NCBI GenBank assembly: GCA_000697665.1
Contig: KL197728.1
Span: 592,598 to 656,597, forward strand
Length of the DNA stretch: 64,000 nt
Direction: 5' to 3'
From: Jaapia argillacea MUCL 33604
Lineage: Eukaryota > Basidiomycota > Agaricomycetes > Jaapiales > Jaapiaceae
The notes under the pieces were generated by a model. It saw only the letters and a list, made by a program, of their open reading frames with translations, had not been told where the DNA came from and made no database searches. This document shows, one piece after another, positions 1 to 64,000 of the stretch; position 1 is the first letter of the stretch; the number at the start of each line of letters is the position of its first letter. A program made the translations under genes and the position numbers.

Positions 1-2898
1 TGATTGTACGAAGATTAAATTGTCGCTGACGACGTCCAGCAGGCTGTGCGACGCCTGTTGGTGCTTGACCAAATCTTGCGACCTGCTGTGCTTCAGCGCG
101 CCCACGTGCTGCACATTCGGCCTCAGTTTCTTTGGTAACGAAGGCGCGGCAAGTAGTGGATTCAAATCGTCGTAATTCCATGCCGAGAGCTGTTGTGGTG
201 TCATCGAGAACAACCAGGGACGAGTCCGTATGCATTCTTAGCTTTGCTAAAAAGTGCCAGTACCCGAGAACAAAAAGAAGGTCTTGAATAATCACATTGT
301 GGGGTTCGGGGAAAAGACCATCAAAACAGGGCATAGCGCACTAGAACCATGGTCAGCCTAAGGACACAATACTATCATGATAGAAAGAACAGACCTGGAG
401 AATGTCTTCATAATCATGCCCGGCCAATTTCTTCTTCTCTGAGACATTGGCATCAAATCGTCGAATCGTCGACGAGCCGAATGGGAAAACTTGTCGGAAC
501 CTAACCACGATAAAGTTATGATCAAAACTGATAAATGAGTCAAACAATGGTACCTTTTGTTTAGCTCATGAACAGCATCCGGATTGATTGATTCCAGAAG
601 TCAGATGAGGTGAGCAAATACACCCTTCCACACGCCAAGTTCAAACTCGTGAAGGAGATCGACAACTAGCATTGCAAAAATATTGAACCCAAGCAATAAG
701 AGCTTGGAGGAGAAGGCATTCTGGAACAACAGTTAGATTCAAAGGTAATCTGGGAAAATCGAATGGGACACACCCTAGTCGGCACCAATGATTGCTCCTT
801 CAACAACGCATCAACATGCTCACTGGTGACAACATATCCCTGCTTATAAATCAGCTTGCGAGCATTCACAACAAGCTGTTGGCGAGCCTCAGAGTCTGCG
901 CGCATGTCGGTATCACGAGCCTCCCAATCACAGGGGGTTCCAAGGGATGGGATGGTGTCGAAAGTGACGAGACATCGAGGACAAGGGCACCTTCCTTTAT
1001 CTCGCAATGTTGCAATCAACATCCTAAAGTACAATAAGTACAGCCATTGACAGTGGAAACGATAGACTCACTTTTCGGGGTAATCAGCAGAGTAAGTCAA
1101 AATTCTAGGGTAGATTCGTCTTCGGATACCATCAATACAGTCAACAATGATGCCGTGGACATAGGCGTGCATGAATTCCTCGTCGAGCAAAATGTCCCAC
1201 CCGGCTTGGAAGATCTCACGACGACAATGGGTCATGAGCTGTTTCGAGGCCGCTTTCCCCGCCTTCAAGTCTCGGATGAAATCTTGAATCTCATCGGGAA
1301 TCTTAGGAAACCTTCATATCAGAATGAGGGTAAGAAAAACATGGACATGGACGTACGGTAGGCAAATAAGCGACATGATGGGCAGCTCAGGCAGTGGGCT
1401 TGGCGCGGGTATACTTTGACTGGTTACCAAAGTATAGGTACCAGGGCCATGCTTTGGATTGTCCAAATTGCGCGAGGTGGGTAGCATCGGACCAAAACAT
1501 CAGTGCCACCACCACCCGGGGAAGGTCACAATCTGGTTCTGGCAGGGAGCTTTGCAACTCTTGATCAAGGTCTCGAAAGGCTTGCGAAGTATAGATCTCT
1601 CCATGAACTGTTTCGGGAGGATTGTTTGTTCCTGGTGGAGTATGTTGGAGCAGAAAGGGATGCCAATGGAAGTCACGAGCAGCTGGGTCGGAGGAAGCGG
1701 TCTCGATGATAACCTCACATATGGATCGGGTGTGGAAACCGGGGATAGCGAAATGTACACCTTCGATGGCATGTTCAACGGGAGGGTCTTCCAGAGGCTC
1801 GTGTCGATTGATGCGACGCTGAGCGGCAGCGTCTTCGCAACGAGATGTTTGGGTAGGCTTTTTACCAGTCGGGATCCCAATGGTGATGCTCTGTTCTCGC
1901 CAGCCCCCTTCTTCAGACCAAGGGGTCCCTGTCTTTAGCTGATCATTGATCTTCTTGAAGTTTACACCAATGAGGTCTCTCGTGTCGAAATCGTCACGAG
2001 TAAGTACATCCTTTAGAAGACTATCCTGGTCCATCTGAGATTTCTTACTCCCCTTCATCCAGAAATGGTGATCATAACGCCACGCATTGAGGTTCGGGTA
2101 CGGAGTGATAATCTGACGGATGCTGCGCTGAGGGGTTGAGCCCGCAATTGCGCTCGTGGGGACACGATAGCTGTTGGCCTCCAAAGTGGCATCCGGTACG
2201 GAAGTAGGCCGACCACGATATAGTCTCGACAATCCGAACCGATTTGCTACGGTTCGAACCGTCCTCGCTACCCGCAACACCACACGCCGAATACCCAAAG
2301 TGCTATCAGGTGCTCCCTCTAACAGTGTCTTCTTCGGCGCCCCCGTCGAGAAGTGACCCAGGGCCATCTGGGAGGGCATCGCGAACTTTCCACGTTTGGC
2401 GTCGTTCGCGTCGGCTACGACGGACACCACTTTCAACTGTCTCGGCCATAACAGTCGGGGGATGAGGGGCGGTGGAGCAGACAGGGTCGAGATCGACAGG
2501 ATCTGGAATGTCGAGAGGGTCGGAAGCGAACGAGAAGGGACTTTGAGGCTAGCAGGAGGAGTGAGCGCCCGCGCAGTGGAAGGAATCATTACAGACGAAC
2601 CATTGCCGCACTACTTTCACGGGTACTGTCATGCATTTGGGAAGGACCTGCTTCTGCGAAAGACTGGAAAATGTTAGTCGCCGCCATGATATGAGCAGTG
2701 CGTAGCAGGGGTACATACTGAGACATGAACAACACGGGGATCCAGCCGCCGTCGCTTATGGGAATTGTCGATCAAGCGGATTCTCTCTGCCTCGAAAGAT
2801 TGTCGTGCATTTTCTTCAACCTGACGACAGGTCTTTCGATGTTGCGTGAGGTGCCGCTTCTGTGAGTAGCGTTGGCCGCAGCCAGGACAGTTCGGCAT
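1..2898 (-). CDS. Plavaka-type transposase, 3' end beyond window
   Basis: Transposase of a Plavaka (CACTA-like) DNA transposon, expected to cut and move its own element. It starts at 2898 with a C2H2 zinc finger (MPNCPGCGQRYSQKRH). About 400 residues follow at 2589-1387, holding the family hallmarks PNLNAWRYDHHFWMKG and MFWSDATHLAQFG, then WPWYLYFGNQSKYTR. Further exons carry THCRREIFQAGWDILLDEEF (1268-1068), ATLRDKGRCPCPRC (1034-680) and MLVVDLLHEFELGVWKGVF (about 690-605). The exons at 547-350 and 340-1 continue the match. Splice sites join these blocks without an obvious internal stop, so it may be intact, but the C-terminus lies outside the window. It belongs to a different subfamily from the transposase at 38-41 kb. 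The family call rests on remembered motifs. Confidence 0.8.
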
Positions 2899-4415
2899 GC
2901 TATGGAACGAGAGTGGGAGAAAACCGTGTCCAATGAGCTAACAAGACAATAACATCTTCATTGATAGGTGGGTAGTCGGTCGGAGGACCGCGAGGATGAT
3001 GGAAGGTGGCCGCAGTGACTGGAGTGAGGAAGAAATTTTTGACCAAGTCCAGCATCGCGATGTTGCGATTCTCCTGACCTCGATGAAGATTCGGACCAGG
3101 CTACAACATGATTCCAAAAGCATTTCAAGCTGCTGCAACTTTGCGAGGGATCGAAAGGAGCAGCCAAGATTCGGAGCAGATTCTAACGACTTGGTAACAT
3201 ATTCAGACAACCAACAACGTCTCACAAGATCCCACGTGTCTTCCCAGAACAGTAATCCTTTGCTATCCAGCGGGGTTTCTTACGATGCTCTTGCTGCGCA
3301 CAACCTCGCATTCAGGGCGACTAAAGCTGGTTCCGACCATTGTGTTACTTGCGTTCGTGAACTTTGAGAGTGTATACCATACCATGTCATCCCCGCAACA
3401 TGTATATGAAATGAGAAAAAGGTGAAAAACTTGACAAACGAGATCAGAGTTCCTGGTGAGGGCTCCCTTTCGTTCTTTGATATTTCTCTTACAGTGATGT
3501 ATCGGGGAAGCCATGGTGCAGCGGTCTCGAAATCCCGACCCAGCCATCCTTCCTCAACGTGGCCCCATATGACACGGCAGGTACGGCAGCCCTGTGTACC
3601 AGCATAACTCCAGAAATTATCTCGGTTGCGGTGCCGTATGTTTACCTCGTTGCCTCTCATTGCCCCGTATCGGATTTCAAGTTCAGACAGAGAACATCAT
3701 GAAGATACTCTACCCAATCTGAATGACAAGTACGATTTCATGAACGACTTGAACACGGCAACAGGCCAGGTACCTTTGTCTTCCTGTCTCAAGAACAGTG
3801 CGATACTCATCTCTTCGGGTGCCGAGTTTCCAGGGGGATCAAATCACTCGAGACGCGAGTATCGTGCGCATTGATCATGCATGTTGAGTCTCAAGTCCCA
3901 CGATGTCGCAATAGGCATTGACACCACTCCTTAGCTGTCACAAGTCTGCGCACCGCATACGCCCCATAAGAGGACCAATCGTCCCCGACTCCCCAGCTTG
4001 CCATCTTACAAACGCAGCTGGACTCAACAATCAGTTCACTCCCTTCGCCGTGACTACTAGCGCTTAATTTCGGAGGTTATATCACGAAGCATCCACGGCT
4101 ATCGACAGATGCTAGTACTTCACTCTTGATCGACGCATACTGTGCGTGTCCTGCAGTCATAAGCGAGTTTACCGCATTCCTAACCGTTGATTAAAAACAC
4201 GACTGGACGTCGAATAAAACTCGGACCTTCCAACTGTTGTCGCTCGTTACCTGACTATTCTCCTTTTCCCAAGTAAGTAGCAGATCCTCCATTCAGCTTC
4301 GTGTTCTAATATGCGTCGTTTCTCGGTTTTCAAGTATTTCAGCACCGTCAGTCGCTACGAAAACAAGTGTGCATGTCTTCGTCTCCGTATAACACCGTAG
4401 TAAGTCCCTTTCGCC
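2899..4415. other. Intergenic, no supported gene
   Basis: Only short overlapping reading frames on both strands (for example 2996-3367 plus and 3280-3660 minus), with no recognisable domain and no coherent splicing. The last few hundred bases probably hold the promoter and 5' leader of the gene starting at 4416. The far end of the Plavaka element should lie just upstream of 2898, but I could not fix its terminal repeat. Confidence 0.4.
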
Positions 4416-5231
4416 ATGCAGGCTAGCCAAGTTGTATTGACATCCATTATTGTACAGAGGGTCGATGACCTGGTATCGTGGAATGACGCTCTCGCGGAAA
4501 TAATTAGCGCTCAGGACTTTATCCGTGCTGCTAAATCCTCTCAAGCTACCCTCGATGGTATTGCGAAGTCTCTCCTAGTGAAGATGTCTTCGTACAAAAG
4601 TGGCATCCACGTATTCCTCATCCTGGAATTCCGGAGGCCGAAGCCAGAGCCAAACGGCAGTCCTCTCTACGTTCGCGTTGAACGTGACGTAGATACATGG
4701 GCTCACGCTGTGGGCAGCGTCGGTGGGACCAATCCCAAGTATCTTCGGGACAAGGTCCTTGTCAGTAGCGATTTCTCTCGGATGAAGGAAGATGGGGATC
4801 AGCTACAGTTTAGTTTGCCATTCACTGAAGGCACTTCCCGAGTTTCCCTCCTTGACCTCTCCCACTTGCTCGAGCACATGCAGAAGGTCTCCCCGGAATA
4901 CAAGCTTGCTACAACGAACTGCAGGTGGTTTGCCCACGTCGTTTGGCATGCCTTTGCACGGCGCGTGTTTGGAAAAGGCTCTGGTGAGAACATGGTAAAG
5001 TATGAGGAGGGATGTGATGACAAGGATCGTAGGAAGAGTCTACGGAGAGTGAAGGAGAGCATTCCGTGGGTGAGGGCGGCGGCGGCGGCGGCTGTGGTGA
5101 CCCTGATGCCGGGCGATGAATATATCATGCGCTTGACCCATCCGACGCTTCCCTACAAGGCGATCGTGGGCGTGGCAAAGGAGAAAAATCGAAAAGCTGT
5201 TGAGGTTTTGCATGAATTCGAAGGGGTTTAG
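4416..5231 (+). CDS. Hypothetical protein, 271 aa, single exon
   Basis: An uninterrupted 271-codon frame with a plausible start (MQASQVVLTSIIVQ). No signal peptide or membrane segment is visible before the C-terminus. Around residues 160-180 there is a Cys-Trp motif, ATTNCRWFAHVVWHAFARRV, which resembles the NC-x-x-F/W box seen in several Agaricomycete lineage-specific proteins that may have papain-like folds; that link is weak inference. Residues 225-232 are an Ala run encoded by a GCG/GGC repeat. I do not recognise the protein. Its length, the absence of stops and internally consistent composition make it a real gene candidate. Confidence 0.55.
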   Translation: MQASQVVLTSIIVQRVDDLVSWNDALAEIISAQDFIRAAKSSQATLDGIAKSLLVKMSSYKSGIHVFLILEFRRPKPEPNGSPLYVRVERDVDTWAHAVGSVGGTNPKYLRDKVLVSSDFSRMKEDGDQLQFSLPFTEGTSRVSLLDLSHLLEHMQKVSPEYKLATTNCRWFAHVVWHAFARRVFGKGSGENMVKYEEGCDDKDRRKSLRRVKESIPWVRAAAAAAVVTLMPGDEYIMRLTHPTLPYKAIVGVAKEKNRKAVEVLHEFEGV

Positions 5232-7980
5232 TGTGGGTAGCCGGGCCTTCCCAGACTTGGAGCTTTTGTATCTATTATCTGGTGTATGTTTCACTTCGGT
5301 GCATTGTCCCCATTTGCGTGGGACCGTACTTCTCTTGATTGCGATTTCGATTCAATATCAAATCTTTGGTATGAGGAGGTTGAATTGATAATTGATACCT
5401 CAGCCTCTATCGAACAATCTCTCTCTACGACACGCATTCCGCTTGCTAGGAGCACCATAAGCTTGGTAGTGAACATTTCATCCAGAAATTTGCCAAGGAC
5501 TTCGCTGGCAAGGTTATCGTCGACGTGGTTGTGAAGGAATTCGAACCCTCCCCTCCTATTGCTCCTCACGCCTGGACCCGACGTGAAAGTGGTTAGGGCG
5601 TAACAGGCAAGAGATGCAGAGTCCGCCAAGGGGCCTTGGAACCATATTCTCCGTAACGACCTGAACTCTGATATGTACATTCGCCAATCTTCGAAAGCAT
5701 GAAACTTGGATGATAGATTCCTTAACCCGATTGGCTAAGATGTGCTCACCAGGAGGTTGAGGATGATTGGGACGGTCAAGACTCTGGACCCAGCACTTGC
5801 CGTGTTATTCGTGAAGGGTTGATCGGTCGATGAAGGTTGATTGCAGCTGCGATCCCGTCTGATAACTGACATATGCCGAAGAGCGGCAGAGCGGCAAAAC
5901 CACCTCAACATGCCATCAGGTCGAAACGGTGAGAGGTCTGAGATCCCGCTGACACGGGTTAGGGGTAGTAGCAAGACAACACATACCGTTTTACATAACT
6001 GGGGCAGCTGTGTTGTAGGACGATGGGCGAGCCGACATACTCATCTATCGCCTACACCCAGGCCGCATCGAGTTCCTCACCGATACCTCTATAAATATGA
6101 CTGTCCGACTGTCCGACTGAACGGAGTGTAGCTGGCTGTGGTGCAGCCCAGAACTTACTCTGCGAGGCATGTTTCACGTTTCACTGATGCTTCTTTGAGG
6201 AGCCCATATTATAATGAAGAAATATTGAATGATGTGGGAGGTCGTGGTTCAACCTGGATCAGGTTTCGGGGTCATTTTGGAGTTTGGGACCAACGACACC
6301 TCTTGGGCACTTGATGGCAAATTCACCGCGCCTCTTGAATCCCTCTCCTGTTGTTGTGCACCTTGTCCAGCCTCTGATCAAAATAGTACAGATCCTTTTC
6401 CCCTCAGGCTTCGGGGCCTGATGTCTGGCAAAGGCGCATGGCAGTCAGGCCCGACGTGGCTCAAACTTCTCAAGTCTGGTTACTGTAGTCGCGCAAGTTG
6501 AGCACTTTGAGGGCTCATAGCGCCCACCCCACCATCCTGGGATTTAGAAGGTGAGCTATTTGTAGCACGTGTTCGTCTGATCGACCCTGACATCATCCCC
6601 TCAATACCTTTAGGTGTTTGTGCCGTCGTGTACCCCTCTCTTGCGAGAGCATAGCAGGCTACATACGACTGTACCGCTCTTGTGCCGACTATCAAACTAC
6701 CACCGCCCCATGAAATCATCGTCGTTATATTTTGAAAGCTGTCCTCAAATGAATCTCTTCGAAGTGGAGGGTAGCCGCGTATCAACACATTGTCCAAATG
6801 GCGCTGTCAGTGGCTGTCAGGGGACTCTGTCCTACCTATGGAGAGGCAGGAAGGTCGGGAACAATTTGCATCTTTACCCAGGAACACACTTCTGGGAGGT
6901 ACACTTTGGCGTAAGCAGATCCTCTCGTTTCACATGATCCTTCAACTTGGACTTTTCTGCAAACGAGTGGCCAATCGCTTCTTGGACCAATCCCGATATA
7001 TGCTCCACATACAACACAAAGGAAAATGTGACGAGATATTCAGGGAAGCTTCAGCATACCCACAAATTACAATTCCGCGTCCCTCCATACCCTGTGTGTC
7101 TCCAGTCTTTGATTTAATAGCGGCAGTTCTGATCTTACTTGACTTCACAACCTAGATACATTTCAGCCATTTGAACCAGCCACGATTGTCCCTGACCCAA
7201 GTCCCCTCACAGATTCCTTAAATGGTGACGTCCGCGGGGAGAGCGTGGCGGAGCCTGGATGTTGGACTGCAGAATGTTGGCAATTTTTGACCTCACTTTC
7301 TCGGGAAGGACGAATGAGACTTGAACCCATCCCAAGCCACTCTTAAGATAAACTAGTAGATATCACGACACGATCTCTACACCATGACTTATCCGCTTCC
7401 TCATCCCGGCGTACGATTGTCGACGACTAAACCCCGAAGGAATGAAGAAGCAAAGCCTACAAGGGAGGTCCCACGGGGCTCAATCCCAACGTTCCCCGGA
7501 ACGAAACCCTACTTGTTTCTGCAGAGCGCCTACGTCTCAGCTAATTGTGTTGGTGCCTCGACATCTCAGAGCTCTGAAGAGAGATCTCAACCCTTTATCT
7601 TTGGACCATTCGGCCAACTCCATGGCCTTATCTCAGAGGAACATCGTCTCCGGAGGTGTATCAAGTCATGCGACGCACTAGCTGCCCCAAGGTGCCTGAT
7701 GGATGCTTCTTTCCGTACCTATGCAGACCATACCGGGGTCGGACTTCACGCCCTTTCAATCTGCGAATTACAACTTCCGACTCACCTATATATGCTATCC
7801 GTCTCCTTCTACCCTCTCGCATCACCCCTTGCTACTGGAGAATAAATCCTCACAATCCAAGACTCGATGGCGACACCGGTGGTCGGTGATACTGTTCCAG
7901 GGCGAGCACTGGCATTGATTCTCCACATTTGAATACCCATACGAATTCACGAATCATCATCCAGCACTCGTCGGAGTGAC
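5232..7980. other. Gene-poor stretch before the NLR
   Basis: About 2.7 kb with only fragmentary frames. The segment 5430-5860 is a diverged copy of sequence found again at 14.7-15.15 kb (listed separately). Frames at 6614-6937 and 7384-7845 (plus) are open for 107 and 153 codons but show no domain, membrane segment or homologous partner, so they are not called. An extra 5' exon of the NLR could lie in the last few hundred bases. Confidence 0.4.
5430..5860 (+). repeat. Diverged element, copy A (pair at 14.7-15.15 kb)
   Basis: Two stretches match the region around 14.7-15.15 kb in the same orientation. One is DNA near 5685-5850: CATGAAACTTGG, then GGTTGAGGATGATTGGG, then a TTGATCGG-like block. 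The other is an upstream translated block, FAKDFAGKVIVDVVVKEF here against YAVKDFGDKAVVVEKLQEI there. Stops interrupt the frame, so this looks like a decayed gene or element remnant. Family unknown. Confidence 0.45.
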
Positions 7981-10900
7981 ATGCGGTTGTTTGTGAATAG
8001 TATGGTTGTTACTTTATGGCGTGACCAGTCCTTGACTGCGCCACTAGAAATCTCTGCCTCCGGATTGAAGCATAACAGAAAACATTCGGTCAAAGTGACG
8101 GTCGGGCGTCAAGTCAAGACTTCGAGGGAAACTGAGAGGACAAAGGACCCTTCATGGCCGGACTTAGATTTTGTATTGTGGGTCTTACTTTGCGTTTGTA
8201 TCGTTTGCCCGTCTCTTACTAACGTGTTATCTAGCCTCCTCTCTGAGTCATCTCGTCTCATGGTCGAGGTTTTTGATCACCCTGTAATTTCACTGGGTCC
8301 CTCGTTTACTGGTGGTATAACAGTCGACCTAAGCGTTCTTCGGCATGAAACCAGTGAGTCGACTGTTCCCTGAGTTCATGCCGTCGTTTAAATGAAGAGA
8401 CAACACCTGATTTGACCTCCGTATCTAGCGATCACCCGGCAACTCGATAGTCTCCATCAACCAGACGTTGACGTAGCAGGTAGCCTCACTGTACACATCA
8501 CCGTCAACGACCTTGGAGATACAATTGGCTTCAACACCGTTCTTGAGCACGCCGAGAAAGACCTTCACCTATTGGGTACTCCTGGCTGGGCTACACCTAT
8601 ACCTGACCCAGTATCGAATGTTGCTTCGTCTATCATTACCGTATCCCAATCAACAACGGATATTTGGCAGCCGGTGGTGACCTCCGTTGGGAGTTTCGTG
8701 GAAGGTCTCAAGGCTTCCGTAAGAGTCGTCGATGCACTTCCCGAGGTCAGACTCCCGTTCTGCTCCATCTCTCTCAAACTCAATGTCCCATTTCCTAGAT
8801 TCATCCATATGCAAAGGCAACGTGGACTCTTTTGTCGTTCGTGTATAAGGTGTGTAATCTTCTCCTGGCTGACATTTGCGCTCGTCTTGACCATCTTCTT
8901 CTTCATAGACCGTCATCAATCAAATCGCACTCGACGACAAGGTCAATCGCTTGGCAGGCGTGATCCGTGAAATCTACCAAGCCGCCATAGATGCCGATCC
9001 TCTGAAGAATCATGGTACCATTGGCAAGACTTTGCAGCGCATGCTCATGCAAACATCGGAGTGCGCTTACTTCATCAGGGAGTACGCTAAAACCAAGGGT
9101 TTTGGTAATCATGACCTTGTTGGCTGCCGTGAGTGTTGCGCTGACTTTTTTGGAAGTGAGCCGTGCCGTCAAGAACCAACTGGACCCTGTCGACGCCAAG
9201 ATTGACGTGTTTGAGACGACTTTCAATGCGCTAAAGTCGGATCTCGAACACAAGGCCACAATACAATCGTCAATTGCTGTTTTTCGCATCTTGGATACTG
9301 TCGCGAAAATAGGTGAGCGGCAGTGCACTTCGAGGGGCAGGACACTTACGCAAGTGAAGCAGAAGAGACTCTTGTGCTCAATGATCTGCCGTATGCATCG
9401 GCAAGTTACAACATCAAGCTTGGGTGTCTTCCTGGATCTCGGCAGGAGATTTTGGAAGCGATTATTGACTGGGTGAACGATGCAAGGGGGGACAGTACCC
9501 AATCCAGAATATTCCTCGTCACTGGTGTTGCAGGGTCTGGGAAGTCCGCCATTGCACACACCATCGCGAGTTACTTCTCAGATCAGGAGCGACTGGGTTC
9601 TTCCGTTTTCTTCAAGCGCGGTGCCACCGAGCGCCCCGGAACTTTGTTCGGCACCATAGCCCGCGACCTGGCGGACTCTGACTCTCAATATTGCTCCCAG
9701 CTCCTCGCCGCGGTCAGAGGTAGCCGTAGCTTGATCCAGACGACCAGTGTCCAACGCCAATTCGAGAGCTTTATTTTGAAACCCACAATGAATCTCAAGA
9801 TGGTCGGGCCGGTCGTTATCGTCATCGACGCATTGGACGAATGTAAGGATTACGAGGATATCCTTGGCGTCCTTGCCACCGAGCTCGACAAGCTTCCTCC
9901 AAACCTTCGTATTCTCGTAACTGCACGAGCCGAGGACGCAATTTGTGCCAAGTTCGAAAAGTCGCCCTACACGTGGCACAAGCGTATGGAAGAAATTCCA
10001 CGAAAATCCACCTCCGAAGACATCTCGTCCTTCGTTGACCGCGAATTGTCCGCCGTTGTCGAGTCACTGGAGCATCGATGGCCAAATGGACAGTGGCGCA
10101 AAGAGCTCGTTTCAAAGGCGGACGGGCTTTTTCAATGGGCCCATACTGCCTGCAGGTTCACATGGCATCCGCCAAGGTGGTATCAGTAATGGTCCCGCAC
10201 GTCGATTTGAAATCGTCACGTCAGGTGGATCAGTCCTTAAGGACCTTGATGCTTTATATCTTGAAGTATTACGCCATTCTTTTCCCTCTCTCGACGACGA
10301 GTTTCTCGATTCATTCCGATTCGTTATCGGGGCAGTTGTTGTGACGAGAACACCACTCAGCATTCATTCCTTGGATGCCCTACTACACACCGGAACTATG
10401 AATTATAGTTCTCAAGAAGTCCTACGACCACTCGGATCAATTTTCAGTGGAGTATCGAACGACACCTCGCCTGTGCAAGTTCTGCACACTTCATTCCGGG
10501 ATTTCATTGCCCACACATCGCAAAGTGACAAGTTTGCGATTGACATTGTGCTGTCAAATGGAGTGCTCGCGAGGTCATGTTTGGAGACTATGATCCTCGG
10601 ATTGCGCCAGAACATCTGCCATTTCAATGACCGATTTACAATGTTTTCGGATATCTCTCCAGAAGAGCTATCAAGGATCCGCTCTGAGTTTCTTTCGGAA
10701 GCTCTTCAATATGCATGTCGATTCTGGGCCTACCATCTTTCGGCAGCGGCCACCGACACATCCTGTTACCTCCCGCAGATGGAAGGATTCCTTCGCTGCC
10801 ACCTCTTATCATGGATCGAGGTCATGAGCATCCTTCAGAAGCTCGATGAAGCTGTAAGCTCACTCCTTGACCTCGGAACGTGGCTTTCGGTGCGTCTTAT

Positions 10901-13900
10901 TCTCTCGTACAAGTACTAAGTTATGATTATTAACCTCATGCATAGTCTCATGCGACGCAAGAACCTAACCTACGCGTCATAGCCGTTGATGCCATCCGTT
11001 TCATCCGAAACTTCTTTCATCCACTCTCATCCGGACCTCTTCAAGTATACACCTCCACTTTACCATTTGTTCCCACAGAGACGTCCATATATAAACATTA
11101 CAGTCATTTAGTCGACAACACAGCTCCTCTCATCTTGCATGGGCGTGATCGAGACTGGTCACCTCTTTTATTTTCCCTCAGCCACCACAAGAGAGCGATT
11201 ACGGCCCTTGCCTTCTCTCCAGATGGGACCCACCTTGTGAGTGGTGATTTGGATGGAAATGTTCAAATGTGGAGTCTCGATACGGGGGCTCTCGCTGGGT
11301 CAACCATACGAGCCAAGCAAAGCCCAGTCATATCAGCAGTGTTTACCTCCGGTGGCTTTAACCTCTTGACTGTTTGTGGGAAATGTTTCAAAATGCCTTC
11401 CCAATCAAAAGGAAGGTTGTCGGATCCGTCACTGGGAGGGATCCAACTATGGCGCGCTGATACCGGGGCTGAGATTCCGCTTATCTGGCAGCATACCGAA
11501 CTGGATCCCCCAACTGCTCGCACATCGGACGGGGCTGTTATTGCTACTCTGGATGACTCCAATTCACCACCACTTCTCTCCACCGTAGATGGTGTTGATT
11601 TGCCATTGAAACATCACAGGGATGATCGAAACATCCTCAAAACCGCTTTCAATTCGGATGAGGGACAGTTGGTAATTGCCATTGCCTTCGACAATGGCTT
11701 TATCCATGTGTTTCCACGGGAACCCCACCCGCTTCAGCCACAATGGCCGCGGTTGGTAGATAAAAATGTCGCCATTTCCTCGTTATCTGTCTCATGTGAT
11801 GGCTCACGCCTGGCTTGTGGCTTTGTTGGTGGCAACCTTCAGCTTTGGGATCTAACCAAAGAAGATCCATTCGGGATGTCAGTCGGGGGCAAGGGAAGTA
11901 CTGTTACGGCTCTTGCATTTTCGCCAGATAGTGCCCACCTCTTCAGCGGATACGAGGATGGGGTCGTCTGCGCTTGGGACGCTGGACCAAACCCGATGGG
12001 CAGCTTCCGAGAGAATATCTTTTTCAAAGAGCAGGGTTCCTCAATAATTTCCCTCGTATTCCTCAGCCGCGTTCGACATCTCGCGATAGGAGCTTCTGAT
12101 GGGTCTGTTCACATTTGCGATGTGGAAACTCGCCGGGTCATTAGACAACTACCTGCTGCAGGGACCGACAGAGCCTGTTCAATGGTGTTTTCTAGGGACG
12201 GTAATCTGGTTGGCATCTGCACTGAGGGAGGGATGCTGAAACTGTGGAAGATAATATCTGGAGAGTTTTGTTGGGATGCCTTCCAAGGGGAGGAAACCGG
12301 AAACCGGACAACATTACTCTTCCTCCAGAATGACACAAAGATTGCGTGTTGCCATACCAAGCACAATATCCTGACCATCCGAGACTCATCCAACGGCGCG
12401 GTGCTGGTTCAAGATTTCCCATTGTTCGAAAGGCCAAGCTACGAACGAGGCGACATGACCTTTGCATCCGCGCCTGGTTCTTCCAATATTGTCCAGGTGG
12501 GGAGGAGCCCAACCTCTTACCTGTGGTTTGCAGCCGTGCACGGGATTGTAGCCAATTGCAAGCGATCTCTTCCCACTGGCAGTGGGAGCTGCATGAAGCA
12601 TATTGGTCCCCTGACCACTCGATGGTGCTTTATCGAGGATTTGACATGCCATTAGGAGATCTTATCCTTTACAACCTTCGGAAACGCACCGTTCAGCGTC
12701 TTTCAGGACATTCGACCTATTCTGGGGCAATCGCATTCTGTCCAAACGGGACGCGAGTGGCATCAGGGGATAGTGGCGGACGTGTGCTTGTCTGGGAGGA
12801 ACCTGACACCGCCACTGGTATTGTGGGTCGCGATGATGACACGGTGATGTATGGTTACCCGTCGCCCGATGGATCTATCATGGCAGTCTGCAAATCTAGT
12901 ACCACAGAGTACTCGTTGGATTTTTTCCACCCTCGCTATCGAAGATCTGCCGGAGACCGTTTCTCTGCACCAGTGACCCTGGCAGAGTCAAACCCGGTGC
13001 CAATATTTTCCCCGGATAGTTCCCGTATGCTTGTGAACTTGGGTGAGAACTCGCCCCTCCTCGTAGGTTTTCAACCCAATCAAACTCTGCGGCTGGGACC
13101 TAGTGGAGGGTCTATCATTGCAGCGACTTTCTCATGCGACAGCTCTCGTCTCGTGACAGAGTCTCGAAACGGTGTTGTCCGCGTGTGGAACACATCGACA
13201 GGCCGTTGCCTTCAAGAATCGCACGTAAAGTTTTACGAAGGTGAAGTGACATATGACGGCCTATGTTCGCTGGATGGAGCAATGGTTGGTAACAATTCTG
13301 CGGTTGATGTTGAATCATTAGGGGATGGAGGAACTCTCAAATTTTCCTCTGATGAAAGCAAGTTGATTAGTGTGCGGGACACTGGCCTCATCCGACTTTG
13401 GGATGGTGTGTCTGGTAACAACGTCACCCAGAATGCACTCAAACACCCTCCAAAGGGCACGTTTGGCGTCGTCCTTTTGGCCATTTCCTCAAACGGTTCT
13501 CTGTTTGCCACCGCTACGCAAGAGTTGCGGATCTACTGGGAGAATGTCGATATGTCGGACACACTATTAATTTGGGAAACTACGAATTGGACTGTCCTCA
13601 AGAAGCTGGAGTTGAGGAAGTTGGCGACATTCGCTTCATTCTCGCATGACGCTTCAAGAATGGCTTTCGGTTCCTTCAATGAAGGTTCTTTTATTTGGAA
13701 TTTTGCGGATGATAGTGTGCGCCTCATTTCGGGAGAGAGTGGAAACGATGCGATCTTATTTTCGACTGACGCAAAGCGGGTGGCCACAATCGGCCACATC
13801 GCTTGGGGAGCGGCGAGACCACGTATACAAATCTGGGATCTAGAACAAAGCTCTGTTCTTTACGACCGAGCTTTGCCCCACACGATTGTCGAAGGGATCA

Positions 13901-14241
13901 AGTTCTATGACGAGTCTCCAATATTTCTGGACCTCATTGAAGGCCGATCCTCCAGTATTGGTGATGAAGGTGGGTCATCTATCAGGTCCTATTCTGAGTG
14001 ACGTTAAGGTTCCCATCCAGTCAGCCCCTTCGACAAACTTTCCACGCAACCGTCCCATATCGATGAATTAGGATGGATTTGCACGCCGTCTGAAAGGCAA
14101 TTGTGGTGGATTCCTCCTCCTTACCGCCCGTCAATGTTCGACGCAGTCTGGAGTAACCTCAAGAACCTTGTCTTGAACAACAGAGGTACAACGGTCGTCC
14201 TCTGCGGGGGTATCACACAAGATACCTTGCCTGGAGAATAA
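7981..14241 (+). CDS. NLR protein: C2-like - NACHT - WD40 repeats
   Basis: Predicted STAND-type NTPase immune or self/non-self receptor. Exons: 7981-8177, 8235-8353, 8429-8745, 8909-9104, 9157-9312, 9360-10155, 10187-10889, 10946-12496, 12583-13969, 14021-14241, giving about 1880 aa in frame. The N-terminus is C2-like (HSVKVTVGRQVKTSRE, then PSWPDLDFVF and RLMVEVFDH). A helical linker precedes the NACHT module: Walker A GVAGSGKSA, Walker B VVIVIDALDE, and FQWAHTAC after the ATPase core. WD40 repeats fill 11.1-14.0 kb (ITALAFSPDGTHLVSGDLDG, VTALAFSPDSAHLFSGYEDG and others, partly degenerate). The C-terminal signature GWICTPSERQLWWIPP is typical of the family. The junction at 10155/10187 needs either a 31-nt intron or a 1-nt frameshift. 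The first Met is uncertain; an upstream exon is possible. Confidence 0.85.
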
Positions 14242-15697
14242 AGGAAGTGCATTTAGCAATCATTTTGTGTTTCGATTTATCGTTTTGCGTGGCAGAAGTG
14301 ATCCCTACTGTACACGTCCTGTACTTGGTTTTACGATGGTGGCACGCTGCAAGAATAGCCGTTCTCGCGATCGGATCCTTGGAATTGCCGCTCGATGCCA
14401 GAACTTCAAACAGATCCACAGAGATTTTCGATACTCGGGCTTCCCAAAGAACTATTGTCGGACTTCTCCAGTGCCACTACCATCTTCTCCGCCCAACCAG
14501 ACCTCCGTGACCGAACGGAGGTAAGTACTGTGTCTAGCCAATAAAATGTAAGAGAGGCGAAGGCAATATAGCATCCAAGCAGTCTTTCATTGGGATGGAA
14601 ACGTGAAAGGCCGTTGCTTGGCCCAGATAGAAAGTGAGAAAACCTCGACTTGTGGGTACATATGCAGGAGATTACTGGAAACTTTGCCTTCTCGTGGCGC
14701 TCTGGTCGCTTTAGCAAAAGCTCCGTGAACTTGGGTGGGACCTGTTCCACCCCTACGCCGTCAAGGACTTCGGTGACAAAGCCGTCGTGGTTGAAAAACT
14801 ACAAGAGATTGGTTCCGAAGGAGTCCGAGAGTTTGTACCGAGTGGCCTCCCCCTCCTCTTCATCTTGGGGCTCTAATCAGCTGATGTGAAAGGCGATCAG
14901 GATATAACGATCAAGAACACTCGGAATCTACGAGGTGGTCTTAATGGAATTGTCCCTACCACGGCCTTAACTCCTTACCTTTGGCGATCTCGGAACACAT
15001 GAAACTTGGTTTATAGGTTCCCGCAACTTGATGAGCGAGAGTCTGTTTATCGGTTGAGGATGATTGGGGCAGTCGAGAGTTATACCCGGTGCTGCCGTTT
15101 TATCGTGAGGGTTTAATCGGCCAGTGTAGAACATTGACTGAAATACGCAAGGGATCTGCAGAGTGGTTTTCCATGAGATCGAACGGGTGGGATGTCCGAG
15201 GTGCAATTGAAATGGGGGTGGTCGTGGCAAGGTAATACGTACCATTTCATACCTCCGAGTGACGAGGAGAACAATCGTCAATCGTCCTGCAAGTGCGGGG
15301 AAGTGATCAGTCGTAATCGATGGCGCTGGCTGTGGAGACGACTGAGCCAGGACCTTTGAGGAATACTATCGCCGTATGGGGTTGCTGCCATAGTAAGTGA
15401 CGAGCACCATCACGGAGAGGAGCAGCAAATAATAATTCCAGGAATCAAAGACTTGTATAGGGGAGTGTGCTTCCTGTCAGTCGATTTCGACAGATTTCGT
15501 CAGAGAGATATACTTGTAATAGAATTTGAGGTGAACATATCTTAAGACGGATTATCGGAAGAGAGGAGATATGGTCAGTACTATTCCGACCAAGGGTCAC
15601 GTGACAGGGAGGAACTGCAAACCAAATTCTCGACAGATTTCCTCCATTACCGCCCACAAGTCCACCAACTCATGCTTAGACTCCAAACTTTATTCTC
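14242..15697 (+). repeat. Decayed element, copy B, and intergenic DNA
   Basis: Between the NLR stop and the Mcd4 start there is no intact gene. The plus-strand frame at about 14670-14900 reads through RELGWDLFHPYAVKDFGD and EIGSEGVREFVPSGLP but contains in-frame stops, so it is a remnant. DNA at 14,990-15,150 matches 5,690-5,860 in the same orientation. Together the two copies bracket the NLR gene. The final few hundred bases presumably hold the Mcd4 promoter. Confidence 0.4.
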
Positions 15698-18600
15698 ATG
15701 ACAGCACCAAAGGCCTCGACGAGAACCTCGAACGACTCAATATCATGGCTCCTTATCCTTGGGCTTATATTCCACTTGACCTACATCGGAACAGTCTTCG
15801 ACTGCTACTTCACAAGTCCGGTCGTTCATGGCATGCAATCCTTTCGGATGACTCAGCCGTTGGCGAGGCGATTGGTTCTAATAGTCGGTCGGTACGCTCC
15901 TCCTATGTCTCGGCAAACACCCGAGCCTCAGTGCTGATCTCAGGCGCGTACTAGGTGATGGCCTGCGAGCCGACTTGTTATTTGGTGTGAACGGGTTCAA
16001 AGACGTAGTCCTGGATGCTCCTGAGGTGGTCGCTCCATATTTAAGAGATGTGATTGAGAGAAGAGGCGCGTTTGGCGTTTCTCATACGAGAGTGCCGACT
16101 GAGAGTCGACCTGGGCATGTTGCCATCATCGGTGAGTGTGTTCATGGAAAAGTATTATGTCTGACGCGATTGGATGGGCGTTTCTGGTGTAGGTGGAATG
16201 TACGAGGACGTGTCGGCAGTGACCAAGGTCAGACCAGTCCTAGTTCACGTCCCTTCTGTCGATTTACTGTTATTGATTAGGGATGGAAGACGAACCCGGT
16301 AACTACTATTACATCGGTATACTTCGTTGAACTTACGCGTAATATGTTTGGAATCCTTGACGAATCCAGGTCGAGTTCGATTCAGTATTTAATCAATCCA
16401 GCCACACCTTTTCTTTCGGCTCGCCGGACATCTTACCGATGTTCGCCCACGGAGCAACTCCTGGTAAAGTGAAGATGTGGTGTTACCAGGAGGAAGATGA
16501 GGATTTCACCAAAGGTCTCTGCTTTCCCTACATCTGGTTTGTGGATCATAGTTGAAATACCAAGTCCTCCACTATAGATGCCACGGCCTTAGACCTTTGG
16601 GTGCTTTCCAATCTACGAATCCTTTTCCAAAATGCCACTGCCGATCCTATTTTGGAGTCCCAGCTGAGGTCTGAGAAGGTCGTCTTTTTCTTACACTTAC
16701 TGGGGTTGGATACCACCGGCCATAGTTACAGACCTTTCTCAAAGGTAGTAGATTCCGCAGGCAATCACCATCTTCTACCGCTTCGCTTTGGCTAACCTTC
16801 TCCGCTTGGAATAGGAATATATGCGTAACATTCAAGTCGTAGACAGTATCGTTCGACAAACCGAACTGCTCCTCGGAGAGTTTTACGGGGACGAAGAGAC
16901 GAGTTTCATTTTTACTGCCGATCACGGGATGAGTAAGATTGGGAACCACGGTGATGGAGGTCAGTCTCCCACCTCCTCGCTTCAAGTTCCTCACCTAAAG
17001 AAATCTACAAAATCTCTCCTGCAGATCCAGACAATACCCGTACCCCCCTAATAGCTTGGGGAGCCTCCCTCCGACCTCCTCTCCCATCCTCTCCTTCCCA
17101 CCCCTCCACACACGACATCTACTCGGCCCCGTGGAATCTCAATCATCTCCATCGTCTTGACGTATCCCAAGCCGACATCGCTCCCTTAATGGCTACCCTC
17201 CTCGGTCTCGACTGGCCTGTCAACTCTGTGGGCGTCCTTCCTGATGTTGATCCTCACGGGTCAGGGTATGTGGATTGGGAGAAGGCGGGCGGCGAGAGAG
17301 GGAGGGCAGAAGCCGCGATTGTTAATGCGAAGGTGATTTTGGAGCATTATAGGGTTAAACATGGTTCGTGCTTAGGTGCTTTTGAATGGGTACTTTGATC
17401 GCTTATGTTGCTGTCGAGACTAGAGATCAAGAAATCGCATGCCTTGTTCTACGCCCCTTACCCTCCCCTCAATCACCAAGATGCCGTCCCGGGATCGAGT
17501 CAATTATCCGATATCGAATCTCTGTTTGAAAAAGGGGAGTGGAATAAAGTGAGGGAGAGTTGTTTTGAGTTGATTGGAGTTACTCTCGAAGGTTTAAGAT
17601 ATCTCCAAACGTTTGTCTTTTTGCGCCGTTCTTCGCTTTTCAATACTCACAGAACGTTCTCCAGATATGATCGGACGTTAATCCGAGGAATTGTGCTCGC
17701 CGCCTACCTTGGTTGGGCAGCATATAGTGCAGTCTTCATCCTGGTCCCACGCTCTTCAATCACCTCTCGACCATACCAGCGCAGCCAACTCCAGGCTGTC
17801 CTGACATCAACATCTTGGGTCACACTGTTCTCATTCTGGATTTTGTTTGCAGTTCAGAGATCTCCATGGACGTTCTACCTCTACATCACATTTCCTTGTT
17901 ACTTTTGGTATCGAGCGATATCGAGGGGGACGGAGCCTTTCTTGGCTCATGTCAGTTCTCCGAAATTTGGAATGACTGAGGTTGTCAAGGTGGTGGGACG
18001 AGGCGTGTTGATTGTCAGTGCGTTGTTGAGTATGGTTGTACGTTTAACCATCATCGCCAAGACTCTGTTTGTTTGTGATTGACAATACCTCCACCTATAG
18101 GCCGCATATACCCACAGATCGATATGGAGTGCAGGGTTCCTGATAATAGGCGTCCTTTGGCCATTGGTCTCTTGGTCAAATGAAGTCCTCAAGAACCGTC
18201 TCTTGTTGTTGGCGTGGATCGGCTCATGTCTGGTCACAGGAATGTTTCCATTGTTGGGAGTCGATAAGAAGGAGAGTTTGGCTGCTATGTATGCTGAACT
18301 TGCTCACTTGGCTGTGGATTTCACCACTGACCTTCATACGGTGGATGGGGTAGATTATCTGGTGGTTTGTGTACGATTGCCCTGGGTTCGGCCGCTGCAG
18401 GTTGGGACTGGTGTCAACCAAAGTCTAGAATGTGGAAAATATACCTTATCCAGGTCCGTATGCCTTAACAGCCAGCTCTAGGGAGCCAACTGATCTGCGT
18501 TCGACAGCTTGGTTTCATTGCCATTACCATGGTCATCACAACGAGCTCGGTGATCAATCTTCAAGCGAAAGCTGGCCTTCCGCTACTGAATCAAGTTTGT

Positions 18601-19681
18601 GGATGGGTCGTGCTTGGTAATACTCGAGACCTCCTCCTTCATATCCAACTCTAAACGACTTTCTTCCAATATACAGGATCAGCGACATTATTACCCTTCC
18701 TTTTGCCATTACAATATCCTGACGCATTGTCGAAAATGACAGTATACTTCCTAGCCTTCAGTCCTTGTTTCATTATCCTATCTATCAGCGTTGAAGGGCT
18801 GTTTTATGTTGCATACTCGATGACCCTCGTTTTGTGGATTGAGGTGGAGGCGAGTTTACGGTTGCTCGCTTCCTTCCCCTCTCGACCACAAGGCATATCG
18901 AATAGAGTGAAGAGTAAGGTTGGAGATTTACAGACATACAAGCCTCGTACGGACGACTTGAGGATCGCGTTGTTCTTCCTCTTTTTCGTACAGGTCGGTT
19001 TTTTCGGCACCGGCAAGTAAGTCCATTCTGTCCACCTTCCATCCTGCTTGGTTTTTTTGACTTCATTTCATCAGCGTTGCGTCAATATCGTGAGTTGATT
19101 TTCTCCGTCCACTAAACTATCCTATATTCATGGAGCTTTGCCCATGTAGATCATTCTACCTTGAGCCAGTGTATCGTCTAATGCCTATCTTCCGCCCATT
19201 CCTGATGGCCGCACTTCTGGTACTTGTCTTCTCACTACCAATAATCCCTCATGCTTCGTGCTCACAGTTTCTCAGGTATTCAAGATCGTAGCCCCCTATG
19301 TTATCCTGTCGGTTGCATTTGCCACTCTCAACGCCCGCCTTCGCTTGCCGCCATTTTCGCTGTTTCTCGTGGCGATGACTCTCACAGATGGTATGATGTG
19401 TTTGATGGATGACACTGTCTTGCTGCTGATATCGATTCTTGGTAGGAATGACTGTTACCTTTTTCTTCAATGTCACCGATATAGGTAAAATGGGCGGACT
19501 CTTTGCATTGATTCCGCTGACCGTTGGTCGTCTAGGTTCATGGTTGGAAATCGGACAAACAATCAGCTTCTTCTGCATCACGTCGCTGTTGCTAGTTTGG
19601 TCTGCTGGAATTTGCGCTGCCGGCGAGCTCCTCATGGCTGATGTATTGGGTTCCACTCGGACCAGACAAAAAGTAGACTAA
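15698..19681 (+). CDS. mcd4: GPI ethanolamine phosphate transferase 1 (Mcd4/PIG-N)
   Basis: ER membrane enzyme that adds phosphoethanolamine to the first mannose of the GPI anchor precursor. Exons resolved by eye: 15698-15887, 15955-16131, 16193-16227, 16281-16298, 16370-16514, 16578-16744, 16815-16959, 17025-17363, 17424 to about 18038, and further exons to 19681; the join near 18.3-18.5 kb is unresolved. An N-terminal membrane anchor ([16 protein letters not shown]) is followed by the lumenal alkaline-phosphatase-fold domain: [72 protein letters not shown] and [10 protein letters not shown], which hold the metal-binding Asp/His residues. Several C-terminal membrane spans follow. Order and motifs match the whole family, and no truncation is seen. 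Confidence 0.92.
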
Positions 19682-19976
19682 GTCTCCCTTTGACACCGAC
19701 ATCATGATAAGAACTTTAGTGACTTGCATGAGTCCGTTCTGGTACATATACAAGTTGGCTGACAGAGATTACATGCTACATGAGAAAGATGCGAATGGAA
19801 GGCTACTAGGAGTCAAGGATAAGGATAAGTGAGAACGGCACGGAAGGACCATCAAGAGGGGACCCGAGGCAACGTATGTTGGCAGGCTCGGGGGTTGTCG
19901 GAGCTTGGGCCATGCTGGTTCAACTTCACCCATTGCTGCTACTGCCCACGGGAAGAGGACTCAATCGCTCCAGCAG

Positions 19977-22295
19977 TCAAGTGCATTCAACGACGTTGGG
20001 GCGTGAGAGAGGCTGCTGTGCCCAGCAGCGTTCAACGAAATCCCATAGGACGTCGGACATCGGTTTGTATACCTGTGTAGCAAGTGGGCGCACTGGACGG
20101 TTGCCGATCATAATCTGCAGCAACGCAGCCGAGTCGTGCGGATAATCAAAGAATGGAGGCAAGCCAGTGTAGATCTAAGAGAGGTGAGGAGATGGTGAGG
20201 GAGGAAGCAGCAGGGCGAAACGACTAAGAGAAACCAACCTCCAGACAGACACAACCGAATGCGTAAATGTCGCTGGCTGCAGTCCGCTGAAATTTATGGA
20301 TGTCGGCGAACAGTTCCGGACTGTGAAGCTCGGGAGCCATCCACCTCACAGAACCACTGCGATGTCCGCTCTGGGATTGGGTTGTAGCATCGGCAAATCC
20401 TATCAAACCAAAATCTGCCAGGCGGACATGGCCGTCGTCATCGATAAATATATTTGTCTGGAAACAAGTGAGCGTTTGCAGGCGATTATTCAAGGAGGGC
20501 ATACCCCGCGTAAGTCTCCGTGGACAATTTGGAGGGCGTGCATGTATTCGAGACCCTTCGTGACCTCCAGCAGCTTAAAAAAACAGAGGCGTGAGTTGAA
20601 AAGTCGTTTTCCAAAAATCAACCGGATGGAGCATACCAGCTCGTCAATATTGGCCCTCGGCGAAGGGTGCTCCTCCAGGTACTTGAGAACATTTCCATTC
20701 TTCATCCACGGTGATACCATGCAAAGGAGCGGAGGAAAAGTCACCCGGTCAATTCCAAGGAATGGAAGAATATGTTCGTGGTCGAGATGCTTCCAAATAA
20801 GTGCTTCTTGACAGAATTTCTTTGGGAGACAAGCAGGGTATGGCTCATGATGTGTAGGTGAAAGGTAATTAGCTGCTCACCTTTTCTAATTGTTGGCGGG
20901 CCTTCGGAGGTCCATAAACGCGGAGTCGTTTAAGCGCGACAGCAGAGGAGTTCACCGTCTTCCAGTTATGCGGAGACAGGAACCCGCGAAATATGTCAGC
21001 GAAACCCCCACCGCAAATGGGTTGGTTCGACTCTAGGCGTATGGTCGAAACGAATATGGCAGAAGGCAACCGATCCGATAAGGCGGATAATTTGATGAGA
21101 ATCCCAAGACTCTGTCGAAGAAAGAGTTGATCACGAGTATGGGAATCTTTCAGGGCCTACGAAAGACGGTTAAATAGGACATTAGAACTGATGACCAAAG
21201 ATACCGTAAGGATTAGATCCAGAAACTGTTCAGCATCATCGCTTTGGAGATTGTAAATCGTCGTCTTGTTCTCGTTCTCGGCGAGGACTTCTCGAAGCGT
21301 CGAAAAGAGACCTTCGTCGTCTGATGCGAGGCAAGTAGCATGCCGAGCTTGGGGAAGGATTTGGAAACCCAGCTACGTGACCGTTGTTACTTGTTAGCGA
21401 CAGCCAATGTACAGCAAGTGTAGCATACCGCATTTAGCTCGTGGCGACAACGCCAACTTCCCACCAAGCGAAGAACAAGGTTCCGTTGGTCCATCTCCCA
21501 GGCGCCCTTGGTCACCAATTCTTTGATATGCTTGATCCTGACCTGACCTGAGGACACCGCCGATGCATAATCACATAAGATTTACCGCAATTTTGAGCTA
21601 TAATCGGGTTTGGAGACAAATTCATATATCGAGGTTATCATGTACTGTTGAAGTCACAGAAAGCAGCAATGTTAGTTTCGGTGATTGTCAAGGACAAAGC
21701 TCAAGCGTCGCTTCACACCTGACATGGATGTCTTGTCTTTGGTTCAATAATTAGGCGTTGAATCTGGAGCCTCGCCGCCCAAGTCCTCCAATACATCTCA
21801 TCGTACCACGCAGCCGAGTCCCGATTCTCAAACCTGCACAAATACTTCCATGAGCTCGTCGATAGGGATACTTCATTACCTTCTTCCCAGTGCGATATTG
21901 CGGTAATATGACGCAACTCGACACGAAAAACCCATAGCCGAAGGGGACCCTTCAAGAAGAATCGGGGAGAAATTATCAGGACTTGACTGGAGAAGAGTGA
22001 GACGTTAATCTGGTACCTCGTGTCGTACGGCATACAAGAACTCTTCATCAAGGATGGCATACGCAGTCTCCATTGGGTCCTTGCCAGGCTGATACCAGAA
22101 GAACACACCACGGCCAACCCTGACGAACGAGCTTCGACTCCCGGTGACAATATTCTGTTCTGAGAGCAATGTATCCCATTCTTTGGGGAGACCGAGTAGT
22201 GCTCCTTGCGCTGAAACGCGGACATGTGTTAGCCGAACGGGATCGTAAGGTGTGCTGATGTCGAGCCTTGGAGTCCCTGAGGGGCGTCTGACCAT
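19977..22295 (-). CDS. CRIB/PBD domain - TKL-like protein kinase
   Basis: The N-terminus (start 22295) carries a p21-Rho-binding/CRIB motif, ISTPYDPVRLTHV, then LGLPKEWDTLLSEQNI, which binds GTP-loaded Cdc42/Rac in PAK-type proteins. The next part (FFWYQPGKDP..., then WYDEMYWRTWAARLQ) could be a PH-like or linker region. The exons continue through RIKHIKELVTKGAWEMDQR to a kinase domain: Gly loop ICGGGFADIFRG, Lys in AVALKRL, catalytic loop QIVHGDLRG joined across an intron to TNIFIDDDGH, VRLADFGLIG, and RWMAPELHS. The tail ends VERCWAQQPLSRPNVVECT. The catalytic loop reads HGD instead of HRD, as in many Agaricomycete TKL kinases. In-phase introns (for example GAG|gtacca...gaag|GGT near 22.0 kb and CG|gtaaat...gtcag|G near 21.55 kb) support one gene. 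No transcript evidence. Confidence 0.7.
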
Positions 22296-22915
22296 CGTAG
22301 AAGTGATGAGCTTGATGAGAGGATGTCAGAAAGCCTAGACGGATGACGCCCGTAGCCTCGCTCGTTACTGGTGGAAGCCTGCACTGCACACCGCCACCGC
22401 ACCCTATATGCAGCAGTGAACATTGAGTTGCTTGGCCGGAATCGCTCGGACGTGGGCTGTGTGGTACGTTGAGATAAGTGTGAAGGAATAACAAAATTAG
22501 AAGAAGCAATGATTAAAATGGTTGGCCTTCAAAGAAGGGTGATATCGTAGAAGAGGTGGGAGAAAGCACTGGTAACAGAAAATGGAAAACAGAGACAAGC
22601 ACCAGGAACAAGTGGCAGGGAAAATGAGCTGATCGAATTCAACGTTTGTCCACCCACATAACAAGCTATCGTGAAACTGAGCCATGGCTGGGCGAGATGG
22701 TTGAACGGAACAAGGGCCCGGGCCTTGGACCTCCTTGTCCACAACCACGGACTTCTCAAAAACCCCCCATACTTATTCGCAAACTGTAGAGAGGTAGTCG
22801 GTATGTCATTGTATTACGCATACAACGGATAAAAAAAAGGTAGCTAGAAGAGTGTATACATTACAGTCATCGTCAACCAAACACGAAGGGCACGAAGTAT
22901 GCTCTATACCAAGTG
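22296..22915. other. Intergenic, no supported gene
   Basis: Leader and promoter of the CRIB-kinase gene, read leftward from 22295, and 3' flank of the first transporter. Short hydrophobic frames on the minus strand (22497-22759) show no domain and are not called. Confidence 0.4.
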
Positions 22916-25384
22916 TTACACAGGAGGAGTGCACCCAAACGAAGTAGCAGCCCCATTCTCAAACGTAACCTTGATAGCAGTTCCCGACCCATACATACCT
23001 ACAAGAACGCAACCACACCATCAGCACCACCCTCAACACCAAAGAAAAGTGGGAGGAGGGACTCACCAAGACCAGCAAGAGTCAACGCTCCCAAAAACAA
23101 AACGAAATTAAACAACTTGAACATCCACCTTCCAGAGAAGAAACCCCTCTTCCACCTCGACAACGAACTCCAACTGTCACCTGGGTCGTTCTTCGCTGCG
23201 TCTACTACCATGTCGAAACCGAGTAGGAAGAGAGGGGGGAAAGTGTATGTGAATTGCATGATGCAGATGGCTGCAACGAGACCGGAGATGGTTTGGACTT
23301 GGGGGATGGCAGAGCCTATGATGAAAGCTGCAAGATTGGCGAGGTTAGTGATGAATGCAAAGAGTGAAAAGGAGGACGTACCGAGTGTCCAGTAGATGAA
23401 GACCATTCCTACACAACGAAAGTAACGTTATCAACAAAAAATCAACGAAATAGTCCTCGAGAGATCAACTCACCAGTCCAGATAAACCTTCCTCTCCTAC
23501 TCATCAAAGGCGGACCTTGCATCCAATCCTCCACAATCGAGATATAAGCAATCTCTACACACACGAACATGCCATCAACTCACGTCCACCAAATCACACA
23601 CAAATGACGAAAAACACTCACTAATTCCGATATTGCCATACAACCCAGCAGCGATAATCCCAGTGATCAAACCGATAGAATTCCCCATAGTCTGCCATCC
23701 ATACTTACTCACACCTTGGAATGCAAGGGGGAGGGTGTATTGTCCTTGGAAAGCGTAGACGAATATCCCGTAGAGCATGTAGACCACGCTGATTAGGAGT
23801 TGAGCGCAGACCATCCCTTTCCAGAAGTCCATTGGGCGTCTATAAAACGGTGGGTTCAAACCATCAGGATTACGAAATACGATAAAGGGGGATGGAAGAA
23901 CTGACCTCATCTCAGCCATGAACCTACCCCACCAAAAACACATCAGCATATATCCAGTCAACAGGAAAAAATCGATACGTACTCGGGGAAGATCATAGCT
24001 CCACCATAAGCAAACACCATGTTCATGATACCATTAACTTTGTAAAAGATCGGTTGGCTGACAAACGCCGCTTTCTGGATAGGACCTGAAGCGATGGCAG
24101 GTCCGTATGCAGCTAGAGCGGAAGCGTAGTTGGGTGGGGAGTGTGCTACGAAACCCATCGAGGAGAAGATGACGATCAGGTTGAGCCAGACGGCACTAAA
24201 AAAAGGGGGGGGAGTTGTTAGCGGGTGCGGTTAACGGCGAGGCGAATTGACGAAAAGGATCACTCGTCGAGCTCGACTTACGAATTAGCCAACCACCCAT
24301 AAGATTTCAAACTCCTGATCTGTCCGATGACCATACCGAAAAGCGCCCAAATCAAGATCGCGATGGAGAAACAGAACGCCTTGTTCCTCGCAATCTGTTC
24401 GACGGCTTGTCCGTTTGAGAGACAGATGGTACCGACCTACGAGAAACCCATGATGTCAGAATTGATGTACGGACGTGAAATCGGTGACGCGAATAGCAAG
24501 GTCAGAAACGGATGGCGAATTGGGAAAGGAGATAGGAATACAGAAAGGGGGAGAGGAATACCGAAAAACAGAGGGTAAGAGGGGGACACCCACGTTGATG
24601 ATAAGCTGTATACTCTGCAAGACGGTACAAAGATGTTTGAACCACCTCCCAAAGATCCTCTCAGCCAAATCAGCATAGGTCTTGACTGGATACCGATCCG
24701 AATCGAGTTTAATGAAAAGACGCCAAAGGATCAAGCCAGTGTAACACGCCACCCCTCCCACTATACGAACGAACATTAGCGACCGTTATTCCTCCTCCCA
24801 AAATGACAGGAGCGTTCTAAAACAGGCACAAATACTCACTGACGAAATATAAGATAACACCGGGTACATAACCAACTTGACTGAACGCGTATGGGGCGTT
24901 GAAAGGACCCAAGATATCCGTGGTGATAAGGTAGAACACCGATGCCCAACCAGCTGTGCGCAAAGCTCGGCGAGCTGTGATGAGTTCTTCTTCATGTGAA
25001 GAGAGAGACGGGGTTTTGCTGTCTCCCTTCTCTTGATAGTCCCTAAAACCAACCACGGAGAAAATGCGGTGAGTAAGGGAGAAACATGGAAAGGAGATGA
25101 TGTGGGAAACGTACGTGGATACGGTCTCTCCTCGAGCTTCGCGACCTCGAGAGATCTCTGCTTGATCGAGGTAGGTTTGGAAAGGGACTCGGTGGTGTCC
25201 ATGTACACGATCAAGTTGATGATCGGGTTGACCTATCATTCATCCCATCCTCAGTCATCCATGCACCAACCCAAATAACACGCAAGAAAATAAAGAAAAG
25301 AAGCGCACCAGTAACTTCATACGCATCGGTACCCTCCATCTTGATAGGTGCACCTTCACCTCCTACATTACCAACAGATGCCAT
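22916..25384 (-). CDS. Amino-acid transporter, AAAP family, copy 1
   Basis: Multi-span permease, probably proton-coupled uptake of amino acids at the plasma membrane (fungal Aa_trans/AAAP group). The start at 25384 reads MASVGNVGGEGAPIKMEGTD. A cytosolic N-terminal segment precedes ELITARRALRTAGWASVFYL and LGPFNAPYAFSQVGYVPG, the usual first transporter span. Later exons give RYPVKTYADLAERIFGRWFK, IQLIINVGTICLSN, GFVAHSPPNYASALAAYG, VNGIMNMVFAYGGAMIFPEF, PMDFWKGMVCAQ, FVYAFQGQYTLPLAFQGVSK and FTYTFPPLFLLGFDMVVDAA. The C-terminus ends VTFENGAATSFGCTPPV. About 11 membrane spans are expected. Introns are short and lie at positions shared with the two neighbouring copies. Same strand and order as copies 2 and 3; no break seen. 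Confidence 0.85.
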
Positions 25385-26134
25385 CCTAGTCCAATCGTTC
25401 GAATCTCGATTTCAGGGGGTTTGTGTCGTGGGTCAGGTCGACTCTCAACGAAGAGAACGATTGAAGGGGAAAAGAAGGGAAGCACCTTCCCGTCTTTTAT
25501 GGTTGGGAGCGCATCATCAGGATAAAAATAAACAGGGAGGGGCGCCGTGAGGAGAAGCAAAGATGATGATAGTGCAGCATATGGTCGACACTAAACCTGT
25601 CGTGTGCTTATCTGCCATATACGTTGCAACACCAATCGTGGGATGGGTATGTGGAGCAAGAATAGCCAGGGCCCACACGGTAGTTTTGCAGAAGCACAAC
25701 TGAGAGGGGCAAAGATAGCGTCAGAGTGTGGAGAATTTGGCTTATCGGATACCCAACGCATGAAAGCAGAAAGGGGCGTTCTGATCCTTCCGAGAATCCA
25801 TTCTACAAGAGTCTGCGAGGTGGTCGAGAGACGAAGTATTGCAGCGCGTGGCTACACGGAGTTGTGTCACGTGTGGCCTGGAAGCCCTGGAACTTTAATT
25901 GAAAGAAGTCACACGACCCGGAAACCTGGTGGTAAGTACAGGTCCCTCGAGCTCACTGCATGTGGGTCAGTACAAGATCTCGCTTGCCTTCATCCCTTTC
26001 CCCATCTAAGCCTGCACACGAGCACCGAGACCCCCATCCGACGGCGCCCCCACGGAATCCCTTCATCCCTGCCATACCATTCATCCGATGCAACTCGCGC
26101 TTCAAATTCTAGTCCCCATCCTCGTTCCAAACAA
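25385..26134. other. Spacer between transporter copies 1 and 2
   Basis: Promoter region of copy 1 (read leftward) and 3' flank of copy 2. GATA-type motifs occur singly (GGATAA near 25,519, TTATCT near 25,610, TTATCGGATA near 25,741). The compact GATA block seen upstream of copies 2 and 3 is absent. No gene. Confidence 0.4.
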
Positions 26135-28534
26135 TCATACAGGCGATGCGCAACTAAATGACGTCGCAGCGCCATTCTCAAACGTAACCTTGATAACCAT
26201 AACAGCTCCGTACAACCCTATCCATGCGAAAACGCCACCGTCAGCACACGACACCACTTTTTTCAAACAAAAAGCGTCTCAGGACTCACCAAGACCAGCA
26301 AGCGTCAACGAACCCAGGAACAACACAAAATTGAACAACTTGAACCACCACCTTCCCGAAAACATCGCTCTTTTCCACCTCGACAAACTCGTCCAACTAT
26401 CTCCAGGATCATTCTTCGCAGCGTCCACCACCATATCGAAACCAAGGAGGAAGAGTGGGGGAAAGGTGTATGTGAACTGCATGATGCAGATGGCCGCTAC
26501 GAGACTCGAGATCGTTTGTACTTGCGGGATGGCAGACCCTACGATGTACGCTACGAAAAGGTCGAATATAAGGTGCGGATCGCTTGAACAATCGACGAGG
26601 ACAGACCAAGCGCCCAATAAAGTATCACCATTCCTACAAACAAACACCCTTCAGTCTACAAGCCGAGTTTCGCCACCGAGACAAACTCACCAGTCCAGAT
26701 AAACCTTCCTTTCCTACTCATCAGCGGCGGCCCCCCAACCCAATCCTCCACAATCGAAATATACGCAATCTCTACAACCCCATCCCTCAGTAAGTACCAC
26801 CTTCTCGACATCCCGACATAGAAAAAACCACGACTCACTGATCCCAATATTCCCCAACAAACCAGCAGCGAATATCCCGGTAATCATCACGATCACATTC
26901 CCCATAGTCTGCCATGCATACCTACTCACACCTTGGAACGCCAAGGGAAGTGTGTATTGCCCTTGGAATGCATAGACGAACACGCCGTATAGCATGTAGA
27001 CCGTACAGATGAGCATTTGGGCGCACACCATTCCTTTCCAAAAATCCATTGGCCGTCTGCAAAGATTCATAAGTTCATGTGTTGAGATATGAAAGGGTTA
27101 GAGAGAAAACTCACCTCATCTCTGCCATGAACCTACGAACGAATCCCAATCAACATCATCCCAACCAAAATCATGAAAAGAAGCACTCGCTCTGGAAATA
27201 TCATTGCGCCCCCGTATGCATAAACCATGTTCATAATCCCATTAACCTTGGCCGAAATCGGTAAACTAACAAACGCGGATCGCTGTATAGGGCCAGAAGC
27301 AACAGCCGGTCCGTACGCAGCTGCAGCCGAAGCATAATTTGGCGGTGAATGAGCGACGAAACCCATAGAGGCGAATATGACTATCAGGTTGAGCCATACT
27401 GAGCTACACGGAACGGGGTCAGCCAACATAGAAGATGAAGGATGGGAAAACCCTACGAATTTGCTAGCCAGGTGTATGACTTCAGTGTCCTGATTTGTCC
27501 GATGACCATCCCCACTAACGCCCAGATGAGGATAGCGATGGAGAAACATATCTTATTATTCGTTGCTATTTGCTCGATGGATTGGGCGTTCGAGAGACAA
27601 ATCGTTCCCACCTATAAGTGTTCAAGACGACGTGAGTATCCAAACAGCACCAAGTGACGGTCAATAAAAATCGAAACACGGCAGTTCTTTTGAAATGCCC
27701 AAGCAAACGAACGACTCACGATAATGATCAATTGTATGCTTTGTAAAACAGTGCAGAGGTGCTTGAACCACTTTCCAAATATCCTCTCCGCAAGATCTGC
27801 GTATGTCTTCACCGGGTACCGGTCTGAATCGAGTTTCACGAAAAGACGCCAGAGGATGAGGCCAGTGTAACACGCAACCGCACCCACTACACAAAGCAGA
27901 AAAGAAGGGTTAGTACGTCTGGCGGTTCAAACTCTCAACAAGATCACAGAATATGTGAAAGAAGGGGAAAAGAAGGTGGGATTGGGAGCATATACTCACT
28001 CACGACGTACAAAATTACTCCAGGGACATATCCAACTTGACTAAACGCATATGGTGCGTTGAAAGGACCCAAGATATCCGTAGTGATCAAATAGAAAACA
28101 GAAGTCCAGCCAGCCGTGCGTAACGCTCGACGAGCCGTTATGATCTCTTCTTCGTGTGAGGAGAGCGAGGGTGTTTTCGTTCCCTTCTCTTGGAGTTCGC
28201 TGATTCGAGTGATAGAAGTTTTCGCAGGTAAGGAAGGTGACAGCGAGTGCTGGCGAGGCGAGAGCAGGGATGTACACGTACATAGATGCGGACTCCCCTC
28301 GAGCTTCACGAGCTCGAGAGAGTTCTGCATGGTCAAGATATGTTTGAAAGGGTACATGGTGTCGGGGAATCGGTTCGTGCACTGATTTTTCTGCAGGAAC
28401 AGACGTCAATGTCAATAGGACGAGAAGGGTATATCCAGAAACCTGAGAGGCAACATACCCGGTACCACGTACACCTCAGTGTCCTCCATCTTGACGGGTG
28501 CACCTTCACCACCGATGTTCGCAAGAGACGCCAT
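26135..28534 (-). CDS. Amino-acid transporter, AAAP family, copy 2
   Basis: Paralogue of the genes on either side, with the same exon order. It starts MASLANIGGEGAPVKMEDTE and ends TFENGAATSFSCASPV. Signature blocks: EIITARRALRTAGWTSVFYL, LGPFNAPYAFSQVGYVPG, RYPVKTYADLAERIFGKWFK, GFVAHSPPNYASAAAAYG, VNGIMNMVYAYGGAMIFPE, FVYAFQGQYTLPLAFQGVSR and TYTFPPLFLLGFDMVVDAA. It differs from copy 1 mainly in the cytosolic N-terminus and some loops. A GATA-rich block with a perfect 15-bp tandem repeat lies 90-155 nt upstream of the start (28625-28688), which suggests control by nitrogen-responsive GATA factors of the AreA/Nit2 type. No disruption seen. Confidence 0.85.
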
Positions 28535-28624
28535 ATCTGCTCACAATTGTCACCGTCCTTTGGAAGAGGCCTAATGTCAGTGTTGAGGATAGCGACGAGA
28601 ATAATGTAGACTTCGCGAATCTCA

Positions 28625-28688
28625 CCTATCTTATCTGCATGGGATCGGAGAAAGATAAAATTATCCTATCATGAATTATCCTATCATG
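28625..28688 (-). promoter_or_regulatory. GATA-rich promoter block of transporter copy 2
   Basis: Contains CCTATCTTATCT, AGATAA, and two perfect tandem copies of AATTATCCTATCATG (28659-28673 and 28674-28688). In total there are at least six GATA cores within 64 bp. The same module, with one copy of the 15-mer-like segment, lies upstream of copy 3. The nitrogen-regulation reading follows from known fungal GATA factors (AreA/Nit2) and is inference. Confidence 0.6.
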
Positions 28689-28973
28689 CCGTCAGTAGGA
28701 TAAGTTCGTCTGTGAGCGTGTTGGGATGGCCGCCTGGCTGTCAGCAGTTGTGTCGAATTATAGAGGGGGATCCACAAGCAATCAACCTGGTTTTACAAGG
28801 TGACGATAAGCACTGCTTTCTCGGGGATGGTGTTCCGCGGCATCTGGAATAAAAGCGGTTGAAACGAGATGTTTACAACCAATCTGAAAAGTAGATCCAA
28901 TTAACAAGCGCACCAAACAAGTAAACGAGAAGGCACTTGCTTCTTTATGAATACAATTTGTCTCGGACAATTA

Positions 28974-31353
28974 CTATACAGGAGAGGTGCAACTAAAAGA
29001 AGTCGCAACACCATTCTCAAACGTAACCTTGATGAGGACCCCAGATCCATACATCCCTGTACAAAATAACCTTCAGCAACCCGCTGACCAAGACCAACAT
29101 ACGCAGAGGGGCGGCCAAAAAGACTCACCAAGCCCAGCTAGAACCACCGATCCTAGGAACAAGACAAAATTAAACATCTTGAAGAACCATCTTCTAGAGA
29201 AGGCCGCCCTCCTCCATCTCGACAACGAAGTCCAAGTGTCACCAGGATCATTCTTGGAAGCGTCTACGACCATGTCGAAGCCGAGGAGGAAAAGAGGGGG
29301 GAAGGTGTAAGTAAATTGCATGATCGCGATGGCCGCTACCAGGCCTGAAATGGTTTGGACCTGAGGAATTGCGGAGGCGACGATGAACGCTGTGGGGATG
29401 TGAGCAAGAAAAGATTCAAAGACATGCGCCAACGACAAACCGAGAGCCCAATAAAGGAGGACCATTCCTGGAGGCCAGACATAGAATAAATCTCAGAGCG
29501 ACGTCGATTTCACAAGCACATACCAGTCCAGATGAGCCGACCCTTCCTGCTCATCAGCGGAGGACCATTTATCCACTCCTCCACAATCGATATGTAAGCG
29601 ATCTCTGCGCAAAACAAAAGGAACGCCATCAGTAGAGATAAACACCCCCCAAAGTGGTGACACTCACTAATTCCAAGATTGCCATACAACCCAGCAGCCA
29701 CAATACCCGTAATCATCGCGATAGCATTCCCCATTGTCTGCCACGCATATTTACTGACACCTTGGTAGGCCAGAGGGAGGGTATACTGGCCTTGAAACGC
29801 ATAGACGAAGATGCCATAGAAGACATAGACGGTACAGACTAGTAATTGGGAGCAGACCATGCCTTTCCAGAAATCCATAGGGCGCCTATCGTGGAGAAGT
29901 CATTCTCTGCGGGATAAGGAAATAAGAGGATAGACGTACCTCATCTCGGCCATAAATCTGGGTGGCCCAACCAAGGTCGCGATCAGATCAGAGTTCAAGT
30001 GAAAAGAAAAGAAGGAAAAACGCACTCTGGGAAGATCATCGCGCCGCCGTACGCAGCGACCATCTGCATAATACCATTGACTTTCGAAGAGATGGGTAGA
30101 TTAACAAATACACCGGTATGAATCGGTCCAGACGCCACCTCAGGCCCGTAGGCAGCAGTTGCAGAAGCGTAATTTGGTGGTGAGTGAGCCACGAAACCCA
30201 TGGACGCGAAGATGACGATCAGGTTCAGCCACACCGAACTACGAAATCGATTCAGTAAGTCAGGACCATGAGGGGGATGGATTGGGTACTGGTAACATAC
30301 AAATTGGCCAACCATCCATAACTCTTCAAAGTCTGGATCTGTCCTATAACCATCCCTACAAACACCCAAATCAAAATGGCGACCGAGAAACAGATTTTTC
30401 GATTTAGAGCGATCTGTTCGATGGATTGTGCGCATGAAAGGCAGATGGTGCCAACCTAAAGAGTGAAGACGATGAACGTCAGTGTCGAACCAACCAAATA
30501 CGGTCAAAGGCAAAGGCGACTAATTGTCGCCGAATGGACGCAGTTGAATGACCTACGATGATGATCAACTGCACACTCTGCAGCACAGAACAAAGATGCT
30601 TGAACCACGTCCCAAATATCCTCTCTGCGAGATCCGCATACGTCTTTATAGGATACCGATCCGAATCGAGTTTCAGGAAGAGATGCCAGAGGATGAGACC
30701 TGTATAGCACGCTACTGCTCCCACTGCAAGAATAAAAAACGGTTAATAAACGTTGCTTCAAGACCGCATGTGACGATAACCGAGGGACAGGGAAGAAATG
30801 GAGAACAAAGAGGGTGTAGGGTAGCATATACTTACTAATGAGATACAGAATGACTCCCGGTGCGTACCCAACTTGACTAAATGCGTATGGCGCGTTGAAT
30901 GGGCCCAATACATCTGTGGTGATCAAGTAGAAGACGGACACCCAGCCTGCTGTGCGCAGAGCTCGTCGTGCTGTGATGAGTTCTTGCTCGTACGATGATA
31001 GAGACGGAGTTTCCATCTCTTTTTCTTGAGGATTGCTAACATTAGATATGGAGAGTTTAGAGGGGACGAAAAAACGGCAGAGATACGAAGGGGCGTTCGG
31101 ACATACGAAGTCGCTGGCTCCCCTCGCGCCTCGCGGGCTCGGGTGAGCTCTGCTTGGTTAAGATACGCTTGGAAGGGAATCTTCTGGGTGCTGCGAATGA
31201 CTTCTGGTCCTGGTTGTACTGGAAAGTGATGGAATCAATGTTGAAGCAGATAATATTAGAAGTAACAAAAGTCGCACCTGGAACAACATAAACATCGGCG
31301 TCTTCTATCTTGATGGGTGCCCCTTCACCAGCAATGTTCGCAATAGATGCCAT
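28974..31353 (-). CDS. Amino-acid transporter, AAAP family, copy 3
   Basis: Third member of the head-to-tail array. It starts MASIANIAGEGAPIKIEDAD and ends TFENGVATSFSCTSPV. Conserved blocks include ELITARRALRTAGWVSVFYL, LGPFNAPYAFSQVGYAPG, RYPIKTYADLAERIFGTWFK, GFVAHSPPNYASATAAYGPE, VNGIMQMVAAYGGAMIFPE, FVYAFQGQYTLPLAYQGVSK and TYTFPPLFLLGFDMVVDAS. The exon layout matches copies 1 and 2. It is the most upstream copy in the transcriptional direction. The GATA block at 31434-31483 lies 80-130 nt before the start. Intact as read. Confidence 0.85.
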
Positions 31354-31433
31354 ATCTACAGACAACCTGCTCGGAGGTGGTGTAATGTCAATCGCAGAGC
31401 AAACACAGGGATTAAGAGAAGTTCTCCGACACA

Positions 31434-31483
31434 CCTATCTTATCTGAATGCGTATCTCGAAGAGATAAATTTATCCTATCATG
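31434..31483 (-). promoter_or_regulatory. GATA-rich promoter block of transporter copy 3
   Basis: CCTATCTTATCT at 31434-31445, then GTATCTC, AGATAAA and TTTATCCTATCATG ending at 31483. Order and spacing match the block of copy 2, while the DNA around it is less alike. This suggests a conserved regulatory element and not simply a recent duplication. Confidence 0.6.
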
Positions 31484-32299
31484 CTGTGGAACAAGATCGT
31501 CTCTCGGGGTTCAATCGAGTGGTGTTAGAAGTGTATCGATTTATAGCCCACGTCTTGGCCTCCAAGCAGACGATAAGCACGAATTCTGTCGGGGTGACCC
31601 GCTGTACCTCCATAGGATGTGCCTGACATCAGTGAACCTTGGGGAAGCTTCGTCGTCCCTTTCGACTCCACCCGAAGTCTGGTACCAAGTAGCTGGTTAG
31701 GATAGTCTTCAGACCGCCTCCTTCTGATATCTTGTCTCCGAACACGACCTCGTCGAAGATATCAACTTGAGAAGAAAAGTCCCTTGCGTCGGGAGACAAG
31801 ATCCTCATTCCAACAGCAGAGAACCTATGAAGGCAACTCCATGGCGTATGAACGCGTAATTGGGTGTCAGATCGGCAGTAGAAGCACCGAATGAGAGACA
31901 ACCTGGAGTATCAGCAACCGGCTAGGTCTTGGTAGCAAAGCAGAATCGACTGTTTGACCCGTCTGACTGCTAGTGTGAGAGCTTGGCAGTAGCTGGACGA
32001 AAATAATGTCCAAAATCAGCTCTGTTCGAAAGACGAATTTCTGGAGACAAAAGCATCTTGCACTCTGTCATGAAGCGCAAATAAAGGCATTGATGGGAAG
32101 ATCAGGGGGGGGTGACTTCGCGAACGACGACATCTCGCAAGCGGGGATAACTGAAGTGACAATGTGAATCGTGACATGCCGTGATCCCATGTGACTTCGG
32201 CCCAGTCCTGTCACGATATGACGTAGGCTTGAATACTTTGGCGGGCAATGGCGGCGACCACAAAATCTTGGTTTCATACCCCCGTGTTGTTAACCAGAT
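31484..32299. other. Intergenic, no supported gene
   Basis: A minus-strand frame of 90 codons (31629-31901) has no recognisable domain. The stretch likely holds divergent promoters for transporter copy 3 and the Fmp46-like gene. Confidence 0.4.
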
Positions 32300-32922
32300 A
32301 TGTTCGGATCGTTCAAACGTCGACTGGTGAGTCATTCGATCCCGCAATACCTGTAATCACTTTCACTTACCCTGGTCTTTTCCAGCCCCAAGTATCCATC
32401 TTGTAAGTTACACTGCACTGTCTTCCCTCAACATCAACTTAACTTGGGACTATACGAAGCCATAACCCATCCTCCCCACCTTCAATCAAAGCTCTTTCCC
32501 TGCTCCGTACCTCTCTAACAGATCCTTTCCCACCATCGACACCCGCAGCAGGGCCTCTCGAGTTCGACCTCGAAGTCGTCGACAGCGCGCCCACACCCGA
32601 CCAACTCCGTACCATACTCTCCTACCTCCCCTCTCCCACCACATCTTCCCCCCACCCCGCGCTCTCGTCTTTCCTGACCTCACACCCGTCTTCTCCCTCA
32701 CCCACCGACCCCGCAGCCCCGAGCACCCCACAAGCGCTCGCGAGCCTCGCACAGCAAAACCCAAAGGCATTCAAATGGCCTGTTGTAGTTGATTGGACTG
32801 GTGGGAGAGCTACTGTTGGTGATATTGATGGTGTAAAGGGAATCTTGGAAGAAATCAGGAAGGTTCGCGATGGGGAGGTTAAGGAGGAGGGCGGGCACGA
32901 ACCCCAGGGATGGTTCTCATAA
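32300..32922 (+). CDS. Fmp46-like mitochondrial thioredoxin-fold protein (DUF1687)
   Basis: Small protein of the Fmp46/DUF1687 family, a putative mitochondrial redox protein in yeast. Exon 1 encodes MFGSFKRRL and joins PQVSI through an intron starting at GTGAGT. The main exon (about 32520-32922) reads GPLEFDLEVVDSAPTPDQLR, ILSYLP, then a Pro/Ser-rich insert, then NPKAFKWPVVVDWTGG, TVGDIDGVKGILEEIRKVRD and a short acidic tail. The Pro-Thr-Pro-Asp-Gln-Leu motif and the WPVVVDW block are the family features I rely on. I could not match the reading phase between the second and last exons, so a small exon may be missing from the model. Family call from memory. Confidence 0.6.
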
Positions 32923-33437
32923 ATCATGGAAAGTTAGTGGGCATAACCTCGCCTTGTGTATCGATAGGCTGTACAATATCTCTTGAGTAAGTTTTGTCTC
33001 CTCACACCCATTGTCTACTCTGATTCCTCCATAGACTCTGAACAGCATGTACAATGTACGACAATAGTATGGACTTCTAGCCATCTGCATCAAATGTAGA
33101 TCTACGTGCACATTTTAGGCGCCCAGGATTGATGTCATAGAGTCAACTTGAGACTCAGCCTGGCTTCAAAGCTTGGAGGCTCAAAGTAACTCAAAGTCTG
33201 GGGCGCTTTGCATGACAGCGTTTGTAGTAGGGCCAGCTACTAAGACAGGCTAACATCACCCAACGTGATCTGAGGCCAAGATAATTATACTCGTGCAGTC
33301 AGGTTAATCCAAGTCCGTGGTATCGTCTACATGTCATTAAGAAGCTACAGTAAGTATTGTATCAATGCGACATCTAAGCCAACAGTGGGAGAATGGCAGC
33401 GAGTGATACGCCTTCCCCATCATCCTTCACACAAGGA
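32923..33437. other. Intergenic, convergent gene ends
   Basis: 3' flanks of the Fmp46-like gene and of the peroxidase on the opposite strand. I see no gene or repeat in it. Confidence 0.4.
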
Positions 33438-34213
33438 TCATGTCTCCGTTTGCGCCTGTCCCTCCCCACCCTTCTGCATCGCCGCCATTATAACTCCAAC
33501 TTTCGCAGAAGCCTTCCTCGCATCAACCAACCCAACAACTTCGTTAGGCTTCCTCCACCCATCAGGTATCCTCTCCTCCCCATACCACTGCTCCAACCTC
33601 TCCTTCGGTACCACACCTCCATCCGTCACATCATCTCTCATCAACAACCAAGTCAACCCAGCTTCACCCCTCCCAATTTCCGCGTGAATCCCACTCAACT
33701 TCTTCCCGGGGGGTAACAAACCCTCCCTCCGTACCCTTGCACCCGCTAAATCCTCCAACCGAAAACCATCGATGTTGTGTGGACACGCAGCCAATAACGC
33801 TTCTAACAATTTCTTGTCTACACCTGTAGGTGCGTATTTCGAACCGGGAGTAGCGTCGGCGTGTACGAGAGACGCGTCATGTTCGATGGCATTGTGCAAA
33901 GCGAGGTCCGATAGTGATTCTAATTTGAGAGTTAGTAGGGACCCGCATGTAGCTATTCCTGATAGGGCTAGGATGGTAGAGAGAGGGTAGGAGAGGTTGT
34001 AAACTTCTCCGAGGGATGAGACGAGGGCTGAGAAGGTGATGTTCTTGCCGTCGCGAGGGCTAAGTGCGTGTCAGCCATGCGAAGAAGTAGGAGAGGGGGA
34101 GAGACGTACAGGTACCCGTGGTTGGCGAGGGTGTTGAGAGCTGGGCATGGGGCTCGGCTATCGCCTACACCGGCAGCACGGAACTCATGGCCCAAATTTC
34201 CTGGGGTAGACAT
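33438..34213 (-). CDS. Heme-thiolate peroxidase (chloroperoxidase/UPO family), short form
   Basis: Two exons (34213-34110 and 34059-33438; CT|gtacgt...ttag|C) encode 241 aa. The axial-Cys motif APCPALNTLANHGYLPRDGK puts the heme-ligand Cys near residue 23. The acid-base region reads HNAIEHDASLVHAD, matching the E-H-D/S motif of the family. Such enzymes use hydrogen peroxide to halogenate, peroxidise or oxygenate substrates. It starts MSTPGNLGHEFRAAG with no signal peptide, and its length fits the short unspecific-peroxygenase class, although those are normally secreted. It may be intracellular, or an upstream signal exon may be missing. No partner gene is evident nearby. Confidence 0.85.
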
Positions 34214-34572
34214 ATTCTTGGGAGATCAGGTAGATTTCGTAACGAGCACAAGAAGATGTGCTGAAGGGGTTTGGAAAGGGGCAAGTACGACGAATGTCAG
34301 AGAGGTATGTAGTTGAGGTTAAGAGGGTGGCCGACATACCCGAACTACCTCTTTATCCTCATGGTTTTACGACTCACCAGGGCTCGCGTGGTCGTGCGGA
34401 GAAGGTTAGACCGTTTTACGGGAGGAGGTTCGCGATCGTGACGCATCCCCGAAGCTAAGTAACCGAGTGACGTTGCATCAAGGGTGGTTCTGTCAATTAT
34501 CCGTAGTGGCTGTGAAGTGAACGTCAAGACACGTTATAGTCAGGGCCGCAACCTGGGGGTGGGAAGGTAAGT
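34214..34572. other. Intergenic, upstream of peroxidase
   Basis: Promoter region of the peroxidase gene up to the left end of the MITE. I see no gene here. Confidence 0.4.
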
Positions 34573-34966
34573 TACTGTACCATTTCGATCTATTCGGCAT
34601 GTCACATGTCACAAGGCCCCAAAATGACGAAAATTTGGGCCTTGTCACTGGTCACCGGACCCTCTGCCGAATCCAAAATTTGGTTGTCACAGAGGCCGAA
34701 AATCGTAAAAATCCCTCCGAAGCTCCCGAGACACTGTTTTTGGGGTTTTTTTGCCTGATTTCTGTTCTCCCTTTGTGTAGTTACCTCTGTAGCCTGTCGT
34801 TCAACCAACTTAGGCTCAAATAACTGCCTAAACTATGACTTTTGTGAACCCATTGCCGAAATTTTCGGCTTTGTCACTTATCCCAAGGCCAAGTGCCGAA
34901 ATGTCGAAACAGAATTTCGTTGTCACAGGTCACAGGTACTGCCGAATAGATCGAAATGGTACAGTA
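34573..34966. mobile_element. MITE, 394 bp, 27-bp perfect terminal inverted repeats
   Basis: The left end at 34573-34599 (TACTGTACCATTTCGATCTA... ending TTCGGCA) is the exact reverse complement of 34940-34966. Both ends begin and finish with TA, so a TA target-site duplication flanking CTGTACC...GGTACAG fits a Tc1/mariner-like (or other TA-inserting) origin. The interior holds repeated GCCGAAA and TTGTCAC motifs and no transposase. Non-autonomous; presumably mobilised by an element elsewhere. Confidence 0.85.
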
Positions 34967-35720
34967 TTCATGCCTACCTCGTGAGAGGGAAGATTGAAAC
35001 ATAGGAGGTATTTGGTGCAAAGTCCAAGGCAGTGAAGGCAGACATTGTATTGCCAACACATCGCTGTGCACCAGAGCTGGAAACGATAGGATGTCGTGAA
35101 GCTTTTTGGAATTCTGGGATGAATTACAACAGCGTAACGGAACTACATCAGCAAAAACGGGGGTTGCAACATTGCGAAATGTAGTCCACATAGCAGTTAT
35201 ACCCCTGTGGTAACCCCCCCCTTGATGTAGCACGATGTAGCTTCCGTTGTCAGAAATATAGGTTGATGTAGCCCAATGGTTAGGGGATATAGCCCACTGT
35301 AGCTCTTGTAGCTGTTCGGTGTACAATATACACAGGTAGCTCTGTAGAGCCCTATAGGCTCTGTAGCTCTCCATAGACACCTCACGAAATATAAGGCTGC
35401 CGTTGCAACACAGACACTTGTATAGCTTATGGAAGAATCAGTCATGGGTAGGGGTATAAGTCATAGTACACATTCATGGAGCACGAGAGGTATGGAAAGA
35501 ATACATAAAGACTCATACGAAGTGGTAAACAACAGATAGACGTACACAAAAAAAGAGGGCGATCGGAGAAATGAAGCGGAGAGGGGTGTTACCCGACAGA
35601 ACAACCAAATAAGTGAACGAAACCGGGGGAGGTGACTGTACCGGACAGAGTAGCCAGGTAAGACTTCGAGAAAAACGAAAATTGGGGAAGGGATCGAAAG
35701 TATGTGTACTCAACAACCCA
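34967..35720. repeat. Left end region of the Plavaka element, TGTAGC-rich
   Basis: No gene. From 35224 to 35376 the hexamer TGTAGC or close variants recur (GATGTAGC, CTGTAGC, TTGTAGC, ACTGTAGC, GGTAGC), as expected of subterminal transposase-binding repeats. The exact terminus and target duplication were not found. The 3' flank of the DUF6532 gene follows. Confidence 0.45.
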
Positions 35721-37935
35721 CTACTCGTCATCATTGTCGCCAGTGTCCTCAACAATCTCCTGCCCCTGCCCCATTCCCTGAACAACTGCTTCGTCATCTG
35801 ACTCAGGCTCCGTTAGATCGTCCTCATACTCGCGAATAGCTGCATCGAACGCAGACATGGGAACAGCAGCCGCAATGGTTGCGTTGATGGGGTCAGCACC
35901 GGAGAAGAACCTAACACTTGGTTAATGCGAGACGAGAGAGAGATTAGAGACAAGCTCACCTGCCGTCAACAGCCAATTTGTTGCACAATTTGTCGAGGAG
36001 ATTGTAATGGCTGGTATGTTGCCCAAAGTTGACCAGTGATTCAACATGGGCGTCATATACACGCTTGTACTCAACGGCCGTAAAGTTGATATCGGTCTTG
36101 ATGCCGCTTCCCCACTCGTCAATGCAGCACTCGATCTGTGAGCAATCGGGGATAAAGATGAGAGCGAATAATAAGGCGACGAAAAGGCCGGATGAAAGAG
36201 CAAAAGAAGCACTTACCACAGTGAGAAGGAGAGCGATAGCGGGGGCAGGAAGGGGGTGAAAGTATTGGTGATACACGACACCTTCGTCATGCCTGTTGGC
36301 GAACCAGACATTGTTGACGAGCTTCGCAATGATCTCGTGCTTGTACAAACCCTTCCTCTGGCTCTTGTTAGCGCTTGGAAACTAAGTGCGAACATCCAGT
36401 CAGAACGCAACGGACAGTCGTGAAAGGGGACACATTACCTTGTACACGAACCCAGATTCATCCTTCAAACTAACCGCAAGGGCACGATTTCCCTCGACGA
36501 TCCTCTTGTTCTGTCCGCTGCTGAAGCCGTACATGGTCTCGACAATGAGGCGAGCCTTGGTCTTCACCTCACCTCGGAGGTGCGACCCACGGCGAGTTAT
36601 CTCAAGGGCAATGTGAGGGAAGGTAGATGAAAAAGAAGTGATGAACACGTACCATTCCCACCAAAGTGATTGTCAATGGAGTACACATTTCGGTGATCTG
36701 TTGGGCCTCTTCCCAAGACTCCTTCGCCCACTCAGACTCGGTTGCATGGTTTGGGAACGCATCACGGGTGCTGATCTTGCAACGGAAAAGCTTGATAGCG
36801 TGGCGGAGGACTTCTCGTGTATCGTCGTCGAAATCCTTCTGGGTGGGACGTCCAGAGCTCTGATTGGTGCGTGGAGCCTTGGGAATACCTTCGTTCTCAC
36901 CCTCGTCAGTGTCGGCATCCAATGAGCGACAGCGCTTTCGACATTCGCGCTCAGAGTTTCGACGTTCGTGCTCGGAGTCGGACGAATCGTCATCGTAGGG
37001 CCTGGTAATTCCTGTACAAGGCTCCTGAGAATCGTCACGCTCAAATTCCTCACGGAGGAACATATCCTTAAAGATACCGCCCTGAGGAACCAGGCCGCCA
37101 TGGGTACCAGTAGTCGCGACATTTGAGACAACTGCGCATCCAGTGTTCTCGTCACGGACTCGACTATGGGGTGGCACAACACGATCAGAGATTGGAACAT
37201 GAGAAGCTACTGCGGTGGCTCCTCTCGGCTGCTGATTCATCAACCGGTGAGCAACGATGTCTCGATGCACAACAACTGCCATGACTTACATGAGTTGATG
37301 TGTTGGTGCTGTTGGTCAGCACAGGTGCAGCAGTGTTTGTAGTGGGGCGCGGAGTGGGACGAGAGGCGCCAGTGTGCTTCGAAGTTGGATTGGGTTCGGC
37401 AGAGGGGGGGACTCGGTTGGAACGAGCGGTGAGTGCCTTTCTAGCGGTCTTGGGTGGGATGATACGGGAGGTGAACTGGAGATAGCCAGTGAGGGCAAGT
37501 CACAAGTGTAAAATTGGGGGAAAACGAGACATTACCATGGTATCTTCGCCATCATCGTCAAACAGGTTGGCCGCTACAACGAAGCGGGAAAATCAATGGT
37601 GAGCTCACGGCGAAGGCGAAAATCAACGAGAGAACAAACCTTCGTTGTGAAATTCTTCGTTGTCCCCATCGTCCTCGTCATCGCTAAAGACACGACGGGA
37701 ACTCCTAGACTTCTTCCGAGTTGCACGACGAAGCTCTGCTTCTTCCTGTTCTTGAACTAAGAGGATATGGATTGGAGTCAATTTGTGGAGCACAACTCAA
37801 GAAGAAAGATTAAAACATACTCTGCTGCTGTTGCTTCTTGCTAGGGCGTCGTTGGCGAGTCAAACGTCGATTGGTTGCCTCCATAGAGTAGCCGTCGTCG
37901 TCGGAGAGGTTGGAAAAGCGGGAGAGAGCAGCCAT
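35721..37935 (-). CDS. DUF6532-domain protein carried by Plavaka element
   Basis: Starts MAALSRFSNLSDDDGYSMEA at 37935, with a basic Gln-rich segment (RRPSKKQQQQ) and acidic stretches across several small exons. A long disordered middle follows (DDDSSDSEHERRNSE and similar). The DUF6532 domain begins near TREVLRHAIKLFRCKISTRD and continues LIVETMYGFSSGQNKRIVEG, ESGFVYK, LYKHEIIAKLVNNVWFANRH, EGVVYHQYFHPLPAPAIALL, IECCIDEWGSGI and the YDAHVESLVNF region. The acidic tail ends EDTGDNDDE. The function of DUF6532 is unknown; it occurs in large numbers in mushroom-forming fungi. Divergent pairing with the transposase suggests an accessory transposon protein (inference). Confidence 0.75.
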
Positions 37936-38327
37936 TGGTGAGGAAAAGGGGTCTTTCTGATGGGAGGGGAGAGGGGAGTTGCTGGTGGGGGATGAAGGAA
38001 GGAGCGAAGAATTGATCCCTTTTAAACTTGAACTTGGGCACCAAACAAAGCAGACGCGTAAACAACGCGTCCGGAATGCTGTGCAACATTCTAAGGTTCA
38101 CAAATCAACAAAGGGCGGGAGGGTATATAATAGGGAGTCAGAGGTCGAGACGCACTCCGACAGAGGGGCTTATCGCGCGCACATGACGCCGGACCTCCTG
38201 ACGGCTGAGTTACCCAATCGGGCCTCTGTTTCAGGCGGAAATCAGGATAACAAATCGGAAAATCGAAGGGGTGACTTGCCTCCAGCAACGCTTCAGTACC
38301 TCCCCCCTGACAGCAACTCAAGACAAT
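37936..38327. promoter_or_regulatory. Shared divergent promoter of the Plavaka element
   Basis: 392 bp between the two divergent start codons. A TATATAA-like box lies near 38126 (GGGTATATAATAGGG). Divergent expression from one region is inferred from gene arrangement. Confidence 0.5.
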
Positions 38328-41300
38328 ATGCCCGTCGCTTGTGGCTACTGTAATCGAACCTTCAAGGATGCAAAGGCCGTCAAAAACCACATCTCAAACG
38401 CTCCGAAATGTCGCCTAATTTGGAAGCATCAGATGGAGAAGACTGGGACGGCGGCTTCCAAGGATGGACCTTCCACATCGACGAGTGCACCAGCATGGAA
38501 TGAGCCCGCAGACGACATTGCTGATGTTGAGGTGAATGACAAGGGTGGCAAGGAGGCTGGCGACAACTTTGTACCGCCTACTCATCCATTGCCAATGGAG
38601 GGGACTGATGGTTGGCAACGACGACAGCCCCGCGTCGAAGAGGTTGAGGATGAATATTTTCGGGACTTGAAGGGGGAGCGTTTCATTGAGCCGTTCATGG
38701 AGAAGCCAATTGCGACACAGATTCGCAAGGAAAAGACAGTGTTTGAGAAGCAACGAGAGGACGAGACCGGTGAAGATTGGAATCCGTTTCTTGATGAGGC
38801 CGAGTGGGAGTTAGGCCGGTGGCTTGTCCGTAATGTTGCTCAAACGAAGATCAACGAGTTTCTGAAGTTACCAATCGTGAGTGAGATGGTTGATACAAAC
38901 GACACACCAGCTTACCGTTGTCCAGACTCGAAACCGAACCCAACCCTCGTATCACAATGCTTACAATCTCCTTCAAAGGATTGATGAGCTTCCACATGGC
39001 CCAGAGTGGATCTGCGAGCTCGTCGACGTGACCGGAAATGTCTTGGGCGAAGACAAAAAACTGATGGTTGAGACGGTGGAATTGTGGAAGCGAGACCCGG
39101 TGGAGTGTGTTCGGGAGTTAATAGGGAACCCCGCGTTTAAGGAGATGATTTCCTATGTCCCAGAGCGAGTTTTTGCCGACAAGGAAGGCGAGACACGGGT
39201 GTATGACGAGATGTGGACGGGAGATTGGTGGTGGGAGGTTCAGGTAATGAATTTTGTTGTGATTAGAGGTAGTAGTGGATGTTGATTATGTGTGCGAACT
39301 GCAGGGAAAGCTTGCAGAGGGCGCGGTCATTGCGCCGATCATTCTTGCCTCGGACAAAACCAACCTCTCCCAGTTCCGTGGCGACAAAGCTGCATGGCCC
39401 GTATACCTCTCCATTGGAAACATCTCAAAGGAAACCCGCCGTCAGTCATCATCCAGAGCCAACGTTCTCCTCGGCTACATACCTGTCACGAAGCTCGACA
39501 ACTTCACTGAGAAATCTCGCTCCCTCGCTGGCTACCGCCTTTTTCATCACTGCATGGGTCTCATGCTTCAATCCCTCATCCAGGCTGGGCGTGACGGGGT
39601 GGAGATGACTTGTGCGGATGGTTGGGTCCGTCGCATCTACCCAATCCTGGCTGCATATGTCGCCGATTATCCGGAACAGTGCCTTGTAGCGTGCTGCAAC
39701 GAGAACCGCTGTCCGAGGTGTGTTTGCAAACCCAACGAGAAGGGTAACGCTGTGTGTTCGACATTACGAGATGAGGCTGCGACACTACAAGCGCTCTCTG
39801 ATCACAAGAATCACATCGATAACGAACGCTTCGAGGCGGAAGGCATACGCGCCGTCCACAAGCCTTTCTGGGCCGACCTCCCTCACTGCGACATCTTCTC
39901 TTGCTTCACTCCCGATCTCCTCCATCAGCTTCACAAGGGCCTCTTCAAAGACCACCTCGTGAAGTGGTGCCAAAGTGTCATGGGTGATAAAGAGGTCGAT
40001 GCTCGCTTCAAGGCCATGAACAACTATCCGGGTCTGCGACATTTCAAAAAAGGGATATCCTTGATCAAGCAGTGGACCGGAACAGAACAGAAGGAGATGG
40101 AGAAGGTCTTCGTTGGAGTTGTGGCTGGCGCCGTTCCGTCTCGTGTTTTGGCTGTTGCACGCTCCCTCCTGGATTTCATATACTATGCTCAGTTTCGATC
40201 TCACACCACCGACACTCTTGCCGCCCTTCAAAAGGCTCTCGATACTTTTCATGCAAACAAGGATGTTCTGATTGAACTTGATGTGCGGAAGAACTTCAAC
40301 TTTCCCAAGATGGCCTCCCTCGTCCACTACGTTCAAGCCATCAAATCGAAAGGTAGCGCCGATGGGTTCAACACTGAACTCCCTGAACGCCTCCACATTG
40401 ATTTCGCAAAGGAAGCCTATCGAGCAAGTAACAAACGCGACTACACGGAGCAAATGACGCGGTGGCTGCAACGTCAAGAAGCGATTGAGATGCGGACGTC
40501 GTATGTTGAGTGGAAGCGTGGGCGACGGAGAGATGTTGAAGTTGATGAAGATAGTGATGACGATGAAGATGTTGCGAAGGACCTTCAAGATGCCGTCGAA
40601 AAGGTGGCCGATGTTGTCGAGCCCGCCCGTAACTATCTGGTTGCTCGTGTTTGCCCGTCTCTCAACGTCACTGTAACGCGACTGGAGGAAGACTATGGTA
40701 CTGCCGACTTCTTACCTGCTCTATCGAACTTTCTTCACAATAACCTGCCTCATTGTTCCCTCCAACCAAATCGCATGGATCGTTTCAACCTTTACAAGCA
40801 AGTCATCATCTACATCGCTGCCAATCCTCACGCTACAGACAACATTCGCCTCGAACGGATACGGACGACAATCGCCAAACCAGCTAGAGGTCGTCACGCA
40901 GCGGTGCCTGCACATTTTGACACCGGGATCGTTATCCAAGACCCGGAGAAGTTCCGAGCTGGTACAGATCTTGAAGGTATGTTACGATGTGGCCTTCTGC
41001 TGATATCACCAAGATAACACACTTCCCAAATGCCCAGGACTACGTGTTGCTCAAGTCCGTGCAATCTTCCAGCTTCCACCTCAGTTCGGCCACTTTCCTC
41101 ACCCCCTTGCCTACGTTGAGTGGTTCACTCCGTTCCACAAACCAGACCCCGCAACCGGTATGATCATCCTCTCGCGGTCGACCCGTGATCGTCGTCAGAA
41201 CGCTGCGGTGGTCAGCGTTGATCGAATCATACGAAGTTGTCACTTGATGGGCAAGTCAACTGGCAAGATCGATCCTCGGTGGACGACAAATAACACTCTT

Positions 41301-41363
41301 GAAGTCGCAGCGAAGTTTTATTTCAATCGTTACCTCAGTGTCGATTTATTTTCCGTACTGTAA
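38328..41363 (+). CDS. Plavaka transposase, apparently intact, 954 aa
   Basis: Four exons: 38328-38876, 38926-39243, 39305-40976, 41038-41363; all junctions keep frame (2865 nt). It starts with a C2H2 finger, [20 protein letters not shown]. Family blocks follow: [119 protein letters not shown], and [20 protein letters not shown]. The last exon encodes [18 protein letters not shown] and ends [13 protein letters not shown]. These match the Plavaka group of basidiomycete DNA transposons. It differs strongly from the transposase at the left edge, so the two belong to separate subfamilies. Confidence 0.88.
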
Positions 41364-41870
41364 GCACTGGAGTCTACACTCCACATATCCAACTAGAGAA
41401 ATAGCGAGTCAATCATATCCATTCATGCTCACCGTACTTGATCCTGAGGACAAATTGAGGTATGGATGTTGGTAGCACCCAGTAACGCCAGATTGTGAAA
41501 CATAGGTTACAGTGTTCTGGGTTTGCGGAATGTAGGACTCTGTATCACCATGAAGTGGCATATCGAACTACAGATCGATGTCCGTTGCTACATCAGCTAT
41601 GGAGCAGTTCCAGATGCACATCAAGAGCTATGGACCACGACATCAGCTACAGACTGCTATGGTGTCACCCCTGGAGCTACACGACGATAGGCCTTTTCCT
41701 GATGTAGCGTCCTATTGCAGCTTCCTGTGAGAGTCGGCCGTAGTTACTTGGTCTGATGGAAGGGGAGGGATCCAAGGCGACCAGAGAAGGCTGGCACTGG
41801 TGTGGTACACAAGTAGGTCATCCTCCAGCGCTACACGATTGGTCGCTTGATATAGCTTGATACAGCTGAC
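41364..41870. repeat. Right end region of the Plavaka element
   Basis: No gene. GCTACATCAG, AGCTACAG and GAGCTACACG occur at 41588-41680, in orientation opposite to most left-end copies, along with one GATGTAGCG near 41702 and a degenerate ATATAGCTTGATACAGC near 41851. This fits subterminal inverted repeats of the transposon. The terminus is not fixed. Confidence 0.4.
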
Positions 41871-43372
41871 AACTTGTGCATGCAGATGGGGTTTGCTCAA
41901 AGTTTGTTTGGTTCTCACATTCACCTGGCATTGATATCTCGCGAGCCCGACGGTGTAGAACATCATCGGCAACCTCTCTGGACCTTCATTTCTCTGTTCC
42001 ACCTCATTCTTGTATGGGCTCCAAAGGCTCTCGTTTCATGGGGATCATCGGAGAGGTGCTCTGGCACGGCCTGGTACAGAGAGCAAAGTTCGTATGGTTT
42101 GGCACAGATAGAAGCTTCTGTGCAAGGAGGTATGTTATAGCATGGTCGGTTCATAGGCTCAGTAAACTTGAAGTTTAAGGCGCTGGGCCCCGGTGCTCTC
42201 AGCCTATGAATACACCAAGCCCTCAGTAGAGGTATCTCAAAGCAAGCAGCGTGTGGATGCGCGGAGAGGAAACCAAAACAAGGAAGTAGCGGATCAGCTG
42301 GGTTTGAAAAAGTGCTACGCGGCTAGGGTGCTCCTCAGCTCGGAACCTCCTCCTCTGTCCCGCTAGCTTCCAGTTCCGATATCTCATGGGTCCTCATTTG
42401 ATTCGTGGCAAGACGAGTCTTTCCTTGTGCTGTTGCTCAGCCTGAGTCCGAGCACTTGGGGTGAGGTGTCAATATTGGGTTATGAGCGCTCCGAGTCCAG
42501 CCTCGGCGTCCTCCAAAACCTATCTACCTTTTCTCGACGGGGTCCAAGGGCAATCGATTTCCCCAAGGACTCTCGAACCTCACACTGAACGGTACCAGGA
42601 CTACTCCAGCTCTCTTCCGGCGTGGAACAACTGCGTCCCTGCGGCTCCTGACCAAGACAGCTGCCGGAAATCGAGGCTATGCTTGTATTAGATTTTTTTT
42701 CCTTGCAACCTTGGCAATTTCTGATTCTGCGGTGCACATTGTCCTTCGAGGGCGCGTTCGGGTGTTTCCTAATCCCTACTTAATACGATACGTCTCCGAT
42801 AGCGGAACATATCCGACAACTCCCGGAAGCGTGTTCAAACTCTCCTTGTTGCGGCCTCCTGCATGCGCCGCAGTCGTGACTTTATGAGTCGTATAACCTA
42901 CGTGGTCTACCTGCATCGATTTCTGTGGAATGTAACCGCTCGATCCTTCTTGACTGATATTGGCCTACGGTGAAAGCCCCTATCAACCTGGCGATGAACC
43001 CCCCCCGTACTTGTGGTCAAATCATCAGCCCTGGATGATTACCTGTGCATCTGTACTCAGGGGATGCACCCCGGAACGATCTAGTTCCCGACTGGCTATG
43101 CCTCGTATCGTCCCCTCGAGGCTTGTGCTTGAAGCAGGTTTTCCCAAGCGCAGGATTGGGACCCTCTTCCGTTGAATCCCCTGTCAAGATTTCATGAATC
43201 TCTGACCCTCAGGACCTTCATCACTTCCCGCAGATGCGACTCATTTGGTTGGCAGTCTCAATTCCAGATTGTATGACAAGCCTCGTTCTTACAATACTTG
43301 GAATGTAGGTAAATAAAAAAAGGAAACCTCAACCCCACAGAGTTCATCCCCTCCCATAGGAAAGCTTTGGGA
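41871..43372. other. Intergenic, 1.5 kb, with one structured inverted repeat
   Basis: Short frames only; none shows a domain. At 42150-42210 TTCATAGGCT pairs perfectly with AGCCTATGAA around a 41-nt loop that itself contains AAACTTGAAGTTT and a GGGCCC-centred palindrome. It could form a hairpin, but nothing identifies it as an RNA gene. Confidence 0.35.
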
Positions 43373-44113
43373 TCAGTTAAGATGAATTGCAGCAATTTCG
43401 TCCCCCACCGCCCTCCTCAGATGGAATGACATCCTTTCCGGTATCACCTGTCTGCACTCCAGCAGAGCCATATCCAACGCTTTTAAACTGTACTGAGTTA
43501 TCTTCGTGGAAACGCTCGTCTCGTCATCAATCACTTCGTCGCCCGTCTGTCCTCGGTGAGCTGCTGTTAGACTGGGATGTGGACTCGCGCTCTCGTCCAT
43601 AAAAGTGCGGCGCAAGGTGGTGGCACTGAGGTAGAGAGAGTAACCCTGTAGAAGGTGAGACCCTTTTGCCACACTAAGTCCTACAAATCTCCGCGAGGGA
43701 ATGTGGTTGGGTGTAAGCCCATATAGGGCTCGTAAGCCGACTGTGCGAAGGAACTCGAATCTCGTTCGGGTGTCTTCGACAGGGGTTTTGCTATCCAATG
43801 AATGAGGTGGTTAGCAAAGTTGAATACTTTTGTCCAGGCTCGAACGAAACTTGAAGGGATCCAATCACAAATCAGAGACAACTCAAGCAAACCAGTCTGC
43901 TCACCTGTCGGGTGGTACTCCCAGTGTGGACATCACTAGGTCGAGGGTGACTGCTCGGACCTTGAACGATACGGCGGCGAGAGTCGTGACGGAGGTCATC
44001 GCCCATTGACATTCTGGCTCGTCTGTGCATGTGCAGATAGTGTGGATGGCGTCGGCGATGAAGTCAGCACTGATGTGGTGCCAGATTTCGCTGGGGAATG
44101 TGAAGGTGCTCAT
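43373..44113 (-). CDS. Hypothetical protein, 208 aa, possible F-box-like N-terminus
   Basis: Two exons (44113-43905 and 43790-43373; AG|gtgagc...gatag|C) give a 627-nt frame. The N-terminus STFTFPSEIWHHISADFIAD has the Pro-Ser-Glu-Ile-Trp pattern of F-box-like proteins common in basidiomycetes. The rest (FEFLRTVGLRALYGLTPNHI, then SLYLSATTLRRTFM) shows no domain I recognise and ends HLRRAVGDEIAAIHLN. The splice choice is supported by exact phase and a GCTAAC branch-like site 20-25 nt before the acceptor. F-box assignment is weak. Confidence 0.5.
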
Positions 44114-44630
44114 GGTGGTAGTTGGGAAGGACTGGTGGTGTGGCACAGTCCAAGTCGGATACTTATAGTTTCTACCACAACCCAGCATGGTAACATGGGG
44201 GCACCATTGTCTTTCAAATAAGCGCCCGACAATAGTTCGAGCACAAGAGCGGCCGAAAAGCAGGGGCGCTTGTTCCTTGTGAGCGCTTGATGGTGGACCA
44301 TTCTCCGTGCACAGACCCGTTGTTCAATCCCTTTCCCGAACATTCCCGACAGTTTTTTGAATCGTTTGCCACCATTGGTAACTGTCTCACATTCATCGAC
44401 ATGCTGTGTATTAGCTTTGGGGGCATACTTAACAGCTTCACAGCTTCTCCTCACGGGCTTGCTTCTTTCGAAGTTTCAAGCTGTCACAAGCAGTCCATCG
44501 AGCTCAGCCTAGCGACTTCTAGGATACCCCGCAACCGCGTAATTCCTCAGCTTATCCACCACATCGCGCTCCGAGATTACGAATAGGGAGGACCCAAAGC
44601 TTGGTAGCAATCGTCAATACCGTCAAGCAG

Positions 44631-46282
44631 TCAACAGAGAATTTTACACTCACTCTGCCTGAACACTCCGAGCGTGAACTCCACGACCAGCAAAAGCACA
44701 CCCCCGCCTGGAGCCAATCGCAGCACCTTCGGTACGAACCCCTTGTACAGTGCAGCTGGGCCTTCCTCCCGGAATATGGTTACGAGCCTGAGGAAGACGA
44801 TGAGTGCAACGTGTAAGCTAAGGTGCGGGGTACGCAGGAAACGCAAGCCCGAAAGTAAAAGCACATACGCAGGGTATGTCCAGTTGTATTTGGGGACCAC
44901 ACCAGGTATTTTAGTTGCACCCTGGATCCGAGATTTGACGACCTAGTACATATCGTGAGTTGTGTTTTAAACTTAGAGGAGCTAGGAGAGGCGGGATTAC
45001 GTACATCAAAGCTGTGGAGATTACGATTCAGTGAGTTGACGTGAAGAATTAGACGAGAGGAGGAGGAGGAGGAGGAGGAGGATGTTGACATACGGGGTAT
45101 TCACGGCTGTTCCTATGAACCCACCAACCGTACCAGAGATGAAGTTATTCATAAGTTGGGCTTGGGGACTCTGCAGAGGATGTCGTTGGTAATGAAGAAA
45201 CGACTGAGCAAGGACATCTGTAGCTCTACCTCCGCTTTCGGTAAGAGGGCCCGCACTTTGAAGATCGACGCGAAGTAACCTCCATTCCACCAAAGATGCC
45301 TTGTGGCCGGTGATCAAACTCAAGCCTGAGCAAAGATCAACAGGCACGACGATCTCACCTCCAAAATGTCGATTCCATTCCGGCGTACAAACCTAGTAGA
45401 CCGTCTTTCTTGATCACCTGCCTGAGGCAATCCATAGGTCCGGCAAACTTGCTGGCTTTGTCCTGAAGTCTAACCGAGCGTCAATATTCGGACATACGAC
45501 GAGAGTGAAATGATAACAAACTTGATTTTGACAAGCTCAAAAGGTACGACGACGAAACTTTCCGTAGCGCCCGCGCTACACCCTGTCAAGAAAGACAAAC
45601 GTTGGTCCATCGTGGTCTGTCCGGTGAGCGATATGAATGTTTTCCCCCAAAAGTCATTGGCAGCGCTGGGCAAGAACATCAGACCCTAATAATCCAGTAT
45701 GATGGCAGAACCTACAATTTCGTCGCGCGCTTAGGCGCCTCCATCATCAAGGGTGGGACTAGACCTATCAGGGGATGGATATGAAAAGACGCTCGGACAG
45801 GGGTCGCGAGAGTTCACGGAGGGTTCACCTCTGTAGAGTCGACCGAAGCTGTGTGAACATGGACGTCAGAGTCTAGTCGTGTGATTGAGAAATGTAGATC
45901 TACTTGCCCTTCTTGCGCAATGATGTTGCGGAAAGTACCAACCAACCCATGCTGAGCCTTTCCAGTCTCAAGCTGCATTCGCGTCTTCACCTAAGATGGG
46001 ACAACCGTCTTTCAATTGACAATAAGTCGTAGGAGTTGGGGTACTCACAACATCTGCACTGGAAGTATTAGTGTCCATAACTCAAGCTAAAGCTCCTCCT
46101 CGGGTTGTCTGAACGCTCACCGAGAGGATAGAACGTCAAGATCTCTGATATTCCAGCAATTGCTCCTGCAGTAAAATTGTAGATGAAAGGCAAAGCTGCA
46201 TCGACGCGACGAGGTCAGCAGAGCCCATCGTCGCGAAACGCAAGCAGTGAGGACACTTGCGTTTCTTCTGCGCCGTTGCCAT
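44631..46282 (-). CDS. Mitochondrial 2-oxodicarboxylate carrier (Odc-type)
   Basis: Inner-membrane carrier exchanging 2-oxoadipate/2-oxoglutarate and related oxodicarboxylates, linked to lysine metabolism. Readable blocks in order: ALPFIYNFTAGAIAGISEIL, VKTRMQLETGKAQHGLVGTF, RNIIAQEG, GLVPPLMMEAPKRATKF joined by a 49-nt intron to AANDFWGKTF, FLTGCSAGATESFVVVPFEL, WNGGYFASIFKVRALLPK, MNNFISGTVGGFIGTAVNTP, DVVKSRIQGATKIPG, and GPAALYKGFVPKVLRLAPGG followed by GVLLLVVE. The WNGGYF and PKVLRLAPGGG segments separate Odc from other carriers. The intron after IIAQEG seems to start with GC (AGG|GCAAGT). The first exon is uncertain (candidate start 46282). Confidence 0.82.
45057..45081. repeat. (AGG)n microsatellite in an intron of the carrier gene
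   Basis: About eight uninterrupted AGG triplets. On the coding strand this is a CCT-rich tract, placed within a predicted intron between the NTP and DVVKSR exons. Confidence 0.8.
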
Positions 46283-46505
46283 CGTTCGCTAGATTGACCA
46301 GGGGGAGGAAACAAGCAGACGATTATGAAGGTTTTGGACAACAGAATAAATGCTTCTCTTCAGGCATTGCGCTACACAGTCCGTGACTCGAACGTCATGG
46401 ATGGACATCGGAGACCTCGGGCCGTGTGGCGTGTTTTCCGGCCACATCACAGAACTTTCAGTTTGCCTCGCATTCGGGTCGCAGCAGCCTTGTCCTTATG
46501 CTGCC

Positions 46506-46992
46506 ATGGTCTACATATCAGACTGGCACGAATTTCAAGAAGCTGCAGAAGGTTTGTATACGAAATCACCAAAGACGGTACGAGTTTGTTCTTGTTCGGG
46601 ATCGAACGCCGGAGTACTGATTATCTTGGAAAGACGCGGTATTGTGTAAAGTGGAGGGCAATTGGAGGGAAGCTCGTGCTGAAGATCACGGACAACACCA
46701 CAGTACGTTCCTTGGGCAAGGTTTTACCGACACTGTTGCTTTGATGCTTTCCGATCAGTGTATTAAGTTCAAGACCCACTCCTCAGTGTTCCTCAACCGG
46801 TTTGAGGCACTCAACCTGTCCTTGATGCAAAAGATGCAAAATCGGAGACCGGAACCGGCGCCGTCTGCTGCGAGTCCCATGCACATCGACACCCCAGCAG
46901 CGCTCGTCAAATCGCCATCTCCAGTACCATCAACTCCTGGCGCTTCCGCCGCCGGTGGTGTCAAGAAGAAGAAGCCGAAGAAGAAGAAGTGA
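46506..46992 (+). CDS. srp9: Signal recognition particle subunit SRP9
   Basis: Alu-domain subunit of SRP that, with SRP14, supports elongation arrest during ER targeting. Exons 46506-46577, 46634-46702 and 46759-46992 keep frame and give 124 aa. Sequence MVYISDWHEFQEAAEGLYTK, then TRYCVKWRAIGGKLVLKI, TDNTTCIKFKTHSSVFLNRF and EALNLSLMQKMQNR follow the SRP9 fold closely. The tail is a Pro/Ser/Ala-rich linker ending KKKKPKKKK, a fungal-type basic extension. The gene is divergent from the carrier gene, with 223 bp between the candidate start codons. Confidence 0.93.
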
Positions 46993-47894
46993 GGTCATCT
47001 CATGGACATGCACGGTCCTTGAGTGGGAGATGGATTGGAGAGTCCTCGATGTCAGATGTTCTGTTCATATGTATGTTCTTCATTGGCCTTGATGGACGAA
47101 GATTGTTGGATGATCCACAGATCTGTATCACTGTTGGCCTTGGGGATAATGCGGATACCTGTTTGCTCTGTTTCCAGTACCAAAGTGTCCCTTCGCACCA
47201 AAATATCTTCGTGCAGACTTCCTCATAATCGCGCAGACCTCCGACTGCCTTTCATCCACACGGTCCATGAATTTGTGGCGCCGGGCCGTATTCTCCAGTG
47301 ACTAACATTTTTAACATCCCCCAGCCAATGCCCGTTAGCCCCGCGCTTCTGTGTTTAACACCGAATAGTTCCGAGCCCTCGCGGATGTGCGGGTGCTCGG
47401 CGTCGTTGTCTATAGCAATTTGCCGCGTATGCATCCCAGCGCTGAAGCGGTTGAAACTCCTTTCATTTCCAAGCTTGCTCTGCTTTGCATCTTCTCCCGG
47501 CCTCCTGTTTCCTGATCCGCCCCATTTGCTGCCCGCCACTCTTGGGCCTCCTAGCCCGTCATTTCTCTGCAGGCATTCCCCCTCGCTCACGGTATGGGGT
47601 TAGGGTTTGGCTTTGTCAATCCGTCTTTGTTCAAATTGTTACTTATCAGGTGATGGCTTGAACTGAGGTGTGGCCTCGATCAGGATTGTCCCAGAAGCTG
47701 CGCTTGTTGTCCTGCGGTTTTTACTCTCATCGAATCCGCCACATCTCGAAAGGGATTTCCTAAAATGGAACAAGGCGCTTCCGTCCGTTACCTTATCTCG
47801 TGGTAACCTGAATCTCCTCCGCGTATTGGCCAACGGCAAGAGCTATAAAGCTGCGTCGCATCGATGTCGTTGTATTATAACCCCCCGGTCAGAG
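46993..47894. other. Intergenic between SRP9 and STE3
   Basis: About 900 bp holding the STE3 promoter. I searched the plus strand by eye for a short frame ending in a CaaX box, as expected for a pheromone precursor, and found none. Nearby frames such as 47298-47603 have no domain. Confidence 0.4.
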
Positions 47895-49682
47895 ATGGAC
47901 TCGTTACCGACTCCCGTCTACTCTGCTTTCTCTTTTATTGGTTTCATCTTGGTTTTGGTGCCGTTTTATTGGCAGTTCGAAGGTGCAACCTTCAGCTACT
48001 TGAATCGTAGTATCCCGCCTAACCGTCGAACGCATCATAGTATGGAACATTGGAGCTTGTTGCTACATGGCGTGGACGGCCTTGCAGGTCCGTATCCTCG
48101 CTTTCACATCTCTCATCGGAGTCGCTGACGTTTGCACAGTGCCTGAACTTGTTCATTAATTCCGTCGTTTGGAATCACAACGCTATCAACTGGGCGCCCT
48201 TGTGGTGTGATATTTGTACGTTCCCTCATCCGGATTGTTGACTTTTGCTGACCATTTGTGAAGCCATTAGGATCATTCTTGCGGTGAACGTCGCAATCCC
48301 AGCCGCGTCATTATGTATCAATCGAAGATTATTTTACATCGCCAACGCGAAAGGTGTATTGACAGATAAGGCTGAAGTGAGCATTCGTTACCTGCGCATG
48401 GAACGACATTGGGTTCGGAAGCTTATTGGCCCCGTTTCATCCAGAAACGCCGCGCCATGATAGTCGATCTTTGTATATGTGTTGGCATCCCAATTTTGCA
48501 AGTCATATTAGGTACGGATCCCAATCCCAATTTCACTCCATCTCATTGTCCATGCAGCCAACATTGTTCAAGGACATCGATATGATATCTTCGAAGACAT
48601 AGGATGTTTCCCATTCATCTATCTCACACCCCCTTCCTTCCCCCTTGTATACGCCTGGCCCCTGGTGATTTCTCTCGTTTCAGCTGGCTACTGTGGTAAG
48701 TTTGTGCCACAATCTCTGACAGTATTCATCCAATTGATCGAAAATAGTTGCCACCATCCGTTCTTTTGTTCGTCTCCAAATCAACCTGAACAAGATCCTA
48801 GGCAAAAACACGTCTCTTTCCCGAAGTCGTTACTATCGTCTCATGGCTCTCGCCAGCATGGAACTCCTCTTTGGTCTCCCGTTATCCTCCTACGCTCTTT
48901 ACCTGAACTCCATAAGCCGTGTCGAACCCTATGTGAGCTGGGCTTGGACCCATTACGATTACGATCGCTTCTATCAAGTTCCATCGTTCGTGTGGAAGTC
49001 GAACCACAGAATGGTGGTGTCATTGGAGATGAGTCGTTGGGCGCCTGTGGCTTGCGCTTTGCTTTTCTTTGCCTTCTTCGGGTTGGCTGGGGAAGCTTTG
49101 AAGAATTATCAGGATGGGTTCAATTTCGTAGTGAGGAGGTGTAGTTTCTTACCCCGGAGTGCTCGAAAGTGCGTTCTCATTCTTAAAGGTTCTCCACGTA
49201 GATGATGACCTTGACTTTTGATTGACAGTTCCCAATTTGTCGCGCCTGCAGGACAACCCGCGCCTAAGATGAAACGCTTCACTCGGCCCGTCAACGTCTC
49301 CGTCGTTCTCTCATCCGCGGGTATGGAGTTCCCGGATAATGGATCGACGATGGACAATTCGTTCGTTTCAGGTGACTTGGAATCTGGTATGGCGGAACCC
49401 GCGATCGAAACCGATGCTCCTCCACTTTCGCATCTTCAGAACTGCGGTCAATTGGATCAGACTCTCACACTCGAGGAAGAGTCGCTTGTGCATGGGTATT
49501 CTGCCCCTCCGAGCTTACCGCTACCATCCGTCGTCACATTCATCGACAAAGTTCCCCACCCTCCCTCTCCAACACATCAGGTTCACTTGCCTTCGGATGA
49601 AAGTCTCTCCCGCTTCCCTCCACCGCCACAATCCTGTCCGTCACCCGAAGAATCACTCACCCAAAATCTTGACACTCATTAG
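47895..49682 (+). CDS. Ste3-type mating pheromone receptor, complete
   Basis: Seven-span GPCR that binds farnesylated peptide pheromones in basidiomycete mating. Exons 47895-47982, 48041-48087, 48140-48215, 48264-48376, 48445-48511, 48558-48695, 48748-49168 and 49229-49682 sum to 1404 nt, 467 aa. Family blocks: PVYSAFSFIGFILVLVPFYW, EVWNIGACCYMAWTALQCLN, FINSVVWNHNAINWAPLWCD, RIILAVNVAIPAASLCINRR, KRRAMIVDLCICVGIPILQV, NIVQGHRYDIFEDIGCFPF, YAWPLVISLVSAGYC, and RSRYYRLMALASMELLFGLP. The cytosolic tail is long and Pro/Ser-rich (MKRFTRPVNVSVVLSSAGME). Eight exons spliced by eye with no stop strongly indicate a functional gene. Whether it is a mating-type-specific or a non-mating-type STE3 paralogue cannot be told from sequence alone. 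Confidence 0.95.
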
Positions 49683-50557
49683 CATATCCCTCGCCCTTCG
49701 GAAATAGCACTCGATTTGACGTTCATCATGTATTTTTAGGTATACCCTCCCTACACACTTGGGGCAATGTAGCAACCATTTCCTTCCATTGGAACAAGGC
49801 GTTCTGCTATCTATCACGATCTTGCGATTTGATATTAGTCCGCACCTGCAACCTCACTCCTACATCGCCTCCTGGTCGTCGTCAGTGGAAACCACTTTTG
49901 GTATTTTCATCAAAATGTGGTCGGTCTTGGTACCTTTCCGACGGCTTCTTGCGTGAACGTGTCTGACCAGGCCACCAGGCTGAGTATCAGTTTGTGATCT
50001 GACGTTCCGGACCCTTAGAAATGAGTTACTGATCCTCATTTGTGAGTAGTTTCCCAACCTCGACCAGTCATACAGTGGCTATTCAATGATGTCATGCGAA
50101 GGGGCGGAGATCGGGTTAGGGTTTAGATTCGAGCAGACACCCCCGATAAGTAACTTATACTTATTCTGATACGCAGATTCTGTACTAAGTGACTCGCAGA
50201 AATCGAAGTCGGAGACGTGATGCTCCGATGGCTCAGGGCCAAACGCCAGTCCTCGTTGTGTTTTTGTACGGTAATGCTGGGTCGAATCTCCTCACTTGGC
50301 GTCACTGGGCGGTGCGAAGAGCCTCTCTCCTGAGGCAGACCAGTATTCACCGCCGCTATGTTGCTGAACCTCAGGAGGAATCGTTCGCCGGAGGAGTCCT
50401 TATAAGCTGAAGCTTTTCTAGCTGATGCAGCACATCGCAATCCCCGAGTATCAAGGTGAGTCGGCAGTTTGGTTGGCACTGGTTCCTAGGTGCTTGGACG
50501 CTAACAAAAAGTTGACAGCGATTTGGGTAGTTAACTAGATCCGTATCCCGAACAGCA
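49683..50557. other. Intergenic downstream of STE3
   Basis: Frames of 65-118 codons overlap on both strands without domain or coherent splicing. No CaaX-ending short frame was found on the plus strand by eye, and the minus strand was only partly scanned. Confidence 0.4.
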
Positions 50558-51026
50558 ATGAACACTGAGGAAGCGCAACCGTGAGTGATCTCAGAATCTC
50601 ATGACTGGTTCGACTCTCCTTGACTTTGGCTATATTGGGGGCAGAATGGCCTCGACGCACGACACACCTTTCAATTTCCAGTTTATCGATCTTAGTCAAT
50701 TTGCGCACAGGGTTGCCGCCAGTCTCGTGGTCGGTCCGCCCAGCGCAAACGGTAATTTGGAAATCACAACTACAGACGACCACCGCGGTATGGGCTGGGT
50801 TGACTTTCCCACCGCCGTCCTCCCCATCCCTGGAGGAACTTTATACTACAACTCTTGGCTGGAACTTGACTCGGTGACCTGCACGATTATCGTTGATGTG
50901 CAAGGAACTGCCTTCAGCATTGTTTTTTACCTGGGGACAATGAACTCTCCAGTAGCCGTCTTCGCTGCTGCTTGCTCCGACGCTGGGCCACAGGCTCAGC
51001 CCTGGGGGTCATTTGTTTGGGGCTGA
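50558..51026 (+). CDS. Hypothetical protein, 134 aa, beta-rich
   Basis: Two exons (50558-50580 and 50645-51026, CC|gtgagt...ggcag|A) give MNTEEAQPMASTHDTPFNFQ and onward. No signal peptide. Alternating hydrophobic stretches (NLEITTTDDHRGMGWVDF, CTIIVDVQGTAFSIVFYLG) suggest a small beta-sandwich, but I recognise no family. It ends QAQPWGSFVWG. It converges on the FAD oxidase gene, with 181 bp between the stops. Confidence 0.5.
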
Positions 51027-51207
51027 ACAAGTGGCTTGCATGATGTAACACATAGACAGACCCCCATGCCCTATGTACTAGTATTCGGTGATGTACGAAA
51101 CCCGCAATTGAGCTTTAGATAATCCAGGTAGTCCCTACATATGCATCCGGGTAACTCGCGCCTTCCGAGAGTTGACTGGTCATGCGACAAGCTATCAGCA
51201 TTCTCCC

Positions 51208-53621
51208 CTACTTGAAAATGAGTCTTTCTGTCGTCGGGGTCGCAAAACGGTCCAAAGTGACCTTGACCGTGCTACCTCGCTTCTGCACAATACTCTCAAA
51301 CTCGTCTCGGAACTGTGGGAATGCGTCCTTGTACGCAACCTCCTTGAGATATTCTTCAATTGGCATCTCGTGGACTTTCAATCCGCTCCACTCCTTGGCC
51401 CAATGAGGACGAGTATTGAGCGATTTACCTTCGCCGTCCTTGTAGGATGTCCACTTGTCGACGATCTGTTGCATGAAGGATTTCCAACCTTTCTCCTCCT
51501 TCTCCGATTTCGGTATGGTAGTCAGCACTTCGATCGAGATCGTGCCATTATCATTGCCGTATTGGGGGGCGAGGAGGACATCCGACCCTCCCGTCAATCG
51601 CATCTCCAACGCAACGCGTACAGGCGCATCTGGACGGCTGAAGATCTCACAAATGCCGTCCCACCTGTGTATTATGGAAGGTCAAAATCTTTGAAGTGGG
51701 AGCAAGGCGAGATGAATTCTCACCAAGCCACCTGGATGAGATTATAATCTCGTTCCCCATCCTTTGCTGGAATTGGGATCTCCCATTCAGTGTCCCGGCA
51801 GCGAAAGTTCTCTGGTGGAGTTTATGGGTTGAAGAAGATAGAAGAGGGGAAAGGCGAGACTCACGGATACCACGTCTGAAATGAAGCGCTTCGCTTACGT
51901 AGGTCTTGATGGGGTTTTTCACCGTCCTTTTCGGAAGAGAACACATTGCCCCCAAGCTAAATACCCATACTTGCCCCCAAGGCCAAAGCTTCTTGAAAGC
52001 AGAGGAGTTAAAGAGAGTGTCTGCCCACGAGGACGATTTCTACGTGATGGATGAGGTGACTTGACAGGCGAACCAGATGGGGTTAGATACCTCTTGACCC
52101 TTTTTACCAAACCAACCATCTCCAGGATACGCCTGCAATCCCATATCTTGTTGAGAAGATATGCCTCGTTCTGTGTTGATTTTACTGAGACTAACGAATT
52201 TGAGTGAAACAATCAAAGAACGCACTCTTCCAACTGTTCACCCAACATAGGGTCGAGCCGGGGAACCAAAACCATTCCAAATAATAATCCTCCTTGCATC
52301 GCTTGATGAATTTTAAACGTGCCTCCTCGAGTTTGGGTTGATCGATATTTGGCCAGCGAGACTTGATCAAGGCATCTACCTCAGGACGAGGATTCTTTGG
52401 CGGTGGGATGGCGAACAATAGATCTAGGTGGACGGGAACCATCTCCGCGATACCCATCTGGTCGAGTTGGAGAGTAATCGAAACGACCACGCCGAGCAAC
52501 CCAAAGCATCCACTCGCTGCCCGAAGCTCTTTTGGATCGTTGACCGTCTGAAGTACCCCGTGACAATCGACATAGCAGATTTCGACGACCAAGTCGGAGA
52601 GAGTAGTAGTCGAAAACCCGGATCCATGGCTCATCGTAGCGTTTGAACCACCAAAAGTGATTTCCACCATGATGACGTTCAAAGGGATACACCAGGTCTT
52701 ACGTTTATAACACCAGGCACGGAATTGTTCGTTTGTCGTCCCCGCCATGACCTTGCAGAACGTGTGGCCCTCCGGAGGTTCGCGGCCCGCAACGGAAGTG
52801 ACGAGCTCGATGTCTGAAAGTTCGGTTCTCCAGTCGTTCGGAGGGTCCTTGTACGGGAGTTGTGTGAGAGTTGAGTACGGGAGGAACATCATGATAACGT
52901 CGCCATCGGTTCCATACAAATCACTTCAGGAGATCTTAACATTAGCGAAGCCGCGAACACAAATCGAGAAAATTTACCTCCACGTATGGCGGAAACCTGC
53001 CACACGAACTTTCTTGCCATTGTCTTCAGCCCATTTCACCACCTTACAAACCCCTTCAACACTTCTCACGATAAGAGTTTGGCTTGGCTTGAACTCTACG
53101 GTCAGTCCCCAGTTGCGGAATGTCGAAGGTCCGCTGAACACCATCTCTTCAACTGCAGATTCCCCAGTTTTGAGAGGGGGAACATCAATTTGATTCCACT
53201 TGAAAGACCAGGGGACTGCAGCAACCTCGTGAATGTAGTGAGGTCCATTCGACTCGAGCCCAATCGCATTGATCTCCGCAATAGCCTCGTTGAGAGCAAG
53301 CATATCATCGATTTCGGGATTTTCTACGTTCTCCATGAGAGCAAGTACTGGTCTCAACTCGTCGAACTCGGGAGATTCTTGAATCGCGGCGATAAGCTCG
53401 GCCTGGATTTGGTCGAGCTATAGAAGGGTACTGAGCTCCAATGCTCTGGTCGACACCAGCAAACAGCTTACGTTGACAAACTCTTGTATCGCTTCTGCCT
53501 CTGCCATGGGAGGCGTGTTGGGTGTTTCCTAAGACGCCCAAGTCGACGTGATCAGATAAGATGAATAATGCACCACTCCAAAGAAGATACGCACCTCCGA
53601 CTCTATCTGTGTCGCAACCAT
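51208..53621 (-). CDS. FAD-linked oxidase, ALO/sugar-lactone-oxidase type
   Basis: PCMH-type flavoprotein; members oxidise aldonolactones or related polyols using oxygen. The start at 53621 (MVATQIESE) joins ETPNTPPMAEAEAIQEFVN and a leader rich in acidic helices. The FAD region reads TLIVRSVEGVCKVVKWAEDN, KKVRVAGFRHTWSDLYGTDG, and later GGSNATMSHGSGFSTTTLSD and ASGCFGLLGVVVSITLQLDQ. The C-terminal ALO-like part has RVALEMRLTGGSDVLLAPQY and LNTRPHWAKEWSGLKVHEMP. Multiple short introns lie between. The usual GSGHS-type FAD loop is GFRHTWS here, so covalent flavin attachment is not assured. Substrate unknown. Confidence 0.75.
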
Positions 53622-54518
53622 GATTCTAGAGGTCGTTCGAGATGAATCCACTGGGAACTACTAGGTGTGCCTTATAAAGGAGTGGAGGTACTGCACGTGG
53701 TCAAGGATCGGAGGTCAGGTCGCTCCAAATCCCGACAAAACGCACATATGAATCCAGAACGTGGGCTTACTGTGAGGCACGCAAACCCGATTGCCCTGGC
53801 GGGGACAATAAGCATGTCGTGAAATGGCACTTAACCATCAGATACGAGCAAATCAGGCACAGTTATGGTTCCTGAATCGCATACGCAGATCCGAAGTGCT
53901 CTTTGCGAAAAGAACCTCAACCGTTGAGCACCAATGGTGTCTAAAGCTCTATAACCTTTGAGATGCGATCCTTCTTGCCCTTCGAACTGAAGGACGACAA
54001 ACACCCAAAGTGGTGCCGACCATCCAGGAACCAGGGACCAGGCATGTGATACCTGTGAGAGTTGTTCGCACAGAACGGCAGAAGCGAGTTTGGGACGCTA
54101 GAAGACCGTTATCGATGGGTGTAAGTCCGGAAGTATCGTCAGGCAACAACGCGGAGGTTTGGAACGACCGAGTCGACGAGGTTGCTTGAAATCCAGGAAC
54201 ACATGACTGTGATGTAACAAAATCAGGCATAGAACTTTTGTGAGTAAGGCACGGAAGGCGGCGTTCGAACCTGTTCGAGCAAGAGTGCCATGTCAAGCAC
54301 TAAGCATTCAAACACCTCCATTCCACTAGTCGATCGGAGCGTATATTGGCTACACACACAAGCAACATATCAGAGACGCATTGTTGGTCTAGCAAAACGA
54401 GGAGAACACGTACAGCAGATCACAGACCCATAAATGAACTTTTAATAGGCGTAATTGGGTAAGATAGCCGATACAATGGGAGGGATGATGCGTACCAAAT
54501 GCAATGACAGAGAACTTG
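53622..54518. other. Intergenic, no supported gene
   Basis: Holds the FAD oxidase promoter and the 3' flank of the first membrane-protein paralogue. The minus-strand frame 53949-54296 (115 codons) shows no domain. Confidence 0.4.
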
Positions 54519-55179
54519 CTACCAAAAGAGAGATGCGGCGATGGGAAACGAGACCAGGATCGTCAGCGCCGCGCTGATCACGAAACCACCGCAAGCTCCG
54601 GCCTTCGCCGCATGAGCTGAATCAAGCAATACGACTGAGCCCGAATCAGCGAGAATGCGGACACCAACAACGGCTACGATGGCGCCTTAGGCTGTGCCTC
54701 GTGCTAGTCTGCTTCTCTCGCTGCTTCTTCTTTGCTTGTGTCCTCTCCTTTTGCTGATCTCGTGAACCATACATAAGAAAGCGGTAAAGGAGCTCGAGGA
54801 GGATGACAGGAACTCCAAACACTGTGCCTCCTACGGCCCCTGCTTTCGCGGACGAACCCAAGGGAGCCGAGTATCCAGGTTGTGCCCTTCGAAGGATTGC
54901 GTGTCCTAACAGGACTGAAATCGTGTCGATGAGGACTGTCATGCCCATGTAGGCGAGAACACGGCCTCCCTGCATCCAAAAGAACTGTGAGGTGATAGAT
55001 ATCCGGATGACGGCTTCATTGATAGAGTAAAGAACACCTTTGGAGTCGGTGTCGTGAGCTACGGGATTGGGTGTCAACCGATGGTGGTGGTCGGCGAATG
55101 CAGGGATGGTGTCGACGGAAAGACAACGAGTGAACGAGCGGGTGGCCGTCACTGGAAGTGGAAGAGTAGGCTCCGGCAT
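54519..55179 (-). CDS. Tandem membrane-protein paralogue, copy 1, 192 aa
   Basis: Unrecognised family. Two exons (55179-54768 and 54685-54519; G|gttcac...ctaag|GC) restore a single frame ending ILVSFPIAASLFW. Likely membrane segments: GRVLAYMGMTVLIDTISVLL with GHAIL, AGAVGGTVFGVPVILLELLY, GAIVAVVGVRI, and AKAGACGGFVISAALTILVS. It matches copies 2 and 3 at GHAIL, the Gly/Ala segment, and SAHAAKAGACGG (against PLHAAGAGALGA). Unspliced, the frame runs into a basic KKKQREKQTSTRH tail, so the intron is a choice, supported by homology and phase. It is the most diverged copy. N-terminus (MPEPTLPLPVTATRSFTRCL) is cytosolic-looking. Confidence 0.6.
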
Positions 55180-55925
55180 GGTGCGACACTATCGGGGACT
55201 CGCCTTCACATCGAGGATGGATTTTCGATTCGGTACTTCGATATGTAACAATCTGGATGGCCCGTATGACATGATATCGACGTCACATCTCACCCATGAG
55301 AAGGATTTCATCGCGAGACGCGAGAAAGCATGGATTCCCGAAGCGACCCTCGGAGAGAAGGTAGTCAGGTGGCATTGGCCAACATGCAAAGAACTAGAAA
55401 CGTCACGGCGCAGGATTCCTGGCATAGTATGACATTAGTTGTTTGTGGGTGCAAAAATAGCCAAAACTGACCTCAACTAGCGTCGAAGGGCACTCGGTGA
55501 CACAGCTGAGGCTTGCACAGAGAACATATTGTGTTTGGTGGCTCCAGGAGAATTCGAAAGGTCGTGAGATCCGTGGCTTCCATCGGTCACGCTTCAACGT
55601 CACGGGTTACATATCACATCTCCATGGATTGGTAGACTTGGAACGGCGTCTCTTATACGAAAGTTGATAGCAAGCAATCCTTTCATATAGAATGGATTGC
55701 ATGGATTATAGGATGTCAAGCATGCCATGGTTCGTGTCGAGGAATTCTGGGTGGACAATGCAAATTTGTCATGTAGTGTTATCAAGACGACGTCTACCAT
55801 CGAGCTCAAGTTACTTTAATTACAGATGGTAGTGTCAAAAAGTATATCAAAATGCTTGGAGAAAATGATGGGAGGTATATGTACACGAGGGAAGAAGGGG
55901 AAATCAGGAGCACAACCGACTAGGT

Positions 55926-56429
55926 CTATTGGCACCACTGGAGGTGATAGCAGAGCGTCACAAACGCGCACACACACAACACGACCACTACGACTGGGCC
56001 GATCACAACCGCGCCAAGAGCGCCAGCACCGGCTGCGTGAAGGGGACTCAAGGCATTGATAACATGAGAACTCTTGAATAAGCTGGCCCCTATCGCACCA
56101 GTAATGGCGCCGTTGACAGTCGCCTCGCAAACGAACCATAAATACCGGCTGAAGAGCGCTTTCAGCGTGAAATTATGTGATTGCGGTCTGAGGACTTCCA
56201 GGACCCGGTCCAACAGAAAAAACGGCATGCTCCACACCAGTGCACCGAGCACTCCAACATTCACAGAGGAGTAGAGGGTCGAATCGTAACCCTCGTGTGA
56301 AGTGGCCCAAAGAATTGCATGACCTACGAAGATGTAGGCCACGCTTGGGAAGGTGAGAAACGCAAACCGAAGCATGTTGACAAAAAATCGGCAATGGCAT
56401 GGTGGCGCAGGGAACGGGTCTCTGTCCAT
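55926..56429 (-). CDS. Tandem membrane-protein paralogue, copy 2, 167 aa
   Basis: Single exon. Four hydrophobic segments: MLRFAFLTFPSVAYIFVGHA, VGVLGALVWSMPFFLLD, CEATVNGAITGAIGASL, and AGAGALGAVVIGPVVVVVLC followed by VCAFVTLC. The loop TSHEGYDSTLYSSV is almost identical to TSHKGYDSTLYSSV in copy 3, as is the NALSPLHAAGAGALG region (NALDPLHAARAGALG). The N-terminal cytosolic part is much shorter than in copy 3 although the start codons sit at equivalent DNA positions. I recognise no family. Small-residue motifs in the last two segments suggest tight helix packing or assembly (inference). Confidence 0.7.
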   Translation of the reverse strand: MDRDPFPAPPCHCRFFVNMLRFAFLTFPSVAYIFVGHAILWATSHEGYDSTLYSSVNVGVLGALVWSMPFFLLDRVLEVLRPQSHNFTLKALFSRYLWFVCEATVNGAITGAIGASLFKSSHVINALSPLHAAGAGALGAVVIGPVVVVVLCVCAFVTLCYHLQWCQ

Positions 56430-56562
56430 CGTGTGGCGAACGATGAGCGAAAGCTTCGGTCAAGGTTACGATCCCAGTAGTTGTGAGATTTGTTACTGGT
56501 GGTTTGAGACAGCAAGAATTGGGAGGATGGCAAGGCGAGCGGAGGAGAGGGTGGCAGAGAGG

Positions 56563-56600
56563 GTGATGAATCACAGTAGCATTTCGGCAGCCCTCTTATA
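56563..56600 (-). promoter_or_regulatory. Conserved promoter elements of copy 2
   Basis: A GTGATGAATCAC inverted repeat (56563-56574), 134 nt upstream of the start, and a TATAAG box (56595-56600 on the minus strand), 166 nt upstream. Both are found at exactly the same distances from the start of copy 3. Confidence 0.55.
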
Positions 56601-57794
56601 CTCTGGTGATGTGGCGACTTTAGTCCTGAGTGTCGCTGAGTGGGGCCAAATCGAACAATGCAATCAACTCCTACTTAGCTAGGACTAACAAGCTGCAGTG
56701 GGAGCCTCGTGCCACTTGGCCGTCGTCATGGACACGGCAGAGTTGTTGGACCATGTCGATTGTGAAGAGGGTAGTTTAGGCAAGACTAGAGGGTCACGAG
56801 GACGTAGATCCTCACTGACATGGCAGCCAGCTTGGTGAAATGCTGACATATTTGGTTCCGTTGTCGAGCCTATGCTGATTGTCAGCCAGAACCCAGGACG
56901 ATAAGTGCGGCACCGAACAAGAGAGATACGAGAGTCAAAGTTAGCAGAGCAGTGACTGTGACTGGTTGCGCCAGGTACGCATCTCTGATGGTCGTCCCCA
57001 CGTGGCGCGCCCGTCGAAATTGATTCTCGTCACCTTTTGCCCCTCCTTTGATAGTTGTGAACCATGAACCTATCTGGAGACTCCTTATAAGATATGGTAC
57101 GATGAACCTATCCCAAGATATTCAAGCCTACTCGATGGCACTGAGGTCGGCAGCCTTGAGGAACTTCACACTTCCTCCACGCCACGGGACTGTTGTGGCA
57201 TATCCCTTTGTTTCGAACTTCGAGTCTCTTCTTCTCGTAACATGGCCAATCGCCTGCACGTCAGAGGGTGCCTCTGACCAGCTCGAGGGTACCTCTGCTC
57301 CGCTTAACCCATTTGAACGTATCCATCCGCCCGCTTTTTCACGCGACCACGGACCAAGCTAAGAGGCGCACACCCGAAGCACCAGGAAGGTGAAAGACAC
57401 CGCTGCAGGACTCCTGGCGTAGTATGACATCAATTGTTCGTGGATGCAGAAATTGCGTCGAAAGTGACGCTCAACGCAGAGGAACAACTCTGCTTTGTGG
57501 TTCCGATTGAAGAGGTCGTGCCACACTTCTCCCCTCGCCTCTCACCATCCTTTCATTCACTTTTATCCTTCATGGATGATAACGATTGTATGTCAGAAAT
57601 TTTATGGTCTCTGTACGAAGAATCATGGGTAGACAAATTCACTAAGCAATGCCATCAAGACGGCAGCGTCTGCCCTCGGGAACTCGACTTAGACATGGCA
57701 GCGGTAAAAATATGTGTATCAAAATGCTTGGAGAGATAATGATGGGAAGTACATAGGGGAAGAGAGGGAAAATGAGGAGTACAACGGTCCAGGT

Positions 57795-58436
57795 CTACCG
57801 CCGGACGAAATAGCAGAAAATCACACACACGCACACGGATACCAGGACCGCTTCGACTGAACCGACCACAACCCCGCCAAGAGCGCCAGCCCTGGCGGCG
57901 TGAAGAGGATCCAAGGCGTTGTGAACATGATGCCTCTTAACTAAGCCAGCCCCCATAGCACTAATAAAGACGCCTCTGAGAGTCGCGTCACAAACATACC
58001 AAAGACACCACTTGAATGACAACCCATCCCCCCTCCTCCAAGGTGGTAGCGGCTTGAGCTTGAGGGCTCTCGAGACCCAATCGAACAGAAGAGACGGAAT
58101 GATCCATACCGACACTCCGAGGGCTCCAACTTTCACAGATGAGTAGAGGGTCGAATCATAACCCTTGTGTGAAGTGATTCGAAGAATAGCATGTCCTACT
58201 ACGATGTAGACCACGCTTTCGAGGGTGATGAGCGCCATCTGGAGAATCTTGACAAAAATTCCACGGGTGCATGATGCGCATGACGCCTCAGTGGTCGATG
58301 TAGCGTCGACGTCTGTCCCTGTGTGCGTCCGTCTTGAGGGATGTGGATAATAATGGTGTGGGATGCCGATGGGGACATCCGTTCCTGATTGTGGGTCTGC
58401 CATCTGTACTGGCGGAGGGAGGGTGGCTCCGGACAT
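57795..58436 (-). CDS. Tandem membrane-protein paralogue, copy 3, 213 aa
   Basis: Single exon. A 60-residue polar N-terminus (MSGATLPPPVQMADPQSGTD, His/Tyr-rich HHYYPHPSRR) precedes four hydrophobic segments: ILQMALITLESVVYIVVGHA, VGALGVSVWIIPSLLFDWVS, CDATLRGVFISAMGAGLV, and AGALGGVVVGSVEAVLVSVC with VCVIFCYF. Closely related to copy 2 across the whole membrane region and more distantly to copy 1. No signal peptide and no domain I can name. Confidence 0.7.
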   Translation of the reverse strand: MSGATLPPPVQMADPQSGTDVPIGIPHHYYPHPSRRTHTGTDVDATSTTEASCASCTRGIFVKILQMALITLESVVYIVVGHAILRITSHKGYDSTLYSSVKVGALGVSVWIIPSLLFDWVSRALKLKPLPPWRRGDGLSFKWCLWYVCDATLRGVFISAMGAGLVKRHHVHNALDPLHAARAGALGGVVVGSVEAVLVSVCVCVIFCYFVRR

Positions 58437-58569
58437 TGTGCGGCGAACGATGAGCGAAGGTTTCAGTCAAGGTTACGTTCCCAGTAGTTGTGAAATCTGT
58501 GACTGGTTGCTTGAGATAGCAAGAATTAAGAGGATAGCGACACAAAAGGAGGGGAGGGTGGGAGAGAGA

Positions 58570-58607
58570 GTGATGAATCACAGTGCCATTTCTGTAGTCC
58601 TCTTATA
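58570..58607 (-). promoter_or_regulatory. Conserved promoter elements of copy 3
   Basis: GTGATGAATCAC at 58570-58581 and TATAAG at 58602-58607 (minus strand), at 134 and 166 nt from the start codon as in copy 2. Confidence 0.55.
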
Positions 58608-59340
58608 CTTTGGCGATGTGGCGACTTTGGTGCTGATGGTCGAACCTGTGCTAAGTCGGGCCAAATCGAACAATGCAATCAACTGCCAGGTAGGACTAAC
58701 CAACTGCAGTGGGAGCCTCATGGTACTTGGGCAGTGTACTTATCGCCAATCAAAGAGAGGAACGTGTCGAGATGGCCCCGGCAGAGTACGTGTGAGATCA
58801 CCAATGGGGAGAGACCTGGGGAGGCTTGGACAAGGACTGATTGTAAGAAGTGTAGTTTGGATGAGCGCTCCGATTATGATTGGCACCTTCGCTGACATGG
58901 TAGCTGGCTTGGAAAAATTGTACCGTAGCAAAATACTGCGGACTTGCTGCCATTGTCGAGCCTATGCTGATTGATTGTCAGCCGGAATTCAGGTCAATAA
59001 GAGTGGCGTTGAACAAGAATCGTTGTCGGCAGAGCTTGCTGCTGTGACGGTGACTCGTGACTACGGATCTCTCCGATCCTCGCGTGGCCTGCCCGCGTTT
59101 GCTAACTTACTGTTCCCCTCACCCTTTGCCGCTCCTTTGATAGAGCTTATGAACCATGAACCTGTCTGGAGAGTGTGCTTATAAGATATGGGACCATGAC
59201 CCTCTCTAAGCTTACTCTATGGGCCCCAGTAGCCTTGGGAAACTTCACACTTTCTCCACGCCATTGGACTGGTGCATATCCTTTGTTTCAAACTTGAAGC
59301 CTCTTCTTCTCGTAGCATGGCAAATGTCCTGAGCACCAGA

Positions 59341-60350
59341 GGGTGCCTTCACTCAGTGCGAGGCTACTAAAAACTCCCTTTGAAACATATCAATTCTTCC
59401 GCTCTTTCCACGCGTCCACGGACCTCAAATTGGCTCTGCTTCTGCGAAGTCCATTCCGAGCTACATACCAAATTGCTAGTACTATTCAGTCCCTACTACT
59501 GGATCACCACTCTAACTATGTACTTTGTCAATGACGCCTATGATCACGACGGATCAAGAGTCGCCCACCGACAAAGTCTCTCTCCGATGTCCTTCACTAT
59601 CATGGATCTAATCTTCAATCCTCGTCTCATACTCAACCTTCCTTCTCATTCCAACCTTCTTCAAAACCCTCCGTACAATCGAACGTCACTCGTGGATCAC
59701 CTATGAGCACGCGAGATCATCCGACCTCCGAAAGAGCGAATCAACTCCCTCGCTCGGGAAAACCTATATCTACTCCCAAGTCTTCCTCGCGCCTCAGCGC
59801 TGTGGCTATCTTCCCTTCTTCCCTTCTTCCCTTCCTCACTGCATTCCTTCTGGAGGATCCCAATCTGCGCCTCATGAGAAACCCCACGCGAGCCGGCGGC
59901 ACCACACCCTTCCCACCCACAAATACAACTCAACCCATCTATCCTCGGACCCACTTTCCCCGACGTTTCCCAGACACTTCGCGGTTGTAAGTATCACCCC
60001 CTCATCCAATCAAGGTGTATATCGGACTTGCAACGATCGTCACCATGCGTACTGATCATGATCTGTCGTGTCTGATGCTTCGCGTGTAAGGGATAACTGC
60101 GAGTGTGTGTGATGATTACACGAATATAAACTATTTATGCGATTTGTGAGATTTTGAGCAATACAGAGTCCAAGGGTACCAAGAACTACAAGGGGGTGGG
60201 GGTCACGTACATACAACAAAGTCGCATACAACATTGAATACCTACAATTGATGAGGATTGCACCAACAATGCTAAGGAACCTCGAGAAAATGCGAGTCTA
60301 ATGAAATAATGAATCGTCCTCGGATGCAAAATCATGAACCATGATCCCGA
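59341..60350. other. Intergenic, no supported gene
   Basis: A plus frame at 59703-59990 (95 codons, Pro/Ser/Thr-rich) has no domain and no clear splice partner. Otherwise I see nothing. Confidence 0.35.
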
Positions 60351-61283
60351 CTAACTCGAACCAGAGCTCGCTTGCTGCGTCTGTCCCTCTTTCGTCCCAC
60401 TCGAGGCTTTAATGCCAGCAAGGTCGACACCATCAGGTAAACAAACGCTCGCCACTCCTAACTCAACAACCGGGATCTCTTCCTCCGCATCTTCCGCATG
60501 ATAACCTTCCTTCCAAGTAACGTCCACCTTTTGTTTGCCTTTTATGTCGGCAAATGACATTGTTGAGGAGGACGCTGAGAGGGTGTGGGGGAGTGGGGGA
60601 CGATGATGGGGAGAGTAGGCGGACGGCATGGCTATTAGGACTGTTACTTGTGCTTGGTTTTGGGTTGGTAGGAGGGCGGAGGGGGAGGGAAGGGGCGTCG
60701 GTGAGGAGATGGGGTTTTGCGAGGCAAGTTGGGAGGGAGATCGCGAGAGACCGGGAGACGGAGGTTGGGATGGGGATGAGGATTGCGTGCGGCGACCTCC
60801 ACCCATCCTTGTGAAGAAGGGACTTGACTTGACAGCAGGTGGCGGAACTGGAAGAGCTAGAGCGGCCGACGGGGATATCACGGTCGCGCATACCGGCTAT
60901 AAACCCAACCACAATCAGTTCTCTGTTCTCAAAGCGATGACCCAAGAAAACAATCGACTTACCAACATCCCATCCCATGTTTTAGCATCCCCAGCCTCCC
61001 AATTACTCACACTCGCCTCGAAGAACTTTGGTTTCTCTCCAATATCAGCTTTGGTTCCTCTCCCTCCTGGTCCACGTCTTGCAGCAGCTATTGACTCCAA
61101 AGGTGGTGGCCATACACCAGGGATGTATGTCCCGTTTGCGATAGCCTCACGAACGGCACGACGATGTCGGTGTCGGATTATGAGGGAACGGAAAACGATT
61201 GCTGCGGAGATCGAAAGCAGAAGGATCAACGTGGCTGCAAACAGAATTCCGTGAACGGCGTTTGACCATGTTGAGGGCAGCAT
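60351..61283 (-). CDS. Single-span membrane protein, 288 aa, unknown
   Basis: Two exons (61283-60963 and 60896-60351; TTG|gtaagt...tatag|CCG) give 288 aa. A short N-terminus (MLPSTWSNAVH) leads into one strong membrane span, GILFAATLILLLSISAAIVF, followed at once by a basic cluster LIIRHRHRRAVREAI, so the C-terminus is probably cytosolic. The tail is Pro/Ser-rich (SSPSQPPSPGLSRSPSQLAS) and ends acidic (EGYHAEDAEEEIPVVELGV) then QTQQASSGSS. This layout recurs in uncharacterised Agaricomycete proteins. An upstream exon at 61609-61520 (MPSPSTSAPPSPTDTTGSNN) may extend it. Confidence 0.65.
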
Positions 61284-64000
61284 TGAGGGAGAGGGCCGTG
61301 GCGACGGTGAACAGTAGTCGACGACGAGCGGAAGGTAGGTGGGGAGTCGTCGTGATGGTCGTGGACAGGGGGAAAAAGGTGGTAACCCGATAAGAATACA
61401 TCACCAATGAGAAAAATCTGATACGTGCCTAAAAACGTATACACTGGGGGAACCCGTGAGTCCGACGTGGGAAAGAACACAGGTGATGCAGAGGGAGAGG
61501 ACATACGATAGAGAGAGGATGAGCCAACTGTCGGATAGCCACCACCGCCATTGTTGCTACCCGTGGTGTCAGTTGGACTTGGCGGGGCTGAAGTGGATGG
61601 GGACGGCATGACAGCAAGTCAAATTTGATCGCTATCGTGAGGTTATTTCTCTTGCTGGAGTTGAATGGCACTCGGAGAAAGGAATGGGACAAGATCGAGC
61701 GACGAAGAGCGTGAGGAAAGCAGAGGGACACAGAGAAATGGAGAAGCTCGAGTCGAGAGGTGGTATGAATACCGAGAACTCGAGCAGGAGGTCCAATCGA
61801 CTTGGATCAAGGCCGCTCCTAATAAGAGAGAGTTGCTGATCAGACTGTAGAAGACTAAGCAAGAGAGATAGTGGAATTCTCTCCCGAGCTCAGGGTCGCT
61901 GAGTCTCTGTTCGAATGTTTCCGGAGGATGTGGTGGAACAGAAACAAGGTGGACGACGGGGTCGTAGTGAGAAAGCGAGGAGACCTAATCCGGCGGCGGC
62001 ACACGAGGGGTTCGACGGGAATACCTCAGTGTGCAACGATGTAGGGTGTGAGATTGCAGCCTGCGGGTTGTTCATTGGCGGAGACCCACAAGCAGAGCGG
62101 CAAAGTCTATCTTTATATCGTGATTACGTGACGCCGCTTCTTGATCGCCTTGATAAGATTAGAATTCGTGACCCACTTTCTGTGACGCCGTGACTTTGTC
62201 CTTCTTGTCTTCTCCCCTCATCATGCCAACGGCTGGCGTGGCGTCGAGTCGCATGCCTCTTCGCTGCAGCATAGGCATTCTAACCCACGTATAAGCGTAA
62301 CATCAGCGAAGCCTTTCCGCCTCGTGATTGGTCAAAGATGCGGACGACTCGGTGCTGGCCGATCACCTCGGAAACCGATGATAATTCCCGGATGACGCAT
62401 CTCAATCATGTTCTCTGTTTTGCGTATCACGGTCATACCACACGTTTCCTGTCTTTTTGTCTCTGTATTCTTGCATGTTTCCAGCGTCTTTTCTTCCCCC
62501 CCTGGTAACCTGATGCAACTATACGCCGCTCATTTCCTTGCTGTTATCTGGCCAATCACCTTCGTTGTTGATTCATGTCCGAATGACAGCTGTACCCAAA
62601 GCTTGTACCGCGTGGCGCTGCCTCGAGTTTAATCTGCTTCCTACTAGTCTTACAAGTATTAGGCTGGTGCTTTAGCGTCTGTTAGATAGGTGAGCGATCA
62701 TTATCAGCACCTATGGTTTGTCACATGTACCCATACGCCTTCTATTGCTTCTAGTCATCAAGTGAGCGCCTCGAAGGTTCTCACACTGTTGCTTTATGTG
62801 GTGAGAGATCGCCGGGATTCTGTCGGGTTCGCAGTGGCTTCCTCACGTCAAAATGGTCCCACAGTGCATTCCATGTGGACCCATGGATGATATCCCTCTG
62901 ACATCTGCATCTAACTTGTTCGCGTCCTGTCCAACCGTTGTGAAAGTTATCTTTGGAGACCTTGACGGCTATGTCGGATCTTCCTAAAACATGGCAAAAG
63001 CGCGATTCTTTCACGTTTCCGTTCTGTTCCGAATGCAAAGCCCATTATAAGGCGTTTTGGGTTGTCCCAGATACTGTATCCTCTGACACGTGTGTCTCGA
63101 TTGTTGCATCCTGTTTGCGATGCAACGATTTGTTTGTACTAACCATTCAATATTCCCACTGAGGGCAGAAGTCATATACCAGGTTCCTCCATCTCCATCA
63201 ATCGTCACCCTCCTTTCCAGTTCTTATCCGTTCAACATTTGCAGAATTTTCTTCCCGTGCACAGAATTGTATTAAGTTGATGGCACGTTAGCGCCCGTCT
63301 TGCCTGCACATGCTCGGTTATTACCCAGCAATAGGACTGATGCTCGACACCAAGGATAGCTTCATTGCGACAGAGCTTTGTGGCTCTGAAACTCCGATGA
63401 CATCGTTCTCTTGGTGATACCCCTTGCCGACGCGCCCTCGGGCTTGACTCCGAGGAACCGACGAGATGTAATGCTTCGTATTTACTGAGGTTGTGTTCAT
63501 CAGTGTCGTTCGCCCATCACTGGAGCCCCCAGAGTCTATTCCAAGCATCGGGGAGCTTTCGAACTTTGACTGAGGACATCTACTGATAACCAGTTTCACG
63601 CTTTCCGCCTGCGCCAAGGATGCCCTGGCCTTGAGGAGGAGTCATTCAAATTGGCGGACGTTCATAAGTCACGAGTTTGGGATGCATGTACTTGTCTTAA
63701 CTGATCAGAGTAAGAGGCAAAAAAAAAACACCTCCTGCCGACCTCACGAAAGGGCTACAGTGCGGAGGCGGGCCTACAGAGTCACCGAATGGGTTGGATG
63801 CGCCATCCGAGTCAAAACCACAGCTAACGTCTTCAAGCTTCAAGACCCACAACATTGGGTAAAATAGTGATTCAAAATTGGCTTAGGAATGGCGGATAGT
63901 GCGTGGATGAATTCAAGCACGCAATGCGTCGGGGGTTCGATTCGGGCTGGTGGCACTTCGTTTTCTAGGATTTATGACATAATTCCGAGCACTTCATTCT
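61284..64000. other. Gene-poor right end, no supported gene
   Basis: Frames up to 98 codons lie on both strands without domains or convincing splicing. The first 330 bp may hold a 5' exon of the neighbouring membrane protein. At 63,879-63,944 there is a tRNA-like A-box/B-box pair, discussed in the findings. Confidence 0.35.

Follow-up and report, generated by a model that had tools for sequence, protein, structure and literature searches.

The proteolipid c subunit of the V-ATPase is built from two tandem two-helix hairpins with Gly/Ala-rich packing and an acidic residue at the membrane. For proteins of the Tim17/22/23 (PRAT) family, PMC5072337 lists as features four spans, glycine zippers, and charges in the loop that joins span 2 to span 3. 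Several STE3-like receptors, part of them without a mating role, are described as frequent in Agaricomycetes (PMC8305134, PMC8970355), and one account suggests a self-recognition role for the non-mating receptors of S. commune (PMC8305134).

The DNA analyzed here, referred to as the window, is a stretch of 64,000 nucleotides from Jaapia argillacea MUCL 33604. It carries, in a row on the same strand as the preliminary description had reported, here the minus strand, three relatives (Table 1) of what appears to be an undescribed family of four-span membrane proteins, judged by Pfam, NCBIfam, PDB, and the open PMC library. The reading that we favor, at a probability of about one half, is that of a six-member family of small integral membrane proteins with a doubled hairpin, which would act by self- or partner assembly and whose window copies (C20) would be in birth-and-death turnover.

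Table 1. Positions in the window of the family copies, the direct repeat, and neighboring genes.
Feature	Position	Strand	Remarks
STE3-like receptor exons	48128..49109	+	context only, outside the family
Oxidase-like gene	51208..53357	-	context only, between STE3 and the family
Copy 1, broken	54522..55179	-	two pieces in different frames
Copy 1, C-terminal piece	54522-54686	-	spans 3 and 4, another frame
Copy 1, in-frame TAA	54687-54689	-	in the frame encoding the C-terminal half
Copy 1, N-terminal piece	54706-55179	-	tail, spans 1 and 2
Direct repeat unit 1	55405..57400	.	~2.0 kb, carries copy 2; alignment patchy at 55460-55810
Copy 2	55926..56429	-	167 aa, four spans, shortened N-terminal tail
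Copy 2, proximal 5′ flank	56430..56720	-	TATA-like TATAAGAGG ~165 nt before ATG
Direct repeat unit 2	57400..59425	.	~2.0 kb, carries copy 3
Copy 3	57795..58436	-	213 aa, four spans, long S/T/P/H-rich N-terminal tail
Copy 3, proximal 5′ flank	58437..58730	-	counterpart of the copy 2 flank

Family Members and Genomic Distribution

Genome searches with four different members as queries recovered the same six family places in this genome: three in the window, with contigs C6, C61, and C27 holding a single place apiece. Copy 1 was reached at only E 0.07 with one of the four queries, and C27 is matched by a family profile built without it (hhalign 98.8%, E 5.7e-17). The C6 and C61 proteins share 54% residue identity and evolve slowly, with a dN/dS of 0.24 (dS 1.6, near saturation) and 134 of 263 differences at third positions. 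This conservation is more than chance, unlike open-frame length alone. Among 500 shuffled sequences of 5.8 kb, 176 had a longest frame of at least 177 codons and 26 had one of at least 223 codons; open-frame length was rejected as coding evidence because equally long frames arise in shuffled sequence.

The statement in the preliminary description that no family could be recognized is borne out. None of the six members scores above the curated cut-offs of Pfam-A and NCBIfam, and PDB sequences gave no match at E up to 10. Pfam at E up to 10 returned only chance scores to Syndecan (0.91) and DUF6961 (0.45), and the proteolipid profile was absent among these matches. A Foldseek search of PDB folds yielded 101 matches at E up to 10, the best at 0.75 and none at 0.001, a miss that is weak evidence because the query, the C6 model, has a pLDDT of 72 and a pTM of 0.50. 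The best fold match among viral structure models (E 0.22) is not meaningful. With the core of the C6 protein as query, the rest of the genome yielded no single-hairpin relative (E up to 10). The C6 protein likewise found no relatives among bacteria, archaea, viral contigs, and plasmids, in searches of non-fungal collections two of which reach close relatives only. No description of the family was found in searches of the open PMC library, from which subscription journals are mostly missing.

The Tandem Pair and the Broken Paralogue

The window copies had been described as a triplicated family, each inside a duplicated segment. A local expansion is indeed present, but it comprises a tandem pair and an older broken paralogue, with the remaining three members on other contigs. 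The two direct repeat units adjoin and cover copies 2 and 3 only. Copy 1 lies outside the repeat and resembles C61 and C6 more closely than it does copies 2 and 3, so the expansion is not a triplication: its N-terminal piece shows 49% identity to C61 and 42% to C6, versus 32% to copy 2 and 30% to copy 3. A mobile repeat in the flank was considered and set aside, as a genome search at E up to 0.1 with the 81 bases at 57400-57480 matched no other place; this search also misses the related 55410-55477 (~82% identical) and is hence blind to diverged copies.

Copy 1 is broken under every unspliced reading. A frameshift lies near 54690-54705, and the tblastn match of the C6 paralogue spans both pieces, with stops in the second piece. 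Twenty candidate introns of 40-250 nt could restore continuity across the break; 8 of them use a GT donor (GTTCGT or GTTCAC) and the other 12 a GC donor. These candidates look weak and splicing seems unlikely; C6, C61, and copies 2 and 3 all run through this region without an intron.

The shared motifs largely agree with those first reported. GHAIL is common to the three copies, and YDSTLYSSV is found in copies 2 and 3. The terminal HAAxAGAxGG is present in copy 1 (HAAKAGACGG) and copy 3 (HAARAGALGG), but copy 2 (HAAGAGALGA) does not quite end in GG. Copy 2 does have a short N-terminus, owing to a 135-nt in-frame gap relative to copy 3.

Protein Architecture

Alignment of one half of the family profile against the other gave an hhalign score of 38.4 (E 4.3e-7), compared with a mean of 9.7 (SD 1.7, maximum 14.4) for 100 column shuffles and 7.2 for the reversed profile. 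The family thus has two homologous hairpins per chain, in a proteolipid-like layout, and profile comparison indicates that each protein is one two-helix unit used twice. Hydropathy places four spans in C6, C27 (exon 2), and copies 2 and 3, the last two as previously stated; C61 has five hydrophobic windows, and either piece of copy 1 has two. A tail rich in S, T, P, and H precedes the spans in C6, C61, copy 1, and copy 3. Small-residue stretches occur in both hairpins of C6 (AGAVGGAVFG in hairpin 1, HAARAGALGG in hairpin 2), and GxxxGxxxG lies within span 2 in three members (C6, C61, and copy 1) and within hairpin 2 in copy 3, being absent from C27 and copy 2. An acidic column (E129 in C6) holds E or D in all six members; a His column (H195 in C6) is conserved in all six, and the His of GHAIL is present in five of six.

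The AlphaFold2 model of C6 (pLDDT 72, pTM 0.50) has helices at 43-99, 107-147, 156-184, and 193-233; it is the one of five models to reach this pLDDT, with the other four at 51.6 to 56.3. A model of copy 3 was discarded (pLDDT 54.5). The hairpins may pack through their small-residue stretches to form a compact, two-fold pseudosymmetric bundle. The tail and the middle loop would face the cytosol, although the middle-loop charge of -1 in C27 runs contrary to the pattern that suggests this side. From composition and analogy, we infer that such a bundle could work by self- or partner assembly within the membrane, serving as a scaffold or a small transport or assembly unit.

Evolution of the Window Copies and Alternative Readings

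Copies 2 and 3 differ at about half of their residues and evolve fast, with differences of 43, 35, and 46 at the three codon positions and a dN/dS of 0.83, whose bootstrap range (0.54-1.34) includes 1. The preliminary description had taken a dN/dS near 1, with stops in other isolates, as evidence against its reading; what is seen is this value and the stop in copy 1, both from one genome rather than from other isolates. Such figures are what would be expected if copies 2 and 3 were already non-functional and drifting neutrally, leaving the dispersed C6, C61, and C27 as the only working members, and the death of neighboring copy 1, as well as the loss from copy 2 of most of the tail and of the glycine zipper, point the same way. 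However, in neutral simulations that weighted transitions by 2 and took today's sequences as their starting point, both frames stayed open in only 175, 54, 30, and 13 of 4000 runs at total divergences of 0.18, 0.25, 0.32, and 0.37, that is, with a probability of 0.3-4.4% depending on the divergence assumed. Changes also avoid conserved positions, being rarer where C6 and C61 agree (38/95 vs 42/65, p 0.004). All four coding gaps (6, 135, and a 13/4 pair with a net of 9) preserve the frame, unlike the flank gaps, 19 of 25 of which are not multiples of three. Furthermore, the proximal 5′ flank is less diverged than the coding part (46/287 vs 135/494 sites; 0.160 vs 0.273, p 3e-4). An antisense gene in this flank is unsupported, as its 35 differences lack codon phase (13/8/14). 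Neutral drift of both copies is thus a doubtful account, if one to be taken seriously. Under the favored reading of birth-and-death turnover, the window copies would be dispensable extras: copy 1 is dead, and copies 2 and 3 change in their residues but stay open in frame and less diverged in the proximal flank. It is improbable that the family represents, beyond this, a fungal-specific fold, a pseudosymmetric doubled Gly/Ala hairpin unrelated to Tim17 or to solved structures, with tandem copies near STE3 kept expressed and their residues turning over fast as in a recognition or conflict role.

Two further readings concern what the proteins might be. The preliminary description set the family beside STE3; the distance is 5.4 kb and an oxidase-like gene intervenes. 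The three frames of that gene are assumed to belong together: 51208-51681 matches ALO weakly (21.8 bits against a cut-off of 23.1), the middle frame 52191-52925 matches nothing, and 52974-53357 scores weakly to Thiamine_BP, below the cut-off. Were the proteins devoted to mating or self-recognition, with copies 2 and 3 diverging under positive selection and serving recognition alongside STE3, a bootstrap dN/dS of up to 1.34 with frames kept open and the less diverged flank would fit, as would a locus within 10 kb of STE3 (by a rough hand estimate, about 2% by chance for one or more of the four family loci) and the role suggested for the S. commune receptors (PMC8305134). Against this, C6, C61, and C27 have no STE3 match among the matches listed, leaving one of four family loci near STE3, and copy 1 is broken. 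The depletion of changes at conserved positions is the opposite of targeted diversification, and multiple STE3-like receptors, some non-mating, are frequent in these fungi according to the sources cited above. Scanning the window strictly in single frames for CaaX, without a positive control and blind to split or unusual precursors, gave one unconvincing frame (41578-41730). A mating role is very unlikely; neither the earlier guess of such a role nor selection linked to mating finds support here, and the short distance to the pheromone receptor gene is probably a coincidence. Lower still we place a divergent Tim17/22/23 branch in the mitochondrial or peroxisomal membrane, for which the four spans, the span 2 zipper of three members (C6, C61, copy 1), and the charged span 2-3 loop would speak. 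PF02466 gives 8 genome matches (C11, C46, C4, C19, C2, C14), none at the six family places, those above cut-off being other genes on C11, C46, C4, C19, and C2; nor do the six members match it at E up to 10, where HMMER filters drop most hits above ~E 0.1. The PRAT motif [GA]xx[FY]x10Rx3Dx6[GAS]Gx3G occurs in 0 of 7 family rows versus 3 of 5 Tim17 pieces from the same genome. When the family profile was compared with these five pieces, one (L037) scored 15.9, above the shuffled maximum of 14.4, and the other four fell inside the shuffled range, in a comparison of low power given that the Tim17 pieces themselves pair clearly in 2 of 10 cases (32.6, 24.4; a third at 18.4). On these motif and profile comparisons, Tim17/22/23 membership is disfavored.

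If the favored reading of a doubled, assembling hairpin family is true, it offers a simple example from nature of how doubling one hairpin can make a membrane protein. Slow (C6, C61), fast (copies 2 and 3), and dead (copy 1) paralogues would then coexist in one genome, a useful setting for the evolution of doubled membrane folds.

Comparison With Known Systems

As for the non-mating STE3-like receptors of Agaricomycetes and their neighbors, an STE3 gene lies 5.4 kb from the family, as a neighbor only: the receptors have seven spans versus four, and the family has no Pfam STE3 match. The family resembles Tim17/22/23 in four Gly-rich spans, as read by hydropathy in C6, C27, and copies 2 and 3, in a glycine zipper in some members, and in a charged span 2-3 loop, but it has neither a PF02466 match nor the PRAT motif. 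Moreover, its internal hairpin duplication is significant, whereas none is described for Tim17 in the main text of PMC5072337, where the word duplication is absent. The family also differs from the V-ATPase proteolipid c subunit in having no Pfam proteolipid match and no significant fold match, and membership is not claimed. The likeness is one of layout, as an analogy, and consists of tandem two-helix hairpins, Gly/Ala-rich packing, and an acidic residue.

Members of the Family and Evidence for Coding

Whole-genome searches (43.7 Mb, 95 contigs, with the window on contig C20) returned the identical six places from each of four queries, namely copy 3, the C6 protein, exon 2 of C27, and copy 2, although copy 1 was found by the copy 2 query only at E 0.07. 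The core of the C6 protein retrieved no further place in the genome at E up to 10. The family therefore comprises six places in this genome, as far as a search scoring only the best candidates can show: copies 1 to 3 in the window and three dispersed members named after their contigs (C6, C61, and C27).

Coordinates of family members and associated features
Feature	Position	Strand	Location
Copy 1	54522-55179	-	window
Copy 2	55926-56429	-	window
Copy 3	57795-58436	-	window
Dispersed member C6	C6:1338855		genome search
Dispersed member C61	C61:130812		genome search
Dispersed member C27	C27:177247		genome search
Direct repeat unit 1 (~2.0 kb, holds copy 2)	55405-57400		window
Direct repeat unit 2 (~2.0 kb, holds copy 3)	57400-59425		window
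STE3 exons	48128-49109		window

Frame length was rejected as proof of genes because shuffled DNA yields comparable frames: shuffling the 5.8-kb region 500 times gave a median longest open frame of 164 codons, with at least 177 codons in 176 shuffles and at least 223 codons in 26. Proof that the members are genes lies instead in their conserved relatives. Across 224 aligned residues C6 and C61 are 54% identical; codon positions 1/2/3 hold 75/54/134 of their differences, and their dN/dS is 0.24, with a dS of 1.6 that is near saturation. C27, which has a likely first exon linked by an intron of 60 nt whose donor is GTATGT, matches a family profile built without it (hhalign E 5.7e-17). The family is real, small, and made up of membrane proteins. 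Beside the C6 member is a small Cys-rich frame (positions 3165-3629, minus strand, of piece L003; CNVGTLNCCNSV), which looks hydrophobin-like.

A Doubled Hairpin

Hydropathy predicts four spans in C6, C27 (exon 2), and copies 2 and 3, upholding for the latter two the four-span topology of the preliminary description; C61 has five hydrophobic windows and each copy 1 piece has two. Among the loops, the middle one carries the highest positive charge in C6 (+3), C61 (+4), and copy 3 (+5), and by a narrow margin also in copy 2 (+2); in copy 1 the charge following span 2 is +6. This pattern suggests that the middle loop would be cytosolic; C27, at -1, disagrees with the other members.

The most interesting feature of the family, missed in the first reading, is a hairpin of two helices that occurs twice per protein. 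The first half of C6 contains GHAILRATHSGYSVPLVSSMKAGAVGG, which matches GVCILRNAGVDGMLDNLHAARAGALGG in its second half. When profiles of the two halves, each of six rows, are aligned, 65 columns pair at a score of 38.4 (E 4.3e-7), against a mean of 9.7 (SD 1.7, maximum 14.4) for 100 column shuffles and 7.2 for a reversed half. Judged by these profiles, the halves are homologous. AlphaFold2, given C6 with six other rows, produced four helices (pLDDT 72, pTM 0.50); the other four C6 models reached pLDDT 51.6 to 56.3, and copy 3 reached 54.5. All six places keep an acidic residue toward the end of span 2 (E129 in C6) and the His of the LHAAR motif (H195 in C6); five keep the GHAIL His, C27 having Gln. 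The protein would form a compact bundle assembling in the membrane.

Probable Turnover in the Local Cluster

The three copies had been described as triplicated, each inside a duplicated segment. The two direct repeats adjoin and contain only copies 2 and 3, one apiece, with copy 1 outside both, so the cluster is instead a tandem pair and one older, broken paralogue. A 71-column match (82%) between 55410-55477 and 57405-57475 was considered as part of a copy 1 unit and rejected, being the start of both repeat units. The repeat alignment is clear in and near the coding part and patchy between 55460 and 55810.

The first frame of copy 1 holds the tail and spans 1 and 2 and is followed by a frame shift; the C-terminal half lies in a different frame with a TAA at 54687-54689. 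The same stretch reads through uninterrupted in C6 and C61. Copy 1 is taken as probably dead, splicing through one of 20 candidate bridging introns (eight GT donors, GTTCGT or GTTCAC, and 12 GC donors) being the remaining alternative. Its N-terminal piece is 49% identical to C61, 42% to C6, 32% to copy 2, and 30% to copy 3. Small trees agree in placing it nearer to C61 and C6 than to copies 2 and 3: the N-terminal half joins C61 with copy 1 (support 69) and copies 2 with 3 (98), and the C-terminal half joins copies 2 and 3 (96), with copy 1 alongside C6 and apart from them (split support 81).

Over 158 codons, copies 2 and 3 have a dN/dS of 0.83 (bootstrap 0.54 to 1.34) and differences by codon position of 43/35/46, a pattern that, taken alone, would fit neutral drift. 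A dN/dS near 1 with frequent stops in other isolates had been named in the preliminary description as refuting its reading; in this one genome, 1 lies within the bootstrap range and copy 1 has its TAA, but the frames of copies 2 and 3 are open. Several observations argue against pure drift. In neutral simulations starting from the present-day sequences, both frames stayed open in 175, 54, 30, and 13 of 4000 runs at total divergence 0.18, 0.25, 0.32, and 0.37. Replacements fall at 38/95 positions where C6 and C61 agree versus 42/65 where they differ (p 0.004), and at 12/37 positions shared with C27 versus 60/110 otherwise (p 0.02). Coding gaps keep the frame, whereas of the 25 gaps in the flanks, 19 have lengths not divisible by three. 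The proximal 5′ flank, whose differences show no codon phase, has diverged less (46/287) than the coding part (135/494, p 3e-4), the distal flank (111/454, p 0.007), and the 3′ side (130/389, p 2e-7). Weak but real constraint is the fair reading, with purely neutral decay a less likely alternative and adaptive divergence another. Overall, the cluster looks like ordinary birth-and-death turnover, with a dead older paralogue and a fast-changing tandem pair.

The STE3 Neighborhood and Other Genes

STE3 exons do lie in the window, but the family, described as beside them, begins 5.4 kb beyond, with an oxidase-like gene between (its weak ALO match, at 51208-51681 with E 1.7e-4, is below the cut-off). 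The 62 STE3 matches listed in the genome fall on contigs C50, C47, C20, C75, and C23 and include none on C6, C61, or C27. By a post hoc hand estimate from the six STE3 clusters, chance alone would place one or more of four family loci within 10 kb of STE3 in about 2% of cases. Passages in two papers describe multiple STE3-like receptors as frequent in these fungi, often near mating-type genes and some without a mating role, and their function as unsettled, self-recognition being among the proposals (PMC8305134; PMC8970355). The suggested mating role of the four-span proteins is thus an unsupported guess.

Exon-level STE3 matches lie mostly in dense clusters on C50 and C47, several with stops, which may reflect either broken receptor copies or matches that run across introns. 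Elsewhere in the window are a Plavaka transposase frame (39263-41017, plus strand, Pfam E 8.5e-97) and a second, partial match (1387-2610, minus strand, E 8e-6, just below cut-off). The Plavaka frame and the many STE3 exons suggest that the genome is that of a mushroom-forming basidiomycete. At 9317-14001 (plus strand), a NACHT (nephrocystin-3-like) NTPase frame (9317-10189) precedes a WD40-repeat frame (10946-12655) and a WD-like frame extending to 14001, presumably a STAND-type gene as in fungal non-self recognition. Two similar hydrophobic minus-strand frames (27944-28405 and 30504-31157; RALRTAGW.SVFYLITTD.LGPFNAPYAFSQVGY.PGVILY) look like a duplicated membrane-protein gene; in Pfam, neither has a match at E up to 0.001. 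A Peroxidase family 2 frame (33438-34070, minus strand, Pfam E 2e-31) we take to be chloroperoxidase-like.

Comparison With Known Families

No known family was recognised in searches of Pfam (none of six members above cut-off, with Syndecan, at 0.91, and DUF6961, at 0.45, the best scores by chance), NCBIfam (no match), and PDB sequences (no match at E up to 10); among PDB folds there was no significant match (best E 0.75). The routes tried gave no prokaryotic, viral, or plasmid relatives.

The family that comes closest in appearance is Tim17, for which a passage in PMC5072337 describes four glycine-rich spans, often bearing glycine zippers, and charges located between the second and third spans. 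In span 2, GxxxGxxxG occurs in C6, C61, and copy 1. However, the Tim17 profile matches other genes of this genome and none of the six family places, and the PRAT motif is absent from all seven family rows. In the membrane-protein comparison, five Tim17 pieces of this genome gave the family profile scores of 9 to 16, four at shuffle level and one (L037) at 15.9, just above the shuffle maximum of 14.4, a comparison that is weak because only two of ten pairs of Tim17 pieces match each other clearly. Without membership being claimed, the family proteins may pack like a Tim17 protein.
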